Source: Pleurocapsa sp. PCC 7327
GTDB taxonomy: Bacteria; Cyanobacteriota; Cyanobacteriia; Cyanobacteriales; Microcystaceae
Assembly (NCBI RefSeq): GCF_000317025.1
Contig: NC_019689.1
Span: 1,961,501 to 2,025,500 of the forward strand
DNA length: 64,000 bases
Direction of reading: 5' to 3'
This document shows, piece after piece, positions 1-64,000 of the stretch; position 1 is the stretch's first letter, and every line of letters begins with the position of its first letter. The notes beneath the pieces are model-generated. The model saw only the letters and a program-made list of their open reading frames with translations. It made no database searches and was not told where the DNA came from. A program made the translations under genes and the position numbers.

Positions 1-1509
1 TGCGTCCTGAAAGAGGAAACCCCCATCGTTCTCATTCGCTGCCCGGAGTCCGTTATCCCCTATCCCAAGCAAATTTTTTCGCTGCTAAGACAAGCTCTGC
101 AAGAGGAACGAATCTGGGAAAATTCCCCCATCTCGATGTATCTGATCTGGCAAGACCAAGAACGATCTGAGATTTTTGATCGTTGGCTTGCCGATTGGCA
201 ACCGAGAAAGGCAATTGGCGATCGCGACGAGTCTTCTTTGGAGTCGAAGAACTTGCAAAAAAGAGAAACGAAAAGAAAATCTGGGTTGCTAGCGGGAACT
301 GGCATCGGGATCGTTTTGCTGCTTGGCGGTTGGTATGTCTTGACTCGTCCTTGCGCGATCGGCGACTGTCCGGCAATCGATCGCTCGGCTTTGAGTGAGG
401 TCAAACTTTCCGCCTCAAACCAAGATATCTTAGAGGCGCGACAGCAATTGGAACGAACCATCAAAACATTACAAGCAATTCCTGGGTGGTCGAGGCATCG
501 CAGGCAAGCAGAAATATTGCTGGCAGATTACCACAAACAATTGGCAAGTTTAACAAAAATTACAGCAGCGATCGCGACGACAGAGCAAGCCACTTCTCTA
601 GCGCAAAATTTTTCTTACCCTAACTGGGAAGAAATTCGACAGCTTTGCCAAAAAGCGATCGCCTCCCTGCAACAAGTGCCGCCAGAAAGTCAATGGTACG
701 CGATCGCGCAAGCCAGAAAGCGAGATTATCAGAAAAAACTCGCTGGAATCGAGCAGAGACAGCAAGCACAATCCCAAGCCAATACTAGCTTGAGAATGGC
801 TCAAGAAACTGCAAAATTGGCGCGAATACGTCAAAAAGACGCTCAATCCCCAGCAGACTGGCAGCTAGTTCTCGCCACTTGGCAAACCTCAGTAAGGCGG
901 CTGCGAGAAATTTCTCCCCAAACCAACACCTATCAACAGGCACAAAGACTTCTAGCTATCTATACCCCGCAACTGATAGCAGTCCAAACCCGCTACAAGC
1001 AGGAGCAGTCTGCGGCGAGTTCCTATCAAAAAGCAATAGAACAAGCCAAACTGGCAACAGATGCCGAAGCGAATGCTCGTTGGTCGGCTGCCGCATCCAA
1101 CTGGCGCAGCGCTCTAATTTACATTAAACAAGTTCCGCGCAATACCTTTCAATATCGCCAAGCCGAACCCTTAATGGCTATCTATACCGTAGCGTTCGAT
1201 CGCGCGGCTCGCCTCCAACAAACCGAGAGCATTCTTCAACAAATTTGCCTGCCCGACAACAAGATCTGTAACTGGGCGACCGCCGATAGCGCTATCAAAA
1301 TTAACCTAACTTCTAGCTACATACAGAGAGTCTGGGAGACGGCGATTCAGGCACAAGCTAGCGCCAATTGGCAAGTACAAGTCGAGTTGCTCGATCGCAT
1401 TGCCACCCTAGAGAAAAGTTTACAAAGCTTGAGCAATCATTTCGGCAAACGAGTGGAAGTTTATAATGCAGATGGAAGGTTAATGATAGTTTATCAACCG
1501 AGCAAGTAA
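1..1509 (+). CDS. Hypothetical membrane-anchored helical protein, 5' truncated
   Basis: The reading frame is open from the first base of the window, so the start lies upstream and at least 502 codons are visible. The first in-frame ATG at 136 is probably internal, because the residues before it look like ordinary protein. There is a basic stretch followed by a single transmembrane segment at about bases 286-345 (GLLAGTGIGIVLLLGGWYVL). After it come about 350 residues rich in Gln, Ala and Lys, with repeated helical units of the type YRQAEPLMAIYTVAFDRAAR. This suggests a one-pass membrane protein with a long helical or coiled-coil domain. I do not recognise the family and assign no function. 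The C-terminus is short and polar. Confidence 0.7.
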   Translation, partial: CVLKEETPIVLIRCPESVIPYPKQIFSLLRQALQEERIWENSPISMYLIWQDQERSEIFDRWLADWQPRKAIGDRDESSLESKNLQKRETKRKSGLLAGTGIGIVLLLGGWYVLTRPCAIGDCPAIDRSALSEVKLSASNQDILEARQQLERTIKTLQAIPGWSRHRRQAEILLADYHKQLASLTKITAAIATTEQATSLAQNFSYPNWEEIRQLCQKAIASLQQVPPESQWYAIAQARKRDYQKKLAGIEQRQQAQSQANTSLRMAQETAKLARIRQKDAQSPADWQLVLATWQTSVRRLREISPQTNTYQQAQRLLAIYTPQLIAVQTRYKQEQSAASSYQKAIEQAKLATDAEANARWSAAASNWRSALIYIKQVPRNTFQYRQAEPLMAIYTVAFDRAARLQQTESILQQICLPDNKICNWATADSAIKINLTSSYIQRVWETAIQAQASANWQVQVELLDRIATLEKSLQSLSNHFGKRVEVYNADGRLMIVYQPSK

Positions 1510-1624
1510 GCGAATATTTAACCAATTGTCGCTAAAATAAAAGACTTGAAAATAGCCATCGCCGCCTTGTTTCCAAATTAGTAACCGCCAAGCCACAACA
1601 GTTTCGCCGTATTAAGCTATAGTT

Positions 1625-2215
1625 ATGGGTTCGAGCGCGAACGCACCTCTATCGACTCCCAAACGGGAGGATTTGCCACTTTCACAAGAGCCAGATGCCC
1701 AACAGTTGGACAATATTAAAGCTCATTTAGACATTATATTAATGGCTCTAGAGGCTCTGACTAAGATCGGCTCGGAGGAAGTACTCAAAGCAGCCCAAGA
1801 GCTAAAATTGGAATCAATTATCGCCGATCGCGTCGAACTGTGGCGCTTGCGCCAGTCGAATCCATTGCGCAAGAGTTCGGGCGGGCGAAAAAAACTGGAT
1901 GTAGAAGAAGCGCGATCGCTCGTTCTGATTATCTGCTACCTTGCTAGGGGGCACCACGAATTAATTCGTCGCGCGGTAACGTTACTAGAGCAAATCACCG
2001 AACAAAATAAAGCTCCCCATCAAACCGCCCTGCTAGGAGATTATTTAGATGCCTTTACCAATAGCTATCAGGAACGTATGGAAGATGGAGAACAAATCTC
2101 AACCGAACAACTGTCTCGCCTAGCCCTCAAACTGCTAATCGATTTACTCTTCTATAGTGCAGTCAACGGTCATCGCCGTCTGTGGCTAGCTTTGCTCGAT
2201 TCGGCACGATCGTGA
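1625..2215 (+). CDS. DUF3038 domain protein
   Basis: This 196-residue protein matches the cyanobacterial DUF3038 family as I remember it. Family-like features are the helical N-terminal part with DNIKAHLDIILMALEAL, the basic core LRQSNPLRKSSGGRKKLD, and the C-terminal SAVNGHRRLWLALLD. No signal peptide or membrane segment is visible, so it is probably cytoplasmic. The next gene downstream encodes a DUF4335 protein in the same orientation, a pairing commonly seen in cyanobacterial genomes, which suggests a shared but unknown function. The start ATG at 1625 gives the usual family length. The biochemical role is unknown. Confidence 0.85.
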   Translation: MGSSANAPLSTPKREDLPLSQEPDAQQLDNIKAHLDIILMALEALTKIGSEEVLKAAQELKLESIIADRVELWRLRQSNPLRKSSGGRKKLDVEEARSLVLIICYLARGHHELIRRAVTLLEQITEQNKAPHQTALLGDYLDAFTNSYQERMEDGEQISTEQLSRLALKLLIDLLFYSAVNGHRRLWLALLDSARS

Positions 2216-2311
2216 AATTTGAATTTTAGATTTTTGATTTTTGAAGATTAAAGTCTAGATCAGGAAACAAAGAAACCTAATTTTGCCGTTCCCCAGACTC
2301 GTCAGTCAATC

Positions 2312-3823
2312 ATGAAAGTACTTTCCGATTCTCTCATCCGACGATATACGCCTCCAACTTGCACGCTAGAGATTTGGGCAAAACGTTCTCCCCTCTCTTT
2401 TTGGAGCGAGCGTCAGTTAGTCAAAGAATTGCGCTTTGAACTGCGCTTTGACGATCCGAGATTGCCGACAGAAGAGCAGATCTCGACTCGTGGCGATCGC
2501 GCTCAAATTCAACAGCTTGGCGATGTTGTTGGCAACTACATACAAAACTTTCTCCGGCAGACATCCTTTCAAATTCCCGTAGCGGTGGAGACGCTAACGC
2601 TTCCCTCTACTTATTCGCCAGAAGCGCGTGCCAACGAGCCGATGGCTTCGCCCGCTCGCCCTGAGGGCGAGCATAACCGATCGGTTCCTTTTCCTTCCTC
2701 TCCCGCACTCAAGCCCAAGGGATTGCTCTCGCACGAACTTTCTTTCGGTTCGCTAGCGGTAAATTCCTCAAAACCCGCCATTGAACTGAGCGTTTCTCAA
2801 TTATTCGACCTCGCCGAAGCCCTAGAGCAATTCAGCGCGGAAATAGATACTTTACCCGCGCTCGACAAAATTAAAAAGCGAAAAAAAACTGTTATCTGGG
2901 CAAGTACGGCAACAGTAGCCTTGTTGGCTGTTGGCACAGCGATCGTCGGCACAAGAATTTTTCAAGCCTCCGAGCGACAAGCCGCCGATATTGCAGCTTC
3001 TCAAAGAGAGGCAGATTCAAAGCGAGATCCTCAATCAAACCTTGGAGAGGCTATCCCTCCCGTTCCTGTGGCACCGACGGACGAGCCAATTCCCTCTCCA
3101 ACCATGCCCCCATCGCTAAAAAATCGCGAAACCCTACCGCCACCTCCATCGGTTAGCGAACCGACAAATTCTTCTCGCCGGACTTCCGTACCTCCAGTCC
3201 TGCCTCCCCCTCCCCAATCTCCCTCACCTTCTGCCAACGCTAAGCCAGCTTCGCCCAAACAATCGACGACTGCAGTTAGTCCCGAATCTCCCAAGAAAGC
3301 ACAACCTAGCTCTAGCGCTCCATCCCAGCCTCCCACTACCGCCCCAAATGGAGAGCTTAACCTACCGACATTGCCATCGCTCCAATCCGAGCCTTCCTCT
3401 GCCAATGGGCAAACCCAATCGGTTTCTCCTTCAAAACCGGAAGCAGGCAATACCGCACCTGCTAGCACGCCAAATCCAACAGCCTATGCTCCCTCGGCAG
3501 CAGCCCCCCCTGCCTCTTCCCAAGCCACGCAGAACCTGCTCGATACCATCCCCCAAGTTGCAGAAGTCAGACAGTATTTTCAAGAGCGTTGGAAAGCTCC
3601 AGAGGGCTTAAATCAGAGGTTAGAGTATCGCTTGATGCTCGATCGCGAAGGCGCGATCGCTCGTATCGTTCCTCTCGGACGCGCTGCCAATATCTATCTC
3701 GATCGCACCCAGATGCCGCTGATGGGAACTCCCTTTGTCTCTCCGCTTGAGACGAACGAACGAGCAACGATTCGTCTGGTTCTCAATCCCGACGGAAGCG
3801 TGAAAACATTTTTAGAGGAGTAG
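2312..3823 (+). CDS. DUF4335 domain protein with proline-rich linker
   Basis: The N-terminus (MKVLSDSLIRRYTPPTCTLEIWAKRSPL) and the following LRFELRFDDPRLP are typical of cyanobacterial DUF4335 proteins. A single transmembrane helix lies at about residues 193-213 (TVIWASTATVALLAVGTAIVG). It is followed by about 190 residues of Pro/Ser/Ala-rich low-complexity sequence and a folded C-terminal domain (about residues 415-503) that includes YRLMLDREGAIARIVPLG. The layout suggests an inner-membrane protein with a flexible periplasmic or cytoplasmic spacer. A palindromic repeat at about 2655-2675 (GCTCGCCCTGAGGGCGAGC) is read in frame as coding sequence, apparently an inserted dispersed repeat. It follows the DUF3038 gene after 96 bp. 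Function unknown. Confidence 0.85.
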   Translation: MKVLSDSLIRRYTPPTCTLEIWAKRSPLSFWSERQLVKELRFELRFDDPRLPTEEQISTRGDRAQIQQLGDVVGNYIQNFLRQTSFQIPVAVETLTLPSTYSPEARANEPMASPARPEGEHNRSVPFPSSPALKPKGLLSHELSFGSLAVNSSKPAIELSVSQLFDLAEALEQFSAEIDTLPALDKIKKRKKTVIWASTATVALLAVGTAIVGTRIFQASERQAADIAASQREADSKRDPQSNLGEAIPPVPVAPTDEPIPSPTMPPSLKNRETLPPPPSVSEPTNSSRRTSVPPVLPPPPQSPSPSANAKPASPKQSTTAVSPESPKKAQPSSSAPSQPPTTAPNGELNLPTLPSLQSEPSSANGQTQSVSPSKPEAGNTAPASTPNPTAYAPSAAAPPASSQATQNLLDTIPQVAEVRQYFQERWKAPEGLNQRLEYRLMLDREGAIARIVPLGRAANIYLDRTQMPLMGTPFVSPLETNERATIRLVLNPDGSVKTFLEE

Positions 3824-3834
3824 AATCAGAAAAA

Positions 3835-3856
3835 CCCTCTCATCGAGAGGGCTTTG
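3835..3856 (+). terminator. Intrinsic terminator-like hairpin after the DUF4335 gene
   Basis: A perfect 7-bp stem CCCTCTC/GAGAGGG with a 3-nt loop lies 12 bp after the DUF4335 stop codon. It is preceded by an A-run and followed by CTTTGG. It sits between two convergent genes, so it may serve both strands: on the minus strand the stem is followed by TTTTTCTG. Confidence 0.65.
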
Positions 3857-3906
3857 GCATTTCTAGATAGCTGAGTGACTGGCTTATTAAAATAGAACTG
3901 AGTACT

Positions 3907-4497
3907 TTAGGCTGAAGCTGGGCTATCGGACTGAGGCAAGTTAGAACGCCAATTTAACGATAGCATTACGCGCGAAATGCCAGTGACGATAACGCTAGCA
4001 CCTACGAGCGTTCCCAGTAGCCAAGGAGCATTGAAAGGCCACTCAAACCAAATTATTCCGCCCAGCACTAAGGTAATGATGCTATTACCCAGCGCCCAAG
4101 TCCAATTTTGTTGTCCCCGCAGCCTGAATGCTAGGATTAGCTCGAATACTCCTTCAGTTAGTAAAAAGCTAGCTAGCAACAGGGTCAGCGTCAGGACACC
4201 CGTGAGAGGATAAACAAAAAGCATCACGCCCGTTGCAATATAAAGAATGCTCAACAACAGCTTCCAGATAAAGCCACCGCGATCGCGGGTTTGGAACGCA
4301 TAGAATAGCTTAGCCACCCCTGCCGAAGTAAGAAGCAATGCAATCCAACTCTCAACGACAATCGTCGAGATATTAGGTAGGGCAATACCAATAATCCCTA
4401 AACCAATTAGAAGAATGCCAATCCAAAGCGTCCCTTTGTTCTCCCCCTTTACATCGCCAGAAACGTTAGTTGTCAAGATTAATTCGTCGATCTTCAA
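3907..4497 (-). CDS. HdeD/DUF308-family membrane protein
   Basis: This 196-residue protein has about six hydrophobic segments arranged as three repeats of a two-helix hairpin (for example GTLWIGILLIGLGIIGIALP, and later WKLLLSILYIATGVMLFVYP). That is the hallmark of the HdeD/DUF308 family. Enterobacterial HdeD is linked to acid resistance at high cell density, but most cyanobacterial members have no tested role. The N-terminus (about 22 residues) is polar and the C-terminus ends in a short polar tail. It is convergent with the DUF4335 gene and shares the hairpin between them. Family assignment is secure; physiological role is not. Confidence 0.85.
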   Translation of the reverse strand: MKIDELILTTNVSGDVKGENKGTLWIGILLIGLGIIGIALPNISTIVVESWIALLLTSAGVAKLFYAFQTRDRGGFIWKLLLSILYIATGVMLFVYPLTGVLTLTLLLASFLLTEGVFELILAFRLRGQQNWTWALGNSIITLVLGGIIWFEWPFNAPWLLGTLVGASVIVTGISRVMLSLNWRSNLPQSDSPASA

Positions 4498-4532
4498 CTA
4501 TTATTCTCACTTCTGCTCCACACCGATCTAGT

Positions 4533-4679
4533 CTAGATTCGCTCGCCGCTTTGTAAGGCTTGAAATGCGAGTAACGCTAAGGCGGCTACGCCCGCGATCG
4601 CTCCCCACTTCAGTGCCGGATTCTTATCCAACCCATCTAAAAGGCTTGGTACGACCTGTTGACTAAAGTCTCCGTCCAC
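4533..4679 (-). CDS. Small single-helix membrane protein (48 aa)
   Basis: A GTG-initiated frame encodes a short acidic amphipathic N-terminus (DGDFSQQVVPSLLDGLDKNP) and one strongly hydrophobic helix (WGAIAGVAALALLAFQAL) with a polar tail. An in-frame stop codon precedes the GTG closely, which limits the gene to this size. It lies just upstream of the HdeD-like gene on the same strand. The composition is typical of small cyanobacterial membrane proteins, but I cannot name a family and see no strong ribosome-binding site, so the call is tentative. Confidence 0.4.
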   Translation of the reverse strand: MDGDFSQQVVPSLLDGLDKNPALKWGAIAGVAALALLAFQALQSGERI

Positions 4680-4857
4680 TCTCGTTTAGTCTGGAACGGG
4701 ATCGTACAGGTTGTTCGGTGCCTCCTCCGACTTAGCATCTGCCCTAAGATAGGACTGAGATCGAATAGGCTCTAACTGAAGTGCGGTAAGAAGTTGATAG
4801 CGTCTAAATGGAGACTCTTTCTAGCTCAAATTATCCGATCTAGCTTTTCTCTTTCTA

Positions 4858-5023
4858 AGTAAGGTACAGCCTAACTTCTGCATCCCCCCTTAATCCCCCC
4901 AATCCCCCCAATCCCCCCCAAAGACAGGGGGACAAGTCGTTGTCCCTTTAGGCTGTCCCCCCTTCTCAAGGGGGGTAGGGGGGATCGCCTTCTGCCTTAA
5001 AACTATCAGTTATGTACCTTACT
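4858..5023. repeat. MITE-like element with 11-bp terminal inverted repeats and a G-rich strand
   Basis: The ends are exact inverted copies: AGTAAGGTACA at 4858-4868 and TGTACCTTACT at 5013-5023. The interior has four C6-C7 runs at 4884-4919, so the minus strand has four G-tracts separated by short AT spacers. It also has internal complementary blocks (GGGGGACAA/TTGTCCC and CCCCCCTT/AAGGGGGG). No protein is encoded. This looks like a small non-autonomous palindromic repeat of the kind scattered in many cyanobacterial genomes. The gene-free stretch 4680-5063 holds nothing else that I recognise. Confidence 0.7.
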
Positions 5024-5063
5024 AAAAGAGAACTGCTATATGCGTTTATTGATACTTACGATG

Positions 5064-6035
5064 CTATTTTTCAATAACTGCATAGAATTTATTCAATGGT
5101 TTTATATATACCCAACCAATTTGTTCCGGGTCTTTGGTCATGCTCCACTGAGTAAAATTAGGCTTGGAGCGCCAAATCGCGATCGCTCTTGAAGATACCC
5201 CTAAACGCCTAGCTAGTTCTCTATGACTTATCCCGATCCTCTTACGAGCCGGAGTAAAATTAGGCTTAATCGAATCGTTTTCCGCTGATTTTACAGAGGA
5301 TACAATAGAGACTGATTCCTCCTCAAACGCAGCTACTGCAACTTCTTTCGATGCGGAGGCGGGTTCGCTAGCAGTCGAACTGGTTATTAACTCCTCAGAG
5401 GAAACTGCCAAGTCTTCTGAGGGTGTGGGGATTGGTTCGCTAGCAGTCGAACTGGTTATTAACTCCTCAGAGGCATCCGCCAAGTCTTCTGAGGGTGTGG
5501 GAATTGGTTCGCTAGCAGTCGAACTGATTACTAACTCCTCAGAGGCATCCGCCAAGTCTTCTGAGGGTGTGGGGATTGGTTCGCTATCGGTGGAACTGAT
5601 TATTTCATCTGGCAAAGATTCTATTTGTTCGCTATGGTTCAAAGAGTCTATTTTATGACTCTCGGACTCGTTAGGCGACTCAGACGCGGTTTCCAGGGCG
5701 ATTTCTTCAGAGTGCAAGTCTTGCTGTTGCGAGTCTAACTTGTGCAAGACCGAGTTTTCTGGGGTAGATTCAGCCTCAAGCGTTGATGGTGCGTTTGTAG
5801 GATCTAAGCAAGCGATCGCAGCTAACAGTCTGCTTTCGGCTTCGCTTGCGGCGATCCTCCGCTTTGCATAGGTAATTACTAGGGAACTAGCTACAGGATT
5901 AACCCGAACGCTAGTGATGAAATTCAATTCCTTTACCTTGTTTTCAATTTCACTAGCATAAGTCGGGTCATTTTTCAGACGTGGAATGCGCAACCGCAAA
6001 CGCCCTGCGAAGGCGTTGATCACCTCAATTTCCAT
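5064..6035 (-). CDS. HMA_2-like domain protein with tandem repeats and C-terminal HTH
   Basis: Residues 1-80 (EIEVINAFAGRLRLRIP, then VRVNPVASSLVITYA) match the HMA_2-type ferredoxin-like fold, which lacks the CxxC metal site of classic heavy-metal domains. The middle, to about residue 260, is acidic Ser/Glu/Thr-rich sequence and includes three to four 24-residue repeats of the type SSTASEPIPTPSEDL. The C-terminal 60 residues (ISHRELARRLGVSSRAIAIWRS) form a helix-turn-helix, like a small DNA-binding module. The start is ATG 6035; a GTG at 6041 is an alternative. The combination suggests a protein linking a membrane- or metal-associated fold to DNA, but no function is known. Confidence 0.7.
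   Translation of the reverse strand: MEIEVINAFAGRLRLRIPRLKNDPTYASEIENKVKELNFITSVRVNPVASSLVITYAKRRIAASEAESRLLAAIACLDPTNAPSTLEAESTPENSVLHKLDSQQQDLHSEEIALETASESPNESESHKIDSLNHSEQIESLPDEIISSTDSEPIPTPSEDLADASEELVISSTASEPIPTPSEDLADASEELITSSTASEPIPTPSEDLAVSSEELITSSTASEPASASKEVAVAAFEEESVSIVSSVKSAENDSIKPNFTPARKRIGISHRELARRLGVSSRAIAIWRSKPNFTQWSMTKDPEQIGWVYIKPLNKFYAVIEK
5362..5600 (-). repeat. 72-bp in-frame tandem repeat
   Basis: Nearly identical units begin at 5362, 5434, 5506 and 5578, giving an exact 72-bp (24-codon) period inside the HMA_2/HTH gene. The third and fourth units carry a few substitutions. Because the period is a multiple of three, copy-number change would lengthen or shorten the acidic linker without breaking the frame. 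Confidence 0.9.
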
Positions 6036-6163
6036 CGGCACTAAGACTACTAATTCCTATTTACGAGTATATCTGAAGCTAAGTTTAAGAGAGCTAAGGT
6101 TAAGTTCTATAAATTAAGATGTATTGTGCGATCGATTTACGTTGCTAATATTGCGTAAGGTGT

Positions 6164-6623
6164 TTAGCGATCGCGATTCTCTACTTTTGCCACTCTTGTT
6201 AACAACTCCAAGGCATTTTGATAGCCAGCGAGATCTCCTTGCCGTTCGCAGAGTTGGGCAGATGTCTGTAAATCTTGAATCGCTGCCTGCTTATCCCCTC
6301 GTCGGTAGCACAGAAGACCTCGATTTCCATAAGCCATGGCATCATTGGGATCGAGGGAAATGACCCGATCGAAATCTGCTTCAGCCAACTCCCACTGTTG
6401 TCGGTCGGCGTAAAGAAGACCCCGATTGCTGTAAGCCCCATCATAATTGGGATTGAGTTCTATGGCTTGATTGTAATCGGCTAGCGCTAAATCCCATTTT
6501 TGTAGGTTGTAGTAGACAAAACCCCGAATTATTGTAAGCTAAAGCAGAATTGGGGTTGAGGACAATGGCTTGGCTAACACGGGCTAGAGCTAATTCCCAC
6601 TGTTGCTGGTTATCATCCGACAT
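6164..6623 (-). pseudogene. TPR-repeat protein broken by a 1-nt frameshift
   Basis: Read from 6623 leftward, the first frame gives MSDDNQQQWELALARVSQAI and an N-terminal TPR unit, then loses homology. One extra T at about 6527-6531 explains this. Shifting there restores the NRGF..NLQKWDLALADYNQAI pattern, followed by two further TPR units (LAEADFDRVISLDPNDAMAY and GDKQAAIQDLQTSA), and the frame ends at 6164. The gene would otherwise encode a protein of about 153 residues with three to four TPRs. It is either a recent pseudogene or a sequencing error. TPR proteins mediate protein-protein contacts; no specific partner can be inferred. Confidence 0.75.
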
Positions 6624-6937
6624 TTTGAATTTATCTCCAACCCTAACGTCAGTTTAATTTTTCTCCCTCGGCGATCGCGAGCTAGACAAATCTTTATAAA
6701 CTATTGTGCGGAAAGTATTGACTCTCTACTGCGCGATCGCTAACTTTATATACTATTAAGTTAATGCGATCGCTCGCAGCCAATCTTTGGCAACGCGGCA
6801 TTTAGCACTTAAGAACGTCAGCTTCTCACACCAAGTTACAGTCAAAAATCTAACTTTAGTTAGTAGTAGTTGGCTAACAGCTTTCTTTAAGGTTTTACCC
6901 GGACGAAAGCCACCCCAGCATTGGCGAGATAGCAAAG
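6624..6937. other. Intergenic region upstream of tamB
   Basis: This stretch contains several GCGATCGC-type octamers but no convincing reading frame, RNA gene or strong hairpin. It must contain the promoter for the large tamB gene, but I could not identify clear -35/-10 boxes. Confidence 0.4.
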
Positions 6938-9900
6938 ATGACTAATTCTTCCCAAAACCCGCCGCCAGAGCCAAACCAGCGCCGAAATCTTTGGGCTAGC
7001 GTGCTTCGGATAACCAGACATCCGGCTACGCTAGTAATCGGAGTCTCTGTAGTTGCGATCGCAGCCGTTGGTTATGCTGCGGCTAGATATTTTATTTATC
7101 AGCAATTATCTCCGTTACTGGAGGCAGAACTCAGTAAGTTGCTCAAACGTCCCGTCGATGTCGGCGAGGTGGAAAGCCTTGCTTGGACGCTCAATCGCGT
7201 TCGCATTGGCGCTTCTTCCCTTCCTGCCACCGCAAGCGATCGCGATCGCCTCTCGCTACAATCGATAGAAGTTGGCTTTAATCCTTTTCCCTTACTACTG
7301 GGACAGCCTCTCCCAATAGAAATCGCGATCGACGATCCGAATATCTATCTCGACCAAGATAAAACAGGAAGATGGATTGACCTTGAATTAGAGCAAAGAG
7401 AAGCCCAAGAACTGCCCATCGATCTCGATATCAACGTTCGCATTCGAGATGGCGATATTGCCCTTCGTCCCTACGGAGCGACTCGCCCGGTTCCCATTCA
7501 ACTCAATGGCGGCGCAAGATATATCGACGGTGAAAAACGTGAGATTAGCTATGGTGTGGATGCTACCGTCCTCAACAGCCAAGTCAATGCAAAAGGCAAA
7601 ACAGTCATTGAGACGGGAAAAACTCAAGTCGAACTTGCCGTCGAAAAATTAGCCCTGGCTGAATTAGTCTCCCTTATCCCCAACTCGCCCGTCAAACTCA
7701 ACAGAGGGAATTTTGATACCAACTTAAACGTCAGTTTACCATCCTTTGATAGGGTAGAAAAGACTCGCGGGCAAGGCAATCTTAACCTCCAACAAATCGA
7801 AGCCAAGATCGAATCGATCGAAGCTCCCGTTCGAGCCGATCTCGCTCTTAGCCTGCAAGGGCAAAAAGTCTTCATCGAAGAAGCTAGAGCCAGTATCGAC
7901 AAGGTCGTCGATACCCGCATCGTCGGTGAAGTCGATTGGGAAAAAGGCTTGAATCTTAATGTTAGAGTCAACCCCGTCGATCTTTCCAGTCTCTTAAGGA
8001 CGATATCGGTTACTGCGCCAGTGAGAGTGGATGGAGAATTGCAAGCCAATTTACAACTGAGAGGAGCAGTCGAAAATCCCTTGGTGACAGGGACGATTAG
8101 CAATACTAAATCGCTTGAGATCGATAAAACTCGAATCAGGCAGATCGATGCGAATTTTCAAGTCGATTTAGACAAAATTGTCCTCCAGAGTTTGCAAATT
8201 CAACCCAGCGCAGGCGGACAAATTCTCGCGCATGGCACAATTGAAACCAGCATTCGCAAAGCATTAGAAGACAACCAATCCATCGATGTTGCCAAGATGC
8301 CCTTAAGCTTGAATCTCAGGGCACAATTACCAACGCGAGAAGTCTTGGCTCCTTACTATCGCTTGCCCAAAAATGCGACTATCGGCAGGCTGACTGCCCA
8401 AGCTCAAGTGCGCGGAACTTTTGAGGAGCCAGTCGCCTTTCTCAAATGGCAAGCTCCCAGGGCAACCACTCCTAACGTTGACATAGCTGGAAGGGGAGAA
8501 GTCCTTCTCATCGGAAAAAATATCTTGGTTCGCAATACCGTCCTTTGGACTGATGAAGGACAGGCTGTTGTCAAGGGCAGGGGCAATCTCGACAGCAAAA
8601 AATGGCAAGCTGTCGCTAGGGCGAACGCTATCTCGCTAGCCCCTTTCCTGTCGCCAATTTGTGCCGAAAATCCTTCTACCTACTGCTCATATGCCGTCTC
8701 GACGAACCCGAATTTAGAAACTGCCAATGTCTTGTTGTCAGGGCGCTTGGATTCTTTCGATCCCGCTACACTAGAAGGAGTTGCCGCCTTGACGGTGCGA
8801 GCCGAAAAGGGCTTAGTTGCTATCAGAAGCGAATTATCAAAGGGCGCGATCGCGGCTTCTGTCGTTGCGTCTCAAATTTCTCTCAATCCTTTTCTGTCCA
8901 ACCTAGCCGCTCCCGTTAATATAAGGCAAACGAGAGTAAATCTCTCCGGTTCGCTCAAAGATTTATTGCAAGGTTCGACCATTGCGGCGAGAAATTTTCA
9001 AGCCGATGTTGATGCCCTGCTCGACGTCGCTGATGGCGAAATAGTTGCTTCGGGCAAGCTAGAAGACGGTCTCTTAGAAGCCGTCGCTACAACGGGGCAA
9101 ATCTCCCTGACGAAATTACTCCCCAATTTGGGGTTTTCGACTCAAGTCAGAAGAGGTCAAATTAATTTGACGGGAAACTTAGCTGCTTTAGTAGCTTCGC
9201 TGGATTCTAACCCCGATGTTAGTAGCTTCAAGGCAACGGCAGATGCTCGCTTAGCCGTCGCCAACGGGATCGTGGCGGTTGCCGCTCGATTGAATAATAA
9301 TCTGTGGCAAACTGATATTCTGGCTAATAATCTCAATACATCGCAAATTCTCGATCGCATCCAACCCAATTTCAAACAACAAAACCTTGCCAATCTCGAT
9401 GGTCTAGTAAGCCTCTCTGGTAGGATTGCACCTCTGTTCCAAGATCGGGCATCTCTCCCCGTCAAAGCTGAAACCATTGCGCTGCGCCTGCGAGATCGAA
9501 CCCTCAATCTCAATGCCGATGGAATGATTCTCGTCTCCAATCCCTTCTCCGCTCCCGATCTTGCCAGCAACTTAAATGTTAAAGCCAATTCCGACCTCGA
9601 TCGCCTGCCGCTGACGGAATTAATCGCCCTCGTTCCAGTTAGACGGTCATTTTTACCGCAGAGATTGGATGTCACGGGAGACGGTCAATTTCAAGGTCGT
9701 CTGGCGGGCAAGAACTTACTTAGCGCACCGACGGCACCGGGCAATTTTCTCCTCGCGGGCAATTTAAGACTAGAAGACTTTACCCTCAACGACAGATCCT
9801 TCGACCCCGTTTTAAGCGGGCCCGTTACCGTTGCCCCAGGACGGGAAATCGCCCTCAATTTGCAAGGCGAAGACGATACGATCGCTGCCAACCTAGATCC

Positions 9901-12670
9901 TTGCACTCGTCGCAACTGTCCCGCTCCTTATTGGGTATCTTTCTGGGAAGTGCGACAAACCACGGAAGGTCTGCCTGAAATTGTCTCCCATGGGAGACAA
10001 ATTGGCGATCGCTTGGTCGCCCAAGTGGAAAACTTCCCCCTCGAACTTTTAAGTATTGCACCTGCTGAGGACTACGGAATTCTGGGAACGATTGAGGGAC
10101 AATTGAGCGCCAATCTCGACTTCAATCTCTTTACGCTGACTGGTAGAGGCGATATCGCGATCGACCGCCCCCGCATCGGCAACCGCCAAGGCAGAGCCTT
10201 CAATGCCAGCTTTACCTATGAAAATAACATCGCCCAACTCAATAGCGCCGTCTTGCAGCTCGACAAAAGCCGCTACGAGGGACAAGGAGCCATCAACCTC
10301 GCGTCGGGAGCCATTAGAGGAAGGCTGAAAGCCGAAGAAGGCTACATGGAAGATGTTTTGGGTGCCCTACAAATCTACGACCTTCCGACCCTAGTAAGCT
10401 TCCTGCAATTTCAGAAACCCGACTACGCGGCAGCCGAGCAAGTTCAACCCGAATCTAGGGGCAATGCCAATGCTTCGATAGCCGAGCAAGTCAATCGGCT
10501 GTGGGCGATCGATAAGAAGATTCGAAAACTCGTCGCCCAAAGAGAAGCGGGCGGAGTTCCCACCGAGTTAAATATTCGCGGAGCCTTTGACACGACGATT
10601 ACTGTAGATGGAACGCTCCAGAATCCCCAAATCAACTTTCAATTCCAGGGAAATAACTGGGAATGGCATCCCCAACCGACCTTTGCCACGATAGTCGAAC
10701 CCTTGGGATTAGTTACGGCAGATACGCAGATAATTCCCATCGATAACATCGTCCTTCAGGGCAGCCTGCAAAATGGCATAGTTCGGGTAGAACCAGCAAG
10801 AGTTCAAATCAGAGACTCGATCGCGTCTTTTGCAGGAGGGTTTATCCCTGCCACCCAAAGCCTACAACCGTCAGAATTGGTCGTCGAAAATTTATCGGTC
10901 GATACGGTTAATAGTTTCATTCAGCTTCCCGCAGATATCGCGGGCAACCTCAAGGCAAGAGCAGCTTTGTCGGGTAACTTGCTCGCTCCGAAGATTCAGG
11001 GAGAGTATCGCTTCACCGATGCTTCGTTTGGCGGTCGGCTTATCGAGCGCACTCTGGCAGGCAATTTTAACTATGTCAATTCCCGCCTGGAATTCCGTAC
11101 CACCGATGACTCGGCAATCCAGCTCTATGCAAGCGTTCCCTATCCAACCGCGCCAGAAACCAACGATCGCGTCGCGATCGATCTCAAGCTGGGCACGGCA
11201 GCTCTTTCATTAATGGAAATCTTCACCCAGGGACAGGTATCCTGGTTGGGTGGAGAAGGAGAAGTGGCGCTACAAGCCAGCGGACGACTGGATTTGAGCG
11301 AAGGGTTCAGGATGTACGACTTGACGGCTAACGGTCGAGCGCTCCTCCAAGATGCCACACTTAGGAGTGCGGCTTTACCAGAGCCGCTGAATGTCAACGC
11401 TCAGATCGCGCTCGATAACCAACTCCTGAGAGTCGAGCAGTTAGAGGGAACCTTTGCCCAAAGCAGACTGACGGCGGCTGGAGTTCTGCCCCTCTTTACT
11501 CCCCTCAGTCGCCAAGATCCCAATGCAGCCAATCCCCTGACAATCGCGATCGAGCAAGGACAAATCGATTTAGAAAATCTCTACCGAGGGGGAATCGATG
11601 GCAGAGTAACGGTAACAGGTGCAGCGATTGTGCCCCTAATTTCAGGACGAGTGCGCTTGAGCGACGGTCAAGTCTTCGTCCCGCAACAACAGGCGGCAAA
11701 CAATACTCAAGCCATTCCCATCGTCAGGCAACCCGCTTCCCCTCCTCGCAGGAACGATGTCGCGCTTTTTGTGCCGAGACTCGACAATTTGCAAGTTGCT
11801 CTAGAAAGATTGTCGGTGGATGCGCCTTTGTATCGGTTTGATTTTGGCGGTGCTTTAGCGCTGAGCGGTCCCGTTAACGATCTCAACAACTTGCAGCCCC
11901 AGGGAACTATTACCTTAAACCGAGGAAGGGTTAGTTTTTTGGAAACTCGCTTTCTCTTGGATCGCCGCTATCGCAATGTTATCGTCTTCAATAGACGACG
12001 AGGTTTGCTCGACCCAGACCTCGATCTGAGAATGAGAACCATCGTCTCCGATTTTCCCAACGCTAGGCAACAGCGCACCGATTTCAGCAACGAGATTCCC
12101 GACGATAATCTCAGCAGAGTCAGAAGAATTGATATCACTCTAAGCGTAGAAGGGCAGCTCAGTCAGTTGGTGCCCGGTTTGGGCAGAAATATCGCTGAAG
12201 TTTGCCAAATACAACCCGCTTCCCTGCCGCCGATTCCTGGGCAGAGAACCCTCTCCCAACAAGAGTTACAACGCCTACAAACCTGCCTACAAGCGATCGC
12301 TGCCAGAGGTCAGTCGAACGCGCAGTTGCTCAGCAATCCTGCCGTAGATTTGTCTAGCAATCCTAGCCGAACTGATGGGGAAATCGTCCGTCTCTTGGGC
12401 GAACAGTTCTTTTCCGTGGCAGAGGTTCTACAAAACCTAAACACCGATCAGCTTTTGGAGTACGGTTTGATTCAACTCGCATTGCCTATGGCATTACAGG
12501 GAGTTGTTTACGATGTCGAAAATACAGTAGGAAACCTAGTGGGTTCCTCAGATCTGCGCCTTTTCCCCCTCATACAAACCAGTTATCGAGTAAGCGAAGA
12601 TTCATTTGTCGGCGTTTCCTACGATTATACGTTCAATGAGTTTAAAGTCGAGTATCAAACGCGATTTTAG
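6938..12670 (+). CDS. tamB: TamB-like translocation/assembly module protein
   Basis: The 1910-residue protein starts with a short polar segment and one N-terminal membrane anchor (about residues 29-50, TLVIGVSVVAIAAVGYAAARYF). A very long beta-rich body of repeated strands follows. The C-terminus (about residues 1550-1910) is the conserved TamB/DUF490 domain, ending in LIQTSYRVSEDSFVGVSYDYTFNEFKVEYQTRF with an aromatic last residue. Proteins of this family bridge the inner and outer membranes and help outer-membrane protein assembly or lipid transport. Cyanobacterial homologues are usually 1500-2200 residues, so the length is normal. No Omp85/TamA gene is adjacent in this window. Confidence 0.88.
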   Translation: MTNSSQNPPPEPNQRRNLWASVLRITRHPATLVIGVSVVAIAAVGYAAARYFIYQQLSPLLEAELSKLLKRPVDVGEVESLAWTLNRVRIGASSLPATASDRDRLSLQSIEVGFNPFPLLLGQPLPIEIAIDDPNIYLDQDKTGRWIDLELEQREAQELPIDLDINVRIRDGDIALRPYGATRPVPIQLNGGARYIDGEKREISYGVDATVLNSQVNAKGKTVIETGKTQVELAVEKLALAELVSLIPNSPVKLNRGNFDTNLNVSLPSFDRVEKTRGQGNLNLQQIEAKIESIEAPVRADLALSLQGQKVFIEEARASIDKVVDTRIVGEVDWEKGLNLNVRVNPVDLSSLLRTISVTAPVRVDGELQANLQLRGAVENPLVTGTISNTKSLEIDKTRIRQIDANFQVDLDKIVLQSLQIQPSAGGQILAHGTIETSIRKALEDNQSIDVAKMPLSLNLRAQLPTREVLAPYYRLPKNATIGRLTAQAQVRGTFEEPVAFLKWQAPRATTPNVDIAGRGEVLLIGKNILVRNTVLWTDEGQAVVKGRGNLDSKKWQAVARANAISLAPFLSPICAENPSTYCSYAVSTNPNLETANVLLSGRLDSFDPATLEGVAALTVRAEKGLVAIRSELSKGAIAASVVASQISLNPFLSNLAAPVNIRQTRVNLSGSLKDLLQGSTIAARNFQADVDALLDVADGEIVASGKLEDGLLEAVATTGQISLTKLLPNLGFSTQVRRGQINLTGNLAALVASLDSNPDVSSFKATADARLAVANGIVAVAARLNNNLWQTDILANNLNTSQILDRIQPNFKQQNLANLDGLVSLSGRIAPLFQDRASLPVKAETIALRLRDRTLNLNADGMILVSNPFSAPDLASNLNVKANSDLDRLPLTELIALVPVRRSFLPQRLDVTGDGQFQGRLAGKNLLSAPTAPGNFLLAGNLRLEDFTLNDRSFDPVLSGPVTVAPGREIALNLQGEDDTIAANLDPCTRRNCPAPYWVSFWEVRQTTEGLPEIVSHGRQIGDRLVAQVENFPLELLSIAPAEDYGILGTIEGQLSANLDFNLFTLTGRGDIAIDRPRIGNRQGRAFNASFTYENNIAQLNSAVLQLDKSRYEGQGAINLASGAIRGRLKAEEGYMEDVLGALQIYDLPTLVSFLQFQKPDYAAAEQVQPESRGNANASIAEQVNRLWAIDKKIRKLVAQREAGGVPTELNIRGAFDTTITVDGTLQNPQINFQFQGNNWEWHPQPTFATIVEPLGLVTADTQIIPIDNIVLQGSLQNGIVRVEPARVQIRDSIASFAGGFIPATQSLQPSELVVENLSVDTVNSFIQLPADIAGNLKARAALSGNLLAPKIQGEYRFTDASFGGRLIERTLAGNFNYVNSRLEFRTTDDSAIQLYASVPYPTAPETNDRVAIDLKLGTAALSLMEIFTQGQVSWLGGEGEVALQASGRLDLSEGFRMYDLTANGRALLQDATLRSAALPEPLNVNAQIALDNQLLRVEQLEGTFAQSRLTAAGVLPLFTPLSRQDPNAANPLTIAIEQGQIDLENLYRGGIDGRVTVTGAAIVPLISGRVRLSDGQVFVPQQQAANNTQAIPIVRQPASPPRRNDVALFVPRLDNLQVALERLSVDAPLYRFDFGGALALSGPVNDLNNLQPQGTITLNRGRVSFLETRFLLDRRYRNVIVFNRRRGLLDPDLDLRMRTIVSDFPNARQQRTDFSNEIPDDNLSRVRRIDITLSVEGQLSQLVPGLGRNIAEVCQIQPASLPPIPGQRTLSQQELQRLQTCLQAIAARGQSNAQLLSNPAVDLSSNPSRTDGEIVRLLGEQFFSVAEVLQNLNTDQLLEYGLIQLALPMALQGVVYDVENTVGNLVGSSDLRLFPLIQTSYRVSEDSFVGVSYDYTFNEFKVEYQTRF

Positions 12671-12777
12671 AATTGGGCTACTAACTTTTCTCTATCTGGT
12701 AGGCTAACTATTATCATCCCAATCTTTTTTGTCATGGTTTTGGGAATCCTATCAATTTTCTAGTGTGCCTAGTAGCT

Positions 12778-13308
12778 ATGTTAATCCATACAACTCCCCG
12801 CCTTTCTTTTCCTCGTCCCCTAGTCTATGCCACTTACCGAGACAAGTTAATCGAGCTGGTGCCTTACCTGCCCAACGTGCGTTTTCTCAAAATCAAGTCC
12901 CGCTCTGAAGCAGAAGGGCAAGTTTACAGCGTCAACGAGTGGCACGCTGGCGGACAAATTCCCCCGTTATTAAGGGCTTGGCTGGGTGAAGAGCTTCTCT
13001 CATGGACAGAATACGATATCTGGAATGAGTCTGACTTTACTGTAGAGTGGCGGATTGAAACCCATGCTTTCACTGAAGCCGTTCGCTGTTCGGGAAAAAA
13101 TCTTTTTCTCGAAGAGAACGGCACGACGCTTATTGAAAGCCGGGGCGAACTGAAGATTGACCAAGAAAAACTCAAGGCAGTGCCAAAGATCTTCAGAGGT
13201 CAAGTGACGCGAGCTGTCGAAAAGTTCTTAGCCAGTAAGATCGAACCTAACTTGTTGCAGATGGCTGAGGGAGTGAGTCACTATCTGGCACAACAATCTT
13301 TGGGCTAG
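12778..13308 (+). CDS. SRPBCC-like (polyketide cyclase/START fold) protein
   Basis: This protein of about 176 residues opens MLIHTTPRLSFPRPLVYATYRDKL and alternates beta-strands (FTVEWRIETHAF, GTTLIESRGELKID) with a long C-terminal helix (FRGQVTRAVEKFLASKIEPNLLQM). That is the pattern of START-like SRPBCC proteins, which bind hydrophobic ligands. The ATG at 12778 is preferred over the GTG at 12763 because the family-like sequence begins there. It lies 82 bp upstream of the cysteine synthase gene on the same strand. The ligand is unknown and the family call rests on fold pattern rather than a recognised motif. Confidence 0.6.
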   Translation: MLIHTTPRLSFPRPLVYATYRDKLIELVPYLPNVRFLKIKSRSEAEGQVYSVNEWHAGGQIPPLLRAWLGEELLSWTEYDIWNESDFTVEWRIETHAFTEAVRCSGKNLFLEENGTTLIESRGELKIDQEKLKAVPKIFRGQVTRAVEKFLASKIEPNLLQMAEGVSHYLAQQSLG

Positions 13309-13390
13309 ATGAGGTTTGAGCAATGCCCGCCTTCTAGTTTTTAAGCAGGTTTATTCGCTAATCTGGAAATTAGCAAGTCATTCGAGGAAT

Positions 13391-14380
13391 ATGGACATCA
13401 AAGACGGTTTCGTCGGCACGGTTGGCAATACGCCCCTGATTCGGTTAAACAGCTTCAGCGAAGAAACTGGGTGTGAAATCTTAGGAAAAGCAGAATTTCT
13501 CAATCCGGGTGGCTCGGTGAAGGATAGAGCTGCCTTGTACATTATCAAGGATGCGGAAGAAAAAGGGAAGCTAAAACCGGGAGGGACAGTTGTAGAAGGA
13601 ACGGCTGGCAATACGGGGATTGGATTAGCTCATATTTGCAACGCCAAGGGCTATAAATGCCTCATTATTATTCCCGATACCCAGTCGCAAGAGAAAATCG
13701 ACCTGTTGAGAACCCTGGGGGCAGAGGTTCGCACCGTACCGGCCGTTCCCTACCGAGATCCTAATAATTATGTCAAACTGTCGGGACGCTTGGCGCAGGA
13801 GATGGAAAATGCGATCTGGGCAAATCAATTCGACAATCTAGCCAATCGACGAGCGCACTACGAAACGACCGGACCGGAAATTTGGGCGCAAACCGATGGC
13901 AAAATCGATGCCTGGGTGGCTGCGACGGGAACTGGCGGCACTTATGCAGGGGTTTCTCTGTTTTTAAAGGAGAAGAACCCCGATATTAAATGTATCGTAG
14001 CCGATCCGATGGGCAGCGGTCTTTACAGTTACGTCAAGACTGGAGAAATTCATGTTGAAGGGAGTTCGATTACAGAAGGAATTGGCAATAGTCGCATCAC
14101 TGCTAATATGGAAGGCGCTCCCATTGACGATGCAATTCAAATAGACGATAAAGAAGCGGTACGGGTAATTTACCAACTTCTGTACGAAGACGGTTTATTT
14201 ATGGGCGGTTCCGTAGGGATTAACGTGGGAGCAGCGGTAGCCTTAGCCAAACAGATGGGACCCGGACATACGCTCGTTACCGTTCTGTGTGATGGTGGGG
14301 CTAGATATCAGTCTCGCTTGTTTAATCAAGAGTGGCTAGCGGCTAGAGGACTTTTGCCGGAACATTGGCAAGTTAAATAA
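13391..14380 (+). CDS. cysK: Cysteine synthase (O-acetylserine sulfhydrylase)
   Basis: The protein makes cysteine from O-acetylserine and sulfide using pyridoxal phosphate. The PLP-binding lysine lies in NPGGSVKDRAA, the substrate-binding loop is EGTAGNTGIG, and the phosphate-binding glycine loop is ATGTGGTYAG. All are intact. I place the start at ATG 13391, preceded by GAGGA, rather than 13316, because MDIKDGFVGTVGNTPL is the usual N-terminus and 329 residues is normal for the family. The C-terminal end (EWLAARGLLPEHW) resembles the cysteine synthase A type common in cyanobacteria. It should act as a cytoplasmic dimer in sulfur assimilation. Confidence 0.93.
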   Translation: MDIKDGFVGTVGNTPLIRLNSFSEETGCEILGKAEFLNPGGSVKDRAALYIIKDAEEKGKLKPGGTVVEGTAGNTGIGLAHICNAKGYKCLIIIPDTQSQEKIDLLRTLGAEVRTVPAVPYRDPNNYVKLSGRLAQEMENAIWANQFDNLANRRAHYETTGPEIWAQTDGKIDAWVAATGTGGTYAGVSLFLKEKNPDIKCIVADPMGSGLYSYVKTGEIHVEGSSITEGIGNSRITANMEGAPIDDAIQIDDKEAVRVIYQLLYEDGLFMGGSVGINVGAAVALAKQMGPGHTLVTVLCDGGARYQSRLFNQEWLAARGLLPEHWQVK

Positions 14381-14510
14381 TTGCGATCGCGCCTGATATC
14401 CAATTGGGAATTAAAGAGGTCTTATGTAGTGCGATCGCAACGCTCGCCAATCATTCCCAAAAAGCGACTCCTGTTGGTCGCATATGACATACCTATTTTA
14501 GGATGCTCGC

Positions 14511-14960
14511 CTATACTTGTTCTTTGCTGTCAAACAATTCTTTGATTCGTTTTTCTATCTCTTCGGTTGATACATCCTCTTGGTGAGTTGCAATCCACCA
14601 ATGATTTCCAGTTGGATCTTTCACCCCCGCACTGCGATCGCCCCAGAATTCATCTTTTGGTACCATCATTGAAGTCCCACCGGCTTTTAGGGCATTCTCA
14701 TAAGTTGCGTCGGTATTTTCAACATACAGGTAAATAAAACTCGACATTGGCTTGCACTCCCCTCTTGCTTCGCTCACCATAATTACTGAGTCGCCAATTC
14801 TAACCTCAGCGTGCATGATGCCGCCTTCTGGGTGTAAGATACGACAAATTTCCTTTGCTTCAAACCCTTGCTCAAGAAACTCGATTAAGGTTGCAGATCC
14901 TTGCACGACAAGGTAAGGCGTAACAGTACCATAACCTTCAGGAATTGGTTTGACTGCCAT
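14511..14960 (-). CDS. VOC/PhnB-like glyoxalase-fold protein
   Basis: A 149-residue protein with the paired beta-alpha-beta-beta-beta modules of the vicinal oxygen chelate superfamily. It shows TPYLVVQGSATLIEFLEQGF at the start, MHAEVRIGDSVIMVSEA in the middle, and VKDPTGNHWWIATH at the end, which resembles the PhnB/YdcJ-type subgroup. Such proteins bind a divalent metal and act on varied small molecules, and the substrate cannot be told from sequence. An SD-like GGAGA lies upstream of the ATG. The neighbours (cysteine synthase, azoreductase) do not define a pathway. Confidence 0.8.
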   Translation of the reverse strand: MAVKPIPEGYGTVTPYLVVQGSATLIEFLEQGFEAKEICRILHPEGGIMHAEVRIGDSVIMVSEARGECKPMSSFIYLYVENTDATYENALKAGGTSMMVPKDEFWGDRSAGVKDPTGNHWWIATHQEDVSTEEIEKRIKELFDSKEQV

Positions 14961-15184
14961 TATCGTTGTCTCCTTGGAATGAGAATAAATGAATTATAGT
15001 ACAAATGAACTAAAAAATCTACAATTGTTTTACGAACGTTAATGAGATTCATAGTTGACCTCCTCACAATTAATTCAAGCTGTGCTTCAACTGCATCTAT
15101 ATGGTCTTTAGCGATCGCTACTTCAGAAGCTAGTGGAAATAGGTAGTGCTTGTAGAGCGTCGCACGCCAATGTAGTGCTTTGTC

Positions 15185-15817
15185 TTACCTTTTTACCAGT
15201 TGAGCGATTTTGGCACGAGCAGACGCGATCGCATCTGCTAACTTCTGTCCGCCGTACTCGTCGTTTTCAACCTCAATCAATGTAATGTCTGTAATGCCTA
15301 TGAAACCAAAAATTGTTGCCAAATAAGGAGTTTGATAATTCATGGTCTCGTATTGTCCACCTACACCAAAACCAGAACCACCTCTTGCTGCGATGATAAA
15401 CATTTTCTTACCCAGTACGAGCGGTTTGTAGGGGTTTTCAGAATCCTCTGGTTCAAAGGCAAATGTCCGCCCAATCCGGACAATTTGGTCGATATAAGCC
15501 TTTAATGTACTGGGAATGCTGAAATTGTACATAGGAACGCCAATGACGTAGAGATCGGCAGCTAAGAATTCGTCCACTAGGCGATCGCTGATGCGAATTG
15601 CTTCCTGGAGTTGAGGAGTTCGTTGTTCTGGTGGTGTATAGGCTGCTGCGATCCAGGGTTCATCGACATGAGGAACGGGATTGCGAGCAATATCCCGATA
15701 GGTGACAGTATCGTTTGGATGGGCTTGCTTCCATTGCTCGACAAACTCTCTGGTCATGCGGCGAGAGTGCGAGCGATCGCCGCGCGGACTAGAATCAATG
15801 TGCAATAGATGTGCCAT
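15185..15817 (-). CDS. azoR: FMN-dependent NADH-azoreductase
   Basis: The protein has a flavodoxin-like fold: the FMN-phosphate loop is SSPRGDRSHSRRM, the second flavin contact is VPMYNFSIPSTLKAYID, and the third is AARGGSGFG. These are the AzoR signatures. The enzyme reduces quinones and azo compounds with NADH and acts in the cytoplasm. I choose ATG 15817 because GGGAGG lies just upstream; the 15829 alternative would place the SD inside the gene. A divergent AraC regulator at 15980 is a plausible controller of this gene. Length (210 residues) is normal. Confidence 0.9.
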   Translation of the reverse strand: MAHLLHIDSSPRGDRSHSRRMTREFVEQWKQAHPNDTVTYRDIARNPVPHVDEPWIAAAYTPPEQRTPQLQEAIRISDRLVDEFLAADLYVIGVPMYNFSIPSTLKAYIDQIVRIGRTFAFEPEDSENPYKPLVLGKKMFIIAARGGSGFGVGGQYETMNYQTPYLATIFGFIGITDITLIEVENDEYGGQKLADAIASARAKIAQLVKR

Positions 15818-15979
15818 ACTTCCTCCCAAACAATTACCCTTCCAGCTTAGGCAAACGATTCAGATCTAACTATCTGATTTTTGTGCAACTATCAAAATCT
15901 TGCGGTCAGTTTTCAGCATGCTCGGTGGGAACCATCCGAAAGCGAATACAATCGGAACTAGACGAGTTGGGTTTGCATC

Positions 15980-16852
15980 ATGAAACCTTCAGCCAACGAC
16001 CAAATTGAAACGACCTGCTTGCCCATTTTGTCGAGTCGAAACCAGGGTTGGGAGAATATTTTAGTCGAGCAATATCAACACCAATCGGGCCAGGGGAGAA
16101 CTCATTACAGCGACGAACACGCGATTTGCCTGTCGCTTGCATCCCGTCCAGTTCGCTTTCTACAAATTAAGGAAGGCAAAACTCATGCGAGTTTGTACGG
16201 CAAGGGTGACATTTCCATCACTCCTGCAAAGATGGCGTTTTTTGCCCGTTGGGAGGGAGAGGATCGCTACTTGCAGATTCGCATTGCATCTGGTTTTGTT
16301 CAAAGTGTCGCTAGAGAAACCATTGACATCAATCCCGATCGCCTGGAATTAATTCCTGAATTTCGGACTCGCGATCCACACATTGAGTCGATTGGTATGT
16401 TGTTGCTCTCGGAACTCCAACAGGAAAATTTAGGCGGAAGGCTCTACATTGAATCGCTGGCAAATGTCTTAGCGGTGCATTTGCTCAGACAATACTCTGC
16501 TCCCAAACCTCTCCTTGCCATTTACGAAGGGGGTTTATCCCAGCGTCAAGTTTTACAAGTCTTGGATTACCTCAACGAACATCTCAATCAAGATATTAAG
16601 CTTGCAGATTTAGCTCAATTGCTAGGCATGAGTCAATTTCATTTCAGCCATTTGTTTAAGCAGTCGCTCGGAATAGCTCCCTATCAATACTTGCTCCAGC
16701 AACGGATCGAACGGGCAAAACAGTTGTTGAAACAAACCGAGCGCTCAATTATGGAAATTGCCCTAGAGTGTGGGTTCAACAGCCACAGTCATCTGAGTAA
16801 ACAGTTTCGGCAGCTTACAGGCATGACGCCGAAAGCCTACAGAGCAAATTAA
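15980..16852 (+). CDS. AraC-family transcriptional regulator
   Basis: The 290-residue protein has an N-terminal cupin-like sensor half and a C-terminal double helix-turn-helix (about residues 190-290). HTH1 includes DIKLADLAQLLGMSQFHFSHLF, and HTH2 includes RSIMEIALECGFNSHSHLSKQF, ending FRQLTGMTPKAYR, the classic AraC/XylS signature. It is divergently transcribed from the azoreductase gene with a 162-bp gap, so it may control both genes. The ligand is unknown. The N-terminal part lacks the AraC arabinose-binding residues that I would expect, so it is not the arabinose regulator. Confidence 0.87.
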   Translation: MKPSANDQIETTCLPILSSRNQGWENILVEQYQHQSGQGRTHYSDEHAICLSLASRPVRFLQIKEGKTHASLYGKGDISITPAKMAFFARWEGEDRYLQIRIASGFVQSVARETIDINPDRLELIPEFRTRDPHIESIGMLLLSELQQENLGGRLYIESLANVLAVHLLRQYSAPKPLLAIYEGGLSQRQVLQVLDYLNEHLNQDIKLADLAQLLGMSQFHFSHLFKQSLGIAPYQYLLQQRIERAKQLLKQTERSIMEIALECGFNSHSHLSKQFRQLTGMTPKAYRAN

Positions 16853-16939
16853 ACAACCATGCTTTTATAGCCTACACAAGTATAACATATAGACTGAATG
16901 CCGCTCAGTCGGTAACGATACCGAATCACAAATCTATCT

Positions 16940-17917
16940 ATGCCAGCACCCCTTCCCCAATACTCCCTAGTTATTCCCATTTATAACGAAGAAGAAAACA
17001 TCTCCGAATTATACCGTCGAGTCAGTGCTGTCATGGATCGATTAAATAGTCCGAGCGAGTTAATTCTAATTAACGACGGCAGCCGGGACAAGTCGCTAGA
17101 AATGATGAGAGACCTGCATCAGCGAGATAAACGGGTGTGTTATCTGAGCTTGGCACGAAACTTCGGACATCAAGTGGCAGTAACTGCCGGTCTTAATTTT
17201 GCTAGAGGTCGGGTTGTTATCGTTCTCGATGCCGACCTACAAGATCCGCCAGAGTTGATTCCAGACATGATCGAAATGTGGCGGCAGGGATATCAAGTCG
17301 TTTACGCTCAACGGATAAAGCGCCATAAGGAAAGTTGGTTCAAGCGCTTTACCGCTTATGCCTTTTATCGTCTGCTGAAATCTCTCGCCGATGTTAACAT
17401 TCCAACCGATACGGGAGATTTTTGTCTGATGGATCGGCAGGTGGTAGATTTGCTCAACAGAATGCCAGAACGCAATCGCTATATTCGGGGACTCCGGTCT
17501 TGGGTTGGTTTTCGACAAACGGCAGTGAAGTTTGAGCGCGATCCTCGATTTGCTGGAGAGGTCAAGTATACTTTTCGCAAATCCCTGTCATTAGCGATTA
17601 ACAGTCTCGTTTCGTTTTCGAGAATTCCTTTGCGCCTAGCAAGTTATTTAGGACTAATCTCGGCTGTTTTTTCTATTTTGATGGCATGCTTGATTCTCTA
17701 TTGGCGCTTGCTCGAACCGAATTCTCCCGTAACTGGATTTGCCACGATCGCGATCGCCGTCTTTTTTATCGGTTCGGTTCAGCTTATTTGTATCGGTATT
17801 TTAGGCGAATATATCGGACGCATCTATGAAGAGGTCAAAGGCAGACCGCTCTATACTTTAGCGGAAGTCGAGGGATTTGACGAGTCGTTCGAGAAAACAA
17901 GCAGGTCGAATTCCTAA
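16940..17917 (+). CDS. Family-2 glycosyltransferase, GtrB/DPM1-like
   Basis: The N-terminal catalytic domain shows [27 protein letters not shown], and the metal-binding [11 protein letters not shown]. The C-terminus (about residues 230-300) has two transmembrane helices ([20 protein letters not shown] and [20 protein letters not shown]). This layout matches polyprenyl-phosphate glycosyltransferases of the GtrB/ArnC/DPM type, which load a sugar on a lipid carrier at the inner face of the membrane. The acceptor and sugar are not predictable. Its stop overlaps the convergent TPR gene by 4 bp. Confidence 0.88.
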
Positions 17918-19059
17918 AACTCCTGCAATAATTTTTCTACTTTTGCTACGCCTTCACTATTGCCCTGACTCTGGTAAATTTGTTTGGCACTATTGAGGGC
18001 TTCCTTAGCCTCTGCGTTTCGCCCTCTGGCTTTTAAGGCTACTCCGAGATTGTAATAGGCATCGGCATTTTGTGGGTCGAGTTCGATCGCATCCTTATAT
18101 GTCACTACCGCACCTAGATAATCCTGTTGTGCCAGCATAACGCGACCGATTGCCATCCGCGCTTCTATCGATTTGGGTTCTAGAGAGGCAACTCGTTGAT
18201 AGGCTCTTAGAGCGCCATTGAGATCTTGCTGTTTTTCTAGAATGTTGCCAATTCTCATTTGCACCGCCATATTGCTGGGATCTAGCCGTTCTGCTTCCTG
18301 CAAAAGATTTAAGCTGGTTTCCGTATCTCCCTTAGCTAAGGTTGCGGTTGCCAATTGTAGTCGCAACTCGCTGCTATTGGAAAATCGCTGTAGCGAGCTT
18401 TGTAGAAATTGAATCGCTTCTTCAGTTTTGTTCTGCCGTACTAATGCAGCGCCCATGATTTCATAAGCTTGCTGATTGTTCGGGTCGAGGGCAATTACCC
18501 GTTGATAGGCTTCAGTTGCTCGCGCGTAATCTCCCTGACGTAAAAATACTACGCCTAATCCGATAAAGTTTTTCACGTCTCTGGGACTGAGCTTTGCCGC
18601 ATAGTAGTAGGCAACTGCCGCATTGGGATAATCTCCGGCATTGGCAAGGCTATAGCCTAAAGCGTAGTATAACTCTGGGTTATTCGGATCGAGGGATAGG
18701 GCTTGTTGATAGGCTTTAGCTGCGGCGGTAAAATTTCCCTGACGAGCCTGCAAATAGCCAATTCCAGAAAAAATCTTGGGATTTTGTCTGTCGAGATAGG
18801 CTGCTCGTTCGTAAATCGCGATCGCGTTAGCATAATCTCCTGCATCGACATATTCGCGTCCCAAACGCAGTAGCTCCGAAAGCTGTTCTTTTTGTTGCTG
18901 GCTCGATGGTAAAGGACGTTCGACTTGTGCCGCTAAGGGAGCGATCGCGTCCAATCCACTTGCTAAACAAGCAACTGCCAGGGACAGCATCATTTGAGAG
19001 AAAAATTGCCCGAATGCCGTTTTGATCTGGTTGCGATCGCTTTGAACGTTCCCCATCAT
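17914..19059 (-). CDS. Secreted TPR-repeat protein
   Basis: The protein has a hydrophobic N-terminal export segment (about residues 21-44, [26 protein letters not shown]) and then about nine tetratricopeptide repeats, with repeated A..Y..A..LDP.N..AY patterns. This suggests a periplasmic or membrane-associated scaffold. ATG 19059 and 19056 are adjacent and cannot be separated. It is the first of three leftward genes with the HEAT-repeat and acylase genes upstream (19.2-22 kb). No enzyme motif is present and no specific partner is suggested. Confidence 0.82.
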
Positions 19060-19153
19060 AACGCTTTCATACCATTTTGGATTTTGGATTTTGGATTGTC
19101 AAAGACGGTTCTCATTTTTTAAATTGGTCTCAAGATCTGAGTGCTAATGACTA

Positions 19154-19813
19154 TTAACCGAGGTTATTTGTTGCTTCTCTGGCAACCAGTTCGACGCTAT
19201 CTGTTGCCAACTGTTGTAGGGTTGCACGCGCTTGGTCTCCTCCCAAGCGACCCAATGCTTGTGCCAAACGATGCCGCACTTGCCAATCTTCATCCGTAGC
19301 AAACGGAATTAAAAGCGCGACGGCACGAGAATCTCCTAATTCCCCTAAAGAACTGATGGCGGCTGTTACTAGCAGATTGTTGCCGCTTTCTAGTGCTTCT
19401 TTGAGCAAGTCGAATCCGCGCGGATCGCCCAACTCCCCCAACGCTGCGATAATACTGAATTGAAGCAACCAATCAGGAGTCTGGTGATAACTCCTGTCCA
19501 AGTCTTCATAAGCTATCGTGAGTTTCAATCCTCCAATTGCATCGGCAGCAGCAGCTTTGACATCGATTTCTGGATCGTTATACAAGCGATCGCGCAACAA
19601 CTCCAAGGAAGTTTCTAAATCGTGTTTGCCCAAGGTATCTAACTGACTCACTGCTGCGTAGCGAATGCGGGCGTTGTTGTCGTTTACCAAAGGTTTGATC
19701 ATCTCAAATGCTACTTGAGAATCTAGCTGACGCAATTGATTGATTCCTCTAATGCGATCGCCATAATCCTCTGAATTGAGTAGTTGTTGAACGGATTCGG
19801 GAGTAATACTCAT
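19154..19813 (-). CDS. HEAT-repeat protein, NblB/phycobilin-lyase-like
   Basis: The 219-residue protein consists of consecutive HEAT-like helical pairs, for example DYGDRIRGINQLRQLD, ARIRYAAVSQLDTLGKHD, and WQVRHRLAQALGRLGGDQAR. Cyanobacterial proteins of this length with this N-terminus (SITPESVQQLLNSEDYGDR) are usually annotated as NblB-type phycobilisome degradation proteins or CpcE-related lyase-like proteins. I cannot separate these from sequence alone, so no symbol is given. A role in handling phycobiliproteins or pigment complexes is an inference. Confidence 0.7.
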   Translation of the reverse strand: MSITPESVQQLLNSEDYGDRIRGINQLRQLDSQVAFEMIKPLVNDNNARIRYAAVSQLDTLGKHDLETSLELLRDRLYNDPEIDVKAAAADAIGGLKLTIAYEDLDRSYHQTPDWLLQFSIIAALGELGDPRGFDLLKEALESGNNLLVTAAISSLGELGDSRAVALLIPFATDEDWQVRHRLAQALGRLGGDQARATLQQLATDSVELVAREATNNLG

Positions 19814-19904
19814 AAAACAAAATCTTAAAGCCTTTGTTCGATCAACTTAATAAAGTGGTTTTTCAAAATAGCTTTCTAAGAATTTACCACTATTGTGCCC
19901 GCTA

Positions 19905-21995
19905 TTAAAAAACCTGCCGCGATTCCAGATGTGCCTCGACTTCCTTGCGAGTTCGCCAGATAGGGCGCAATTCTCCGCGAGCATATAAAGGAAGCTGGTC
20001 GCCCACGTGGGAAGAATTCGGTTGCGTGGCATTGCCGTAGACAGTCAAGGCTTGAGCTTTAATCGGCTTGTCAAACTCGATCGCGGCAATATAGCTATCG
20101 CCTGCCACAACAGAGAAGCGTTCGTCTTTAGTCGTCGCGAGGTCGAGAACTCGGAAACTGCCTAACTCTCCGGGCGCGCCGCTAGCGGGTAAATCTTGTT
20201 TGCCGTATCGCAGCCTTACCACCTCGCCCCAGGATACATCCAGCGAACCGTAGAGGAGTTTGACTTGGGCGGCAACTCCTTCGAGGATCGCCAAAGCGTT
20301 ATTCACGTCAGCCAATCCCGTCGGGGTGCTTAAAGCCTCGTTTTCGTTCCAGGGCTTAGAAAACAACTGGGAAGGGTTCGCCGTAAGCGCCCACAAGGTA
20401 AAGAGAACTGCCCCTTTACTATCGGCATTAGTTTGTCGATCCCAGGTTTCTAGTACCTTTGCCGCTTCCAGTCCGATTGGATTTGAGAGCAACCGCGCGG
20501 CAGGAATCAAATACTCTAAAATGCGATCGGCGAGTTCCAGGCGAGAGGAGAATTTGCGAGCGAGCATTTCCTCAAAGCCGAGCTTATCGGCTTCCTCGAT
20601 CAGTTGAATGGAACGCTGGGAACGCAAAATATTACTGGCTTCCCCCAAGGAAGATGGGGCGAGATAGGATGGATAATTTTTTGGATCGAGTAGAGCAGGA
20701 AAAGTACTCGTCCAGGGCGGATCGTTGGTATTCTGCAACCAGCCGCTAGCTGGGTTGAGAAGACGGGGTAAGTCTTTGTAGTCGTGGTATTTAGACCATA
20801 ATGTCTTAGACGTATCGCCTGGGATAATTCCCTGCCAGTAATTCCAATCTCCGGTAGAGCGGATGGGAACTTCGCCGTTGAAGAGATAGAGGATTTTTCC
20901 TTGGCGATCGGCGTAGAGAATATTGAATAATGGTAGCTGTAATTGCTGCAAGGCTCCCTCAAACTGTTTGAGGTTAGTTGCCTTCGCCATCTGTAGGAGC
21001 TGCTCAAGACCGTTGGGGCGATCGAGTCCCGCAACTCGCAGGACAAAGGCTTTTTTTCCTTGTCTGGCAACTACGACTCCCTGAAGCGATCGCTCGATTT
21101 TGAGTTGCTCTTCTAGAAACTTGCCATTCTTTTGCTTAATTTTAATAGTTTGGGTTTCGCTTTCAAAAGGACGTACTTTGCCATCGAAAAGATAGCCGCC
21201 ATCTTTTAACGTGAGTTGATAGATATCCGCCCCATCGATGGGATTAACCGTCACCGTCCAGCCGAGATTGTCGTTAAAGGCGATCGCAAGAACGGGCATT
21301 CCTACCAAGGTCGCGCCATAGGCATTCATTCCTGGCGCAGATAATTGGGCTTCGTACCACAGATAAAAATCCGACCAAGGAAGGTGGGGATTTGCCAACA
21401 GCATTGCCTTGCCGCTAGCGGAACGTTCCGGCGCGATCGCCCAAGCATTAGAGCCTCCCCGTATGGGAACGGTTTTGAGCGAAGCGACTTGCTGCGGATT
21501 GGCGAGAAAATGAAAATGAATCACCCGTTGGACGTGGGCAAGCACATCGACTCCACTGACGGGCAAGACGACTTTTACGGTCTGGTCAATCTCTTGGGGA
21601 TGTTTTTGAGCATAATCGTTGATTCCAGCGGCGAAAGCGTCCAAATAGCGGCGCATTTCTTTATCTTGGGCTTCATACCATTGCTGTGCCCTAGCTGGGA
21701 TCTCCATCGTTTTAACATAGCGATCCGAAGAGAGGTACGACGCTCCCCAGTATTCGGCTGCTCGTCCCCGCGCTTGTCCGTACAATCGCAGAATCAAATT
21801 CCCGTGACTTTGGGTTTGCGCCCAACCAAATGCTTTAAAAAGACTCGCGGAATCTCTTCCATAGATGTGAGGCACTCCCCAACTATCCCAGAGAATTTCG
21901 GTTTGGCTGGTGCCGCGAACGGGTGCGTTAGCGATGATACAGACGGCTAACGTCAAGCTGATGAGTAAAAGAAAAGCCAATCGCTTTAAAAGCAT
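19905..21995 (-). CDS. Penicillin-acylase-family Ntn hydrolase
   Basis: The 696-residue precursor starts with a hydrophobic export signal (KRLAFLLLISLTLAVCIIANA). It contains the acylase alpha-chain motif DSWGVPHIYG and the nucleophile-bearing RGGSNAWAIAP at residue 182, where Ser becomes the N-terminus of the beta-chain after self-cleavage. Downstream are NPHLPWSDFYLWYEAQL and GATLVGMPVLAIAFND, typical of the family. These enzymes hydrolyse amide bonds; some cyanobacterial relatives degrade acyl-homoserine lactones. The actual substrate cannot be read from sequence. It is likely periplasmic, and length is in the normal range. Confidence 0.88.
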   Translation of the reverse strand: MLLKRLAFLLLISLTLAVCIIANAPVRGTSQTEILWDSWGVPHIYGRDSASLFKAFGWAQTQSHGNLILRLYGQARGRAAEYWGASYLSSDRYVKTMEIPARAQQWYEAQDKEMRRYLDAFAAGINDYAQKHPQEIDQTVKVVLPVSGVDVLAHVQRVIHFHFLANPQQVASLKTVPIRGGSNAWAIAPERSASGKAMLLANPHLPWSDFYLWYEAQLSAPGMNAYGATLVGMPVLAIAFNDNLGWTVTVNPIDGADIYQLTLKDGGYLFDGKVRPFESETQTIKIKQKNGKFLEEQLKIERSLQGVVVARQGKKAFVLRVAGLDRPNGLEQLLQMAKATNLKQFEGALQQLQLPLFNILYADRQGKILYLFNGEVPIRSTGDWNYWQGIIPGDTSKTLWSKYHDYKDLPRLLNPASGWLQNTNDPPWTSTFPALLDPKNYPSYLAPSSLGEASNILRSQRSIQLIEEADKLGFEEMLARKFSSRLELADRILEYLIPAARLLSNPIGLEAAKVLETWDRQTNADSKGAVLFTLWALTANPSQLFSKPWNENEALSTPTGLADVNNALAILEGVAAQVKLLYGSLDVSWGEVVRLRYGKQDLPASGAPGELGSFRVLDLATTKDERFSVVAGDSYIAAIEFDKPIKAQALTVYGNATQPNSSHVGDQLPLYARGELRPIWRTRKEVEAHLESRQVF

Positions 21996-22281
21996 TCGAT
22001 TCGGTCTTGATTAATTGCTCAACCAATAATGATAGGCCCGATCGATCGCATTAGACTTTGAACCAAATCAAGCCAAAAATTGTTTTATCTATCTCGATTC
22101 AGAACTCTTGAGATGCCGCAGACAAGGGAGAGAGCTACAAAAAAAGAAAGATAAATAAAAAAGAGGGTATAATGGCTGTTTTATGCTCCTTACCTACTTG
22201 GTTTTGACGTCTATAGCAAGTCAGGAGCGAAATGGTTGCGATTATTGATATTGAGGGAACCATTGCTTATTATCATGCCCC

Positions 22282-23460
22282 ATGCCCTATCTTAAAGAGT
22301 GTGACCCAGCAGCAGTAAATCTCATGAATAAGGTCGCAGAAGAATTAGAACGGTTTTGGCGATCTCGCTTGTTGAAAGACCAACCCGAACAAACTCAACG
22401 AGAGCGAGACAGTATTATTAACTGGTTACTGGGAGAAGATCGGGCAGGAGTTGAAGACTTTTCGCCAGAGCGATTGGCGATCGCGCGGCAAGGGATGGAC
22501 TATCGCTATCGGATCTTGTGCCAGCGCTATCTAAACGTTCACCCAACAAAAGCCTATCGCAACCTCATCAATCGTTTGGGTTCGATCGTCATGCTGCGCA
22601 ATAAAATTCGCACCTGGGTTGCCCTCAGTCGCGATCGCCAAAGGGCGGTTAATGATGTTCTCCAAGAAGTGATTCAGGAGATGCTCAATAGCGATCGCTA
22701 CATTCAAGGACAAATTGCTTGGATTGCTCGATGTACGAAGAACGAAAGGTTACGCAACAGTTTACTCCTGACTAGCATTGAAGAATATTGCCTGCGCCCC
22801 GTTCGCAACCAGCCTTTGTTAGTCTATCGCTTTGTCAATTATCTGCGCCGCACCCAAAGGGGAGGAATGACCCAAGTCCCTCAAAAAGAGATGGTGCGCT
22901 TGATTTCTGAAGAAATTAATTCTGATGAATCGGATGCTTCCGTCAGCTTGCTAGATGCGAGAGCGATCGCCGAGTACCAAGAAACCCAAACCTGGGAAGA
23001 AAAGCAAGTTTTGCGCCACAGAGTCCAACAAGAATTTGAAGCCCATTTAGCCGAAAAAGTCGGTCAGGAGGCGGTGCAGTGGCTGAGGCTCTATCTTCAG
23101 GGACGTTCTCAAGAAGCGATCGCCCAGAGTTTAAATTTGCCCATCAAGCAAGTCTATCGCTTGCGCGAAAAAATCGGCTATCATGCCATTCGCGTCTTTG
23201 CCATGAAGGGAAATCCCGAATTGGTCGCCAATTGGCTCGAAATCTCTCCTAGAGAGCATAATCTGGGACTAACGCCCAAACAGTGGGAAATGTTTTGGCA
23301 GCAATTAACTCCTATCCAGCGCCAAATCGTCGAACAGATGAAAGTAGGACAAGGTCTGGACGCGATCGCCCAAGAATTAGGCTGGAAAAAAAGTCAATTG
23401 TTCGGCGAATGGAGCAAGCTTTATCTCATGGCTCAAGAATTACGCGGCGATTCTTCTTAA
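22282..23460 (+). CDS. HetZ-like cyanobacterial regulatory protein
   Basis: The 392-residue protein is basic and helical, with DNA-binding-like segments: a central RLRNSLLLTSIEEYCLRPVR, then QEAIAQSLNLPIKQVYRLREK (helix-turn-helix-like). It ends in a region with a second helical hairpin, VGQGLDAIAQELGWKKSQLF. The overall pattern and the NLGLTPKQWEMFWQQL segment resemble the HetZ-related family as I recall it. HetZ acts in heterocyst development, but related proteins occur in non-heterocystous cyanobacteria, so no developmental role is claimed here. Family call is moderate. Confidence 0.55.
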   Translation: MPYLKECDPAAVNLMNKVAEELERFWRSRLLKDQPEQTQRERDSIINWLLGEDRAGVEDFSPERLAIARQGMDYRYRILCQRYLNVHPTKAYRNLINRLGSIVMLRNKIRTWVALSRDRQRAVNDVLQEVIQEMLNSDRYIQGQIAWIARCTKNERLRNSLLLTSIEEYCLRPVRNQPLLVYRFVNYLRRTQRGGMTQVPQKEMVRLISEEINSDESDASVSLLDARAIAEYQETQTWEEKQVLRHRVQQEFEAHLAEKVGQEAVQWLRLYLQGRSQEAIAQSLNLPIKQVYRLREKIGYHAIRVFAMKGNPELVANWLEISPREHNLGLTPKQWEMFWQQLTPIQRQIVEQMKVGQGLDAIAQELGWKKSQLFGEWSKLYLMAQELRGDSS

Positions 23461-23591
23461 CGTTTTTTCTCAAAGGGGATGGCTATTGTACAAAAGTCAA
23501 GACAAATAGGGCGATCGCTTTGTTATCTAGAGCGATCGCTAATATACAATCGATAGCATAACAATATTTTGTATTCCTCCTTATCTGTCAG

Positions 23592-24938
23592 ATGATGGAA
23601 GAGTCCAGCCATCAGCCCTTTCTCAAACAGGTCTCTCAAATCGTTCCAGGTACTAGACCGATTTTCTATCAACTCTCTGGCAGTCAATCCATCGTTATCG
23701 GCAGAGAATCAGATTGTCAGGTGATTCTGGATTCTACTCACTATCAAGGAGTTTCTCGACGGCACGCCAAGATTAGCCCGGCAGGATTTGGCTCGTTAAG
23801 CGAACCTACTAGCTGGCAGATTTGTGACTTAGGAAGCTCTAACGGCACTTACATAAACGGTCAACGCCTCTATCAATGTCAGACTCTCAAAGCAGGCGAT
23901 CTCATCAAACTCGGTCACCAAGGACCGGAATTTCTCTTCGAGTCTCAAACCCATTCGGCAAAGACGAATACTGGCATACCGATTCGAGGGCGATTAGGTA
24001 CCGACCTTAGTTTAACTCAACTCATCCCGATCGTTTCCACCCAAAGCGATCTGCGCTGGCGAGAGCTAATGATTCCGGGTGCGGTCACAGTTTTTTTTGT
24101 CGTTCTGATGTTCAATTATGTCGGCACGAATCCTGCTGCGTTTATGTGGCTGTTGGGAGTGTTTTTGGCTAGTGCCTGTTACTATGTCATCGATCGGCTT
24201 TGCGGTCGTCACAAAGCTTGGTGGGCGATCGTTGCTACAGCGATCGCCACGATTATTTTCAATTTAACCCTGTTTAATTTATTTGCCCACGTCTTCCGCT
24301 ATATTCTGCCTGGAAATATCGAAGAGTTATCTGCGCTGCGCCAACAAGGTGAAGCCATCAATCCGATTGATTGGTTCGTCAGAATGTTTTTTGGGGCGGG
24401 ATTGCTAGAGGAATTCACCAAATCTTTGCCCGTGTTTGCCTTTTATCTCATTGGTCGTCAGTTGCGCTCTCCACTGCGAGAGCGGGTTGGCGTGTGGGAA
24501 CCACTAGATGGGATTTTGTTAGGGGCTGCCTCTGGGATTGGCTTTACTCTCGATGAAACCCTCGGACAGTATGTACAAATGGCAATACAACGGGGAGGGG
24601 AACTAGCTGGACTGCAACTGCTCATTCCGCGAATCTTGGGAGCGATCGCGGTTCACGTCGCCTATAGCGGCTATTTCGGCTATTTTATCGGCTTGAGCGC
24701 CCTTAAGCCAAGCAAGCGCTGGCAACTTCTCGCAATCGGCTATCTGAGTTCATCCTTTCTCCACACGCTCTGGAACTCAGCCGATATCCTCAGTCAAAAT
24801 GCCCTCATGAATAGCGTTCTACAATGTGCGGCAGGGGTTCTCGCCTATGCTTTTCTCATCTCAGCTATCCTCAAAGCCCGCCAAATTTCTGCCACTCGCG
24901 CCCAGGATTTACCCACTCGCTTGGGTTCGTCTAATTAA
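23592..24938 (+). CDS. FHA domain fused to PrsW-family intramembrane protease
   Basis: Residues 1-115 form a forkhead-associated domain: the phosphothreonine-binding residues are visible in VIGRESDCQV, SRRHAKI, and DLGSSNGTYING. After a linker come at least eight hydrophobic segments carrying PrsW features: GAGLLEEFTKSLPVFAFYL, ASGIGFTLDETLGQYV, and HVAYSGYFGYFIG. PrsW relatives cleave membrane-embedded anti-sigma factors, with catalytic acidic residues in the E(E)xxK, FxxxE and HxxxD-type motifs. The FHA fusion suggests phosphorylation-dependent recruitment. No anti-sigma gene is adjacent, so the substrate is unknown. Length and start (ATG 23592; a second ATG follows directly) are ordinary. 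Confidence 0.85.
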   Translation: MMEESSHQPFLKQVSQIVPGTRPIFYQLSGSQSIVIGRESDCQVILDSTHYQGVSRRHAKISPAGFGSLSEPTSWQICDLGSSNGTYINGQRLYQCQTLKAGDLIKLGHQGPEFLFESQTHSAKTNTGIPIRGRLGTDLSLTQLIPIVSTQSDLRWRELMIPGAVTVFFVVLMFNYVGTNPAAFMWLLGVFLASACYYVIDRLCGRHKAWWAIVATAIATIIFNLTLFNLFAHVFRYILPGNIEELSALRQQGEAINPIDWFVRMFFGAGLLEEFTKSLPVFAFYLIGRQLRSPLRERVGVWEPLDGILLGAASGIGFTLDETLGQYVQMAIQRGGELAGLQLLIPRILGAIAVHVAYSGYFGYFIGLSALKPSKRWQLLAIGYLSSSFLHTLWNSADILSQNALMNSVLQCAAGVLAYAFLISAILKARQISATRAQDLPTRLGSSN

Positions 24939-24966
24939 GCAGAGTGACAAATGACAAAGGACAAAT

Positions 24967-27705
24967 TCATCGATCCTCTCGCAATCGCAGTCGCACTGCA
25001 ACTACATCTGGATCTTCTGTGGGATGACGCTCGAAGCCCAGGCTTTTAGCCAGAGCGAGCATGGCAACATTATCAGCCAAGATTTCTCCTACCAGCTCTT
25101 TTATGCCCTTGTCTCGGCAATAACGAATCATTTTTTCGAGTAGAGCGCGTCCCATTCCCTGACGCTTCAAATCGGATCGCACGATGATGGCAAACTCGGC
25201 GGATTGGTTGTCGGGATCGGCGATCGCGCGTACTACGCCCAGCGTTTCTGGATGGTTTTGGTCGTCGGCATTTGTAGCAATAAACGCCATCTCGCGATCG
25301 TAGTCAATTTGGGTAAAACGAGCCATCTCCGAGTGAGGAAATCGCTTTACCAATCTGAAGAAACGGAAGCGGATATCTTCGGGGCTAAAGTGCTCAAAGA
25401 GTTCGTAATGAGCTGGTTCGTCTTCGGGACGGATTGGGCGAATCAGCAGCTTGCGACCCGACCGGAGAACGACGTATTCTTCTAACTCGCGCGGGTAAGG
25501 ACGGATGGCGAGACGAGCCGAACCCGGCATCGTTGCAGATTTGATAGCAATGCAGGCATCTAGAGCAATAACTCCCTGCTCGTCCGCCAGGAGCGGATTG
25601 ATATCTAGCTCGACAATTTCAGGAATATCGACGATGAGCTGAGAGATCTGAATCAGCGTCAGGCGAATAGCATCGAGATTGGCTGTTGCGCGATCGCGAT
25701 TTTCTCGAAGCAACCGCGCGATGCGAGTCCGGGAGAGCAACTCGTCGGCTAAGGTCGCGTTCAAGGGCGGCAATCCTACCGCGCGATCGTTGAGTGCCTC
25801 TGCCGCTTTACCCCCTTGACCGAACAAGATAACTGGACCAAAGATAATATCTGTGCTAACGCCGACAGTCAGCTCGTAAGCATTGGGACGGCGAATCATC
25901 GATTGCACGGCAAAGCCAGCGATGCTAGCTCCCGGACGCAGTTCTGCCACGCGCGATCGCATAGTTTCGGCAGCTAGCCGCAGTACTTCGGGATTGTCTA
26001 AATTCAATGCCACGCCCCCTACCTCAGATTTATGGGCAATCTCAGGCGAGATAATTTTGAGCGCTACCGGATAGCCGATTGCCTCCGCCACGCGCAGTGC
26101 CTCTTCGACAGTCGCTGCTACCCGCGTCTCGACAATCGGAATCCCGTAGGCTGCCAGTACGGCTTTTGATTCGGGTTCGCTCAGCATTCTGCGCCCCTCA
26201 GCCAAGGCTTGCCGAACGATGCGCCGTGCAGTTGCCGTTATGGGGGTAAACTCAGTTGGAATCGATGGCGGCGTTTCCATAAGCATTTCTTGATTGTGGC
26301 GATGGCGAACCAGATGCAAGAAAGCTCGTACCCCTTCATCGGGGGTGTCATAGGTCGGAATGCCTGCTACGATGCAATGAACGCGAGCTATCATAGCAGA
26401 TTCCGCGCCCATCCAAACGGTGAGTACCTGGGATTTTTTCGAGCGAATCGCCTCTACTATCGCTTTTGCTGTTTCTTCGCTGGGGGCGATCGCAGTCGGC
26501 ACGTGTATCGCTAAGATGGTATCTATTTCGGGAGCTTGCATGAGAATGTCGAGCGCCTGAGCGTAGCGATCGCTATCCACCTGTGCACTTAGATCGACTG
26601 GATTGCCAGGAGACCACGCGACAGGTAGCTCTGCCTTGAGTTTCTCGACAGTCTCCTCAGACAGCTCGGCTAGTTGCCCGCCTCCTAAGATTAAAGAATC
26701 CGTCGCCATGACTCCCGATCCCCTACCATTACTTAAGATTGCCAAACGATCTCCCCTAAAAGATCGCAGACGGGCTAGTGTTTCTACTGCTTCAAACAGT
26801 TCTTTAATATCAAATACTCGCAGCATTCCGGCTCGGCGAATGGCTGCATCATAAACGGCATCAATGTCTGCCATCGCTCCCGCATGGGGGGTAGCGGCTC
26901 GCGCTGGTTCTGTCAACCGTCCTGCCTTGAGTACCAGCACGGGCTTGTTGCGGGCTGCACCTCTGGCTGCCGACATGAAGCGCCGTGCCGAGCGGATGGC
27001 TTCGACGTACAGGAGGATTGCTCGCGTGCCGGGGTCGCTGCCTAGATAATCCAGTACATCTGCGCAGTTAACGTCTACACTATCTCCCAGAGAGATAAAG
27101 TGAGAAAAACCAATCCGCCGAAATTTTGCCCAGTCCAGCACAGCCGTGCAAATCGCTCTCGACTGAGACACAAAGGCGATTTCTCCAGCTAGCGCGTTTA
27201 GGTGAGCCATGCTAGCATTGAGACCGATCTTAGGCACGAGAAGACCGAGGCTGTGGAAACCGAGTAAGCGCAAATTATAGGGTCGCGCCGCATCGAGCAT
27301 TGCCTGCTTGAGAGAATCCCCTGCTGAGTCAGCTTGCCTGTCGCTTCCATCTGTAATGACTACTGCCGCCTTGGTTCCGCGATCGCCTAGTTCTGATATG
27401 ATTTCGGGGACTGTTGCTGAGGGCGCGCAGATGAGTGCCAAGTCTGGAGTCAGGGGAAGGCTGGCAATGTTGGGATAGCAAAGCACTCCTGCTACGGCGT
27501 TGTATTCTGGATTGACTGGCAAGATTGGACCGCAGAAGCCCCCGCCTAAAAGGTTTTGCATCACCAGTGACCCAAGGCTGGGAGGGCGAGGCGAGGCTCC
27601 GATTACAGCCACCGACTCCGGTTCAAAAAGATATTCTAGGTTTTTCAGGCTCACTGCTTTAGCCTCTACCAACGAGAACCGATTGTCATCGTGAATTACC
27701 CACAC
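24967..27705 (-). CDS. NDP-forming acyl-CoA synthetase fused to GNAT acetyltransferase
   Basis: The N-terminal two thirds match ADP-forming acetyl-CoA synthetases: a CoA-binding start (SVAVIGASPRPPSLGSLVMQNLL), a succinyl-CoA-ligase-like domain and an ATP-grasp part (ALKIISPEIAHKSEVGGV). The C-terminal about 170 residues are a GNAT domain: DEPAHYELFEHFSPEDIRFRFF and VRSDLKRQGMGRALLEKMIRY. This resembles Pat/YfiQ-type protein acetyltransferases. The ATG at 27705 lies inside the IS right-end hairpin, so the native start is more likely GTG 27651, preceded by GAGG 8 nt upstream, giving about 894 residues. It may acetylate proteins in response to energy state; substrates are unknown. Confidence 0.85.
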   Translation of the reverse strand: MWVIHDDNRFSLVEAKAVSLKNLEYLFEPESVAVIGASPRPPSLGSLVMQNLLGGGFCGPILPVNPEYNAVAGVLCYPNIASLPLTPDLALICAPSATVPEIISELGDRGTKAAVVITDGSDRQADSAGDSLKQAMLDAARPYNLRLLGFHSLGLLVPKIGLNASMAHLNALAGEIAFVSQSRAICTAVLDWAKFRRIGFSHFISLGDSVDVNCADVLDYLGSDPGTRAILLYVEAIRSARRFMSAARGAARNKPVLVLKAGRLTEPARAATPHAGAMADIDAVYDAAIRRAGMLRVFDIKELFEAVETLARLRSFRGDRLAILSNGRGSGVMATDSLILGGGQLAELSEETVEKLKAELPVAWSPGNPVDLSAQVDSDRYAQALDILMQAPEIDTILAIHVPTAIAPSEETAKAIVEAIRSKKSQVLTVWMGAESAMIARVHCIVAGIPTYDTPDEGVRAFLHLVRHRHNQEMLMETPPSIPTEFTPITATARRIVRQALAEGRRMLSEPESKAVLAAYGIPIVETRVAATVEEALRVAEAIGYPVALKIISPEIAHKSEVGGVALNLDNPEVLRLAAETMRSRVAELRPGASIAGFAVQSMIRRPNAYELTVGVSTDIIFGPVILFGQGGKAAEALNDRAVGLPPLNATLADELLSRTRIARLLRENRDRATANLDAIRLTLIQISQLIVDIPEIVELDINPLLADEQGVIALDACIAIKSATMPGSARLAIRPYPRELEEYVVLRSGRKLLIRPIRPEDEPAHYELFEHFSPEDIRFRFFRLVKRFPHSEMARFTQIDYDREMAFIATNADDQNHPETLGVVRAIADPDNQSAEFAIIVRSDLKRQGMGRALLEKMIRYCRDKGIKELVGEILADNVAMLALAKSLGFERHPTEDPDVVAVRLRLREDR

Positions 27706-27727
27706 TAAGCTGACGCTATAGTGTGGG
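27699..27727. repeat. IS right-end hairpin
   Basis: A perfect 9-bp inverted repeat CCCACACTA/TAGTGTGGG with an 11-nt loop marks the right end of the tnpB element. It contains the tnpB stop codon and the ATG at 27705 of the neighbouring acyl-CoA synthetase frame. In this family the omega RNA guide scaffold usually ends at this point. Confidence 0.75.
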
Positions 27728-28919
27728 CTTCTGAGTTCACAGGGGAATGCCTCAAAACAGACTTACGTCCACCCTTCGGTCTTACTTCCCCTCCCTCAGC
27801 AGCAGTCCTGATTCCCAAGACCGATAGCTGTCTGATGCCTTCTGCCCTTATGTTTTTGGCTGCGTTCTCATCTCTATCATGATGTGTGCCACAACTCGGA
27901 CAAATCCATTCTCTTATCTCCAATGGCATCTCAACCATCTGATAAAGACACTCAGAGCAGGTTTTAGAACTAGGAAAAAACCTATCAATTTCTAACAACA
28001 AACCACCCTTATCTTTGAGCTTATAGTCTAGAAAATTGACAAACATTCCCCAACTGACATCGGATATGGCTTTAGCTAGACTTCTCAGACGAACCATACC
28101 CTTGATATTTAGATTTTCAACGACTACTACCTGATTATCATCGACGATTTTTCTCGATAATTTATGTAGAAAGTCTCGACGGGCATTGCTAATGCGTTCG
28201 CGAACTCTAGCAACTAATTTTTTGGCTTTATCTCTTGACTTACTTCCCTTCTTTTTACGAGCTAGTAAGAGCTGTTTTCTAGCTAAGTTTTTTTCATGTT
28301 TTTTTATATGTCTAGGGTTGTTGTATTTGGATGTTTTACTACCGTCGTGAGTAATAGCAAAATCTTTTACTCCTAAATCAATCCCAATTACCTTACCCGT
28401 TACAACAACTTTAGGGGTTTCTTGTTTGGTATCAAATAACAACGAAGCATAGTATTTCCCTGTCGGTGTTTTAGTAAGAGTAACGGTTTTCAAATCTCCC
28501 TCAAATAATCGATGAATAGAAGCTTTTACTACACCAACTTGTGGGACTTTGATCCCACTATCAATTACCTGACAGTTTTGAGGATATTGCGCTGATTGTT
28601 TATCATGATAGGATTTGAAACGTGGGTACTTTGCTCTTTTCTCAAAAAAGTTTTTGAAAGCTTTAGTTAGGTTTAAAGTAGTTGATTGCAAAACTTGAGA
28701 ATAACATTCTCCTAACCATGCAGTATCCTCTGATTTTTTTAGCTCCCTTAGAACTTTATTGAGAGCTATTTGAGTCAAACCTTTTCCTGTTTCTTTATAT
28801 GTCTCATTGCATAAATTTAAAGCATAATTCCACCACCAACGAGCCGCACCCATGATTTGACCTAGTTTTTGGGATTGCTCTGAAGTTGGGTAAATTCTGA
28901 CTTTGATGGCTTTATACAA
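27705..28919 (-). CDS. tnpB: TnpB RNA-guided nuclease of an IS605-type element
   Basis: The 404-residue protein has an N-terminal HTH/WED-like part (MYKAIKVRIYPTSEQSQKLG) and a complete RuvC domain: Asp in GIDLGVKDFA, Glu in VVVENLNIKGM, and Asp in HHDRDENAAKNI. A zinc ribbon, CSEC...CPSC, lies between the last two motifs. All active-site residues are present, so it appears intact. TnpB uses an RNA (omega RNA) that normally overlaps its own 3' end and the element's right end, here about 27690-27950. It is not itself the transposase. The stop codon lies inside the right-end hairpin. Confidence 0.92.
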   Translation of the reverse strand: MYKAIKVRIYPTSEQSQKLGQIMGAARWWWNYALNLCNETYKETGKGLTQIALNKVLRELKKSEDTAWLGECYSQVLQSTTLNLTKAFKNFFEKRAKYPRFKSYHDKQSAQYPQNCQVIDSGIKVPQVGVVKASIHRLFEGDLKTVTLTKTPTGKYYASLLFDTKQETPKVVVTGKVIGIDLGVKDFAITHDGSKTSKYNNPRHIKKHEKNLARKQLLLARKKKGSKSRDKAKKLVARVRERISNARRDFLHKLSRKIVDDNQVVVVENLNIKGMVRLRSLAKAISDVSWGMFVNFLDYKLKDKGGLLLEIDRFFPSSKTCSECLYQMVEMPLEIREWICPSCGTHHDRDENAAKNIRAEGIRQLSVLGIRTAAEGGEVRPKGGRKSVLRHSPVNSEAHTIASA

Positions 28920-28971
28920 GGTTTTCAGGCAAATTGTGGTTTATGGTAAAAGCATAGCACAAAAAAGCGGA

Positions 28972-29004
28972 TGCGACCGACCTGCCGTAAAACGACGGGT
29001 CGCA
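28972..29004. repeat. IS left-end hairpin
   Basis: A 7-bp inverted repeat TGCGACC/GGTCGCA with a weaker inner stem lies about 55 bp upstream of the tnpB start, where the left-end hairpin of an IS200/IS605 element is expected. It defines the other edge of the element only approximately. Confidence 0.6.
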
Positions 29005-29146
29005 CGTGCACCTTACAAATCTTCCTAAAATTTTTTGAAAGTTATTAGAAATTATTAGCAATAGTAGTACAATACCTGATGCGGAAGCGATCGGCTATCT
29101 GCACAAGCATCTATATCGGAGCGAATAAAGGAGAAGGCTAAAAAAC

Positions 29147-30193
29147 GTGAACAAAATTTCCCGGCGGGTCTTTTTAGGAACTAGCACAGCCGCGATCGCA
29201 GTCGCTGCCAGCCAACTGACAATAAGTTGCACTAATAGAACCAAACAAATTAACCTCTATTCATCCCGTCATTACAATACGGATACTCAGTTGTACGACG
29301 ACTTTACCAAACAAACGGGAATCGAGGTAAATGTTGTCGAAGGGGAAGCCGATCAACTGCTAGAGCGAATTAAAAGCGAGGGAGCTAGCGGTCCGGCAGA
29401 TGTTTTCGTCACTGTCGATGTCGCTCGTCTGTGGCGTGCCGAGGAAGCAGGAATTTTTGCACCTATTACCTCTTCAGTTATCGAACAGAGAATTCCCAAG
29501 TACATGCGACACCCTGAAGGTTACTGGTTTGGTTTCGCCAAGCGAGCGCGGGTCATCATGTACAACAAAGAGCGAGTCAAGCCCTCAGAACTTTCTACTT
29601 ATGAGGCTCTTGCCGATCCTAAATGGAAAGGTAGGATTGTCGTTCGCCCCGCCAGCAATACCTACAATCAATCTTTAGTCGCCTCAATGATTGTGGCACA
29701 TGGCCAGCAGGAAACCGAAAAATGGTGTCGGGGAATTGTCGCTAACTTGGCGCAACCGCCTCAAGGAAATGACATGAACCGCATTGAAGCTGTTGCCTCT
29801 GGCATAGCTGACCTGACGCTGGCAAACACTTACTATTTCGTCCGCTTTGCCAAATCCAAAGATCCAGCCAAGCAAGAAGTCTTCAAAAAAGTTGGCGTAT
29901 TTTTCCCCAACCAAAAAGATCGCGGAGCGCACGTCAACCTAAGCGGTGCGGGCTTAGTGAAAACCTCTCGCAATCGAGAAGAAGCCATTCAATTTTTAGA
30001 GTTTCTCACAAGCGATACAGCTCAAGTCTTCTTAACCAAAGATAACTATGAATATCCTGCCGTTGAAGGCTTATCCCTAGACCCAGTTCTGGCTAGCTTG
30101 GGTTCTTTCAAGCCGGATTTAACCGATATCGCCTCCTACGGTCCCAATCTTGCTAAAGCTGTAGAAGTGATGGCTCGTGCTGGCTGGAAATAA
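29147..30193 (+). CDS. futA: Fe(III) ABC transporter substrate-binding protein (FutA-like)
   Basis: The protein begins with a GTG codon preceded by AAGGAG and carries a twin-arginine export signal (SRRVFLGTSTAAIAVAASQL) ending near a Cys. The mature part shows INLYSSRHYNTDTQLYDDF and ADVFVTVDVARLWRAEE, with conserved tyrosines near TLANTYYFVRF that ligate iron in FutA/IdiA proteins. It is periplasmic and delivers ferric iron to an inner-membrane ABC permease, not present in this window. Length (348) is normal. It starts the iron block ending at FeoA. A Fur site directly before it is not obvious. Confidence 0.92.
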   Translation: MNKISRRVFLGTSTAAIAVAASQLTISCTNRTKQINLYSSRHYNTDTQLYDDFTKQTGIEVNVVEGEADQLLERIKSEGASGPADVFVTVDVARLWRAEEAGIFAPITSSVIEQRIPKYMRHPEGYWFGFAKRARVIMYNKERVKPSELSTYEALADPKWKGRIVVRPASNTYNQSLVASMIVAHGQQETEKWCRGIVANLAQPPQGNDMNRIEAVASGIADLTLANTYYFVRFAKSKDPAKQEVFKKVGVFFPNQKDRGAHVNLSGAGLVKTSRNREEAIQFLEFLTSDTAQVFLTKDNYEYPAVEGLSLDPVLASLGSFKPDLTDIASYGPNLAKAVEVMARAGWK

Positions 30194-30278
30194 AAAAATC
30201 TCAAGGCTAAATTCTGGAAAACAGAAAGCGTTGCTCGATCCCTTTCTATTAGCCATGTATACCAACAAGAGAGAGACC

Positions 30279-31436
30279 ATGAACCATAAAAAAAGATTAA
30301 GTCAGAAACAGCTGTCTTGCTTGACAGCTATCCTGCTTAGTTTAGCGACTCTAGGCACTGGTTGCAGCAGTAACCCATCTACTCAAGCCGATCGAACTTC
30401 CGATAGCAATCCTCCGGCGGCGACAACAGAAACGCAAGCGGGAGAGGTTCGGGAGATTGTCGTCAGCGATTTTACCAACCGTGTCGTCGTTCCAACTTAT
30501 CAAAATTTAGTCGCAAAAGCTGGAGAACTCTCCAAAGCCGTGAATGCTTACGTCGCCAACCCTAGCAACGCAACGTTGAAAGCAGCCCAGGAGGCTTGGA
30601 GAGACGCTCGCGTTCCTTGGGAACAGAGCGAAGCCTTTGCCTTTGGTCCAGCAGCTTCTCTCGGCTATGATGGGGACTTAGACGACTGGCCCGTCAACGA
30701 AACCGATGTCAAAGCCGTTCTAGCGAGCAAAGCCGAATTGAATCCCGACGCGATCGCGCAATTGCAAACTACTCAGAAAGGCTTCCATACCATTGAATAT
30801 TTACTCTTTGGGTCGAATAACGATAGAAAAGCCCAAGATCTCTCCAAACGGGATCTGCAATTTCTGAAGCTTCTGGCAGATGCTCTCAACCAAACCGCCC
30901 AAGACCTAACCAAGAGTTGGAAAGAAGGAGTAGGAAGCAATCCAGCTTACAGTCAAGTCTTGGCAACGGCAGGAGATAGCAGCAACACCACCTATCCTAC
31001 GGTCAATGCTGCCCTAGAAGAGATCGTCCAAGGCGCGATCGGCTGTTTGGATGAGGTCGCCAACGAGAAGATTGGAGAACCGCTCAAAGAAAAAACGACT
31101 AAAAATCTGGAAAGTCGCTTTAGCCATAGTTCCCTAGACGACTTTAAAAACAATATCCGCAGCATTGAAAATGCTTACCTGGGCAAAGTGGCTGAATCGA
31201 GTGCCAGTCGCGGCAAAAGCCTCAGCAACCTAGTCGCTCAAGCCGACCCAAAACTTGACGAACAGGTGAAAAGCGAGATTCAAGCAGCCCTGGCAGCTCT
31301 CGATGCCATCCCCAATCCCGTCGAGCCAAAAATGAGCGATGCAGCAGCTTTAGCCAAGATGGAAGCGGCTCAAAAAGCCATTCTTACCCTTCATGCAACG
31401 ATGGAGCAGAAAGTTTTACCGCTCGTTAGGGGATAA
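30279..31436 (+). CDS. Imelysin-family lipoprotein (IrpA-like)
   Basis: I place the start at ATG 30279, giving a lipoprotein signal with the lipobox LGTGC, rather than at 30177. The mature protein contains the imelysin signature GxHxxE (GFHTIEYLLFG) and several long helices, with two repeated halves. Imelysin proteins are iron-regulated periplasmic or outer-surface proteins; IrpA is needed for growth of some cyanobacteria under iron limitation. The gene follows futA and precedes a di-haem oxidoreductase, a combination often seen with iron-responsive operons. The exact ligand is not known. Confidence 0.85.
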   Translation: MNHKKRLSQKQLSCLTAILLSLATLGTGCSSNPSTQADRTSDSNPPAATTETQAGEVREIVVSDFTNRVVVPTYQNLVAKAGELSKAVNAYVANPSNATLKAAQEAWRDARVPWEQSEAFAFGPAASLGYDGDLDDWPVNETDVKAVLASKAELNPDAIAQLQTTQKGFHTIEYLLFGSNNDRKAQDLSKRDLQFLKLLADALNQTAQDLTKSWKEGVGSNPAYSQVLATAGDSSNTTYPTVNAALEEIVQGAIGCLDEVANEKIGEPLKEKTTKNLESRFSHSSLDDFKNNIRSIENAYLGKVAESSASRGKSLSNLVAQADPKLDEQVKSEIQAALAALDAIPNPVEPKMSDAAALAKMEAAQKAILTLHATMEQKVLPLVRG

Positions 31437-31512
31437 GGAATGAAAGGGTTAGTGGTTAGTAGTGAGTAGAGCTGTTTGATAGCTAACAACTAACTAATTA
31501 TTGGTAACTGCA

Positions 31513-32910
31513 ATGAGCATATCTTCACTTCAATGGCAACCTAGAAAATCGTTTGCCCTCCTGGCGCTATTAATCGTGGCAGCGCTCGCGGGAATCGTTC
31601 TCTCCAAGCTATTGCACCGGGAGACAATCCCGCTAGCAGCAGGGGAGGCGACGGTTTTCAATCGCAGCTCTAGTGCCTACGAACAACCAGCAGTAGGTCT
31701 GACTAAAGAGGAGATGGAACGGCATAGAAAAGGAGATCTTGCCTTTGATGCTGTCTTCGTCACCGCACCTGCGGAAGTTAATCCCGGTTTAGGACCTTTT
31801 TTCAATAACGCCTCTTGTGGGGGGTGTCACCTTCGCGACGGTCGCGGACTGGCAGAGAGGGGTCAACTTTTGGTACGAGTCAGCAGCAATAATGCACAAA
31901 CGTCTAAATCTCCTGCCGATCCCTCTAAATTCCACTCTGAAGGCTTGGTGGAAATCGAGAATACGCCTCCCGTTCCCGGACTGGGAAATCAGATTCAAGA
32001 CAGTAGCATCTTTGGACGAGTTCCGGAGGCAAAGGTCAGTATCCAGTGGCAAGAAACCGAAGGCAAGTATCGCGATGGGAATTCCTATAGATTGCGATCG
32101 CCCAAAACTAATATTAGTCTGCCTAACGGTCAACCCTTAAGCAAAGAGGTGCTGACCTCTTTACGCATTCCTCCTCCAGTCTTCGGTCTGGGGTTACTAG
32201 AAGCCGTTCCCGAAGAGACGATTCGCAATTTAGCCGACCCAGAAGACCAGAACCAAGATGGTATCTCCGGTCGCCCTAACCAAGTTTGGGATGTTTCTGC
32301 CAAGTCAACAGCCTTGGGTCGCTTCGGGTTGAAGGCAAATACGCCCAATCTCCTCCAGCAAACGGCGGCAGCTTATGTCAACGATATGGGCATCACCAAT
32401 CCCCTCTTTCCAGAGGGCAATGGCGAAACGGATATCGATCGCGAGACTTTAGAAAATGCCGCTTTTTACGTGCAAACATTGGGCGTTCCCGCTCGTACTC
32501 TGCTCGACGATTCCCAAGTCAAGCGAGGGGAGAAACTGTTTGCTCAAGCAAATTGCAGTGCTTGCCACGTTCCCGAACTACGGACGGGAAATTACAAAGT
32601 TAAGGCACTGGCAAATCAAACCATCCATCCCTATACCGACTTGCTGCTGCACGATATGGGAGAAGGATTAGCCGATAACCGACCCGATTTCAAAGCTACC
32701 GGAACGGAATGGCGCACCCCAGCGCTGTGGGGTATCGGTCTAACTCAGACGGTGTTGCCCTATTCGGGCTATCTCCACGATGGTCGCGCCCGCACGTTAG
32801 AGGAAGCAATTCTCTGGCACGGCGGAGAAGCCCAAGCCTCCAAGGAAGCGTTCGCGAAGATGTCAAAGCGCGATCGCGCCGCTCTTGTAAGGTTCTTGAA
32901 TTCATTGTAA
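31513..32910 (+). CDS. Di-haem oxidoreductase (DUF1111) protein
   Basis: The protein has an N-terminal signal/anchor (SFALLALLIVAALAGIVL) and two c-type haem-binding CxxCH sites (CGGCHLRDGRG and CSACHVPELRT). It also has LHDMGEGLADNRPDF and EWRTPALWGIGLT, which are typical of the DUF1111 di-haem family related to MauG-type enzymes. It is probably a periplasmic redox enzyme. Together with imelysin it forms the common imelysin/di-haem pair. I prefer ATG 31513 over TTG 31501. The reaction is unknown; a role in iron redox state is an inference from context. Confidence 0.85.
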   Translation: MSISSLQWQPRKSFALLALLIVAALAGIVLSKLLHRETIPLAAGEATVFNRSSSAYEQPAVGLTKEEMERHRKGDLAFDAVFVTAPAEVNPGLGPFFNNASCGGCHLRDGRGLAERGQLLVRVSSNNAQTSKSPADPSKFHSEGLVEIENTPPVPGLGNQIQDSSIFGRVPEAKVSIQWQETEGKYRDGNSYRLRSPKTNISLPNGQPLSKEVLTSLRIPPPVFGLGLLEAVPEETIRNLADPEDQNQDGISGRPNQVWDVSAKSTALGRFGLKANTPNLLQQTAAAYVNDMGITNPLFPEGNGETDIDRETLENAAFYVQTLGVPARTLLDDSQVKRGEKLFAQANCSACHVPELRTGNYKVKALANQTIHPYTDLLLHDMGEGLADNRPDFKATGTEWRTPALWGIGLTQTVLPYSGYLHDGRARTLEEAILWHGGEAQASKEAFAKMSKRDRAALVRFLNSL

Positions 32911-32917
32911 GTATATA

Positions 32918-32930
32918 AATGATAATCATT
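32918..32930. promoter_or_regulatory. Fur box upstream of the iron porin
   Basis: The perfect palindrome AATGATAATCATT matches the centre of the Fur consensus (GATAATGATAATCATTATC). It lies 22 bp upstream of the porin ATG and right after the di-haem gene. It should repress the porin and FeoA when iron is plentiful. Confidence 0.8.
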
Positions 32931-32952
32931 TTTAAAAAAATGTGAGGAGGAA

Positions 32953-34557
32953 ATGGCGAAATTACTTCAGAACCTGCTGACTGCAAGCATGGCTATTTGG
33001 GGAACTTCATTGATGACTGTTCCCAATGCTCGGGCTTTGCCAGAGGCTGAAAGCGAGCTTTTAGGGCAACTTAATGACTACGAGCTGGAATCGGGTGGTT
33101 CGATGGAGCAAATTACCAGCGTCCAAGAATTAAAAGACGTGGCTCCCACCGAATGGGCATATGAAGCGCTGCGGAGTTTAGTAGAACGCTATGGTTGTAT
33201 CGTCGGCTATCCCGACCAGACCTATCGGGGCAATAGAGCGTTAACCCGTTGGGAATTTGCCGCAGGTTTAAACGCTTGTATGAATACCATAGAGCGCTTG
33301 ATTCAAGAAAACGTTGCCGTTCTCAAAGAAGATGTCGATAAGCTTAAGCGACTGGCACAGGAATTTGAAGCCGAATTAGCTGCCCTGGGCGGACGAGTCG
33401 ATAATTTAGAAGGACGAGTGGCTTTCTTAGAAGACCATCAATTCTCCACCACGACCAAGCTGACGGGAGAAGTCGTCATGGGCTTTTATAGCTTGTTTGC
33501 TGGAGAAAGAGATGGCACAGAGGAAGTGGATCGGGTGCCAGCCTTCGGGCACCGGACGCGCTTGGAATTAAATACCAGCTTCACCGGAGAAGACTTGCTC
33601 TATACCCGACTGGCAACGGGTAATATCGCCGACTTATCGGAAGAAGCGGGAACTTTTGAGGCAAGTCTTGCTTTCTCGCAACCCGACGATAACGATCTGG
33701 CAGTAGAAGTGCTCTACTATAGCTTCCCGATCGCCGAGGGGATAAATGTCTGGTTAGAGGCGGCAGGCGGTGCTTTTGATGACTTTACCAATACAAATAA
33801 CTTCCTCGATGGCGATGGCGGCAGCGGCGCGCTATCGGCCTTCGGAACTCGCAACCCCATCTATTACCAAGGAGACGGATCGGGAATTGGTATCCAAGGT
33901 ACTTTTGGAAGTTTTGAATTTAGCGCGGGCTATTTAACTTTTGAGGGCAGCGATCCTTCAGAAGGAGCAGGTTTGTTTAACGGATCCTATGGCATTATTG
34001 CTCAGGCTCGATACAATATCGAGGAGAATTTTGGGGTAGCCGCGACCTTCGTTTATGGTTATAACAACCTCGATACGGGAACGGGCAGTCGTCCCTCTAA
34101 CTTTCAATCTTTCACTGAAGAGTTATTGGGAGAATCTGTCGAAACTGAGAATTACTCCGGCGCGCTAGGATTTAGTTGGCGGATAAGCGATCGCTTTGTT
34201 TTAGGAGGTTGGGGCGGATACACGCGATCGGAAATCCTCGATGGCGAACTCATTTCTGACGGCAGTTTAGATATTTGGAATTGGGCAGTCACGCTTGCTT
34301 TCCCCGATTTATTTAAAGAAGGCAGCACTGGTGGCATTATTGTGGGGATGCAGCCTTGGGTAGCCAATTCCGATCTAAAATCAGAGATTGAGGTTGAAGA
34401 CGAAGATACTTCCCTACATATAGAAGCTTTCTATGAATACGCGCTGACAGACAACATCAAAATTACCCCTGGTGTTATCGTTATCACCGCACCAGACTAC
34501 AACGACGATAACTCACCGCTAGTCATCGGCACGATCCGCACTACTTTTACATTCTAG
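32953..34557 (+). CDS. Iron-uptake porin (SLH-OprB type)
   Basis: After a signal peptide (MAKLLQNLLTASMAIWG) comes an SLH domain (VKDVAPTEWAYEALRSLVERYG-like, with GYPDQTYRGNRALTRWEFAAGLN), a coiled coil (ERLIQENVAVLKEDVDKLKRLAQEF) and a C-terminal beta-barrel of about 370 residues ending in IRTTFTF. This is the normal architecture of cyanobacterial iron-uptake porins, which sit in the outer membrane tethered to the cell wall. It has an SD (GAGGAGG) just upstream of the ATG and a Fur box about 22 bp further up. FeoA follows after 11 bp. Confidence 0.92.
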   Translation: MAKLLQNLLTASMAIWGTSLMTVPNARALPEAESELLGQLNDYELESGGSMEQITSVQELKDVAPTEWAYEALRSLVERYGCIVGYPDQTYRGNRALTRWEFAAGLNACMNTIERLIQENVAVLKEDVDKLKRLAQEFEAELAALGGRVDNLEGRVAFLEDHQFSTTTKLTGEVVMGFYSLFAGERDGTEEVDRVPAFGHRTRLELNTSFTGEDLLYTRLATGNIADLSEEAGTFEASLAFSQPDDNDLAVEVLYYSFPIAEGINVWLEAAGGAFDDFTNTNNFLDGDGGSGALSAFGTRNPIYYQGDGSGIGIQGTFGSFEFSAGYLTFEGSDPSEGAGLFNGSYGIIAQARYNIEENFGVAATFVYGYNNLDTGTGSRPSNFQSFTEELLGESVETENYSGALGFSWRISDRFVLGGWGGYTRSEILDGELISDGSLDIWNWAVTLAFPDLFKEGSTGGIIVGMQPWVANSDLKSEIEVEDEDTSLHIEAFYEYALTDNIKITPGVIVITAPDYNDDNSPLVIGTIRTTFTF

Positions 34558-34568
34558 AAAGATGAGGG

Positions 34569-35204
34569 ATGAAGGATAGTCGAAAAGTTTTGGGGTGGAG
34601 ATTTGCTTTTATTGGAGGAACTTACCACACCTGGCATCAAGGAAATCAGAAAACAGAAGTCGCCGCTAATTCTTCTGAAGGCGAGTTAGGGGCGATCCAA
34701 TCTTTTCCCTTAAGCAGCGCTCATGTTGGCGATCGCGTTTGGATAGTCAGCTTGAGCAGCAATAGCGACAATCCTTATCTCGCCAGTCTCGGCTTAGTTC
34801 CAGGAACCCAACTGCAAGTTATTAGGCATACTGCTAGAGGTTCCGCGATTGTTGCCTGTGGTGACAATCGCATTGGCTTGGGAGCATGTATTACCAATAC
34901 TATCTTAGTAACAAATAGATCGATTATTTTAGAAGACAAGACAACTAAAGCAGCTAATATTACCTACCTGCGAGATTTGCCCGTGGGAACCAGAGGTCGC
35001 GTTGTGGGTTACGATAAAGCTTTTCGTGGCTATATAGGCAAACTGCTATCGATGGGATTAGCGCCAGGGACAGAGTTTACCGCGATTCGTCGAGCTTTCT
35101 TGGGGTATCCGTTACAAATTGAGGTGGGAGGAAGTCTCCTCGATTTATGCAAACCAGAAGCAGATGCCCTTTGCATTGAAGCAATTGAGGATGAGACTTT
35201 TTAA
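34569..35204 (+). CDS. feoA: FeoA-like protein with two FeoA domains
   Basis: The 211-residue protein contains two SH3-like FeoA domains. The first includes AHVGDRVWIVSLS and LASLGLVPGTQLQVIR, and the second LPVGTRGRVVGYD and LLSMGLAPGTEFTAIRRA. A GDNRIGLG loop ends the first domain. FeoA assists the FeoB ferrous iron transporter; no feoB is present within the window. The N-terminal about 45 residues (MKDSRKVLGWRFAFIGG and a linker) have no FeoA features. It follows the porin after 11 bp, so it is likely co-transcribed and Fur-controlled. Confidence 0.85.
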   Translation: MKDSRKVLGWRFAFIGGTYHTWHQGNQKTEVAANSSEGELGAIQSFPLSSAHVGDRVWIVSLSSNSDNPYLASLGLVPGTQLQVIRHTARGSAIVACGDNRIGLGACITNTILVTNRSIILEDKTTKAANITYLRDLPVGTRGRVVGYDKAFRGYIGKLLSMGLAPGTEFTAIRRAFLGYPLQIEVGGSLLDLCKPEADALCIEAIEDETF

Positions 35205-35219
35205 TAGTAACCGGTTACC

Positions 35220-35285
35220 GTAGGGGCGGGTTTGGCCAAGAGTTTGTTTGTAAATCTGGAAGCACGAGACTAAACCCGCCCGTAC
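35220..35285. repeat. Inverted repeat of cyanobacterial dispersed type
   Basis: The arms GTAGGGGCGGGTTT (35220-35233) and AAACCCGCCCGTAC (35272-35285) are inverted copies with one mismatch, enclosing 38 bp. This is the common palindromic dispersed repeat of cyanobacterial genomes. It may also end transcription after FeoA. The gap 35205-35427 holds nothing else notable. Confidence 0.65.
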
Positions 35286-35427
35286 AATTTTACATTCAGC
35301 GGATTCGATTTAAGAGATAAGAACGGGAAAATGGGTTCCCGCGTTTTTTGTTTGTAGAAAGGTAGAATAACTAAGATCTAGACACATTAATAGACGCTAG
35401 CTTGCAGCGCTTTGAGTTGAGAATAAT

Positions 35428-36417
35428 ATGGGTAATGACTCTAGCATCTATGTCGAACATTTAAGTAAAATTTACGGTTCGACTGCCGCTATCCAAGATG
35501 TGGATTTCTCGGTGGCAACGGGAGAAATTCTGGGTTTTCTCGGTCCCAACGGTGCGGGAAAAACCACGACGATGCGGATTTTGTCGGGATACATCCCCGC
35601 TACCACGGGAACGGCAAAAATTGCGGGATATGATGTCCACGAACAGTCGATGGAGGTACGGCGACGCATTGGCTATTTACCGGAAAATCCGCCGCTGTAT
35701 CCCGATATGACGGTAGAGGGGTTTTTAACCTTTGTCGCTCGGATTAAAGGGGTTAATGCGGGCGATCGCGCTTCAAAAGTCAATTTTGCCATAGAACGCT
35801 GTCAGTTGAAAGAAAAGCGTAAAGTTGTAATCCGCAAGCTTTCTAAAGGTTATAAGCAGCGAGTTGGCATCGCGCAAGCCATCGTTCACGATCCGCCTGT
35901 TATTATCTTGGACGAGCCAACGGTCGGTCTAGATCCCAAACAAATCATCGAGGTGCGCAATCTGATTAAAAGTTTGGCAGGTCAGCACACGATAATTCTT
36001 TCTACCCATATTCTGCCAGAAGTGAGCATGACCTGCGATCGCGTTGCGATTATCAATCGCGGCAAAGTTGTCGCCACCGATACTCCCGACAATCTCATGT
36101 CGCAGCTTAGCGAGAGTGCCGGATACGAACTGGAAGTCGAGGGAGATGCGACTGGTGCGCAACCACTACTTGAGATTCTTCCTGGCGTATCTAGAATAGC
36201 GATCGATCGCTCAGAAAATCGCGATCGCGCGATCGTCCGCATTACCTGCCAACCCAATGTAGAACCAGGTCGAGAAATTGCTAATTTAATTGTGAGTCAA
36301 GGACTGGGATTGTATGAAATGCGACGCACTCGTCCTACACTGGAAGATGTTTTCCTAAATCTAATTACAGAAGAACCCGTCGTCCCTTCTCAAGAAAAAG
36401 AATCAAATGACCAATGA
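35428..36417 (+). CDS. ABC transporter ATP-binding protein (GldA/NatA type)
   Basis: The protein has the full ATPase set: Walker A (GPNGAGKTTTM), signature KLSKGYKQRVGIAQA (a slightly variant LSGGQ), Walker B (PVIILDEPTVGLDP) and switch His (STHILPEV). The C-terminal about 90 residues extend beyond the core, as in NatA/GldA-type exporters. It is the first gene of a four-gene operon with a permease, a GldG-like protein and a DUF4340 protein. The substrate is unknown; in gliding Bacteroidetes the homologous system serves motility, which is not implied here. Confidence 0.88.
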   Translation: MGNDSSIYVEHLSKIYGSTAAIQDVDFSVATGEILGFLGPNGAGKTTTMRILSGYIPATTGTAKIAGYDVHEQSMEVRRRIGYLPENPPLYPDMTVEGFLTFVARIKGVNAGDRASKVNFAIERCQLKEKRKVVIRKLSKGYKQRVGIAQAIVHDPPVIILDEPTVGLDPKQIIEVRNLIKSLAGQHTIILSTHILPEVSMTCDRVAIINRGKVVATDTPDNLMSQLSESAGYELEVEGDATGAQPLLEILPGVSRIAIDRSENRDRAIVRITCQPNVEPGREIANLIVSQGLGLYEMRRTRPTLEDVFLNLITEEPVVPSQEKESNDQ

Positions 36418-36427
36418 CCAATGACCA

Positions 36428-37210
36428 ATGATTATTGCTAACCTAATCGCTATCTTTCGCAAAGAACTACAAGGCTATTTTGCTTCTCCTTTTGCTTATA
36501 TTGTTGCTGCTGTTTTTTGGCTAATTTCTGGTATTTTTTTTGCACTCGTTTTATATAACATTACCCTGGATGTTGCAGCTCAAGAACAAAATGGAATTAC
36601 GGTTACCCGCGATGTTGCCTATGAGTTTCTCGGTGGTTTTTTAGGAGTGGCAATCTCGCTATTATTAGTCTTGTTACCTGCACTTTCAATGGGACTTTAT
36701 GCAGAAGAACGCAAGCGAGGAACGTTAGAATTATTGGCGACTTCGCCGATTACTAACTGGGTTGTAGCAGTCGGAAAACTCTTGGGAGTTGTCACGTTTT
36801 TTACGGTGATGATGGCACCTCTATGGATTTATCAAGCCATTCTTTTTAGTGCAGCTACTCCCCCGATGCCACCTCAAGTCGTCCTCTTAGCTAATGCAGG
36901 AATCATTATACTCGCCACGGCAATTCTTTCACTGGGAATGTTTATTTCTTCTCTAACAGAGAGTTCTATTCTTGCCTATATTCTTACTTTTATTTTGGTA
37001 TTATTTCTTTGGATTTTAGATACTATCGCCCAAAGAATTGGAGGCGTTTTCGGAGAAGCTATATCGCATTTGTCTTTGTTCGATAGTTACAATAACTTTA
37101 CTACAGGAATTCTCGATACCAGTAGTATAGTTCTGTTTGCTAGCTATATTTTTTTGGGAATATTTCTGACAGCGCAATCGATTGAAGCTTTGCGCTTACA
37201 ACGGTCTTAG
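36428..37210 (+). CDS. ABC-2-type permease
   Basis: The 260-residue protein has six predicted membrane segments (first IVAAVFWLISGIFFALVLYN) and the ABC-2 fold with LYAEERKRGTLELLATSPIT, the coupling-helix region of ABC-2 and NatB-like permeases. It starts 11 bp after the ATPase stop, so they are one operon. It probably forms the membrane part of the exporter powered by the ATPase at 35428. Confidence 0.85.
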   Translation: MIIANLIAIFRKELQGYFASPFAYIVAAVFWLISGIFFALVLYNITLDVAAQEQNGITVTRDVAYEFLGGFLGVAISLLLVLLPALSMGLYAEERKRGTLELLATSPITNWVVAVGKLLGVVTFFTVMMAPLWIYQAILFSAATPPMPPQVVLLANAGIIILATAILSLGMFISSLTESSILAYILTFILVLFLWILDTIAQRIGGVFGEAISHLSLFDSYNNFTTGILDTSSIVLFASYIFLGIFLTAQSIEALRLQRS

Positions 37211-37234
37211 GGTTTGAATAAAAATCAAGCGATT

Positions 37235-38908
37235 ATGATTAATTTTCGGAGGCTTTTTCGATATTTATTTATTCCAGGAATAATACTAGCGATCGCGGGG
37301 TTATTTGCAGGATTAATTACTCAAGTTTGGTCGCCTCTCTATGTCGGGTTGTTAGTTGCTGGTATTATTATTCTCGTTATTTGGTTGGGGTTTATTTTTG
37401 TCACAGCACAAGGATTTTGGAAGCGACGCTCGACGCAAATAAGTACTAATGCGATCGTAGCAACGCTATCTTTAATAGCAATTTTAGGGATGGTAAATTT
37501 TTTAGCGATTCGTTACTCAAATCGAATCGATTTTACAGAAAATCAGCTTTTGACTCTCTCTCCTCAGTCTCAAGAAATTGTCAAGAATTTAAGAGAGCCA
37601 CTAAAAGTTTGGGTGTTTGATAAAGACTCCAGTCAAATCGACAGAGAATTGTTAGAAAATTATCGCCGCTATAGTTCAAACTTTGCTTTTGAATTTGTCG
37701 ATCCAGATCTCAAACCAGGATTAGCAGAACAATTTAAGGTTAAATCTTTAGGAGATGTTTTTATAGAATATAAAGATAGAAAACAGTTAGTACAAAAACT
37801 AATTAACTATCAACAAAAAGAACCTCTCTCAGAAATTAAGTTAACCAATGCAATCGAAAAAATTCAGCGCGATCGCATTCAAACGATTTACTTTCTGCAA
37901 GGACATGGAGAATATTCGCTAACTGCTTCAGAAGAAGGAAGCGGACTTTCTCTAGCAGTCAGTAACTTGGAAGAGAAAGGATACAAAGTCGAACCCCTCA
38001 ATCTCATAGAGCGATCGACAATTCCAGAAGATGCTAGCGCGATCGTTATTGCTGGTGCAAAACGAAAATTTTTTGAACCAGAAGTTAAAGCATTAAAAGA
38101 TTATTCAGATCGAGGCGGAAGTATATTTTTAGCGATCGATCCGAATACAAATTTAGGTTTAGAATCTCTGCTAAAAGAATGGGGAATTCAACTAGACCAA
38201 CGAGCAATTATCGATGCTTCCGGTACGGGAGAACGCATCGGTTATGGTCCCGCAACTCCCATAATAACCAACTACGGAAAACATCCCATTACAAGAGATT
38301 TTAACAATGAATATTCTCTCTTTCCCTTTGCTCGACCTATCGGTACGGTAAAAGTAGAAGGCGTGACAGCAGTCGCACTACTAATAACCAACGATCGAAT
38401 GTGGGCAGAAAGCGATTTAAAATCAGAACAAATCAAGTTCGATGCCACTCAAGATATTCCAGGACCTTTCGATTTAGGAATCGCACTCACCCGCAAGTTG
38501 CCTGAGAGTACAAGCAAAACTTCTAATCCTTCTTCTACTAAATCATCCTCTCAAGAAACTCAAAATCCAACAGAATCTATTCCTCCTCCATCGCCAGTAG
38601 ATCGAGAAGAAAACAAGATTAAACCGAAAAAAACTGAATCGAGAATGGTTATTATAGGTAATTCAGCTTTTGCAACCGACAGTTTGTTTCAAGATCCCAG
38701 GATACTCAATGGGGACATCTTCCTCAACTCAGTGCAATGGTTAGCTAGCGATGGCGAACAAACGCTTTCCATTCGTCCTAAAGAACCGAAGAATCGACGG
38801 ATTAATCTTACACCTTTTCAATCTGGAACGATCGAATCGATGTCTTTAGTAATTATGCCGTTATTTGGTTTAATTCTTGCTGGCATTACTTGGTGGCGAA
38901 GACGATAA
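37235..38908 (+). CDS. GldG-family accessory protein of an ABC exporter
   Basis: The protein has two or three N-terminal transmembrane helices (LFIPGIILAIAGLFAGLI), a central periplasmic GldG domain with VFDKDSSQIDRELLENYRRY and YFLQGHGEYSLTASEEGSGL, and a C-terminal membrane helix. I use ATG 37235; the TTG at 37214 is also possible. It is a recognised partner of GldA/permease systems in cyanobacteria. The Ser/Thr/Pro-rich stretch before the C-terminal helix (SKTSNPSSTKSSSQETQNPTE) looks like a linker. Function is tied to the transporter, substrate unknown. Confidence 0.82.
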   Translation: MINFRRLFRYLFIPGIILAIAGLFAGLITQVWSPLYVGLLVAGIIILVIWLGFIFVTAQGFWKRRSTQISTNAIVATLSLIAILGMVNFLAIRYSNRIDFTENQLLTLSPQSQEIVKNLREPLKVWVFDKDSSQIDRELLENYRRYSSNFAFEFVDPDLKPGLAEQFKVKSLGDVFIEYKDRKQLVQKLINYQQKEPLSEIKLTNAIEKIQRDRIQTIYFLQGHGEYSLTASEEGSGLSLAVSNLEEKGYKVEPLNLIERSTIPEDASAIVIAGAKRKFFEPEVKALKDYSDRGGSIFLAIDPNTNLGLESLLKEWGIQLDQRAIIDASGTGERIGYGPATPIITNYGKHPITRDFNNEYSLFPFARPIGTVKVEGVTAVALLITNDRMWAESDLKSEQIKFDATQDIPGPFDLGIALTRKLPESTSKTSNPSSTKSSSQETQNPTESIPPPSPVDREENKIKPKKTESRMVIIGNSAFATDSLFQDPRILNGDIFLNSVQWLASDGEQTLSIRPKEPKNRRINLTPFQSGTIESMSLVIMPLFGLILAGITWWRRR

Positions 38909-38915
38909 AAAGAAT

Positions 38916-39485
38916 ATGAAGTTACAGAAAACGACTTGGGTGTTAGTAACTATTGCTTTGCTTTTGGGTGGAGTTGTCTATTTTAATGAGATACAGAGAC
39001 AATATCAAAGCGAAGATACTCAATCAAATAAGCTAAAGATTTTTGATTTTCAAGAAGAAGATATTCAAACATTGACGATTGAAACTAACAAAGAAACGCT
39101 CAAATTTGAACGCACTGGCATAGAAAATCGTCTTTGGCAAATGAAGCAACCAGAAGATGTTCCTGCTAACGATGCATCCATTGCTTTTTTATTAAATTTG
39201 CTGGTGAAAGGAAAAAGCGATCGCGCGATCCCCATCTCTTCCGAACAAATTAAAGAATATGGTTTAGATAACCCTTTGGCGAAGATTGATATTCAATTAA
39301 AAAATGGAAAAAAACATCAGTTAATTTTAGGGAATACTGATTTTGAAGGTCAATCTCTCTATGCTCGAGTCGATCCGTCCGATCGATCTAACCAAGAATT
39401 AAAAGTCATTTTAGTTTCCAAGGATTTTCAATTTGCCATAGACAGAGATTTAACCGAATGGAAACAACAAGAACAGAAAAAATAA
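38916..39485 (+). CDS. DUF4340 protein of the GldA/GldG operon
   Basis: The protein has one N-terminal membrane helix (TTWVLVTIALLLGGVVYFNE) and a soluble beta-rich domain with LKIFDFQEEDIQTLTIETN, typical of DUF4340. I start at ATG 38916, overlapping nothing but 7 bp after the GldG stop. Proteins of this type often accompany GldG-like exporters and are thought to be periplasmic partners. Length (189 residues) is shorter than some members, but both the helix and the domain are present. Confidence 0.78.
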   Translation: MKLQKTTWVLVTIALLLGGVVYFNEIQRQYQSEDTQSNKLKIFDFQEEDIQTLTIETNKETLKFERTGIENRLWQMKQPEDVPANDASIAFLLNLLVKGKSDRAIPISSEQIKEYGLDNPLAKIDIQLKNGKKHQLILGNTDFEGQSLYARVDPSDRSNQELKVILVSKDFQFAIDRDLTEWKQQEQKK

Positions 39486-39599
39486 TGATTTCAATATTTA
39501 ATCGAATTAAACGATTGAACTCATTAACCTGGTTGACTGACAAATCGAGGGGTTGGGGTGAGGGCGATTTGAGTTTTGTCACTCAACCAGCTCATTAAT

Positions 39600-39632
39600 A
39601 AAAAAAGCGTCTCCTCCAGGAGACGCCTTTTG
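39600..39632 (-). terminator. Intrinsic terminator of psbA
   Basis: The 8-bp stem GCGTCTCC/GGAGACGC (39607-39614 and 39619-39626) with a 4-nt loop lies 30 bp beyond the psbA stop. On the minus strand it is followed by TTTTTTTA. The plus strand also ends in CCTTTTG, so it may serve both directions. Confidence 0.85.
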
Positions 39633-39656
39633 TGTCAATTAACTAGACTCAGAGCC

Positions 39657-40739
39657 TTAGCCATTGATAGCAGGAGCACTCAGAGCTACAGGAGCCATCT
39701 CGCCGCTAGCTAAGTCTAAGGGGAAGTTGTGCGCGTTGCGCTCGTGCATCACCTCAAATCCTAAGTTAGCGCGGTTGAGCACATCAGCCCAGGTGTTGAT
39801 GACCCGACCTTGAGAATCTAAGATCGACTGGTTGAAGTTGAAACCGTTGAGGTTAAACGCCATGGTGGAAATCCCCATCGCGGTGAACCAGATGCCAATC
39901 ACTGGCCAAGCACCTAAGAAGAAGTGTAGGGCGCGGCTGTTGTTGAATGACGCATATTGGAAGATCAAGCGTCCGAAGTAGCCGTGAGCTGCTACGATGT
40001 TGTAGGTTTCTTCTTCTTGTCCGAACTTGTAGCCGTAGTTCTGAGACTCGGTTTCGGTGGTCTCGCGGACTAAGCTAGAAGTGACCAAGCTGCCGTGCAT
40101 GGCAGAGAACAGAGACCCTCCGAAGACACCAGCGACTCCCAACATGTGGAAGGGGTGCATCAGGATGTTGTGCTCGGCTTGGAAGACGAACATGAAGTTG
40201 AAGGTGCCAGAGATTCCTAAAGGCATGCCGTCGGAGAAGGAACCTTGTCCGATGGGGTAGATCAGGAAGACTGCCGTCGCTGCCGATACTGGCGCGCTGT
40301 AGGCTACGCAGATCCAAGGACGCATGCCCAAGCGGTAGCTCAACTCCCACTGACGACCCATGTAGCAGAATACTCCCAACAGGAAGTGGAAGATCGTTAG
40401 CTGGTAGGGTCCGCCGTTGTAGAGCCACTCGTCGAGAGAGGCGGCTTCCCAAATCGGATAGAAGTGCAAGCCGATGGCGTTCGAAGAAGGCACCACCGCA
40501 CCGGAGATGATGTTGTTGCCATAGAGCAGAGAACCAGCTACGGGTTCGCGGATGCCATCGATGTCTACCGGGGGAGCGGCGATGAAGGCGATGATGAAGC
40601 ACGCGGTTGCAGTTAGCAGGGTTGGGATCATGATGACGCCGAACCAACCGATGTAGATGCGGTTGTTGGTGCTGGTGACCCACTGGCAAAACTGCTCCCA
40701 CAAAGAAGCGCTTTCGCGCTGCTGTAAGGTTGTTGTCAT
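39657..40739 (-). CDS. psbA: Photosystem II D1 protein (ordinary type)
   Basis: This is a standard 360-residue D1. It keeps the Mn4CaO5 ligands (Asp in FSDGMPLG, Glu and His in FQAEHN, and the C-terminal [17 protein letters not shown]), Tyr-Z (LIYPIGQGS) and the P680 His (HPFHMLG). Residue 130 is Gln ([11 protein letters not shown]), so it resembles low-light D1 forms. It sits in the thylakoid membrane and is the main oxygen-evolving D1. It has its own terminator and is separated from the far-red D1 gene by 21 kb. The far-red D1 and ChlF proteins at 62.0 and 63.2 kb are paralogues. Confidence 0.97.
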
Positions 40740-40991
40740 TTGCCTATGATTCCTATTCCTTTTTCAAGGTTTTTGATGATTTACATCATTATCTTAATAA
40801 AACTTCTCAGTTTTGTAAATCTTTTTAATAAAAACTATAGTTATGCTAATTTATAAGCTTTTCTTATATAGCATTGGCACTGCAAGGTGAAGATCGCGTT
40901 TGTGCGATTAGTTGATTTCGGTGGTATGTTGGAAGATGCTTTGCGGCGATCTATAGTTATTGAACTAGCTCAGTAGTTACAGCTAAATCCA

Positions 40992-41669
40992 ATGTCAGAT
41001 GTAGACACTTTAATCGAACAAGTTCGACAAGAAGCAGAAAGAGAACCCTTTCCCATAGATGTAGATGTCTATAAAGCCGCTGGAAAAGAACCCACTCAAC
41101 CCATACTCTATGCGGGCAATCTGAAAAGTCAGATTTGTTTTTTTGGTCGCGATTTGGGTAGGGATGAAGTGATCGCGGGGCAACCTTTGATTGGAGCGGC
41201 AGGAACTCTAGTACGCGAGGGATTTTACTGGGCAATGCACCATCAAAAACCCAAGGGAAGAAAAGATTTAAATTCGGTTTGCGATCGCGTCTTGCTAACC
41301 AACACAGTTCCCTACAAACCCCCTGGCAATAAAGCTTATGAGACGAAAGTCAAAGAAAGATTCCGCCCTTTTATAGCACGCTTATTAGTCATTCATTGGC
41401 AAGGCAATCAAATCATTACGCTGGGAACTGAAGCCTTTAAATGGTTTGCACCCTACGGTGCTAAAGGAGAGGTAAATAAGTTTTTTCAAAGCAGCGATCG
41501 CTTTACATCTAAGCTGAAAGTTACCCTTACAGCCTCAGACGAGCAAGGAGTACCATACCAGCGTCAAGTGACGTTATTGCCGCTGCCCCATCCTTCCCCT
41601 CTCAATCAACAGTGGTACGAAAAATTCCCCCAACTGCTCCAGGAGAGACTGAACGAATTTGAGTTTTGA
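40992..41669 (+). CDS. Uracil-DNA glycosylase superfamily protein
   Basis: The 225-residue protein shows the superfamily's first active-site region as RDEVIAGQPLIGAAG (a degenerate form of the motif A loop), a central LLTNTVPYKPPGN, and the motif B loop PLPHPSPLN. The fold is that of enzymes removing uracil or other damaged bases from DNA. The iron-sulfur cysteines of family 4 are not present. It may be a divergent UDG-like protein. It starts 253 bp from the psbA start and is followed closely by thiE. Confidence 0.75.
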   Translation: MSDVDTLIEQVRQEAEREPFPIDVDVYKAAGKEPTQPILYAGNLKSQICFFGRDLGRDEVIAGQPLIGAAGTLVREGFYWAMHHQKPKGRKDLNSVCDRVLLTNTVPYKPPGNKAYETKVKERFRPFIARLLVIHWQGNQIITLGTEAFKWFAPYGAKGEVNKFFQSSDRFTSKLKVTLTASDEQGVPYQRQVTLLPLPHPSPLNQQWYEKFPQLLQERLNEFEF

Positions 41670-41682
41670 AGTTAGATAAACG

Positions 41683-42726
41683 ATGGACGAGCAATCTAAC
41701 CAAAGAAAAGGACAACAGTTTGCGATCGAGCGGATCTTGGATGCAAACTTAGATCGTGCTAGAGAAGGATTGCGAATCGTAGAAGAATGGTGCCGCTTTG
41801 GTTTGAATGACAGTCAACTGGCAGAAAAATGCAAGCAAATGCGACAAGAAATCGCCAGTTGGCATAGTTCGGAGTTGCGATTGGCACGAGATACATTAGA
41901 AGATGTGGGCACTGGGTTATCCCATCCCCAAGAAGAAACGCGCAGCAGTGTCGAACAAATTCTTCAGGCAAACCTGTGTCGCACCCAAGAAGCAATGCGA
42001 GTTTTAGAGGAGTATGGCAAGCTATACAAATCAGGGATGGGAGAGGCGTTCAAACAAATGCGCTATCAGGTTTATATTATGGAAAGCACATTATTAACAT
42101 CCCGCCGTCGCCAGCAACTCAAGGACGCTCGACTCTATCTCGTTACTTCTCCCTCCGAACAATTATTCTCCATCGTAGAAGCTGCCTTGAAAGGAGGACT
42201 GACGCTAGTTCAGTATCGAGATAAAAATACTGACGACATTATCAGACTGGCGAACGCTCAAAAATTGCGCCAATTGTGTCGCGATTATGGAGCGTTGCTC
42301 ATTATAAACGATCGCGTCGATTTAGCGTTGGCAGTCGATGCCGATGGCGTGCATCTAGGACAGCAAGACCTTCCCATTGCAGTGGCACGGCAAATATTAG
42401 GTTCTCAGCGGATTATCGGGCGATCGACCACCAATCCGCAAGAAATGGAGCAAGCGATCGCCCAAGGCGCAGATTACATTGGCGTGGGCCCCGTTTACGA
42501 AACGCCAACCAAAGCAGGTAAAGCAGCAGCAGGATTGGAGTACGTTCGCCATGCTGTCAAACATGCCCCAATTCCCTGGTTTGCGATCGGCGGCATCGAT
42601 CTCTCTAATGTTAAAGATGTTATTGATGCAGGGGCAGAACGAGTGGCTGTTGTCCGCGCTATCATGCAAGCAGAAGACCCCGCTAGAGCGACTCAAGATT
42701 TTCTCTCTCAATTGATAAAAAAGTAG
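41683..42726 (+). CDS. thiE: Thiamine-phosphate synthase with cyanobacterial N-terminal domain
   Basis: Residues 1-145 are a helical domain seen in cyanobacterial ThiE (ILDANLDRAREGLRIVEEWCR). The rest is the TIM barrel that joins HMP-pyrophosphate and thiazole phosphate: ARLYLVTSPS, TLVQYRDKNTDD, ADGVHLGQQD, IIGRSTTNPQE, IGVGPVYETPTKAG, AIGGIDLSN. The phosphate-binding and catalytic loops are complete. The product acts in the cytoplasm in vitamin B1 synthesis. thiS follows, so both serve the thiamine pathway. Length is as expected for the fused form. Confidence 0.93.
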   Translation: MDEQSNQRKGQQFAIERILDANLDRAREGLRIVEEWCRFGLNDSQLAEKCKQMRQEIASWHSSELRLARDTLEDVGTGLSHPQEETRSSVEQILQANLCRTQEAMRVLEEYGKLYKSGMGEAFKQMRYQVYIMESTLLTSRRRQQLKDARLYLVTSPSEQLFSIVEAALKGGLTLVQYRDKNTDDIIRLANAQKLRQLCRDYGALLIINDRVDLALAVDADGVHLGQQDLPIAVARQILGSQRIIGRSTTNPQEMEQAIAQGADYIGVGPVYETPTKAGKAAAGLEYVRHAVKHAPIPWFAIGGIDLSNVKDVIDAGAERVAVVRAIMQAEDPARATQDFLSQLIKK

Positions 42727-42858
42727 GAAAGAGGGAGAGATAAAAAGTGTGGGGAGTGTGGGGAGACAAGGGAGAAATAATCCAAAATCCGCCGTTCTCC
42801 TTGAAGAGGTTCAAGGAACGTGCGGCGGCTTCGCCAAAATCTAAAATCCTTTCATCAA

Positions 42859-43080
42859 ATGATCGATGACACAGAACAAATCACTTTACAAGTGAATGGA
42901 AAACCGCATACTTGCCCTCCTCAGACGCGACTGCCCCAGATGCTAGAACAGCTAGGATTAAATCCGCATTTAGTGGCTGTTGAATATAATGGTGAAATTC
43001 TTCACCGACAGTATTGGGAGGAGACTCAATTGCAAGAAGGCGATCGCTTAGAAATTGTAACCATCGTCGGAGGCGGCTAA
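42859..43080 (+). CDS. thiS: Sulfur carrier protein ThiS
   Basis: The short ubiquitin-like protein begins at ATG 42859 (the GTG at 42820 is a less likely start). It ends in the Gly-Gly motif (TIVGGG) that carries a thiocarboxylate to the thiazole synthase ThiG. The core LVAVEYNGEILHRQYW matches ThiS. It follows thiE after about 130 bp, so the two probably share the thiamine pathway and perhaps a transcript. No thiG is visible in the window. Confidence 0.88.
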   Translation: MIDDTEQITLQVNGKPHTCPPQTRLPQMLEQLGLNPHLVAVEYNGEILHRQYWEETQLQEGDRLEIVTIVGGG

Positions 43081-43258
43081 TAATAACTACTTTTTTGTCA
43101 CAAGTGGTTGTTATTTTAGAGGATGTCTTAAATACTGAGGCAGACACTTTTTATAAAGACTTCTAAGCTCATAAAAAGTGCCTACCTTACTAATTACTAA
43201 TTAGTGATTGTTAGTACCCTATTCAATTGCGAACCGCCGCGCATGCGGAAGCCGAGCG

Positions 43259-43399
43259 TTAGGGTAAAGAATGAAAATAGGTGCCATACTGCAAACCTGG
43301 ATAAAAGTAGTTCAATTCAATAAAAACGACGAAAAGAATCACTAGCGACAGAATTGCCATTACGGGTGCAAGCGTCAAATATTTGAAGAAAGATTGCAC
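43259..43399 (-). CDS. psaJ2: Far-red photosystem I subunit PsaJ
   Basis: A 46-residue frame, too short for routine ORF lists, begins at a GTG (43399) preceded by AGGGGG. It encodes FFKYLTLAPVMAILSLVILF followed by FIELNYFYPGLQYG, matching PsaJ: one membrane helix with the conserved LAPV and E.N.F.P pattern. It follows psaF2 by about 55 bp, as psaF-psaJ do in other cyanobacteria. It binds PsaF and chlorophylls at the edge of PSI. It is the last gene of the far-red psa operon. Confidence 0.85.
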   Translation of the reverse strand: MQSFFKYLTLAPVMAILSLVILFVVFIELNYFYPGLQYGTYFHSLP

Positions 43400-43453
43400 A
43401 ATCGAACCCCCTATTTATTGGATGAACTGAATTTATTATTTAGACTCAAACAA

Positions 43454-43933
43454 CTACCGAGGTGACACAGGAATCTCGCTATCTTTAGCAGTCAATTGAC
43501 CAGTAACAAGTTCTTGGAAAGCTAACACGGGCCAAAGTAAACCTTTAGCGAAAGATTGAATAGCTAAAGGAATATCGATGAAAATTTCCATCTGTTCTGG
43601 ATTTTTAGACTGATTAGAAACTTGTAAATAGGAACGACCCGACCAACCTACAAAGCCAGTAAAATAGAAAAATATTCCGAAGGCAATAGCAATGTCGCCC
43701 GCGCGATCGAAACTGAGAGCCAAATGGGGCAAACCATCTTCGCCACAGAGAAGATATTCGGCATAGGCTTTACCCGGCTTATTGAAATAATAATTATCGG
43801 GAGCCTTTTTCATGCGTTCCTGATAGGCAGGCGAGTCCTTACAAGGAACGAGATGAGAAGTTTGTGCCCAAGCAGCAGGGACAAGAGTGAACCAAATAGC
43901 TAGGATTAAAACTAATGCCAGTAATCGTTTCAT
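43454..43933 (-). CDS. psaF2: Far-red photosystem I subunit PsaF
   Basis: The protein starts with a lumenal export signal (LLALVLILAIWFTLVPAAWA), followed by the two conserved cysteines (VPCKDS and LLCGEDGLPHL) of PsaF, a membrane helix and the C-terminal domain. Length (159 residues) is normal. It sits between psaI2 and psaJ2 in the usual FaRLiP order. It is the plastocyanin/cytochrome docking-side subunit. A paralogue of the ordinary PsaF is assumed to exist elsewhere in the genome. Confidence 0.9.
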   Translation of the reverse strand: MKRLLALVLILAIWFTLVPAAWAQTSHLVPCKDSPAYQERMKKAPDNYYFNKPGKAYAEYLLCGEDGLPHLALSFDRAGDIAIAFGIFFYFTGFVGWSGRSYLQVSNQSKNPEQMEIFIDIPLAIQSFAKGLLWPVLAFQELVTGQLTAKDSEIPVSPR

Positions 43934-43939
43934 GATCTT

Positions 43940-44164
43940 TTATCCTTGTTGTTCGGTAACGCCAAATTGTTCGATAACATTAACTCGCTCAACTGAATTT
44001 TGAAATTGTTCTCTTGGGCTTTCTTCTTGAGATCCTTCTTTTTCAATCCAGAGAAAAAGTAATGCAAATACTGGGAAAGGAAGAATGTAAAAAACAAGAG
44101 GAATCATAATCCAAGGAAGCCATGAAGCAGCATAGGAACCCGTTAATTGTGTCATGTCTACCAT
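43940..44164 (-). CDS. psaI2: Far-red photosystem I subunit PsaI, with extended C-terminus
   Basis: The first 45 residues ([20 protein letters not shown] and FLWIEKEG) match PsaI, a single-helix subunit of about 38 residues that supports PsaL. Here the total is 74 residues because of a hydrophilic C-terminal tail ([20 protein letters not shown]). ATG 44164 has AAGGAGA upstream. It lies between psaL2 and psaF2. The tail may be a feature of the far-red form. Confidence 0.85.
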
Positions 44165-44229
44165 GAGATGAATTCTCCTTTTTATCCTTTTTAATTAGTT
44201 GTCATTTGTCACTGATAACTGGTAACTGT

Positions 44230-44799
44230 TTAACCCGTTACCCAAGGAAGCCATTGTTGGCTCACATTAACTGCACCTCGCAGGATGGCATCCAAGTCAT
44301 CAAAATTTTCGAGAAGGAGGTAGGCAAATATTGCTCCTCCCATCGACCCTAAAAAGACTCCGCCTGCAAGCTGGAACCAGTCTTCTTTACTTCTCAAAGG
44401 TCTCAAGTCATCTTTAGAGTAAGAATTGTAAGAACCTTTAGGATTGTTTTGGAACATGGCAAGGGCAAAGATCGAAATTCCTAAAACTGCCGAGACTGCT
44501 ATGTAAATAGCGCAAATTAAGCCGCTTAAATTGGCTCCGTGTGCCGTTTCCCGTAGCGGCCCTACGACAACCTGCGGACCGACCAAAAAATAGCCATGAG
44601 CCATACCAATTTCTAGCCCTCGCATAAAAGGGGTCAGTCCTGGACGGTAGGCTGGAAGATTGCGAATGTAAGCTCTGACGATAGGAGAGTCATTAAAGGG
44701 AGTTGATAAATTGCCTTTCCAAGGGTCATTCTGATAAGGCTTAATCGGATCTAGTTCGGAATAGGCTTGAGGTAGCGATTGTGTTTCAGTTGTTGTCAT
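44230..44799 (-). CDS. psaL2: Far-red photosystem I subunit PsaL
   Basis: The 189-residue protein has the PsaL layout: a stromal N-terminus, three membrane helices (LSGLICAIYIAVSAVLGISI, LAGGVFLGSMGGAIFAYLLL and others), and MRGLEIGMAHGYFLVGP. PsaL joins PSI monomers into trimers or tetramers. It is the third gene in psaA2-B2-L2. A strong hairpin lies between psaB2 and psaL2 on the minus strand (44839-44865). Confidence 0.92.
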   Translation of the reverse strand: MTTTETQSLPQAYSELDPIKPYQNDPWKGNLSTPFNDSPIVRAYIRNLPAYRPGLTPFMRGLEIGMAHGYFLVGPQVVVGPLRETAHGANLSGLICAIYIAVSAVLGISIFALAMFQNNPKGSYNSYSKDDLRPLRSKEDWFQLAGGVFLGSMGGAIFAYLLLENFDDLDAILRGAVNVSQQWLPWVTG

Positions 44800-44838
44800 A
44801 TCCCTATTTCCTTTGTCGCTCTAATTATGGAACAGGAA

Positions 44839-44865
44839 ACCTGGTCAGTGCCCACATGACCAGGT
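44839..44865 (-). promoter_or_regulatory. Perfect hairpin in the psaB2-psaL2 gap
   Basis: The 9-bp perfect inverted repeat ACCTGGTCA/TGACCAGGT with a 9-nt loop sits 40 bp before psaL2. It is not followed by a U-run on the minus strand, so it is more likely an RNA-processing or stability hairpin than a full terminator. Confidence 0.5.
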
Positions 44866-44959
44866 GGTTTTTAGGAGAGAGGAGATCTCCCTAAACTTAA
44901 AGGATGGGGTAAGGGGTAGAGTTGAAGCGATGCATTCATCTCCCTTACCCCATGACAAA

Positions 44960-47191
44960 CTAGCCAAACCGACTAGCGGTTGAAGCAATCAAAAAAGCTC
45001 CGTAGGTGGCGATATAGCCCACCGTAAAGTGAGTTAAGCCCACCAAACGTGCCTGAACGATAGAGAGCGCAACTGGCTTATCTTTTGGATATCCAAACGA
45101 GAGCGGTGTATTTTCGTGCGCCCACATGAGGGTTTCGATCAGCTCTTGCCAGTAACCGCGCCAAGTGATCAAGAACATGAAACTGACTGCCCAAGCAAGG
45201 TGTCCGAATAGAAACATCCACGCCCAAACAGCCAGGTTATTCGTGCCAGCAGGATTATAGCCATTGATCAACTGGGCGGAGTTAGCCCACAGGTAATCGC
45301 GGAACCAACCCATCAGGTAGGTTGAGTTTTCATTAAATATGGCGACATTCCCCGACCAGAGGGTGAGGTGTTTCCAGTGCCAGTAAAAGGTGAGCCAACC
45401 CAAGGTGTTGAGCATCCAGAACATGGCAAGGTAGAACGCATCCCAAGCCGAGATGTCGCAAGTGCCACCCCGTCCAGGACCATCGCAAGGGAAAGCATAG
45501 CCGAAATCTTTCTTATCCGGCATCAGCTTGGAACCGCGAGCATCGAGCGCTCCCTTGACTAGGATTAGAGTAGTCACGTGAAGTCCGAGTGCGATCGCGT
45601 GGTGAACTAAGAAATCCCCAGGTCCGATAGGCAAGAATAGCGAGTTAGTACCGCTATTAATTGCATCCAACCAGCCGGGTAGCCAAACGTTACCATAGTT
45701 GGGCCAAGCCGTCGAAGCAATGCTATCCGGATTAGACAGCAGCGTACTCAGACCATAGAGAGTCTTGCCGTGGGCAGCTTGTATCCACTGGGCAAACACT
45801 GGCTCGATCAAAATCTGCTTTTCTGGTGCCGCAAAAGCGACCTCGCAATCGTTGTGGACGTATATCCCTAGCGTGTGGAAGCCCAGGAAGAGGGATACCC
45901 AGCTCAAGTGAGAAATAATCGCCTCTTTGTGATTCAGCACCCGTGCCAATACGTTATCGCGATTGAGTTCGGGGTCGTAATCGCGCACCATAAAGATAGC
46001 GCCATGGGCAAATGCCCCCACCATCAAAAATCCAGCAATGTACTGGTGATGGGTATAAAGGGCTGACATTGCCGTGTAGTCTCTGGAGATGAAGGCATAG
46101 GGCGGCATTGAATACATGTGCTGGGCAACCAAAGAGGTAATGACTCCCAAGCAAGCTAGGTGCCATCCCAACTGGAAGTGGAGCGAATTGTTGTAGTCCT
46201 CAAAAATCCCCAGGTGACCTCGACCGGTTCTGGGAGCGATAAAGAAGCCCCTCCAGCCCGGACCTTGAAGTGCATCGAGCATTTCCTTGATGTTGTGACC
46301 GATGCCCCAGTTGGTTCGGTACATGTGTCCGGCGATAATGAATATCACCGCGATCGCTAAATGGTGATGCGCCATATCCGTCAGCCAGAGCGACTCAGTT
46401 TGGGGATGAAATCCGCCCAAGAAGGTTAAAATTGCTGTCCCCGCACCTTGAGAGGTATTAAATATATGCTCGGCAGTATCGGGATTTTGAGCGTAGACTC
46501 CCCAATTCCCGGTAAAGAATGGTCCTAAGCCAGCCGGATGCGGTTTAGTTGTGAGAAAGTTATCCCAGCCAACGTGCTGTCCTCTCGATTCGGGAATGGC
46601 AACGTGAATGAGATGACCCGCCCATGCCAGGGAGCTAACCCCAAACAAACCAGCCAAATGGTGGTTCAGGCGAGATTCTGCATTCTTAAACCAGCTTAGG
46701 CTAGGACGGAATCTGGGTTGCAAGTGCAGCCAGCCTGCATACAAGAAAACAGCAGCCAGCAGAATTAAGAATATTGCACCCGCGTACAAATCGTTATTCG
46801 TCCGCATCCCGATGGTATACCACCAGTGATAGACACCAGAGGTACAAATATCTACTGGGTTTGAGGCTCCAGCTTGAGTATACGCTTGGATTGCTGGCGC
46901 TCCGAATTGAGCGTCCCAAATCGCGTGAGCGATAGGACGAACTGTGAGAGGATCTTTAACCCATTGTTCAAAGTTACCTTGCCAGGCTACGTGGAAGAGA
47001 ATGCCCGACGTCCACAGAAAGATGATGGCAATGTGACCGAAGTGGGAAGCAAAAATCCGTTGATAGATATTTTCCTCGGTCATGCCATCGTGACTTTCAA
47101 AGTCGTGGGCAGTCGCGATCGCATACCAGATACGCCGCGTCGTTGGGTCTTGCTGTAAATCCTGGCTAAATTTGGGAAATTTTGTAGCCAT
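44960..47191 (-). CDS. psaB2: Far-red photosystem I core subunit PsaB
   Basis: The 743-residue core protein is typical of Psa[20 protein letters not shown] at the start and the Fx cluster loop [18 protein letters not shown]. Membrane helices and chlorophyll-ligating histidines run throughout. It pairs with PsaA2 to hold the P700 pair and electron carriers. It lies 83 bp downstream of psaA2. The far-red assignment rests on operon context and on the rfp, psbA3 and chlF neighbours, because no ordinary psa copy is available in the window for comparison. Confidence 0.92.
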
Positions 47192-47274
47192 AGTTTAAAT
47201 CTTCGTTTTCTTTGTCAACTGCTTTTGTTAGTAGTTAGTCGAACCATTAACTATCAACTAATAACTACTAACTC

Positions 47275-49638
47275 TTACCCAATTGCCGCCATACGAGCCA
47301 AGAAAAACGCCCAGGTTGTCACAATTCCCCCTAGGAGGTAATGAGCGACTCCTACGGCTCGACCGTGGATGATACTCAAAGCGCGAGGCTGAATGGCTGG
47401 CGTAATTTTGAGCTTGTTGTGCGCCCAAACGATCGACTCGATCAGTTCCTGCCAATAACCGCGGCCGCTAAAGAGGAACATAAGGCTGAAGCCGAAGATG
47501 AAATGTCCGCCCAAGAACAGCAAGCCATAGGCGGACAGTGCGCCACCATAAGAGGTGATAGCTTGAGTGGCCTGTGCCCATAAGAAATCGCGCAACCAGC
47601 CGTTATTCGTAATCGAGCTTTGCGCCCAGTTGCCCAAAGTAATGTGAGTTATCGAGCCATCGGCATCGACTGTTCCCCACACGTCCGATTGCATCTTCCA
47701 GAAGAAGTGGAAAATGACGATCGACAGGGAGTTGTACATCCAGAACAAGCCTAGGAAAACGTGATCCCAAGCCGATACTTGGCAAGTGCCGCCGCGACCG
47801 GGACCATCGCAGGGGAAGCGGAAGCCCAGTTCCGATTTGTCGGGAATCAGACGAGAGTTGCGGGCATATAGTACGCCTTTGAGCAGCACCAACACTGTTA
47901 CGTGAATGGTGAAGGCATGGATGTGGTGAATGAGGAAGTCTGCCGTACCCAGAGTAATGGGCATCATGGCAATTTTGCTACCAACGGCGACTACTCCGCC
48001 ACCGAAAGCATAGCTGACAGGTTCGCTCAAGCCAGGGGCTGTAGTCCCCAGTCCCGACAGTTCGATATTCCGCAGTCCGCCAAAGACATTGCCCAAGGGC
48101 TGTGCTGCTTGTCCAACCCCGACCGCTGCCGTGTGAACGTGTTGAATCCACTGGGCGAATACGGGTTGTAATTGGATGCCAGTATCTGAGAACATGTCTT
48201 GAGGGCGACCAAAAGCTCGCATCGTATCGTTGTGACAATACATGGCAAAGCTATGAAAGCCTAAAAATTGGCACACCCAAGCTAGGTGGGAAATAATGGC
48301 ATCTCGGTGACGGATGACGCGATCGAGGACATTGTTGACGTTCTTGGCAGGATCGTAGTCCCGTACCATGTAGATAGCGGCGTGAGCGGCAGCACCAACG
48401 ATCAGAAAGCCGCCAATCCAGACGTGATGGGTGAACAGAGATAGCACGGTGGCATAGTCTGTTGCCAAGTAAGGATAGGGCGGCATGGCATACATGTGAT
48501 GAGCGACGATAATGCTCAGCGAACCTAACATCGCCAAGTTGATCGATAGCTGCGCGTGCCAAGAAGTGGTGAGGGTTTCAAAGAGACCTTTGTGACCTTC
48601 TGGCCCGATAAAGCTTAAGAATGGCAGCATGTTGGGAGTTCTGGCATCATCGAGCATTTCTTTGATGCTGTGACCGATGCCCCAGTTGGTTCGGTACATG
48701 TGTCCGGCAATGATAAACAGCACTGCGATCGCGAGGTGATGGTGCGCCGTATCCGACAGCCACAAGCCTCCCGTTGCCGGATTCAGACCGCCTTTGAAGG
48801 TAAGAAAATCGGCGTACTGACCCCAGTTGAGCGTGAAGAACGGAATCACACCGCTGGGAAAACCCCAATTTACGTGGGGATATAGCTGTTGCATCAAACT
48901 GGGGTTGAGGATGAACTCGTGGGGTAGGGGAATTTTCTCGATGGGAACTCCGCGATCGAGCATCTGGTTAATCGGCAAGGCGACGTGAATTTGGTGCCCC
49001 GCCCATCCCAGCGAGCCAAGACCGAGCAAGCCCGCTAGGTGGTGATTCAGCATTGCCTGCACGTTCTGGAACCATTCCAGTTTGGGCGCTCGCACGTGGT
49101 AGTGGAACCAGCCAGCAAATAGCATCAAGGCTGCCATGACTAGCCCGCCTATAGCAGTGCAGAAAAGCTGAAACTCATTGGTGATGCCAGAGGCACGCCA
49201 AAGTTGAAAGAGACCGGATGTGATTTGAATGCCATGGAAGCCTCCCCCTACGTCGGCGTTGAGGATGTCTTGACCGAAAATGGGCCAGACGACTTGAGCG
49301 CTGGGCTTGATGTGTAGGGGATCGGCAAGCCAAGCGGTATAGTTAGAAAACTTAGCGCCATGAAAATACATGCCGCTCAACCAGACGAAGACGACGGCAA
49401 GATGCCCAAAGTGAGCGGAGAAAATCTTGCGCGATACGTCTTCGAGATCGCTGGTATGACTGTCGAAATCGTGAGCGTTGGCGTGGAGGTTCCAAATCCA
49501 GGTGGTGGTTTTTGGACCTCTGGCTAGAGTGCGATCGAAGTGTCCCGGCTTTGCCCAGTTTTCAAAGGAAGTGGGCACCGGATTGTTATCGACGACCACT
49601 CTTACCTGTTGCTCCGGTTTCGGAGGCGTAATGGTCAT
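47275..49638 (-). CDS. psaA2: Far-red photosystem I core subunit PsaA
   Basis: I start at ATG 49638, preceded by AAGGAG, not 49686. The 787-residue protein opens [19 protein letters not shown] and has the Fx loop [18 protein letters not shown]. It is about 35 residues longer than ordinary PsaA. A lumenal loop between [13 protein letters not shown] and [11 protein letters not shown] is expanded, which fits far-red paralogues as I know them. It is the first gene of a six-gene operon with psaB2, psaL2, psaI2, psaF2 and psaJ2, the known FaRLiP PSI order. Confidence 0.92.
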
Positions 49639-50575
49639 TGCAACTCTCCTTATGACGATTTGATTTTTTGCCAAAAACTCTGTCACTAGGCAGAGAAGAA
49701 ATTCTCTGTCTAAGATGTTAAAGTCTGTTTAGAGCCAGATCTTGCACCTTTGGCATCAACGCCTAGAATAAAGTTCTAGGCTCAAAGCTTAATTCGATTA
49801 AAATAGACTGAAATTCCTATCGGGTCTTCTTTAGAAGACTTCTTCGATCGGACAGGAAATTCATTACAAAAGCGGTTGTTGCCACTGCTGCAAGATCGCA
49901 ATTTAGACAGACTTAATCTTTGAGTTCCAAGCAACATACTTGTTGTTGGCAAACTAAAACCTATTGGAGGATAATGGCACGAAAACATCCTCACCTGTAG
50001 AGATAAAATTGATGGGGATGAAGATATTCGGCGGTTTAGCTAAATATTTAAGAATAAGATTGAACCAAGGCGAGTATCTACGCTCGTTTAGCGGCATAAA
50101 TTCAAGACTCCTTACTTAGGGTTAGATTGGTTCTCTTCACAGCGGTTTCCGAGGCCAGATGCGAGAGAGAAACCTTGCGCGATCGTAACTAAAATGTTTG
50201 TTATCAAACTACTCTCGATTCAATAGATAGATTTATTTGAATGAAGTAGTTTTTTAATGCTCAATGTTTTTGGTCGTTAAGAAATAAACTGCTCGATTAG
50301 AAACTTAGCAAAAACTGAGATAAGTTTGTACCAGTTCGTCTTTTTTTTAACAAAAGTTTAAATAAAGTGAGCGATCGCTCATCTAATTTTGCAAAAAATC
50401 TCAATAACCTTCTCCAAATGTAAAAAAAAATTAAACTTTAATAAATTCAATTTAATTTTTTAGCTAAAAAGAAAAATATTGACTGCTTAAAATCCGAGTC
50501 AATCCTTTGTGCGATTAAATCATAGACTTTTATCAATAAAAATCTGCAGCATTGATGCAGATAAAGTAATAAAGC
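49639..50575. other. Divergent intergenic region between psaA2 and rfpB
   Basis: This 937-bp gap separates the leftward psa operon from the rightward rfp genes and must contain both promoters. It is AT-rich between about 50200 and 50575. It holds one copy of a dispersed repeat (49753-49873) and a CAGAGA/TCTCTG inverted repeat near 49693-49710. I see no convincing gene in it. Short open frames here are not supported by coding character. Confidence 0.6.
49753..49873 (+). repeat. Dispersed repeat, copy A
   Basis: This element of about 120 bp begins GCATCAACGCCTAGAATAAA, contains two hairpins (a GCCTAGAA/TTCTAGGC pair and GTCTTCTTTAGAAGAC), and ends GATCGGACAGGAAATTC. A close copy in inverse orientation lies at 55755-55860 beyond rfpC, so the pair brackets rfpB-rfpA-rfpC. 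Confidence 0.8.
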
Positions 50576-52489
50576 ATGAGAATTTTAGTAGTCGAGGACG
50601 ATAAATCTATCGCCGAGACTCTCGAAAGAGTTTTAGGCGAGCAACATTACGTCGTGGATGCAGCTACAGACGGCGAAATGGGTTGGGAACTAGTAGAGGT
50701 ATTTGCCTACGATTTAATCGTGCTTGACGTAATGTTACCCAAACTCAACGGAATTGAGTTTTGCCAGCGCTTGCGATCGCGAGGCGATCGCACTCCCATC
50801 TTACTGCTAACTGCTAAAAGCTCCAGTACCGATAAAACGACAGGATTAAACGCCGGAGCAGACGATTATGTCGTTAAACCCTTCGATCTTCCAGAATTAC
50901 TAGCTCGCATTCGCGTCCTGCTGCGTCGGAAAAATTCATTGATCCCTCCAGTTCTGGAATGGGGAGACCTGCGTCTCGACCCCAATACCTGCGAAGCCAG
51001 TTATGGCAGTCAGCCTCTACGTTTAACTCCCAAAGAGTATCGATTGCTAGAGCTTTTCCTGCGCAACCCCCAGCAAGTGTTGACGCGCAATACAATTCTG
51101 GAAAATCTCTGGTCGGTGGAAGAAACACCAAGTGAAGATACGATTACCGCTCATATCAAAAGTTTGCGACAGAAACTCAAAAGAGCTGGAAGTCCGCCCG
51201 ATTCGATCGCAACGGTTTATGGGATCGGATATCGGCTAAAATCATCGGCCCCAAGTGCGTCGGAAGCGTCTTGTGCGCCATCTGCAACGGATAAACGCGC
51301 GATTTCTTCCTCGATCGCTATCTCCTACTCAGACGCTACGCGATCGCGGATCGCCCAGCAAACTAAATCGGGATTGAAGGTCGTTTGGGAAAAGTTTCAA
51401 GGACAGACTAAAGCGAGAGTCACCATTTTAGAGCAAGCGACAGCAGCTCTGCGGGACGATGCCTTAGATGAAGAACTCCGGCAACAAGCTAAAGCAGCAG
51501 CGCATAAGTTGGCAGGAACCTTGGGCGTTTTTGGTTTTCCGGAGGGATCGCGTCTAGCAAAAGAAATAGAGCAGGTCTTCTCGAAGAAAACTATCGTTCC
51601 AACTCGAAGTTCCCATCTGTCTAAGCGAGTAGTAGCTTTGCGGCAGTTGTTAGAGGAATCATCTGCTAGTCAGATAGCCGAACCGATAGCTCGTCATCGC
51701 TCGCCCGTTCTCCTAGTTATTAGTGACGATGCCAAAGCGGCGAGGCGTTTGGTCGAATTAGCTGTGGCATCGAAAATCCGCATTCGGCTAGTGCTAAGCA
51801 TAACAGCAGCCAAAGAGGCATTAGCTCATGGGTCTTTAGATGTGGTATTACTGGTTTTTTCTCTGACTAATGCTGCCAAAGACAATCTCGCTTTTCTGGC
51901 CAACCTAATTAACCAAACACCACCGACTCCCGTACTCTTCTTGACGAGTAGCGATAATTTAACCGTTCGGATCGAGGCGGCTCGATTGTGCGATCGCGCT
52001 TTTTTTCAGAAACTTCAACTACCAGAACGGGGACTGGCCACAATGAACAAAGTCCTGAAGCAGATTCGCAGGAGAGTTGCCAAAGTCATGGTAGTCGATG
52101 ACGACCCGCAGATGCTATACGTGATGAAGACATTACTGGAAATTTGGGGAATTAAAGTGACAACCTTAGAAGAGCCATCGAGATTTTGGGAAACTTTAGC
52201 CAAATTTTCGCCAGATTTACTTATTCTTGACGTAGAAATGCCAATTTTTAACGGCATCGAACTGTGCCGAGTCGTGCGCAACGACCCTTATTGGTGCGGT
52301 TTGCCAATTGTGTTTGTCTCAGTTCACACTGACGAGGACACGGTAAACCAGATCTTGAGAGCGGGTGGCGACGATCGCATCAGCAAGTCTCTCATCGGAC
52401 CGGAGCTGGTGAATCGCATTCTCAATCGTCTCGAACGAGTCCACACTCTACGAAGTTTAACAAACGCAAATAATCCTCAGTTGAGATAG
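50576..52489 (+). CDS. rfpB: Far-red response regulator RfpB (REC-wHTH-HPt-REC-REC)
   Basis: The 637-residue protein is a transcription factor with an N-terminal receiver (phospho-acceptor Asp51 in LDVMLPKLNG) and an OmpR-type winged helix (about residues 125-222). A histidine-phosphotransfer-like segment follows (His310 in AAAHKLAGTLGVFG). A degenerate receiver (about 375-490) lacks the acceptor Asp, and a complete C-terminal receiver carries Asp552 in LDVEMP. RfpB proteins are known as a DNA-binding domain flanked by receivers. It is divergent from psaA2, so it is placed to control that operon. No strong SD is visible at ATG 50576. Confidence 0.9.
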   Translation: MRILVVEDDKSIAETLERVLGEQHYVVDAATDGEMGWELVEVFAYDLIVLDVMLPKLNGIEFCQRLRSRGDRTPILLLTAKSSSTDKTTGLNAGADDYVVKPFDLPELLARIRVLLRRKNSLIPPVLEWGDLRLDPNTCEASYGSQPLRLTPKEYRLLELFLRNPQQVLTRNTILENLWSVEETPSEDTITAHIKSLRQKLKRAGSPPDSIATVYGIGYRLKSSAPSASEASCAPSATDKRAISSSIAISYSDATRSRIAQQTKSGLKVVWEKFQGQTKARVTILEQATAALRDDALDEELRQQAKAAAHKLAGTLGVFGFPEGSRLAKEIEQVFSKKTIVPTRSSHLSKRVVALRQLLEESSASQIAEPIARHRSPVLLVISDDAKAARRLVELAVASKIRIRLVLSITAAKEALAHGSLDVVLLVFSLTNAAKDNLAFLANLINQTPPTPVLFLTSSDNLTVRIEAARLCDRAFFQKLQLPERGLATMNKVLKQIRRRVAKVMVVDDDPQMLYVMKTLLEIWGIKVTTLEEPSRFWETLAKFSPDLLILDVEMPIFNGIELCRVVRNDPYWCGLPIVFVSVHTDEDTVNQILRAGGDDRISKSLIGPELVNRILNRLERVHTLRSLTNANNPQLR

Positions 52490-52501
52490 AGACGCTCGCC
52501 G

Positions 52502-55105
52502 ATGGTCAAACCCAAAAAATCTCCCCAAAACGCCCTCTTATCGTCTAATTCTGTCTCTGGCAGGAAGGTTGAAAAAAAACACACCGCCGCCAGCTCCAGC
52601 GGGCGACAGAACCTTGATTCCCTCGCCATTCTGTTGCACCGGATGACGAATCGCATCCGTCAATCGCTGGAATTGTCGGAGATCCTCTCTGCTACTGTCG
52701 CCGAAGTCCGCGACTTTTTGGAAACCGATCGCGTGATGGTTTATCGATTCGATGGAGATGGGAGTGGAGAAGTAGTTGCCGAGTCAGTACGAAAGATGCG
52801 CCTACCATCCCTGCTCGGACAACATTTCCCAGCCCAAGACATTCCAGAAGAGATTCGAGAACTCTATCTCAAAGCACGCTTGCGATCGATTGTCGATGTT
52901 ACCTCGCAACAAATCGGTTTGAGTCCCCTAGATTGCCCGGAAACGGGAGAGCCATTAGCTGAAGAAGATATCCGATTTCGACCGGTAGATCCCTGTCATG
53001 CAGAATATTTGACGGCGATGGGAGTAAAATCGTCGCTGGTAATCCCGATTTTACACGGCGAGCGCCTGTGGGGGCTGCTGGTCTCTCATCACAGTTTACC
53101 GCGACGGATGACGGAGCGAGAATTACAGGTCGTGCAGTTAGTTGCCGACCAAGTGTCGATCGCGATCGCTCACGCGATTTTGCTCGAAGGAACGCGCCTT
53201 CAAGCTCGACAAGAAGCAACGATCAACCGAGTAGCGACGCTGCTGCACTCCATGACTGAGATGCAGGTGCAACAAGCTCTCGAACAAACCGTCTCCGCTC
53301 TGGAGGGAGTGGGAGGTAGAGTGTGCATTGCCCCACAACGGTTTGTCTGTGGGAAACAGCCATTGGCAACTCAGAAGTCGGAAGACAGAAGGATGGGGAG
53401 ACGAAGCGATAAGAAGACTTGGGGACAATTAATCCAAAATCCTATTGAAGAGCATCCCGATTGGCAAGCATGGTTAGATAAAGAAGCTCAAGTTAGTCAA
53501 GAAAGCGAAGTTTGGGCGATCGCGGATTTACATCAAGCTTTATTGCCATCCGATTTGGCGACTGCATTTCTGGCGGCTGGGATTCGCGGCGTGCTGATAA
53601 TTCGCCTGCAATATCGGCAGCAGTTTTTGGGGTATTTGAGTATTTTTAGAGAAGCGATCGACACCGAAATTTTCTGGGCGGGAAGACCCGATGGCGACGC
53701 TCCGCGCAATCTACGTCCCAGACAATCCTTTGAGACCTGGCGCGAGTTAAAGCAGGGGCAAGCGCGATCGTGGACTAGCTCGGAAATCGAACTCGCGCGA
53801 TCGCTGGCAAACCACTTCGCCATGGCAATCCATCAATATGAATTATATCGACAAGTCCAGGCACTTAATGCCGATTTAGCTAAAGATATCGAAAGGCGCA
53901 AGCTTGCCGAGATCCAGATTTGTGCGTTGAATGCCGAACTAGAGCAACGAGTAGAAGAACGGACGACCCAATTGCAGCGTGCCAATACTGAACTAATGCG
54001 GGAAATCGGAGAGCGCCAACAAGCAAAAGCGTCTTTAGAACGACTTAGCCATCAAAACGAGTTAATCCTAAACTCGGCGGGCGAGGGAATCTTTGGATTG
54101 GATCTTCAGGGAAAAACCACCTTCGTCAATCCCGCAGCCGCCAGAATGCTGGGATATGAAGTCGAAGAACTCGTCGATCGATACATGCATGCGGTCTTAA
54201 AACACTCGAAGCCAGATGGAACTCCCTATCTGCCAAAAGAAAGCCCTATCCATGCCACTCTGTCCACCGGAGAAGTCCATCACATTGCCGAGGAGATCTT
54301 TTGGCGGCGGGATGGATCTAGTTTCGCCGTCGAGTACGTCAGCACCCCAATCCGAGAACAAGGCGCGATCGTCGGTGCAGTGGTCATCTTCAAAGACATT
54401 ACAGAGCGACAGATCGTAGAGCGGATGAAGGATGAATTTGTCTCTGTAGTAAGCCATGAATTGCGAACGCCCTTGACTTCTATTCGCAGCGCCTTGGGCG
54501 TACTCATGAGCGGTCGGCTCAACGCCCAACCCATCAAAAGTCAGCGCCTGCTAGAAATTGCCTTTGAGAATTCTAATCGCTTGGTGCGCTTGCTCGACAA
54601 TATCCTCGATCTAGAGCGCATCAAATCCGGTAAAGTGACGATGGAAAAACGGCTTTGCCGAGCTGCCGACCTCATGGCGCAGGCAGTGGAAGTGATGCAA
54701 GCAATGGCGGAAAAAGCCGAAATCCGTCTCTGTGTCATACCAGTATCGATTCAGATCTGGGCAGATCCCGATCGCATTATCCAAACCCTAACCAATTTGC
54801 TCAGTAACGCGATTAAATTTTCGCCGCCCAACACCACGGTTTTACTATCTGCCGAGTTGCAAGACGAGCAAACAGTCTTATTTCGCATCCAAGATCGGGG
54901 GCGAGGCATTCCTAACGATAAATTGGAAACGATCTTCGATCGCTTTGAGCAAGTCGATGCCTCTGATTCGCGCCATCAAGGAGGCACGGGTTTGGGATTA
55001 GCCATTTGCAGAAGCATCGTACAACAGCATGGCGGTCAGATCTGGGCTGAGAGTACTCTAGGAGAGGGCAGCACTTTCTACTTCACGTTGCCCATTAGTC
55101 ATTAG
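52502..55105 (+). CDS. rfpA: Far-red phytochrome histidine kinase RfpA
   Basis: The 867-residue protein is a knotless phytochrome. A GAF domain (about residues 40-230) has the bilin-attachment Cys165 in DPCHAEYLTAMGV. A PHY-like domain (about 235-445) carries the tongue motif RPRQSF. A coiled coil and a PAS domain (about 515-635) follow, then a HisKA/HATPase kinase with phospho-acceptor His652 in SHELRTPLTS. It senses red/far-red light and signals to RfpC and RfpB. It starts 12 bp after rfpB. A Gln/Lys/Arg-rich segment at about residues 285-318 looks like an in-frame insertion of a dispersed repeat. Confidence 0.93.
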   Translation: MVKPKKSPQNALLSSNSVSGRKVEKKHTAASSSGRQNLDSLAILLHRMTNRIRQSLELSEILSATVAEVRDFLETDRVMVYRFDGDGSGEVVAESVRKMRLPSLLGQHFPAQDIPEEIRELYLKARLRSIVDVTSQQIGLSPLDCPETGEPLAEEDIRFRPVDPCHAEYLTAMGVKSSLVIPILHGERLWGLLVSHHSLPRRMTERELQVVQLVADQVSIAIAHAILLEGTRLQARQEATINRVATLLHSMTEMQVQQALEQTVSALEGVGGRVCIAPQRFVCGKQPLATQKSEDRRMGRRSDKKTWGQLIQNPIEEHPDWQAWLDKEAQVSQESEVWAIADLHQALLPSDLATAFLAAGIRGVLIIRLQYRQQFLGYLSIFREAIDTEIFWAGRPDGDAPRNLRPRQSFETWRELKQGQARSWTSSEIELARSLANHFAMAIHQYELYRQVQALNADLAKDIERRKLAEIQICALNAELEQRVEERTTQLQRANTELMREIGERQQAKASLERLSHQNELILNSAGEGIFGLDLQGKTTFVNPAAARMLGYEVEELVDRYMHAVLKHSKPDGTPYLPKESPIHATLSTGEVHHIAEEIFWRRDGSSFAVEYVSTPIREQGAIVGAVVIFKDITERQIVERMKDEFVSVVSHELRTPLTSIRSALGVLMSGRLNAQPIKSQRLLEIAFENSNRLVRLLDNILDLERIKSGKVTMEKRLCRAADLMAQAVEVMQAMAEKAEIRLCVIPVSIQIWADPDRIIQTLTNLLSNAIKFSPPNTTVLLSAELQDEQTVLFRIQDRGRGIPNDKLETIFDRFEQVDASDSRHQGGTGLGLAICRSIVQQHGGQIWAESTLGEGSTFYFTLPISH

Positions 55106-55180
55106 TGACTAATGGGCAATTTGCAATAGTCGGACTCTAATTGCGAATTGTCAATTGTTAATTGCGAATTGAAGTTAATC

Positions 55181-55549
55181 ATGCGTATCCTGATTATTGA
55201 TGACGAAGACGATATCCGGGAAGCAACCCAGATCTGTCTGGAAGTAACGGGGGATTGGGAGGTGCTGACAGCTAGTTCGGGCAGGGAGGGATTAGCCAAA
55301 GCAGCAGCCGAACAACCCGATGCTATTCTTCTAGATGTGATGATGCCCGATATGGACGGCCTGGCAACTTTGGAGAAATTGCAAGCCTCTCCGGCTACCA
55401 ACGGGATTCCCGTCATTTTGCTTACTGCCAAAGCCCAGCCTGCCGAACAGCGTCGATTTAGCCAGCTAGATGTGGCAGCCGTGATTCTCAAGCCCTACGA
55501 TCCTTTTACGCTCTCCGACCAAGTGATCGACGCTTTAAAGACAGGATAA
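55181..55549 (+). CDS. rfpC: Far-red CheY-like response regulator RfpC
   Basis: I start at ATG 55181 (MRILIIDDEDDIREATQ), not at 55148, because the upstream bases are a short direct repeat. The single-domain receiver has an intact acidic pocket (DDED), acceptor Asp52 in LLDVMMPDMDG, the Thr (LLTAK) and the Lys (ILKPYDP). It should carry phosphate between RfpA and RfpB. It follows rfpA after 75 bp. A closely related but degenerate receiver lies at 61081, suggesting duplication. Confidence 0.93.
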   Translation: MRILIIDDEDDIREATQICLEVTGDWEVLTASSGREGLAKAAAEQPDAILLDVMMPDMDGLATLEKLQASPATNGIPVILLTAKAQPAEQRRFSQLDVAAVILKPYDPFTLSDQVIDALKTG

Positions 55550-55572
55550 AATTTGACGGGAAAATTCAGGAT

Positions 55573-55764
55573 CTAACTGTATCTAAAAACTATTTTAACC
55601 AATACTTTGCAGTCATTCTGTTTGACGACAGTTAGACAACAGCAATCCGCCCCTCGATGTTCTATCGCTGCCTCATAGAGAAAGTCGTCTTGCATAGGAC
55701 TGCATAAGCGTTTGAGTTCATTAAAACTGAGATCTTGTGCTATTTTTGACAACTGCTGTTGCAA
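55573..55764 (-). CDS. Possible small hypothetical protein
   Basis: A 63-codon frame reads on the minus strand in the rfpC-protoglobin gap; it contains a Cys-rich stretch (GADCCCLTVVKQ). Its 5' end runs into the dispersed repeat at 55755-55860, so the start may be borrowed from the repeat. I recognise no family. It could be a truncated remnant. Treat as a weak call. Confidence 0.25.
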   Translation of the reverse strand: MQQQLSKIAQDLSFNELKRLCSPMQDDFLYEAAIEHRGADCCCLTVVKQNDCKVLVKIVFRYS

Positions 55765-55860
55765 TTAATTTCTTGTCCGATCGAAAAAGTCTTCTTTAGA
55801 AGACTCGATAGGAAATTCGTTGAGCTTTGAGCCTAGAACTTTAGTTCTAGGCGTTGATGC
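55755..55860 (-). repeat. Dispersed repeat, copy B (inverted)
   Basis: This is the reverse-complement relative of copy A at 49753-49873, ending GCCTAGAACTTTAGTTCTAGGC and GTTGATGC on the plus strand. It shares both hairpins and the ATCGGACA segment but lacks about 15 bp present in copy A. Confidence 0.8.
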
Positions 55861-55903
55861 TTGAGCAATAAGCCGGAAAATTCATTTCCTGGCGACTAAT
55901 ACT

Positions 55904-56494
55904 TTAAAAATACCCTTGCTTAGCGTAAGGATAACTCCAAAGCGTCACTTGCAAAACAATTGATTTAAACCATGCCTGGTACATCTTCTCGACTTCTTCA
56001 GAACTGTTCCCCTTCTTGGCTAAAAAGGGCTTAATTGTTGCCGTAATTGGATAGATGAAGGCAATCATGTATCGAAGTCCGATGTGAGGAACGGATTGAA
56101 CGTGGTCTGTCTGACCTTTTTTCTCCTGGGTGTGCCGTAGACCAATCTCTTGCTGATAGTTTAACCAATCGCGATCGTAGGGACGCTGACAAGTATCCAA
56201 AATCCACTGACCGAAGCGCTTGCGAACAGCCATAAGATATTCTTCAATTAGCTTTCCATCAGGCGTGCTAAAGTAACGAATTAAATGAGGATGAGAGCCG
56301 ACAAAGGAGTACCATACATCAAGCACATCCTCAACCTGGTCTTGAAGCACTTCACCAGCTAAGTGCAAATACTTTTCATCTTCCTCTGTAAAAAGTACGG
56401 TTTTTTTGATAAGTTCAAAGTCTTCCATCGAGATTGGAGACTTGGCTACTGTCTCAGTGCCGTAGGTATAGCCAGGGATTGCCGCAGTCGTCAT
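55904..56494 (-). CDS. Protoglobin-like haem protein
   Basis: The 196-residue protein is all-helical and matches the protoglobin (globin-like sensor) domain: YLHLAGEVLQDQVEDVLDVW, SHPHLIRYFS, LIEEYLMAVRKRFGQWI, and IGLRHTQEKKGQTDHVQ, which carries a probable proximal His. A Tyr- and Trp-rich C-terminus follows (VTLWSYPYAKQGYF). Protoglobins bind O2, CO and NO. There is no attached output domain. It lies between rfpC and a ferritin-like gene and is divergent from the latter. A role in sensing oxygen near the far-red genes is an inference. Confidence 0.82.
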   Translation of the reverse strand: MTTAAIPGYTYGTETVAKSPISMEDFELIKKTVLFTEEDEKYLHLAGEVLQDQVEDVLDVWYSFVGSHPHLIRYFSTPDGKLIEEYLMAVRKRFGQWILDTCQRPYDRDWLNYQQEIGLRHTQEKKGQTDHVQSVPHIGLRYMIAFIYPITATIKPFLAKKGNSSEEVEKMYQAWFKSIVLQVTLWSYPYAKQGYF

Positions 56495-56740
56495 TTTTAC
56501 CTCCTCTTAATTTGAGAGGACAATTGATTCCAGCTGAACTGGTTTTTGTGCGTCGGTGCAGACTTCTAAATTTACATAAATTTACAGAAAATTTAGATAG
56601 TCTAAAAATTTTGTTCGATAGGCTACAGATTTTTATAATACTTTTATGATAAAGAAAAGACTAAAAAAAAATTTTTAATTTTTGTATCAAAAATCACACA
56701 TTATCTTGGCATTCGTACAACATTGAAGTAGGCAGATATA

Positions 56741-56759
56741 CAAACTCATTACGAGTTTG
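56741..56759. promoter_or_regulatory. Inverted repeat in the divergent protoglobin-ferritin gap
   Basis: The perfect 7-bp inverted repeat CAAACTC/GAGTTTG with a 5-nt centre is a candidate operator for the divergent pair. The rest of the gap 56495-56926 is AT-rich with two GCGATCGC sites and no gene that I can support. Confidence 0.4.
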
Positions 56760-56926
56760 AGTTTGTGAATCAAAGAAGCACCATCGCAACAGCGATCGCC
56801 TCAAGGGACTTGCTCGATCTTAAACTCAGCGATCGCGCGTTAACTGCCGATCCACTACCAAGTTAATTCATGACTACCTGGTTTAAAAAATTCTTTTTTA
56901 CAAACTTATTTAAGAGGAGAACGACT

Positions 56927-57505
56927 ATGGCACAAGTTGCACAGCAAGTTGTAAGAGATACTGGTGTCAATACCGAAGAACTGGTCAAGAAACTGGTTCG
57001 CGCAGCAGCAGCTGAGTTTACTACCTACTACTACTACACGATCCTCCGGGTAAACGCCATTGGTTTTGAAGGCGAAGGACTCAAAGAAATTATCGAAGAT
57101 GCTCGCTTAGAAGACCGAAATCATTTTGAAGCGCTGGTGCCCCGAATTTACGAGCTAGGCGGCGAATTGCCCAGAGATATTCGGGATTTTGCCAACGATG
57201 CCGCTTGTCCCGATGCATACCTTCCTCAGAACCCGCGAGATGTCAAGGAGATGCTCAAAGTACTGGTAGAAGCCGAACGTTGCGCTATCAGAGTTTATAC
57301 AGATATCTGCAATATGACTTTCGGCAAAGATCATCGCACCTACGAGCTATCCCTCGCTATCCTCAACGAGGAAATCGAACATGAAGCCTGGTTCTCCGAG
57401 TTTCTGGGCGAAGGACCCTCCGGTCATATCCGCCGGGGTTCGCCTGGGGAATCTCCCTATACTTCCCGCTTCTTGGTAGTACCCAACCACCATCAGAAAG
57501 CATAA
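56927..57505 (+). CDS. Ferritin-like (Dps-like) iron-storage protein
   Basis: I start at ATG 56927, after GAGGAGA, instead of 56870. The four-helix protein has the di-iron E..ExxH pattern twice: [17 protein letters not shown] with [14 protein letters not shown], and [16 protein letters not shown] with [14 protein letters not shown]. This matches Dps-like/ferritin-like proteins that oxidise and store iron and protect DNA. It begins an operon with the Rieske (74 bp gap) and pentapeptide genes, rightward. The N-terminal 26 residues are a polar extension. An archaeal-type Dps-like family is the closest that I can name. Confidence 0.85.
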
Positions 57506-57578
57506 ATATCAATAAAAGCTGAAGGGAAGGGTGAAGGTCGAAGAGATTTTCAGACTTCATCCTTCGCCCTTGAATGCT

Positions 57579-57947
57579 ATGAGCGAGTTCGTTAAAGTGG
57601 CAAAAGTCAGCGAGGTGCTTCCAAACAGCCTACTAGCTGTTGAAATTAACGGTCAGCGCCTGCTCCTAGTCAACCTAGGTCAAGAATTTTATGCGATCGA
57701 TGCCCTATGTCCCCATCGAAATGGTCCTCTGGAGAAAGGGCATTTGTATGAGAACGAGGGCATTATCGAATGCCCTTGGCATTACTACCGCTATGACGTG
57801 AGGACTGGGAAAAATCTCTATCCCCGCAATGTTTATCCAGCTGACCTTACTTATTTAGAGCGAGATTTAAAACCTTTGCAACACTATCGGGTGCGGGTGG
57901 AAGGCGATGAGATCTTAGTTGAGTTTCACGGAGATCGAAAGGAATGA
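57579..57947 (+). CDS. Rieske [2Fe-2S] domain protein
   Basis: The 122-residue protein has the cluster ligands CPHRNGPLEKG (C-x-H) and CPWHYYRYDVRTG (C-xx-H), typical of NirD-like Rieske ferredoxins. I start at ATG 57579; the longer frame from 57531 begins in non-coding-looking sequence. It is a small soluble electron carrier; no oxygenase domain is attached. Its stop overlaps the pentapeptide-repeat ATG by 4 bp, which suggests translational coupling. Its partner is unknown. Confidence 0.87.
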   Translation: MSEFVKVAKVSEVLPNSLLAVEINGQRLLLVNLGQEFYAIDALCPHRNGPLEKGHLYENEGIIECPWHYYRYDVRTGKNLYPRNVYPADLTYLERDLKPLQHYRVRVEGDEILVEFHGDRKE

Positions 57948-58492
57948 GCGCGAATTTTTTCTCCTTTAAAGGGAGAGCGTATCAAGACGACATGGACGTG
58001 GCAGAATTGGTAAGTCGATATGCACGAGGAGAAAGGAATTTTCACGAAATCAACCTCAATGGGGTAAGTCTGTGGAAAATCAACCTCAGCGAGGCAGACT
58101 TAAGCGGAGCAGATTTGATCGGGGCAGATTTGAGTCAAGCAAACCTGAGAGGGATAAACCTCAATAGTGCCAATTTAACAGGAGCTAACCTGCAAGGTGC
58201 TAATTTAATTGATGCCAAGTTGATTCTGACAACTCTGCGCGGCGCTAATCTGGAGCGGGCAGAATTAAGTAAAGCCAATTTCACCAAGGCAGACTTAAGC
58301 TGGGCAAATCTCAACGAAGCTAATTTAAGCGCGGCTAATTTGGGTGAAGCTAACTTAAATGGAACAAAATTGAGTTTGGTTATTCTGCGGGGAGCCAACC
58401 TGAAGCAGGCAAAAGTCGATTTAAGGAACGCAGACATAGCCGATTTAAATCTAGCTTGGACGATTATGCCCGATGGCACTATCCATAAGTAA
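57944..58492 (+). CDS. Pentapeptide-repeat protein
   Basis: After an N-terminal segment (about 45 residues) comes a run of A(D/N)LXX pentapeptides from about residue 50 to 170, for example LSEADLSGADLIGADLSQAN. Such repeats fold as a right-handed quadrilateral beta-helix. Their roles vary and are often unknown. It begins inside the last codons of the Rieske gene (ATGA overlap) and is the last gene of the ferritin-Rieske-pentapeptide operon. Confidence 0.88.
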   Translation: MSANFFSFKGRAYQDDMDVAELVSRYARGERNFHEINLNGVSLWKINLSEADLSGADLIGADLSQANLRGINLNSANLTGANLQGANLIDAKLILTTLRGANLERAELSKANFTKADLSWANLNEANLSAANLGEANLNGTKLSLVILRGANLKQAKVDLRNADIADLNLAWTIMPDGTIHK

Positions 58493-58559
58493 ACTACTCC
58501 TGTCCTGATAAATCGAGAGCTTCCTACCCAACAGCATTGATTTTTTACTGATTTAACTG

Positions 58560-58694
58560 TGATATCAAATCCGTTTAATTAGCCATAATATATAGTGCGG
58601 CAAGCGTAGCGTGCGCGTAAGCGCATACGTCCCGATCGCGAGCAGGATGCTCGCACTACTGGGTATTGCGGTTGTTTAACCGGATTTAATATGA
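58560..58694. repeat. MITE-like element with imperfect terminal inverted repeats
   Basis: The left end TGATATCAAATCCGTTTAA and right end TTTAACCGGATTTAATATGA are inverted copies with few mismatches. Inside is a smaller palindromic repeat (TAGTGCGGCAAG... to ...CTCGCACTA, about 58593-58659). The element lies right after the pentapeptide gene. Its right arm contains the stop codon of the ORF remnant 58686-58910. Confidence 0.7.
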
Positions 58695-58910
58695 CTTGCC
58701 ATCGTGAATAGGAGGGATCGCTTTCATCTTATGAGCGATGCTATGGTAACGATGGGTTTGCTGCATCGAAGCTGCTCGCTCTTGGATAGATCGATCGGCA
58801 ATCTTCTTTCTTAACTTCTCGATCGCATCAATAATTGCCTCTATTGCTAGTTTAGCAACAAAAAAGTTGCTGAAGCTAATTTTTAGCGATCGCTCTCTTG
58901 GCAGAAATTT
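58686..58910 (-). pseudogene. Remnant of an unidentified small protein
   Basis: A frame open from 58910 to 58686 reads [20 protein letters not shown] and then [20 protein letters not shown], ending ...HDGKSY. It has protein-like helical composition but no usable start codon before its middle ATG. Its last codons fall inside the MITE right arm. I recognise no family. It may be a truncated gene cut by the repeat, or chance. Confidence 0.3.
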
Positions 58911-59023
58911 TTAAATATTAGTGTTAAAAAAATCAAGCTTACAAGAGAAAAGTGAATATAATTGCCTAATTAAAATCATTTTTTATTTATATAAGCAATA
59001 AATCGCTATCTTTGTTGTTTGAC

Positions 59024-59047
59024 TTTAGCAAGATGAATATTGCTAAA
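59024..59047. promoter_or_regulatory. Inverted repeat 1 upstream of the flavoprotein gene
   Basis: TTTAGCAA/TTGCTAAA with an 8-nt spacer is a perfect inverted repeat of a kind typical of dimeric repressors or activators. It lies about 270 bp before the flavoprotein start and is followed 13 bp later by a second palindrome. Confidence 0.5.
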
Positions 59048-59060
59048 CTAGCAAGCAATG

Positions 59061-59088
59061 ACTTAAACAACATTTTTGTTGTTTAAGT
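59061..59088. promoter_or_regulatory. Inverted repeat 2 upstream of the flavoprotein gene
   Basis: ACTTAAACAAC/GTTGTTTAAGT is a perfect 11-bp inverted repeat with a 6-nt centre. Related half sites (TTGTTGTTTGACTT and GTTAAACAACG) lie on both sides, so a repeated TTGTTTAA-type operator is plausible. It could also be an RNA hairpin. Confidence 0.5.
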
Positions 59089-59194
59089 AAGGACGAGATA
59101 CTAAAAAGTTAAACAACGAAACGATAAGCAAGGAAAATCTAAATACTTGGAAATAATCTAAGGACTCCTGGCTGACTTTTTTTCCTCGCCTTCT

Positions 59195-59232
59195 AACCGC
59201 TGCCGTCGTGAGGCGCGGTAGCGGTTTTCTTC
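59195..59232 (+). terminator. Terminator-like leader hairpin before the flavoprotein gene
   Basis: The 11-bp stem AACCGCTGCCG/CGGTAGCGGTT (one G-U pair) with a 10-nt loop is followed by TTCTTC. It sits 86 bp upstream of the flavoprotein start, between the gene and the two inverted repeats, so transcription starting at the inverted repeats would have to read through it. It may attenuate the gene or end an upstream transcript. Confidence 0.5.
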
Positions 59233-59317
59233 AAATCAATATATGCATATGCAAGTTCAATATGTGCATGTGAAAGTCGGAGGGGTGAAACAACTAGAGT
59301 TTAGACTAAGTAGGGCC

Positions 59318-60268
59318 ATGGATTACTTTGATTACGATGTTGTCATTATTGGCGGCGGACCAGCAGGTTGTACTTGTGCCCTCTATACGGCACGATCTGA
59401 CCTAAAAACAATCATCCTCGACAAAAATCCGGCAGCTGGCGCACTCGCCGTTACTCATAAGATTGCTAACTATCCCGGTGTGCGGGGTGAGGTAGGCGGC
59501 GACGAATTGCTAGAGGTAATGCGCGAGCAAGCGATTGAATTTGGCGCTGACTATAAGCGGGCACAAGTTTTCGGGATCGATGTCAGCGATTCCCAGAAAA
59601 AAGTCTATACCCCAGAAGGGACTTTTAGGTGTCGCGCACTCGTACTTGCCTCTGGCGCAATGGGTCGGGTTGCCTCGATTCCTGGCGAGTCCGAGTATTT
59701 AGGTCGGGGAGTAAGCTACTGCGCTACCTGCGATGGGGCTTTTATGCGCGATCGCGAGGTGGTCGTCGTCGGCAGCAGCGAAGAAGCTATTGAAGAAGCC
59801 TACGTACTTACGAAGTTTGCTGCTAAAATCCACTGGGTCACTCCTAAAGACCCAGCAACGCTTAATGGTCATGCCGAGAACCTACTAGCTCATCAGTCGG
59901 TCAAACTCTGGAGCAAAACTCGTCTGCTGAAGATCCACGGCGAGGAAAGCGGTGTCACGGCGGTTGAAGTACTTCCCAAAGGTCGGGAGCCAATCTCAAT
60001 TGCTCCGGTTGAAGGCGTTTTCATCTATCTGCAAGGTGCCAAACCAATTACAGATTTTTTAGGCGGTCAGATCGAACTGAAACCCGATGGTGGCGTTAAG
60101 GTCGATGAGATGATGCAGACTAATATACCTGGCGTTTGGGCGGTTGGCGATATCCGTAACACCCCTTTTAAACAAGCAGTCGTCGCCGCTTCAGACGGTT
60201 GTATTGCCGCGATGGCAATTGACCGCTACCTGAATCAACGCAAGAATATTAGACCTGACTGGAGTTAA
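59318..60268 (+). CDS. Thioredoxin-reductase-like flavoprotein
   Basis: I use ATG 59318 (MDYFDYDVVIIGGGPAGCT) rather than 59243, because the dinucleotide-binding GxGxxG motif begins there. The protein has an FAD domain, an NAD(P) domain (VVVVGSSEEAIEEAYVLTK) and the redox CxxC (SYCATCDGAFM). The C-terminal FAD motif is GVWAVGDIRN. It belongs to the thioredoxin reductase superfamily. The VVGSSEEA loop differs from the typical NADPH-binding GGGxSAxEEA, so cofactor use is uncertain. It is an orphan at this site, with a zinc-ribbon gene 27 bp downstream. Confidence 0.85.
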   Translation: MDYFDYDVVIIGGGPAGCTCALYTARSDLKTIILDKNPAAGALAVTHKIANYPGVRGEVGGDELLEVMREQAIEFGADYKRAQVFGIDVSDSQKKVYTPEGTFRCRALVLASGAMGRVASIPGESEYLGRGVSYCATCDGAFMRDREVVVVGSSEEAIEEAYVLTKFAAKIHWVTPKDPATLNGHAENLLAHQSVKLWSKTRLLKIHGEESGVTAVEVLPKGREPISIAPVEGVFIYLQGAKPITDFLGGQIELKPDGGVKVDEMMQTNIPGVWAVGDIRNTPFKQAVVAASDGCIAAMAIDRYLNQRKNIRPDWS

Positions 60269-60295
60269 TGTCTTTTTTTGGATGTTTGATGAATT

Positions 60296-60514
60296 ATGTC
60301 AAATGCCAAACAAATACAATATTTAGAGTCTGTAGTCCTCAAGGGGTTGTGTCCTAATTGTTATTCCTCGGATGTGGTCTACTTTGAATATGAGAAAAAC
60401 AAAATTTTTGGGTTTAAGTGTCATAAATGCGGTTGGAAAACTACTCATACATCTGAGGAGTTTATGAAAATCTCAGCTTCTTGGAGTCGGATTAGAACAG
60501 GATTAAAGACTTAA
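60296..60514 (+). CDS. Small zinc-ribbon protein
   Basis: The 72-residue protein has CPNC and CHKC pairs separated by a short strand-rich segment (YFEYEKNKIFGFK), forming a zinc ribbon, and little else. It starts 27 bp after the flavoprotein stop, so it is likely co-transcribed with it. Function is unknown; such small zinc ribbons can bind RNA, DNA or proteins. Confidence 0.65.
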   Translation: MSNAKQIQYLESVVLKGLCPNCYSSDVVYFEYEKNKIFGFKCHKCGWKTTHTSEEFMKISASWSRIRTGLKT

Positions 60515-60559
60515 AAAACCGAAATAGTTTTAACAAATCGAGAACACTAATTCAAGTTC

Positions 60560-60733
60560 TCACTTAGCTCGAATCAAATAGCCACAGCAGCGATCGCCGT
60601 CATTAATCCAATGGGTTCGCTCGATCGTACAATCTGGCAAGAGAGCAGCAAACATTTCTAATTCATGAGCGCACACCACGGGAAAAAACTTGGCAACTTT
60701 TGCGATCGCGCAGTTATGCTCGGTGAGGACAAA
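60560..60733 (-). pseudogene. sufR: C-terminal fragment of SufR (Fe-S repressor)
   Basis: The 57-codon fragment reads FVLTEHNCAIAKVAKFFPVV then CAHELEMFAALLPDCTIERT and HWINDGDRCCGYLI. It shows the exact CX12CX13CX14C spacing of the SufR cluster-binding cysteines. Upstream the frame is stopped by TAA, and no N-terminal DNA-binding half can be found. It is therefore a dead remnant of the repressor of the suf operon. No suf genes are nearby. Confidence 0.8.
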
Positions 60734-61080
60734 TTAATTTTGCCTATTTCAGGAATAGGCAAGGGAAATCGGAAACCGTTCGCCAATCTTTTTCTCAATA
60801 ATCTCGATCGCCGAGCCAAAAATTATTTGCTTTTAGCAACAAAATTATTGCTAATGTAGCACAAAATCAAATTCTGCAACGCCATAGTTGTCTAATAAAA
60901 TACCATTCAATCCAGAAATAAACCTGGTTGGGTTCGGTTGCCCAAAAAATTGTAAAGATTGAAAATCAGTGAAAAATTTCATCGGTTTTTCAGAATTTTT
61001 CTCTACCCTACAAGATAGGACTGGCAAGATTTGAACGGCAGTCAACAACTTAGCAAAGCCATTGAGCTTCCTAGCATCAA
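60734..61080. other. Intergenic region before the degenerate receiver
   Basis: Sequence upstream of the SufR fragment carries only scattered short frames; a 64-codon plus-strand frame at 60665-60859 is mostly the antisense of the SufR remnant. I see no other gene, terminator or strong promoter. Confidence 0.4.
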
Positions 61081-61479
61081 ATGCACATGACAACATTGCC
61101 AACCCGACGCATCCTGCTCATTAGTCAGGAAAAAGCGGTGCAGGAGATTACTCAGATTTGTCTAGAAACAGTTGCCAACTGCGAAGTACTGACAGCAGAT
61201 TCGGGCAATGAGGGAATAGCCAAAGCCGAGACTCAACAAGTTAACGCTATTCTTCTCGATCTCGACGAGATGACGGTCGATCCGGACTGGCGCGCGATCG
61301 TGCAAACGCTCCAAAATAACCCGGCTACTCGGCGCATCCCCGTAATTTTGTTAACAACTACGGAACACTCCAAAGATTTACCTCAATTTAATCAAACGGG
61401 AGTAAGGGCAGCGATCGCTAAATCTTTCGATCTTCTAACTCTAGCAAGTCAAGTTGCGGCAGCGCTAGAGTGGAACTAA
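61081..61479 (+). CDS. Degenerate CheY-like receiver, RfpC paralogue
   Basis: The 132-residue protein aligns with RfpC (QICLETVANCEVLTADSGNEGIAKAE against QICLEVTGDWEVLTASSGREGLAKAA), but the acidic pair is replaced (LLISQEKAV instead of LIIDDEDDI). The acceptor-position Asp is kept in LLDLDEM, the Thr in LLTTTEH, and the Lys in AKSFDL. Loss of the pocket acids makes normal phosphorylation unlikely. It may act as a phosphorylation-independent partner or be decaying. It sits between the SufR remnant and psbA3. The first ATG (61081) and one at 61087 both fit. Confidence 0.85.
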   Translation: MHMTTLPTRRILLISQEKAVQEITQICLETVANCEVLTADSGNEGIAKAETQQVNAILLDLDEMTVDPDWRAIVQTLQNNPATRRIPVILLTTTEHSKDLPQFNQTGVRAAIAKSFDLLTLASQVAAALEWN

Positions 61480-61701
61480 TCCACTCAATTGTAACTTTTT
61501 GTTAAGACAGTAACTTCTTTCATAAGTTTTTCAGGTTTTTTTCGTACTCTCCTAAACAAGCTAGTTTTTTAATTTGACTAGCCAGCGTCAATCGTTTTCC
61601 CAATCTTGCTCGATAGGGCAAGACAGTCAATTTCACTTTTTCCCTTTTAGGAGAATCGATTTTTCGGAAGACATTTTTTAATGTTTGCTTCCTAAAATAA
61701 T

Positions 61702-61762
61702 CCCCTCGCCTCTGGCCTCGGAAACCGCGACGAGGGGAAATTCCATACCCTTTTAGTAAGGA
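61702..61762 (+). promoter_or_regulatory. Structured leader element, copy 1 (upstream of psbA3)
   Basis: The sequence has a hairpin closed by CCCCTCG (61702-61708) and CGAGGGG (61731-61737). Inside is the motif CTCGGAAACCG. It is followed by TTCCATACCCTTTTAGTAAG, ending in an SD-like AAGGA. The same order of parts recurs immediately upstream of chlF (63172-63235). This copy lies about 260 bp from the psbA3 ATG. No known riboswitch class matches as far as I can tell. Confidence 0.6.
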
Positions 61763-62021
61763 TTGTCTATCTATGATACCGCATGAATTTACCCTTAAGC
61801 TATCTATCCACGGGAGTCTTTTGGATAAACGCTTAACCAAGCCGAGACTTCTTAGGGTAGATAGTCCCCATTCTCCAAGAATTTGTTGGCTCGTTTAGTA
61901 AAGAGCGAGTCAGAGCTATGATTTCGCCAAGATGCCCGAATCTTTGCGATCGCGCAAGGTTCTCAACTTACCTGAGTTTGTTGAGTTCAAATTTCTGCTG
62001 AAAAAAACACTGGTCAATTCT

Positions 62022-63104
62022 ATGACGACAACTCTTCAAAAACGCGAAATTCCTAACTTATGGGAACAGTTTTGTCAATGGGTCACCAGTACCGAAAATC
62101 GCCTTTACATTGGCTGGTTTGGGGTGCTAATGATTCCACTGCTCGGAGTCTCCACCACGGTTTTTGTTCTCGCCATCATTGCTGCTCCTCCCGTGGATAT
62201 GGACGGACTCCGCGAACCGATAACGGGTTCGCTCCTCTATGGCAATAACATCATTACTGCGGCCGTCGTTCCTACTTCCAACGCCATCGGCTTGCACTTT
62301 TATCCCATTTGGGAAGCAGCCTCTATGGACGAATGGCTATATAACGGCGGTCCCTATCAAATGATTGCTCTCCACTACGTCCCAGCCCTGTGTTGCTATC
62401 TAGGACGAGAGTGGGAGTTGAGCTATCGCCTCGGCATGCGTCCTTGGATTTGCGTTGCTTTCAGCGCTCCTCTTGCTGCCACGACATCCGTTTTTCTAAT
62501 TTATCCTCTCGGACAAGGCAGCTTCGCCGATGGTCTTCCCATGAGTATTAGTGGCACGTTCAACTTTATGTTCGTCTTCCAAGCCGAACATAACATCCTC
62601 ATGCATCCCTTCCACATGCTGGGAGTTGCTGGTGTATTTGGAGGTGCTTTTTTCTGTGCCATGCACGGTTCGCTAGTGACTTCTAGCCTGATTCGGGAGA
62701 CTAGCGAGAACGAATCGCAAAACTATGGTTACAAGTTCGGACAAGAAGAAGAAACTTATAACATTGTTGCCGCTCATGGCTACTTCGGTCGCCTGATCTT
62801 CCAGTACGCCAGCTTTAACAATAGCCGCAACCTGCACTTCTTCTTAGCCGCTTGGCCAGTAATTTGCATCTGGTTTACGGCTTTGGGGATCTGCGTCATG
62901 GCGTTTAACCTCAATGGATTCAACTTTAATAATTCCATCCACGACGCTCAAGGTCGGGTGTTGCCTAGCTGGGCAGATGTGATTAACCAGGCCAATCTCG
63001 GTTTTGAAGTTATGCACGAGCGCAATGCTCACAACTTCCCACTCGATCTTGCCAGTGGCGAGGCTATCCCAGTTGCTTTACGTGCCCCTGCAATTGCTAG
63101 TTAG
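62022..63104 (+). CDS. psbA3: Far-red photosystem II D1 protein
   Basis: I start at ATG 62022 ([17 protein letters not shown]), where D1 proteins start; the frame is open to 61932. The 360-residue D1 keeps every Mn-cluster ligand: Asp in FADGLPM, Glu and His in FQAEHN, and the C-terminal [17 protein letters not shown]. It also keeps Tyr-Z and the P680 His. It differs from the ordinary D1 at 39.7 kb in many helix positions, with Glu at position 130 ([11 protein letters not shown]) and [13 protein letters not shown], consistent with far-red D1. It should evolve oxygen with chlorophyll f/d-containing PSII. Confidence 0.93.
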
Positions 63105-63123
63105 ATTGAGTTTTCTCCAAAAA

Positions 63124-63137
63124 AGACGCGAGCGTCT
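63124..63137 (+). terminator. Weak hairpin after psbA3
   Basis: AGACG/CGTCT with a 4-nt loop lies 20 bp after the psbA3 stop, preceded by a run of A and followed by GCTTTAG. It could be a weak terminator between psbA3 and chlF, but its short stem makes read-through likely. Confidence 0.4.
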
Positions 63138-63171
63138 GCTTTAGTCAAGTTACTATCTCCAAACAAGTTAC

Positions 63172-63235
63172 CCCCGTCGTCTCTAAACTCGGAAACCGGG
63201 GCGATGGGGTTATCTCCTACCCTTTCTGTAAGGAG
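63172..63235 (+). promoter_or_regulatory. Structured leader element, copy 2 (upstream of chlF)
   Basis: CCCCGTCG (63172-63179) pairs with CGATGGGG (63202-63209) through eight pairs including one G-U. It encloses the same CTCGGAAACCG motif as copy 1. A second hairpin follows, CTCCT (63214-63218) with AGGAG (63231-63235). The latter is the Shine-Dalgarno sequence, 7 nt before the chlF ATG. This arrangement could hide the ribosome-binding site. Confidence 0.65.
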
Positions 63236-63242
63236 TTAATAC

Positions 63243-64000
63243 ATGGTACAGCAAGAGCCTACTCTCACGCCTTCGATTGAAGTGGATTCTGCTATTGAAT
63301 CTCCAACAGAGTCAACGACTGCTCTCAATAGACGCGAAACTCTATTAGCCAAGTGGGAGGAATTTTGTCGATGGATTACCAGTACCGAAAACCGCATTTA
63401 TATTGGCTGGTTTGGGGTAATCATGATTCCGACCCTTTCAACGGCTGCGATCGCATTTATCATTGCTTTCATCGTCGCTCCTCCAGTCGATTGGGACGCA
63501 ACGGGCGCGCCTGTGACTGGCGCTTTACTCGGCGGCAACAATCTGATTACGGCTGCGGTTATTCCTACCTCCTCAGCCATTGGTCTGCATTTTTATCCTA
63601 TTTGGGCAGCAGCTTCAATCGATGAGTGGCTGTACAATGGCGGTCCTTACCAGCTCATCGTGCTGCATTTTTTGATCGGCATTATTTGCTATCAAGATCG
63701 GGAGTGGGAATTGAGCTATCGCCTCGGCATGCGTCCTTGGATTTCCCTCGCTTTCACCGCTCCCGTTGCTGCTTGCATATCGGTGTTTTTAGTCTACCCT
63801 GTCGGACAAGGAAGCTTTTCTGAGGGAATGCCGTTAGGAATCTCCGGCACGTTTAACTTTATGTTGCGATTTCAAGCCGATCACAATATCCTGATGAATC
63901 CTTTTCATCAGATAGGAGTCATTGGGGTATTGGGCGGTGCTTTTTTAGCTGCCATGCACGGTTCGTTGGTCACGTCAACGCTCATTCGTAAGACGGGCGA
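63243..64000 (+). CDS. chlF: Chlorophyll f synthase (super-rogue D1), cut at the window end
   Basis: The visible 252 codons encode a D1-like protein with a 30-40 residue N-terminal extension ([20 protein letters not shown]). The Mn ligands are altered: Asp170 is Glu (FSEGMPLG, own residue 194) and Glu189 is Asp (FQADHN, own 213). The ChlF-specific Gln-Asp pair stands at own residues 151-152 ([13 protein letters not shown]), where D1 has Met-Gly. Tyr-Z (VYPVGQGS) and the P680 His (FHQIG) are kept. ChlF uses light to turn chlorophyll a into chlorophyll f. The C-terminal half lies beyond the window. Confidence 0.92.

Follow-up and report, generated by a model that had tools for sequence, protein, structure and literature searches.

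A conserved hairpin leader upstream of chlF, psbA3 and psaA operons of cyanobacteria

Leader copies in a far-red gene cluster

The window, by which we mean the whole analyzed stretch of 64,000 nucleotides (G000:C1:1961501-2025500), belongs to a genome consisting of a single contig of 4,986,817 bases. It holds a far-red light photoacclimation (FaRLiP) cluster, of the sort that enables some cyanobacteria to use far-red light for photosynthesis. The cluster extends beyond the window end; gene names are our own assignments from sequence relation and gene order. The minus strand carries psaA2-psaB2-psaL2-psaF2, then come rfpB-rfpA-rfpC, and after rfpC psbA3-chlF-psbB2-psbD3-psbC2-psbH2 followed by far-red apc genes. 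A preliminary description of this DNA had reported two copies of a hairpin motif before psbA3 and chlF. Both were found where it had placed them, each with the 11-mer CTCGGAAACCG (at 61717 in copy 1 and at 63188 in copy 2), and a third copy, which had been missed, heads the psaA2 operon. The features are as follows; R1 is a covariance model and SD the Shine-Dalgarno sequence.

60978-60992, plus strand: second promoter-type box TTCATNNGTTYTTCA of the window
61519..61533, plus strand: promoter-type box TTCATNNGTTYTTCA, then a T run and TACTCT; distance to leader copy 1, 164 nt
61698..61765, plus strand: leader copy 1 (psbA3 operon), 80.5 bits and E 5.1e-21 with R1; R1 seed member, used in alignment A4 and in the pair counts
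61701-61710/61729-61738, plus strand: P1 stem of copy 1, with one C.A mismatch
61714-61715/61725-61726, plus strand: inner pairs of copy 1, enclosing the loop at 61716-61724
61758-61762, plus strand: SD AAGGA of copy 1, after a pyrimidine tract
61773..61898, plus strand: ORF of 41 codons beginning at the SD-ATG of copy 1, start MIPHEFTLK
62022..63104, plus strand: psbA3 (far-red D1, name assumed), 360 aa, its ATG 249 nt 3' of the leader ATG
63169..63237, plus strand: leader copy 2 (chlF), outside the R1 seed, 47.2 bits and E 8.6e-11; E 2.6e-8 with a sequence-only model
63172-63181/63200-63209, plus strand: P1 of copy 2; both inner pairs are broken; SD AGGA at 63231-63234
63243..64000, plus strand: chlF, extending past the window end and starting at the leader's own ATG
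50106..50172, minus strand: leader copy 3 (psaA2 operon), R1 seed member
50169-50160/50141-50132, minus strand: P1 of copy 3, its lower stem mismatched in places; SD AGGA at 50112-50109
49954..50097, minus strand: ORF of 47 codons beginning at the SD-ATG of copy 3
47275..49638, minus strand: psaA2, ATG at 49638, first gene of psaA2-psaB2-psaL2-psaF2 (names assumed)

Allowing up to one mismatch, the 11-mer occurs seven times in the window compared with 1.35 expected, and one of its three exact matches (50143-50153, minus strand) lies in copy 3. Similarity extends from P1 through four codons of the ORF between copies 1 and 2, and from P1 as far as the SD between copies 1 and 3; outside the leader and first codons, upstream or further downstream, similarity among the window copies did not exceed that of shuffled sequence. 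With the likeness of copies 1 and 2 limited in this way, and with the sites in other genomes given below, confinement to the locus or a recent local duplication, which the preliminary description had named as grounds against its proposal, is excluded. The same description had both leaders, with their SD, in front of D1-type genes. The SD of copy 2 serves chlF, which uses the leader ATG at 63243; the SD of copy 1 serves the 41-codon ORF (ATG 61773) and not psbA3 (62022). Single-copy folds beat their shuffled versions only slightly (z -1.0 to -2.4), which is weak evidence; the real support is comparative. Between the two promoter-type boxes, just 5' of psbA3, a CheY-like receiver protein (PF00072) is encoded at 61081-61479 on the plus strand, which is a protein other than RfpC (49% identity in the matched part).

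Occurrence of the leader across genomes

Scanning genome contigs for ChlF yielded 54 loci, and in some Leptolyngbya-type, Nostoc and Hydrococcaceae genomes stems of other sequence with the same kind of loop were seen 5' of chlF. Covariance models were built from nine leaders (R1) and from 32 matches (R2). Matches were obtained in 19 of the 388 genomes of an order sample (E ≤ 0.01), in 8 of 26 genomes reached via chlF-type loci (E ≤ 0.1), in 11 genomes of a class sample of 388, and in 6, 5, and 4 genomes of three families of 27, 42, and 36 genomes. As these samples overlap and some genomes carry two handles, they were merged by hand via identical coordinates; a site was counted if it reached E < 1e-3 in at least one run, seeds included.

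The covariance-model search, proposed in the preliminary description as a check, thus gave 37 sites in 25 genomes from several cyanobacterial families: 15 at chlF, 8 at psbA3, 11 at psaA, and 3 before other small ORFs (two in G135, one in G377). All are in sense orientation to the next gene, 34 of them precede chlF, psbA3 or psaA, and they show covariation. The idea that the leader is particular to D1-type proteins was not borne out, given the 11 sites that head psaA. On a tree, the psaA genes of G000, G490, G579, and G592 fall in the far-red PsaA clade, G514 forms its basal branch, and G454 and G517 fall in the canonical clade. Those of G002, G003, and G570 are 86–99.7% identical to the window PsaA2 (tblastn), and that of G528 is a fragment, as in G454 and G517.

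Since R1 and R2 contain the stem and could favor paired sites, a sequence-only model (R3) of the same nine leaders was run over 34 loci. It recovered 26 of the 28 non-seed sites at E ≤ 0.0054, missing the two G135 sites, and gave E 0.002–0.007 on two chance loci (L116, L119). In L115, L124, L125, L126, L127, and L131 its matches start at model position 9–16, so that most or all of the 5' arm was unused, yet the arm pairs. The sites were therefore not selected by pairing alone. Weak matches (E 0.002–0.1) in L116–L120, where a far-red gene is absent nearby, were taken as chance, as was one in the same range in L232, which reads like a DnaK coding sequence. Simpler markers were set aside: the rigid pattern CCCC..TCGGAAACCG..GGGG matched in 7 of 388 class genomes, six of which, all besides the window genome, are absent from the class model matches, and the bare 11-mer gave 72 matches, many in unrelated sequence, compared with 39 for a reversed control (19 genomes).

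The G135 sites (loci L150 and L152; E 1.7e-4 and 5.1e-4 with R2) were not recovered by R3 at E 0.01 and are doubtful. They precede a 96-aa ORF near ParM/StbA-like genes in a plasmid-type operon, and their loop GACCUGAGAAAUC is that of the chlF leaders in the same family. The small protein has two distant plasmid relatives, with no leader match at E 1, and plasmids held no DNA match to copy 1. Among viral contigs, 17 loci carry the loop 17-mer, the best R2 match reaching E 0.017 over model positions 10–35, and a second pattern gave zero matches there. In G723 a weak 24-bit match (L162, 8833–8887) lies between psbA3 and far-red apc genes, with no SD at the usual distance, and is possibly a decayed copy. 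The G377 leader (L156, 5592–5989) is followed by a 108-aa ORF that starts like Leptolyngbya-type ChlF (MLSQFSDAIA); chlF is absent after this ORF on the 8.7-kb contig, and the ORF is perhaps a chlF remnant.

In the window genome only the three leader sites reached E ≤ 0.01, and at this threshold the leader is absent at four other full-length D1-like genes and at canonical psaA. Among 24 genomes with chlF beside other far-red genes, seven carry the leader, all at chlF; in the other 17, many of them MAGs, no match was found genome-wide at E ≤ 0.1, so that far-red photoacclimation can proceed in its absence. Three f61 genomes, one of them 77% complete, showed only D1-/D2-type matches to ChlF; there the leader precedes psaA, which is of canonical type in both genomes placed on the tree (G454 and G517). 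The leader is thus neither necessary for far-red photoacclimation nor, as far as shown, strictly limited to far-red genes.

Far-red operons have a conserved promoter-type box, TTCATNNGTTYTTCA, on their 5' side, with a T run and then a hexamer like TACTCT after it. Within 900 nt 5' of the chlF match it is exact at 22 of 27 chlF loci and present with up to two mismatches at 24 (these loci, within L029–L078, include a few near-copies). It stands 68–164 nt before all eight psbA3 leaders. Of the 13 chlF leaders, 10 have it at a distance of 76–384 nt, and the remaining three follow psbA3; it was not found in the 1200 nt 5' of any of the 11 psaA leaders. As the box is upstream of most psbA3 and chlF leaders, the hairpin should be transcribed there. 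The box is likely the binding site of RfpB.

Structure, spacing and reading frames

A plain MAFFT alignment (A4) was made of 31 of the 37 leaders, leaving out three near-copies from G002, one leader from G720 and the two from G135. All 12 pairs show two-sided compensatory changes and 89.8% of 371 cells are paired, which agrees with the earlier remark that the stems differ between copies with pairing kept. The covariation score was 0.555, compared with 0.264 in shuffled alignments and at most 0.221 for slid partners, and 29 further pair types were counted against 24.7 in shuffles (9 of 500 reach 29). An earlier, model-fitted alignment (A3) was unexceptional in two of five measures, namely pairs with two-sided change (9 compared with 7.6; 96 of 500 shuffles) and further pair types (24 compared with 21.7; 59 of 500 shuffles), and exceptional in the other three (0 of 500). 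RNAalifold, unaided, returned the same hairpin with 11 pairs, all with two-sided changes, and found no second helix in the leader alignment. When the 3' half of the 15 rows below 75% identity was block-shuffled, 0 of 2000 shuffles reached the observed pairing or number of compensated cells. In 10 of the 31 rows the outermost pair does not form, and pair 9-39 is broken in 7.

Over 76 aligned columns the consensus is a single hairpin. A P1 of about 10 bp is followed by an internal loop (5' UCU, 3' GC), two pairs (GG/CC or GA/UC) and an apical loop of 9 nt, mostly CCUNRGAAA. A GAAA tetraloop closed by columns 23-24/29-30 was rejected, as 55.7% of its cells are paired, whereas the inner pairs 17-18/29-30 reach 96.7%. 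For the inner part of two Nostoc-type leaders, a longer hairpin around UAG is possible. A conserved paired structure, compensatory change and a fixed place in 5' leaders, the general marks of such RNAs, are all present, and a conserved cis-acting 5'-leader RNA is well supported. The preliminary description had proposed a conserved cis-acting RNA for translation of the far-red D1 proteins; its first element, the conserved cis-acting RNA, stands, on covariation and occurrence in several families.

The distance from the P1 end to AGGA is 17–24 nt (mean 20.2, n = 34, P1 length being assumed in three), and AGGA precedes ATG by 8–12 nt in 33 of 34 leaders, the psbA3 leader of G490 having ATC. It had been noted that the SD of copy 2 is itself paired (CTCCT/AGGAG). 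This pairing is indeed part of the predicted fold, but over the 31 leaders the mean SD pairing was 0.71 compared with 0.70 in linker-shuffled controls, and 16 leaders lay above their own control mean. With SD pairing no stronger than in shuffles, action of the leader by hiding the SD is not supported, and we dropped SD sequestration as its mode of action. CTCC/GGAG pairing is possible in single leaders, those of the window chlF, SU_1_2 chlF and f61 (CTCC-GTAA-GGAG in f61 psaA).

At chlF the ATG after the leader is the chlF start. Behind psbA3 and psaA leaders it opens a separate ORF, of 11 to 126 codons in general, of 225 codons in G570 and of 234 codons, with a receiver domain (Pfam), in G514; translation of the photosystem protein is therefore not directly set by the leader before psbA3 and psaA2. 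Differences at codon positions 1, 2, and 3 of these ORFs were 15, 14, and 19 between two f61 genomes, 10, 5, and 14 between two f16 genomes, 2, 4, and 4 for the window psbA3 ORF against Hydrococcus, and 2, 1, and 5 for the psaA2 ORF; of seven pairs of ORFs compared, two change most at third positions. These differences give no clear sign that the ORFs before psbA3 and psaA are under coding constraint, which would be weak at most. Given the variable length and the little third-position excess, initiation rather than the peptide seems to be kept. The ORF start MIPQEFTLKPSI behind the Hydrococcus psbA3 leader resembles the start of the window ChlF (12 residues compared), and the ORF before psbA3 and psaA2 looks like a left-over or copied chlF start. 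The gene order is leader-chlF-psaA2 in the f33/f41 genomes with a leader and leader-chlF-psbA3-apc in G647. The cassette may have begun at chlF and then stayed at, or been copied to, operon heads.

Known RNAs and possible function

Rfam 15 gave no family match for the window (gathering thresholds), the two leader regions (lax thresholds) or 17 related loci (gathering), and the preliminary description had not recognized it as a known riboswitch. The leader resembles the psaA RNA motif (RF01752), an RNA with secondary structure described from putative 5' UTRs of psaAB operons in cyanobacteria and not found there upstream of other psa genes (PMC2864571). According to the same source RF01752 has three hairpins, often with UNCG loops, whereas the leader is one hairpin with a CCUNRGAAA-type loop. 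With cmscan, RF01752 was not found in the window at gathering, at E ≤ 10 in 49630–50560, or in the 17 loci at gathering. Another likeness is to PhotoRC-I and PhotoRC-II (RF01716/RF01717), RNA structures linked to photosynthetic reaction-center genes, probably psbA (PMC2864571). PhotoRC-I had no match in the window or leaders, its best genome match (E 0.5) lying away from the leaders and under the cut-off, and PhotoRC-II had none in the window or leaders, nor in the 17 loci at gathering. The hairpin 5' of a strong SD also recalls the ompA type of mRNA stabilizer, in which a stem-loop close to the 5' end of the mRNA precedes such an SD; in contrast to a merely protective stem, for which this would be needless, the leader has a conserved inner loop sequence. 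An intrinsic terminator or attenuator was rejected: by eye, A4 shows no U run conserved 3' of P1, and only f16 psbA3 leaders have short ones. Judged by titles and abstract openings of the journal papers searched, neither a published leader of this kind nor the promoter box was found; in the same literature, no publication joined ‘far-red light photoacclimation’ with ‘untranslated region’, and, for FaRLiP, the word riboswitch was met only in a reference list. As a cis-acting leader RNA the element forms a new family, its kind being already known from the psaA and PhotoRC motifs; its function we infer.

We consider it fairly probable that the leader is a 5' module for translation initiation and mRNA stability whose hairpin loop is read by a trans factor. 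Structure, conservation, position and gene association are observed; recognition of the loop, the effect on initiation and stability and the link to far-red light are the conditional part. The hairpin of about 10 bp, with its inner part UCU / GG-CCUNRGAAA-CC / GC some 20 nt 5' of a good SD and start codon, would be placed at the upstream edge of the initiating ribosome on far-red photosystem mRNAs. A trans-acting factor, most plausibly an RNA-binding protein, would read the conserved loop and, once bound, set ribosome loading and the lifetime of the whole operon mRNA. The ORF so loaded would be chlF itself at chlF, and a separate, mostly short ORF before psbA3 and psaA2. This 5' module is favored by the narrow place 5' of the initiation region, the conserved loop and an SD-ATG kept over poorly conserved ORFs. 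That the loop is read by an RNA pairing with all of its 11 nt is unlikely, the genome having five such sites on both strands, three of which are the leaders.

D1, PsaA, and ChlF are thylakoid membrane proteins, and the hairpin might accordingly be a zip-code or chaperone site through which an RRM-type RNA-binding protein takes photosystem mRNAs to the thylakoid. Rbp3/RbpG are reported as binding proteins or chaperones of photosynthetic mRNAs, those of psbA and psaA among them (PMC11500504), and a protein of this kind may be one candidate for the bound factor of the 5' module as well. Since the ordinary psbA and psaA of the window genome carry no hairpin, it is not a general photosystem mRNA signal, and we regard the zip-code reading as unlikely. 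The conserved loop, together with the CTCC...GGAG pairing open to several chlF leaders and to the f61 psaA leaders, could also suggest a riboswitch in which loop and internal loop bind a small ligand, such as a chlorophyll precursor, and switch the pyrimidine tract between a free and an SD-bound state. One small hairpin with a 9-nt apical loop offers little for a ligand pocket, SD pairing did not exceed the shuffled controls and RNAalifold saw no second helix, which makes a riboswitch rather improbable.

The position 5' of co-regulated operons would suit a DNA operator dyad for a regulator such as RfpB, but the arms vary and stay complementary while the loop is conserved, the reverse of what a dyad operator would show. 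The element is moreover always in sense orientation at a narrow distance to the SD, and a separate promoter-type box lies further 5' of most chlF and psbA3 leaders; an operator is hardly credible. Common descent of a copied chlF gene start, with functionless copies at psbA3 and psaA2, would explain why the ORF starts resemble those of ChlF. Yet the copies at psbA3 and psaA2 must be old, as three genomes of the genus have them and they recur in family f16. Their stem sequences have drifted apart while the pairing, the SD and in most cases the ATG persist, which neutral decay would not produce, and the G490 psbA3 leader has lost its ATG and kept the hairpin, so that copying alone is very unlikely.

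Carrying the 5' module further, we tentatively suggest that a dedicated trans factor, with the hairpin as its recognition site, might join the mRNAs of psaA2 (PSI), psbA3 (PSII) and chlorophyll f synthase in a single far-red regulon that acts after transcription, the hairpin having arisen on chlF and been copied to, or left at, other operon heads with a short decoy ORF. To our knowledge, accounts of how far-red photoacclimation is regulated deal with transcript levels and the phytochrome cascade RfpABC, a picture that published work fits (PMC6424891). A leader common to the operons for PSI, PSII and chlorophyll f synthase would bring in regulation after transcription; being small and testable, it would also be a useful component for transferring far-red photosynthesis to other hosts. 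The leader may in addition record how the gene cluster evolved, as leader and chlF-like start can persist where chlF is not at the operon head.

At two loci from one genus, whose matches to ChlF were all D1-/D2-type, L166 of G454 (4823–10143) and L167 of G517 (11146–16208), canonical-clade psaAB follows the leader and an ORF of 122 or 126 codons; G454 has a further psaA elsewhere. In G514, in whose genome a full-length ChlF was not seen, psaA is without a stretch of PsaA2 (residues 508–530 unaligned). Its locus (L170, 2129–5751) comprises the leader, the 234-aa receiver-domain ORF and this psaA, which is basal to the far-red PsaA clade.
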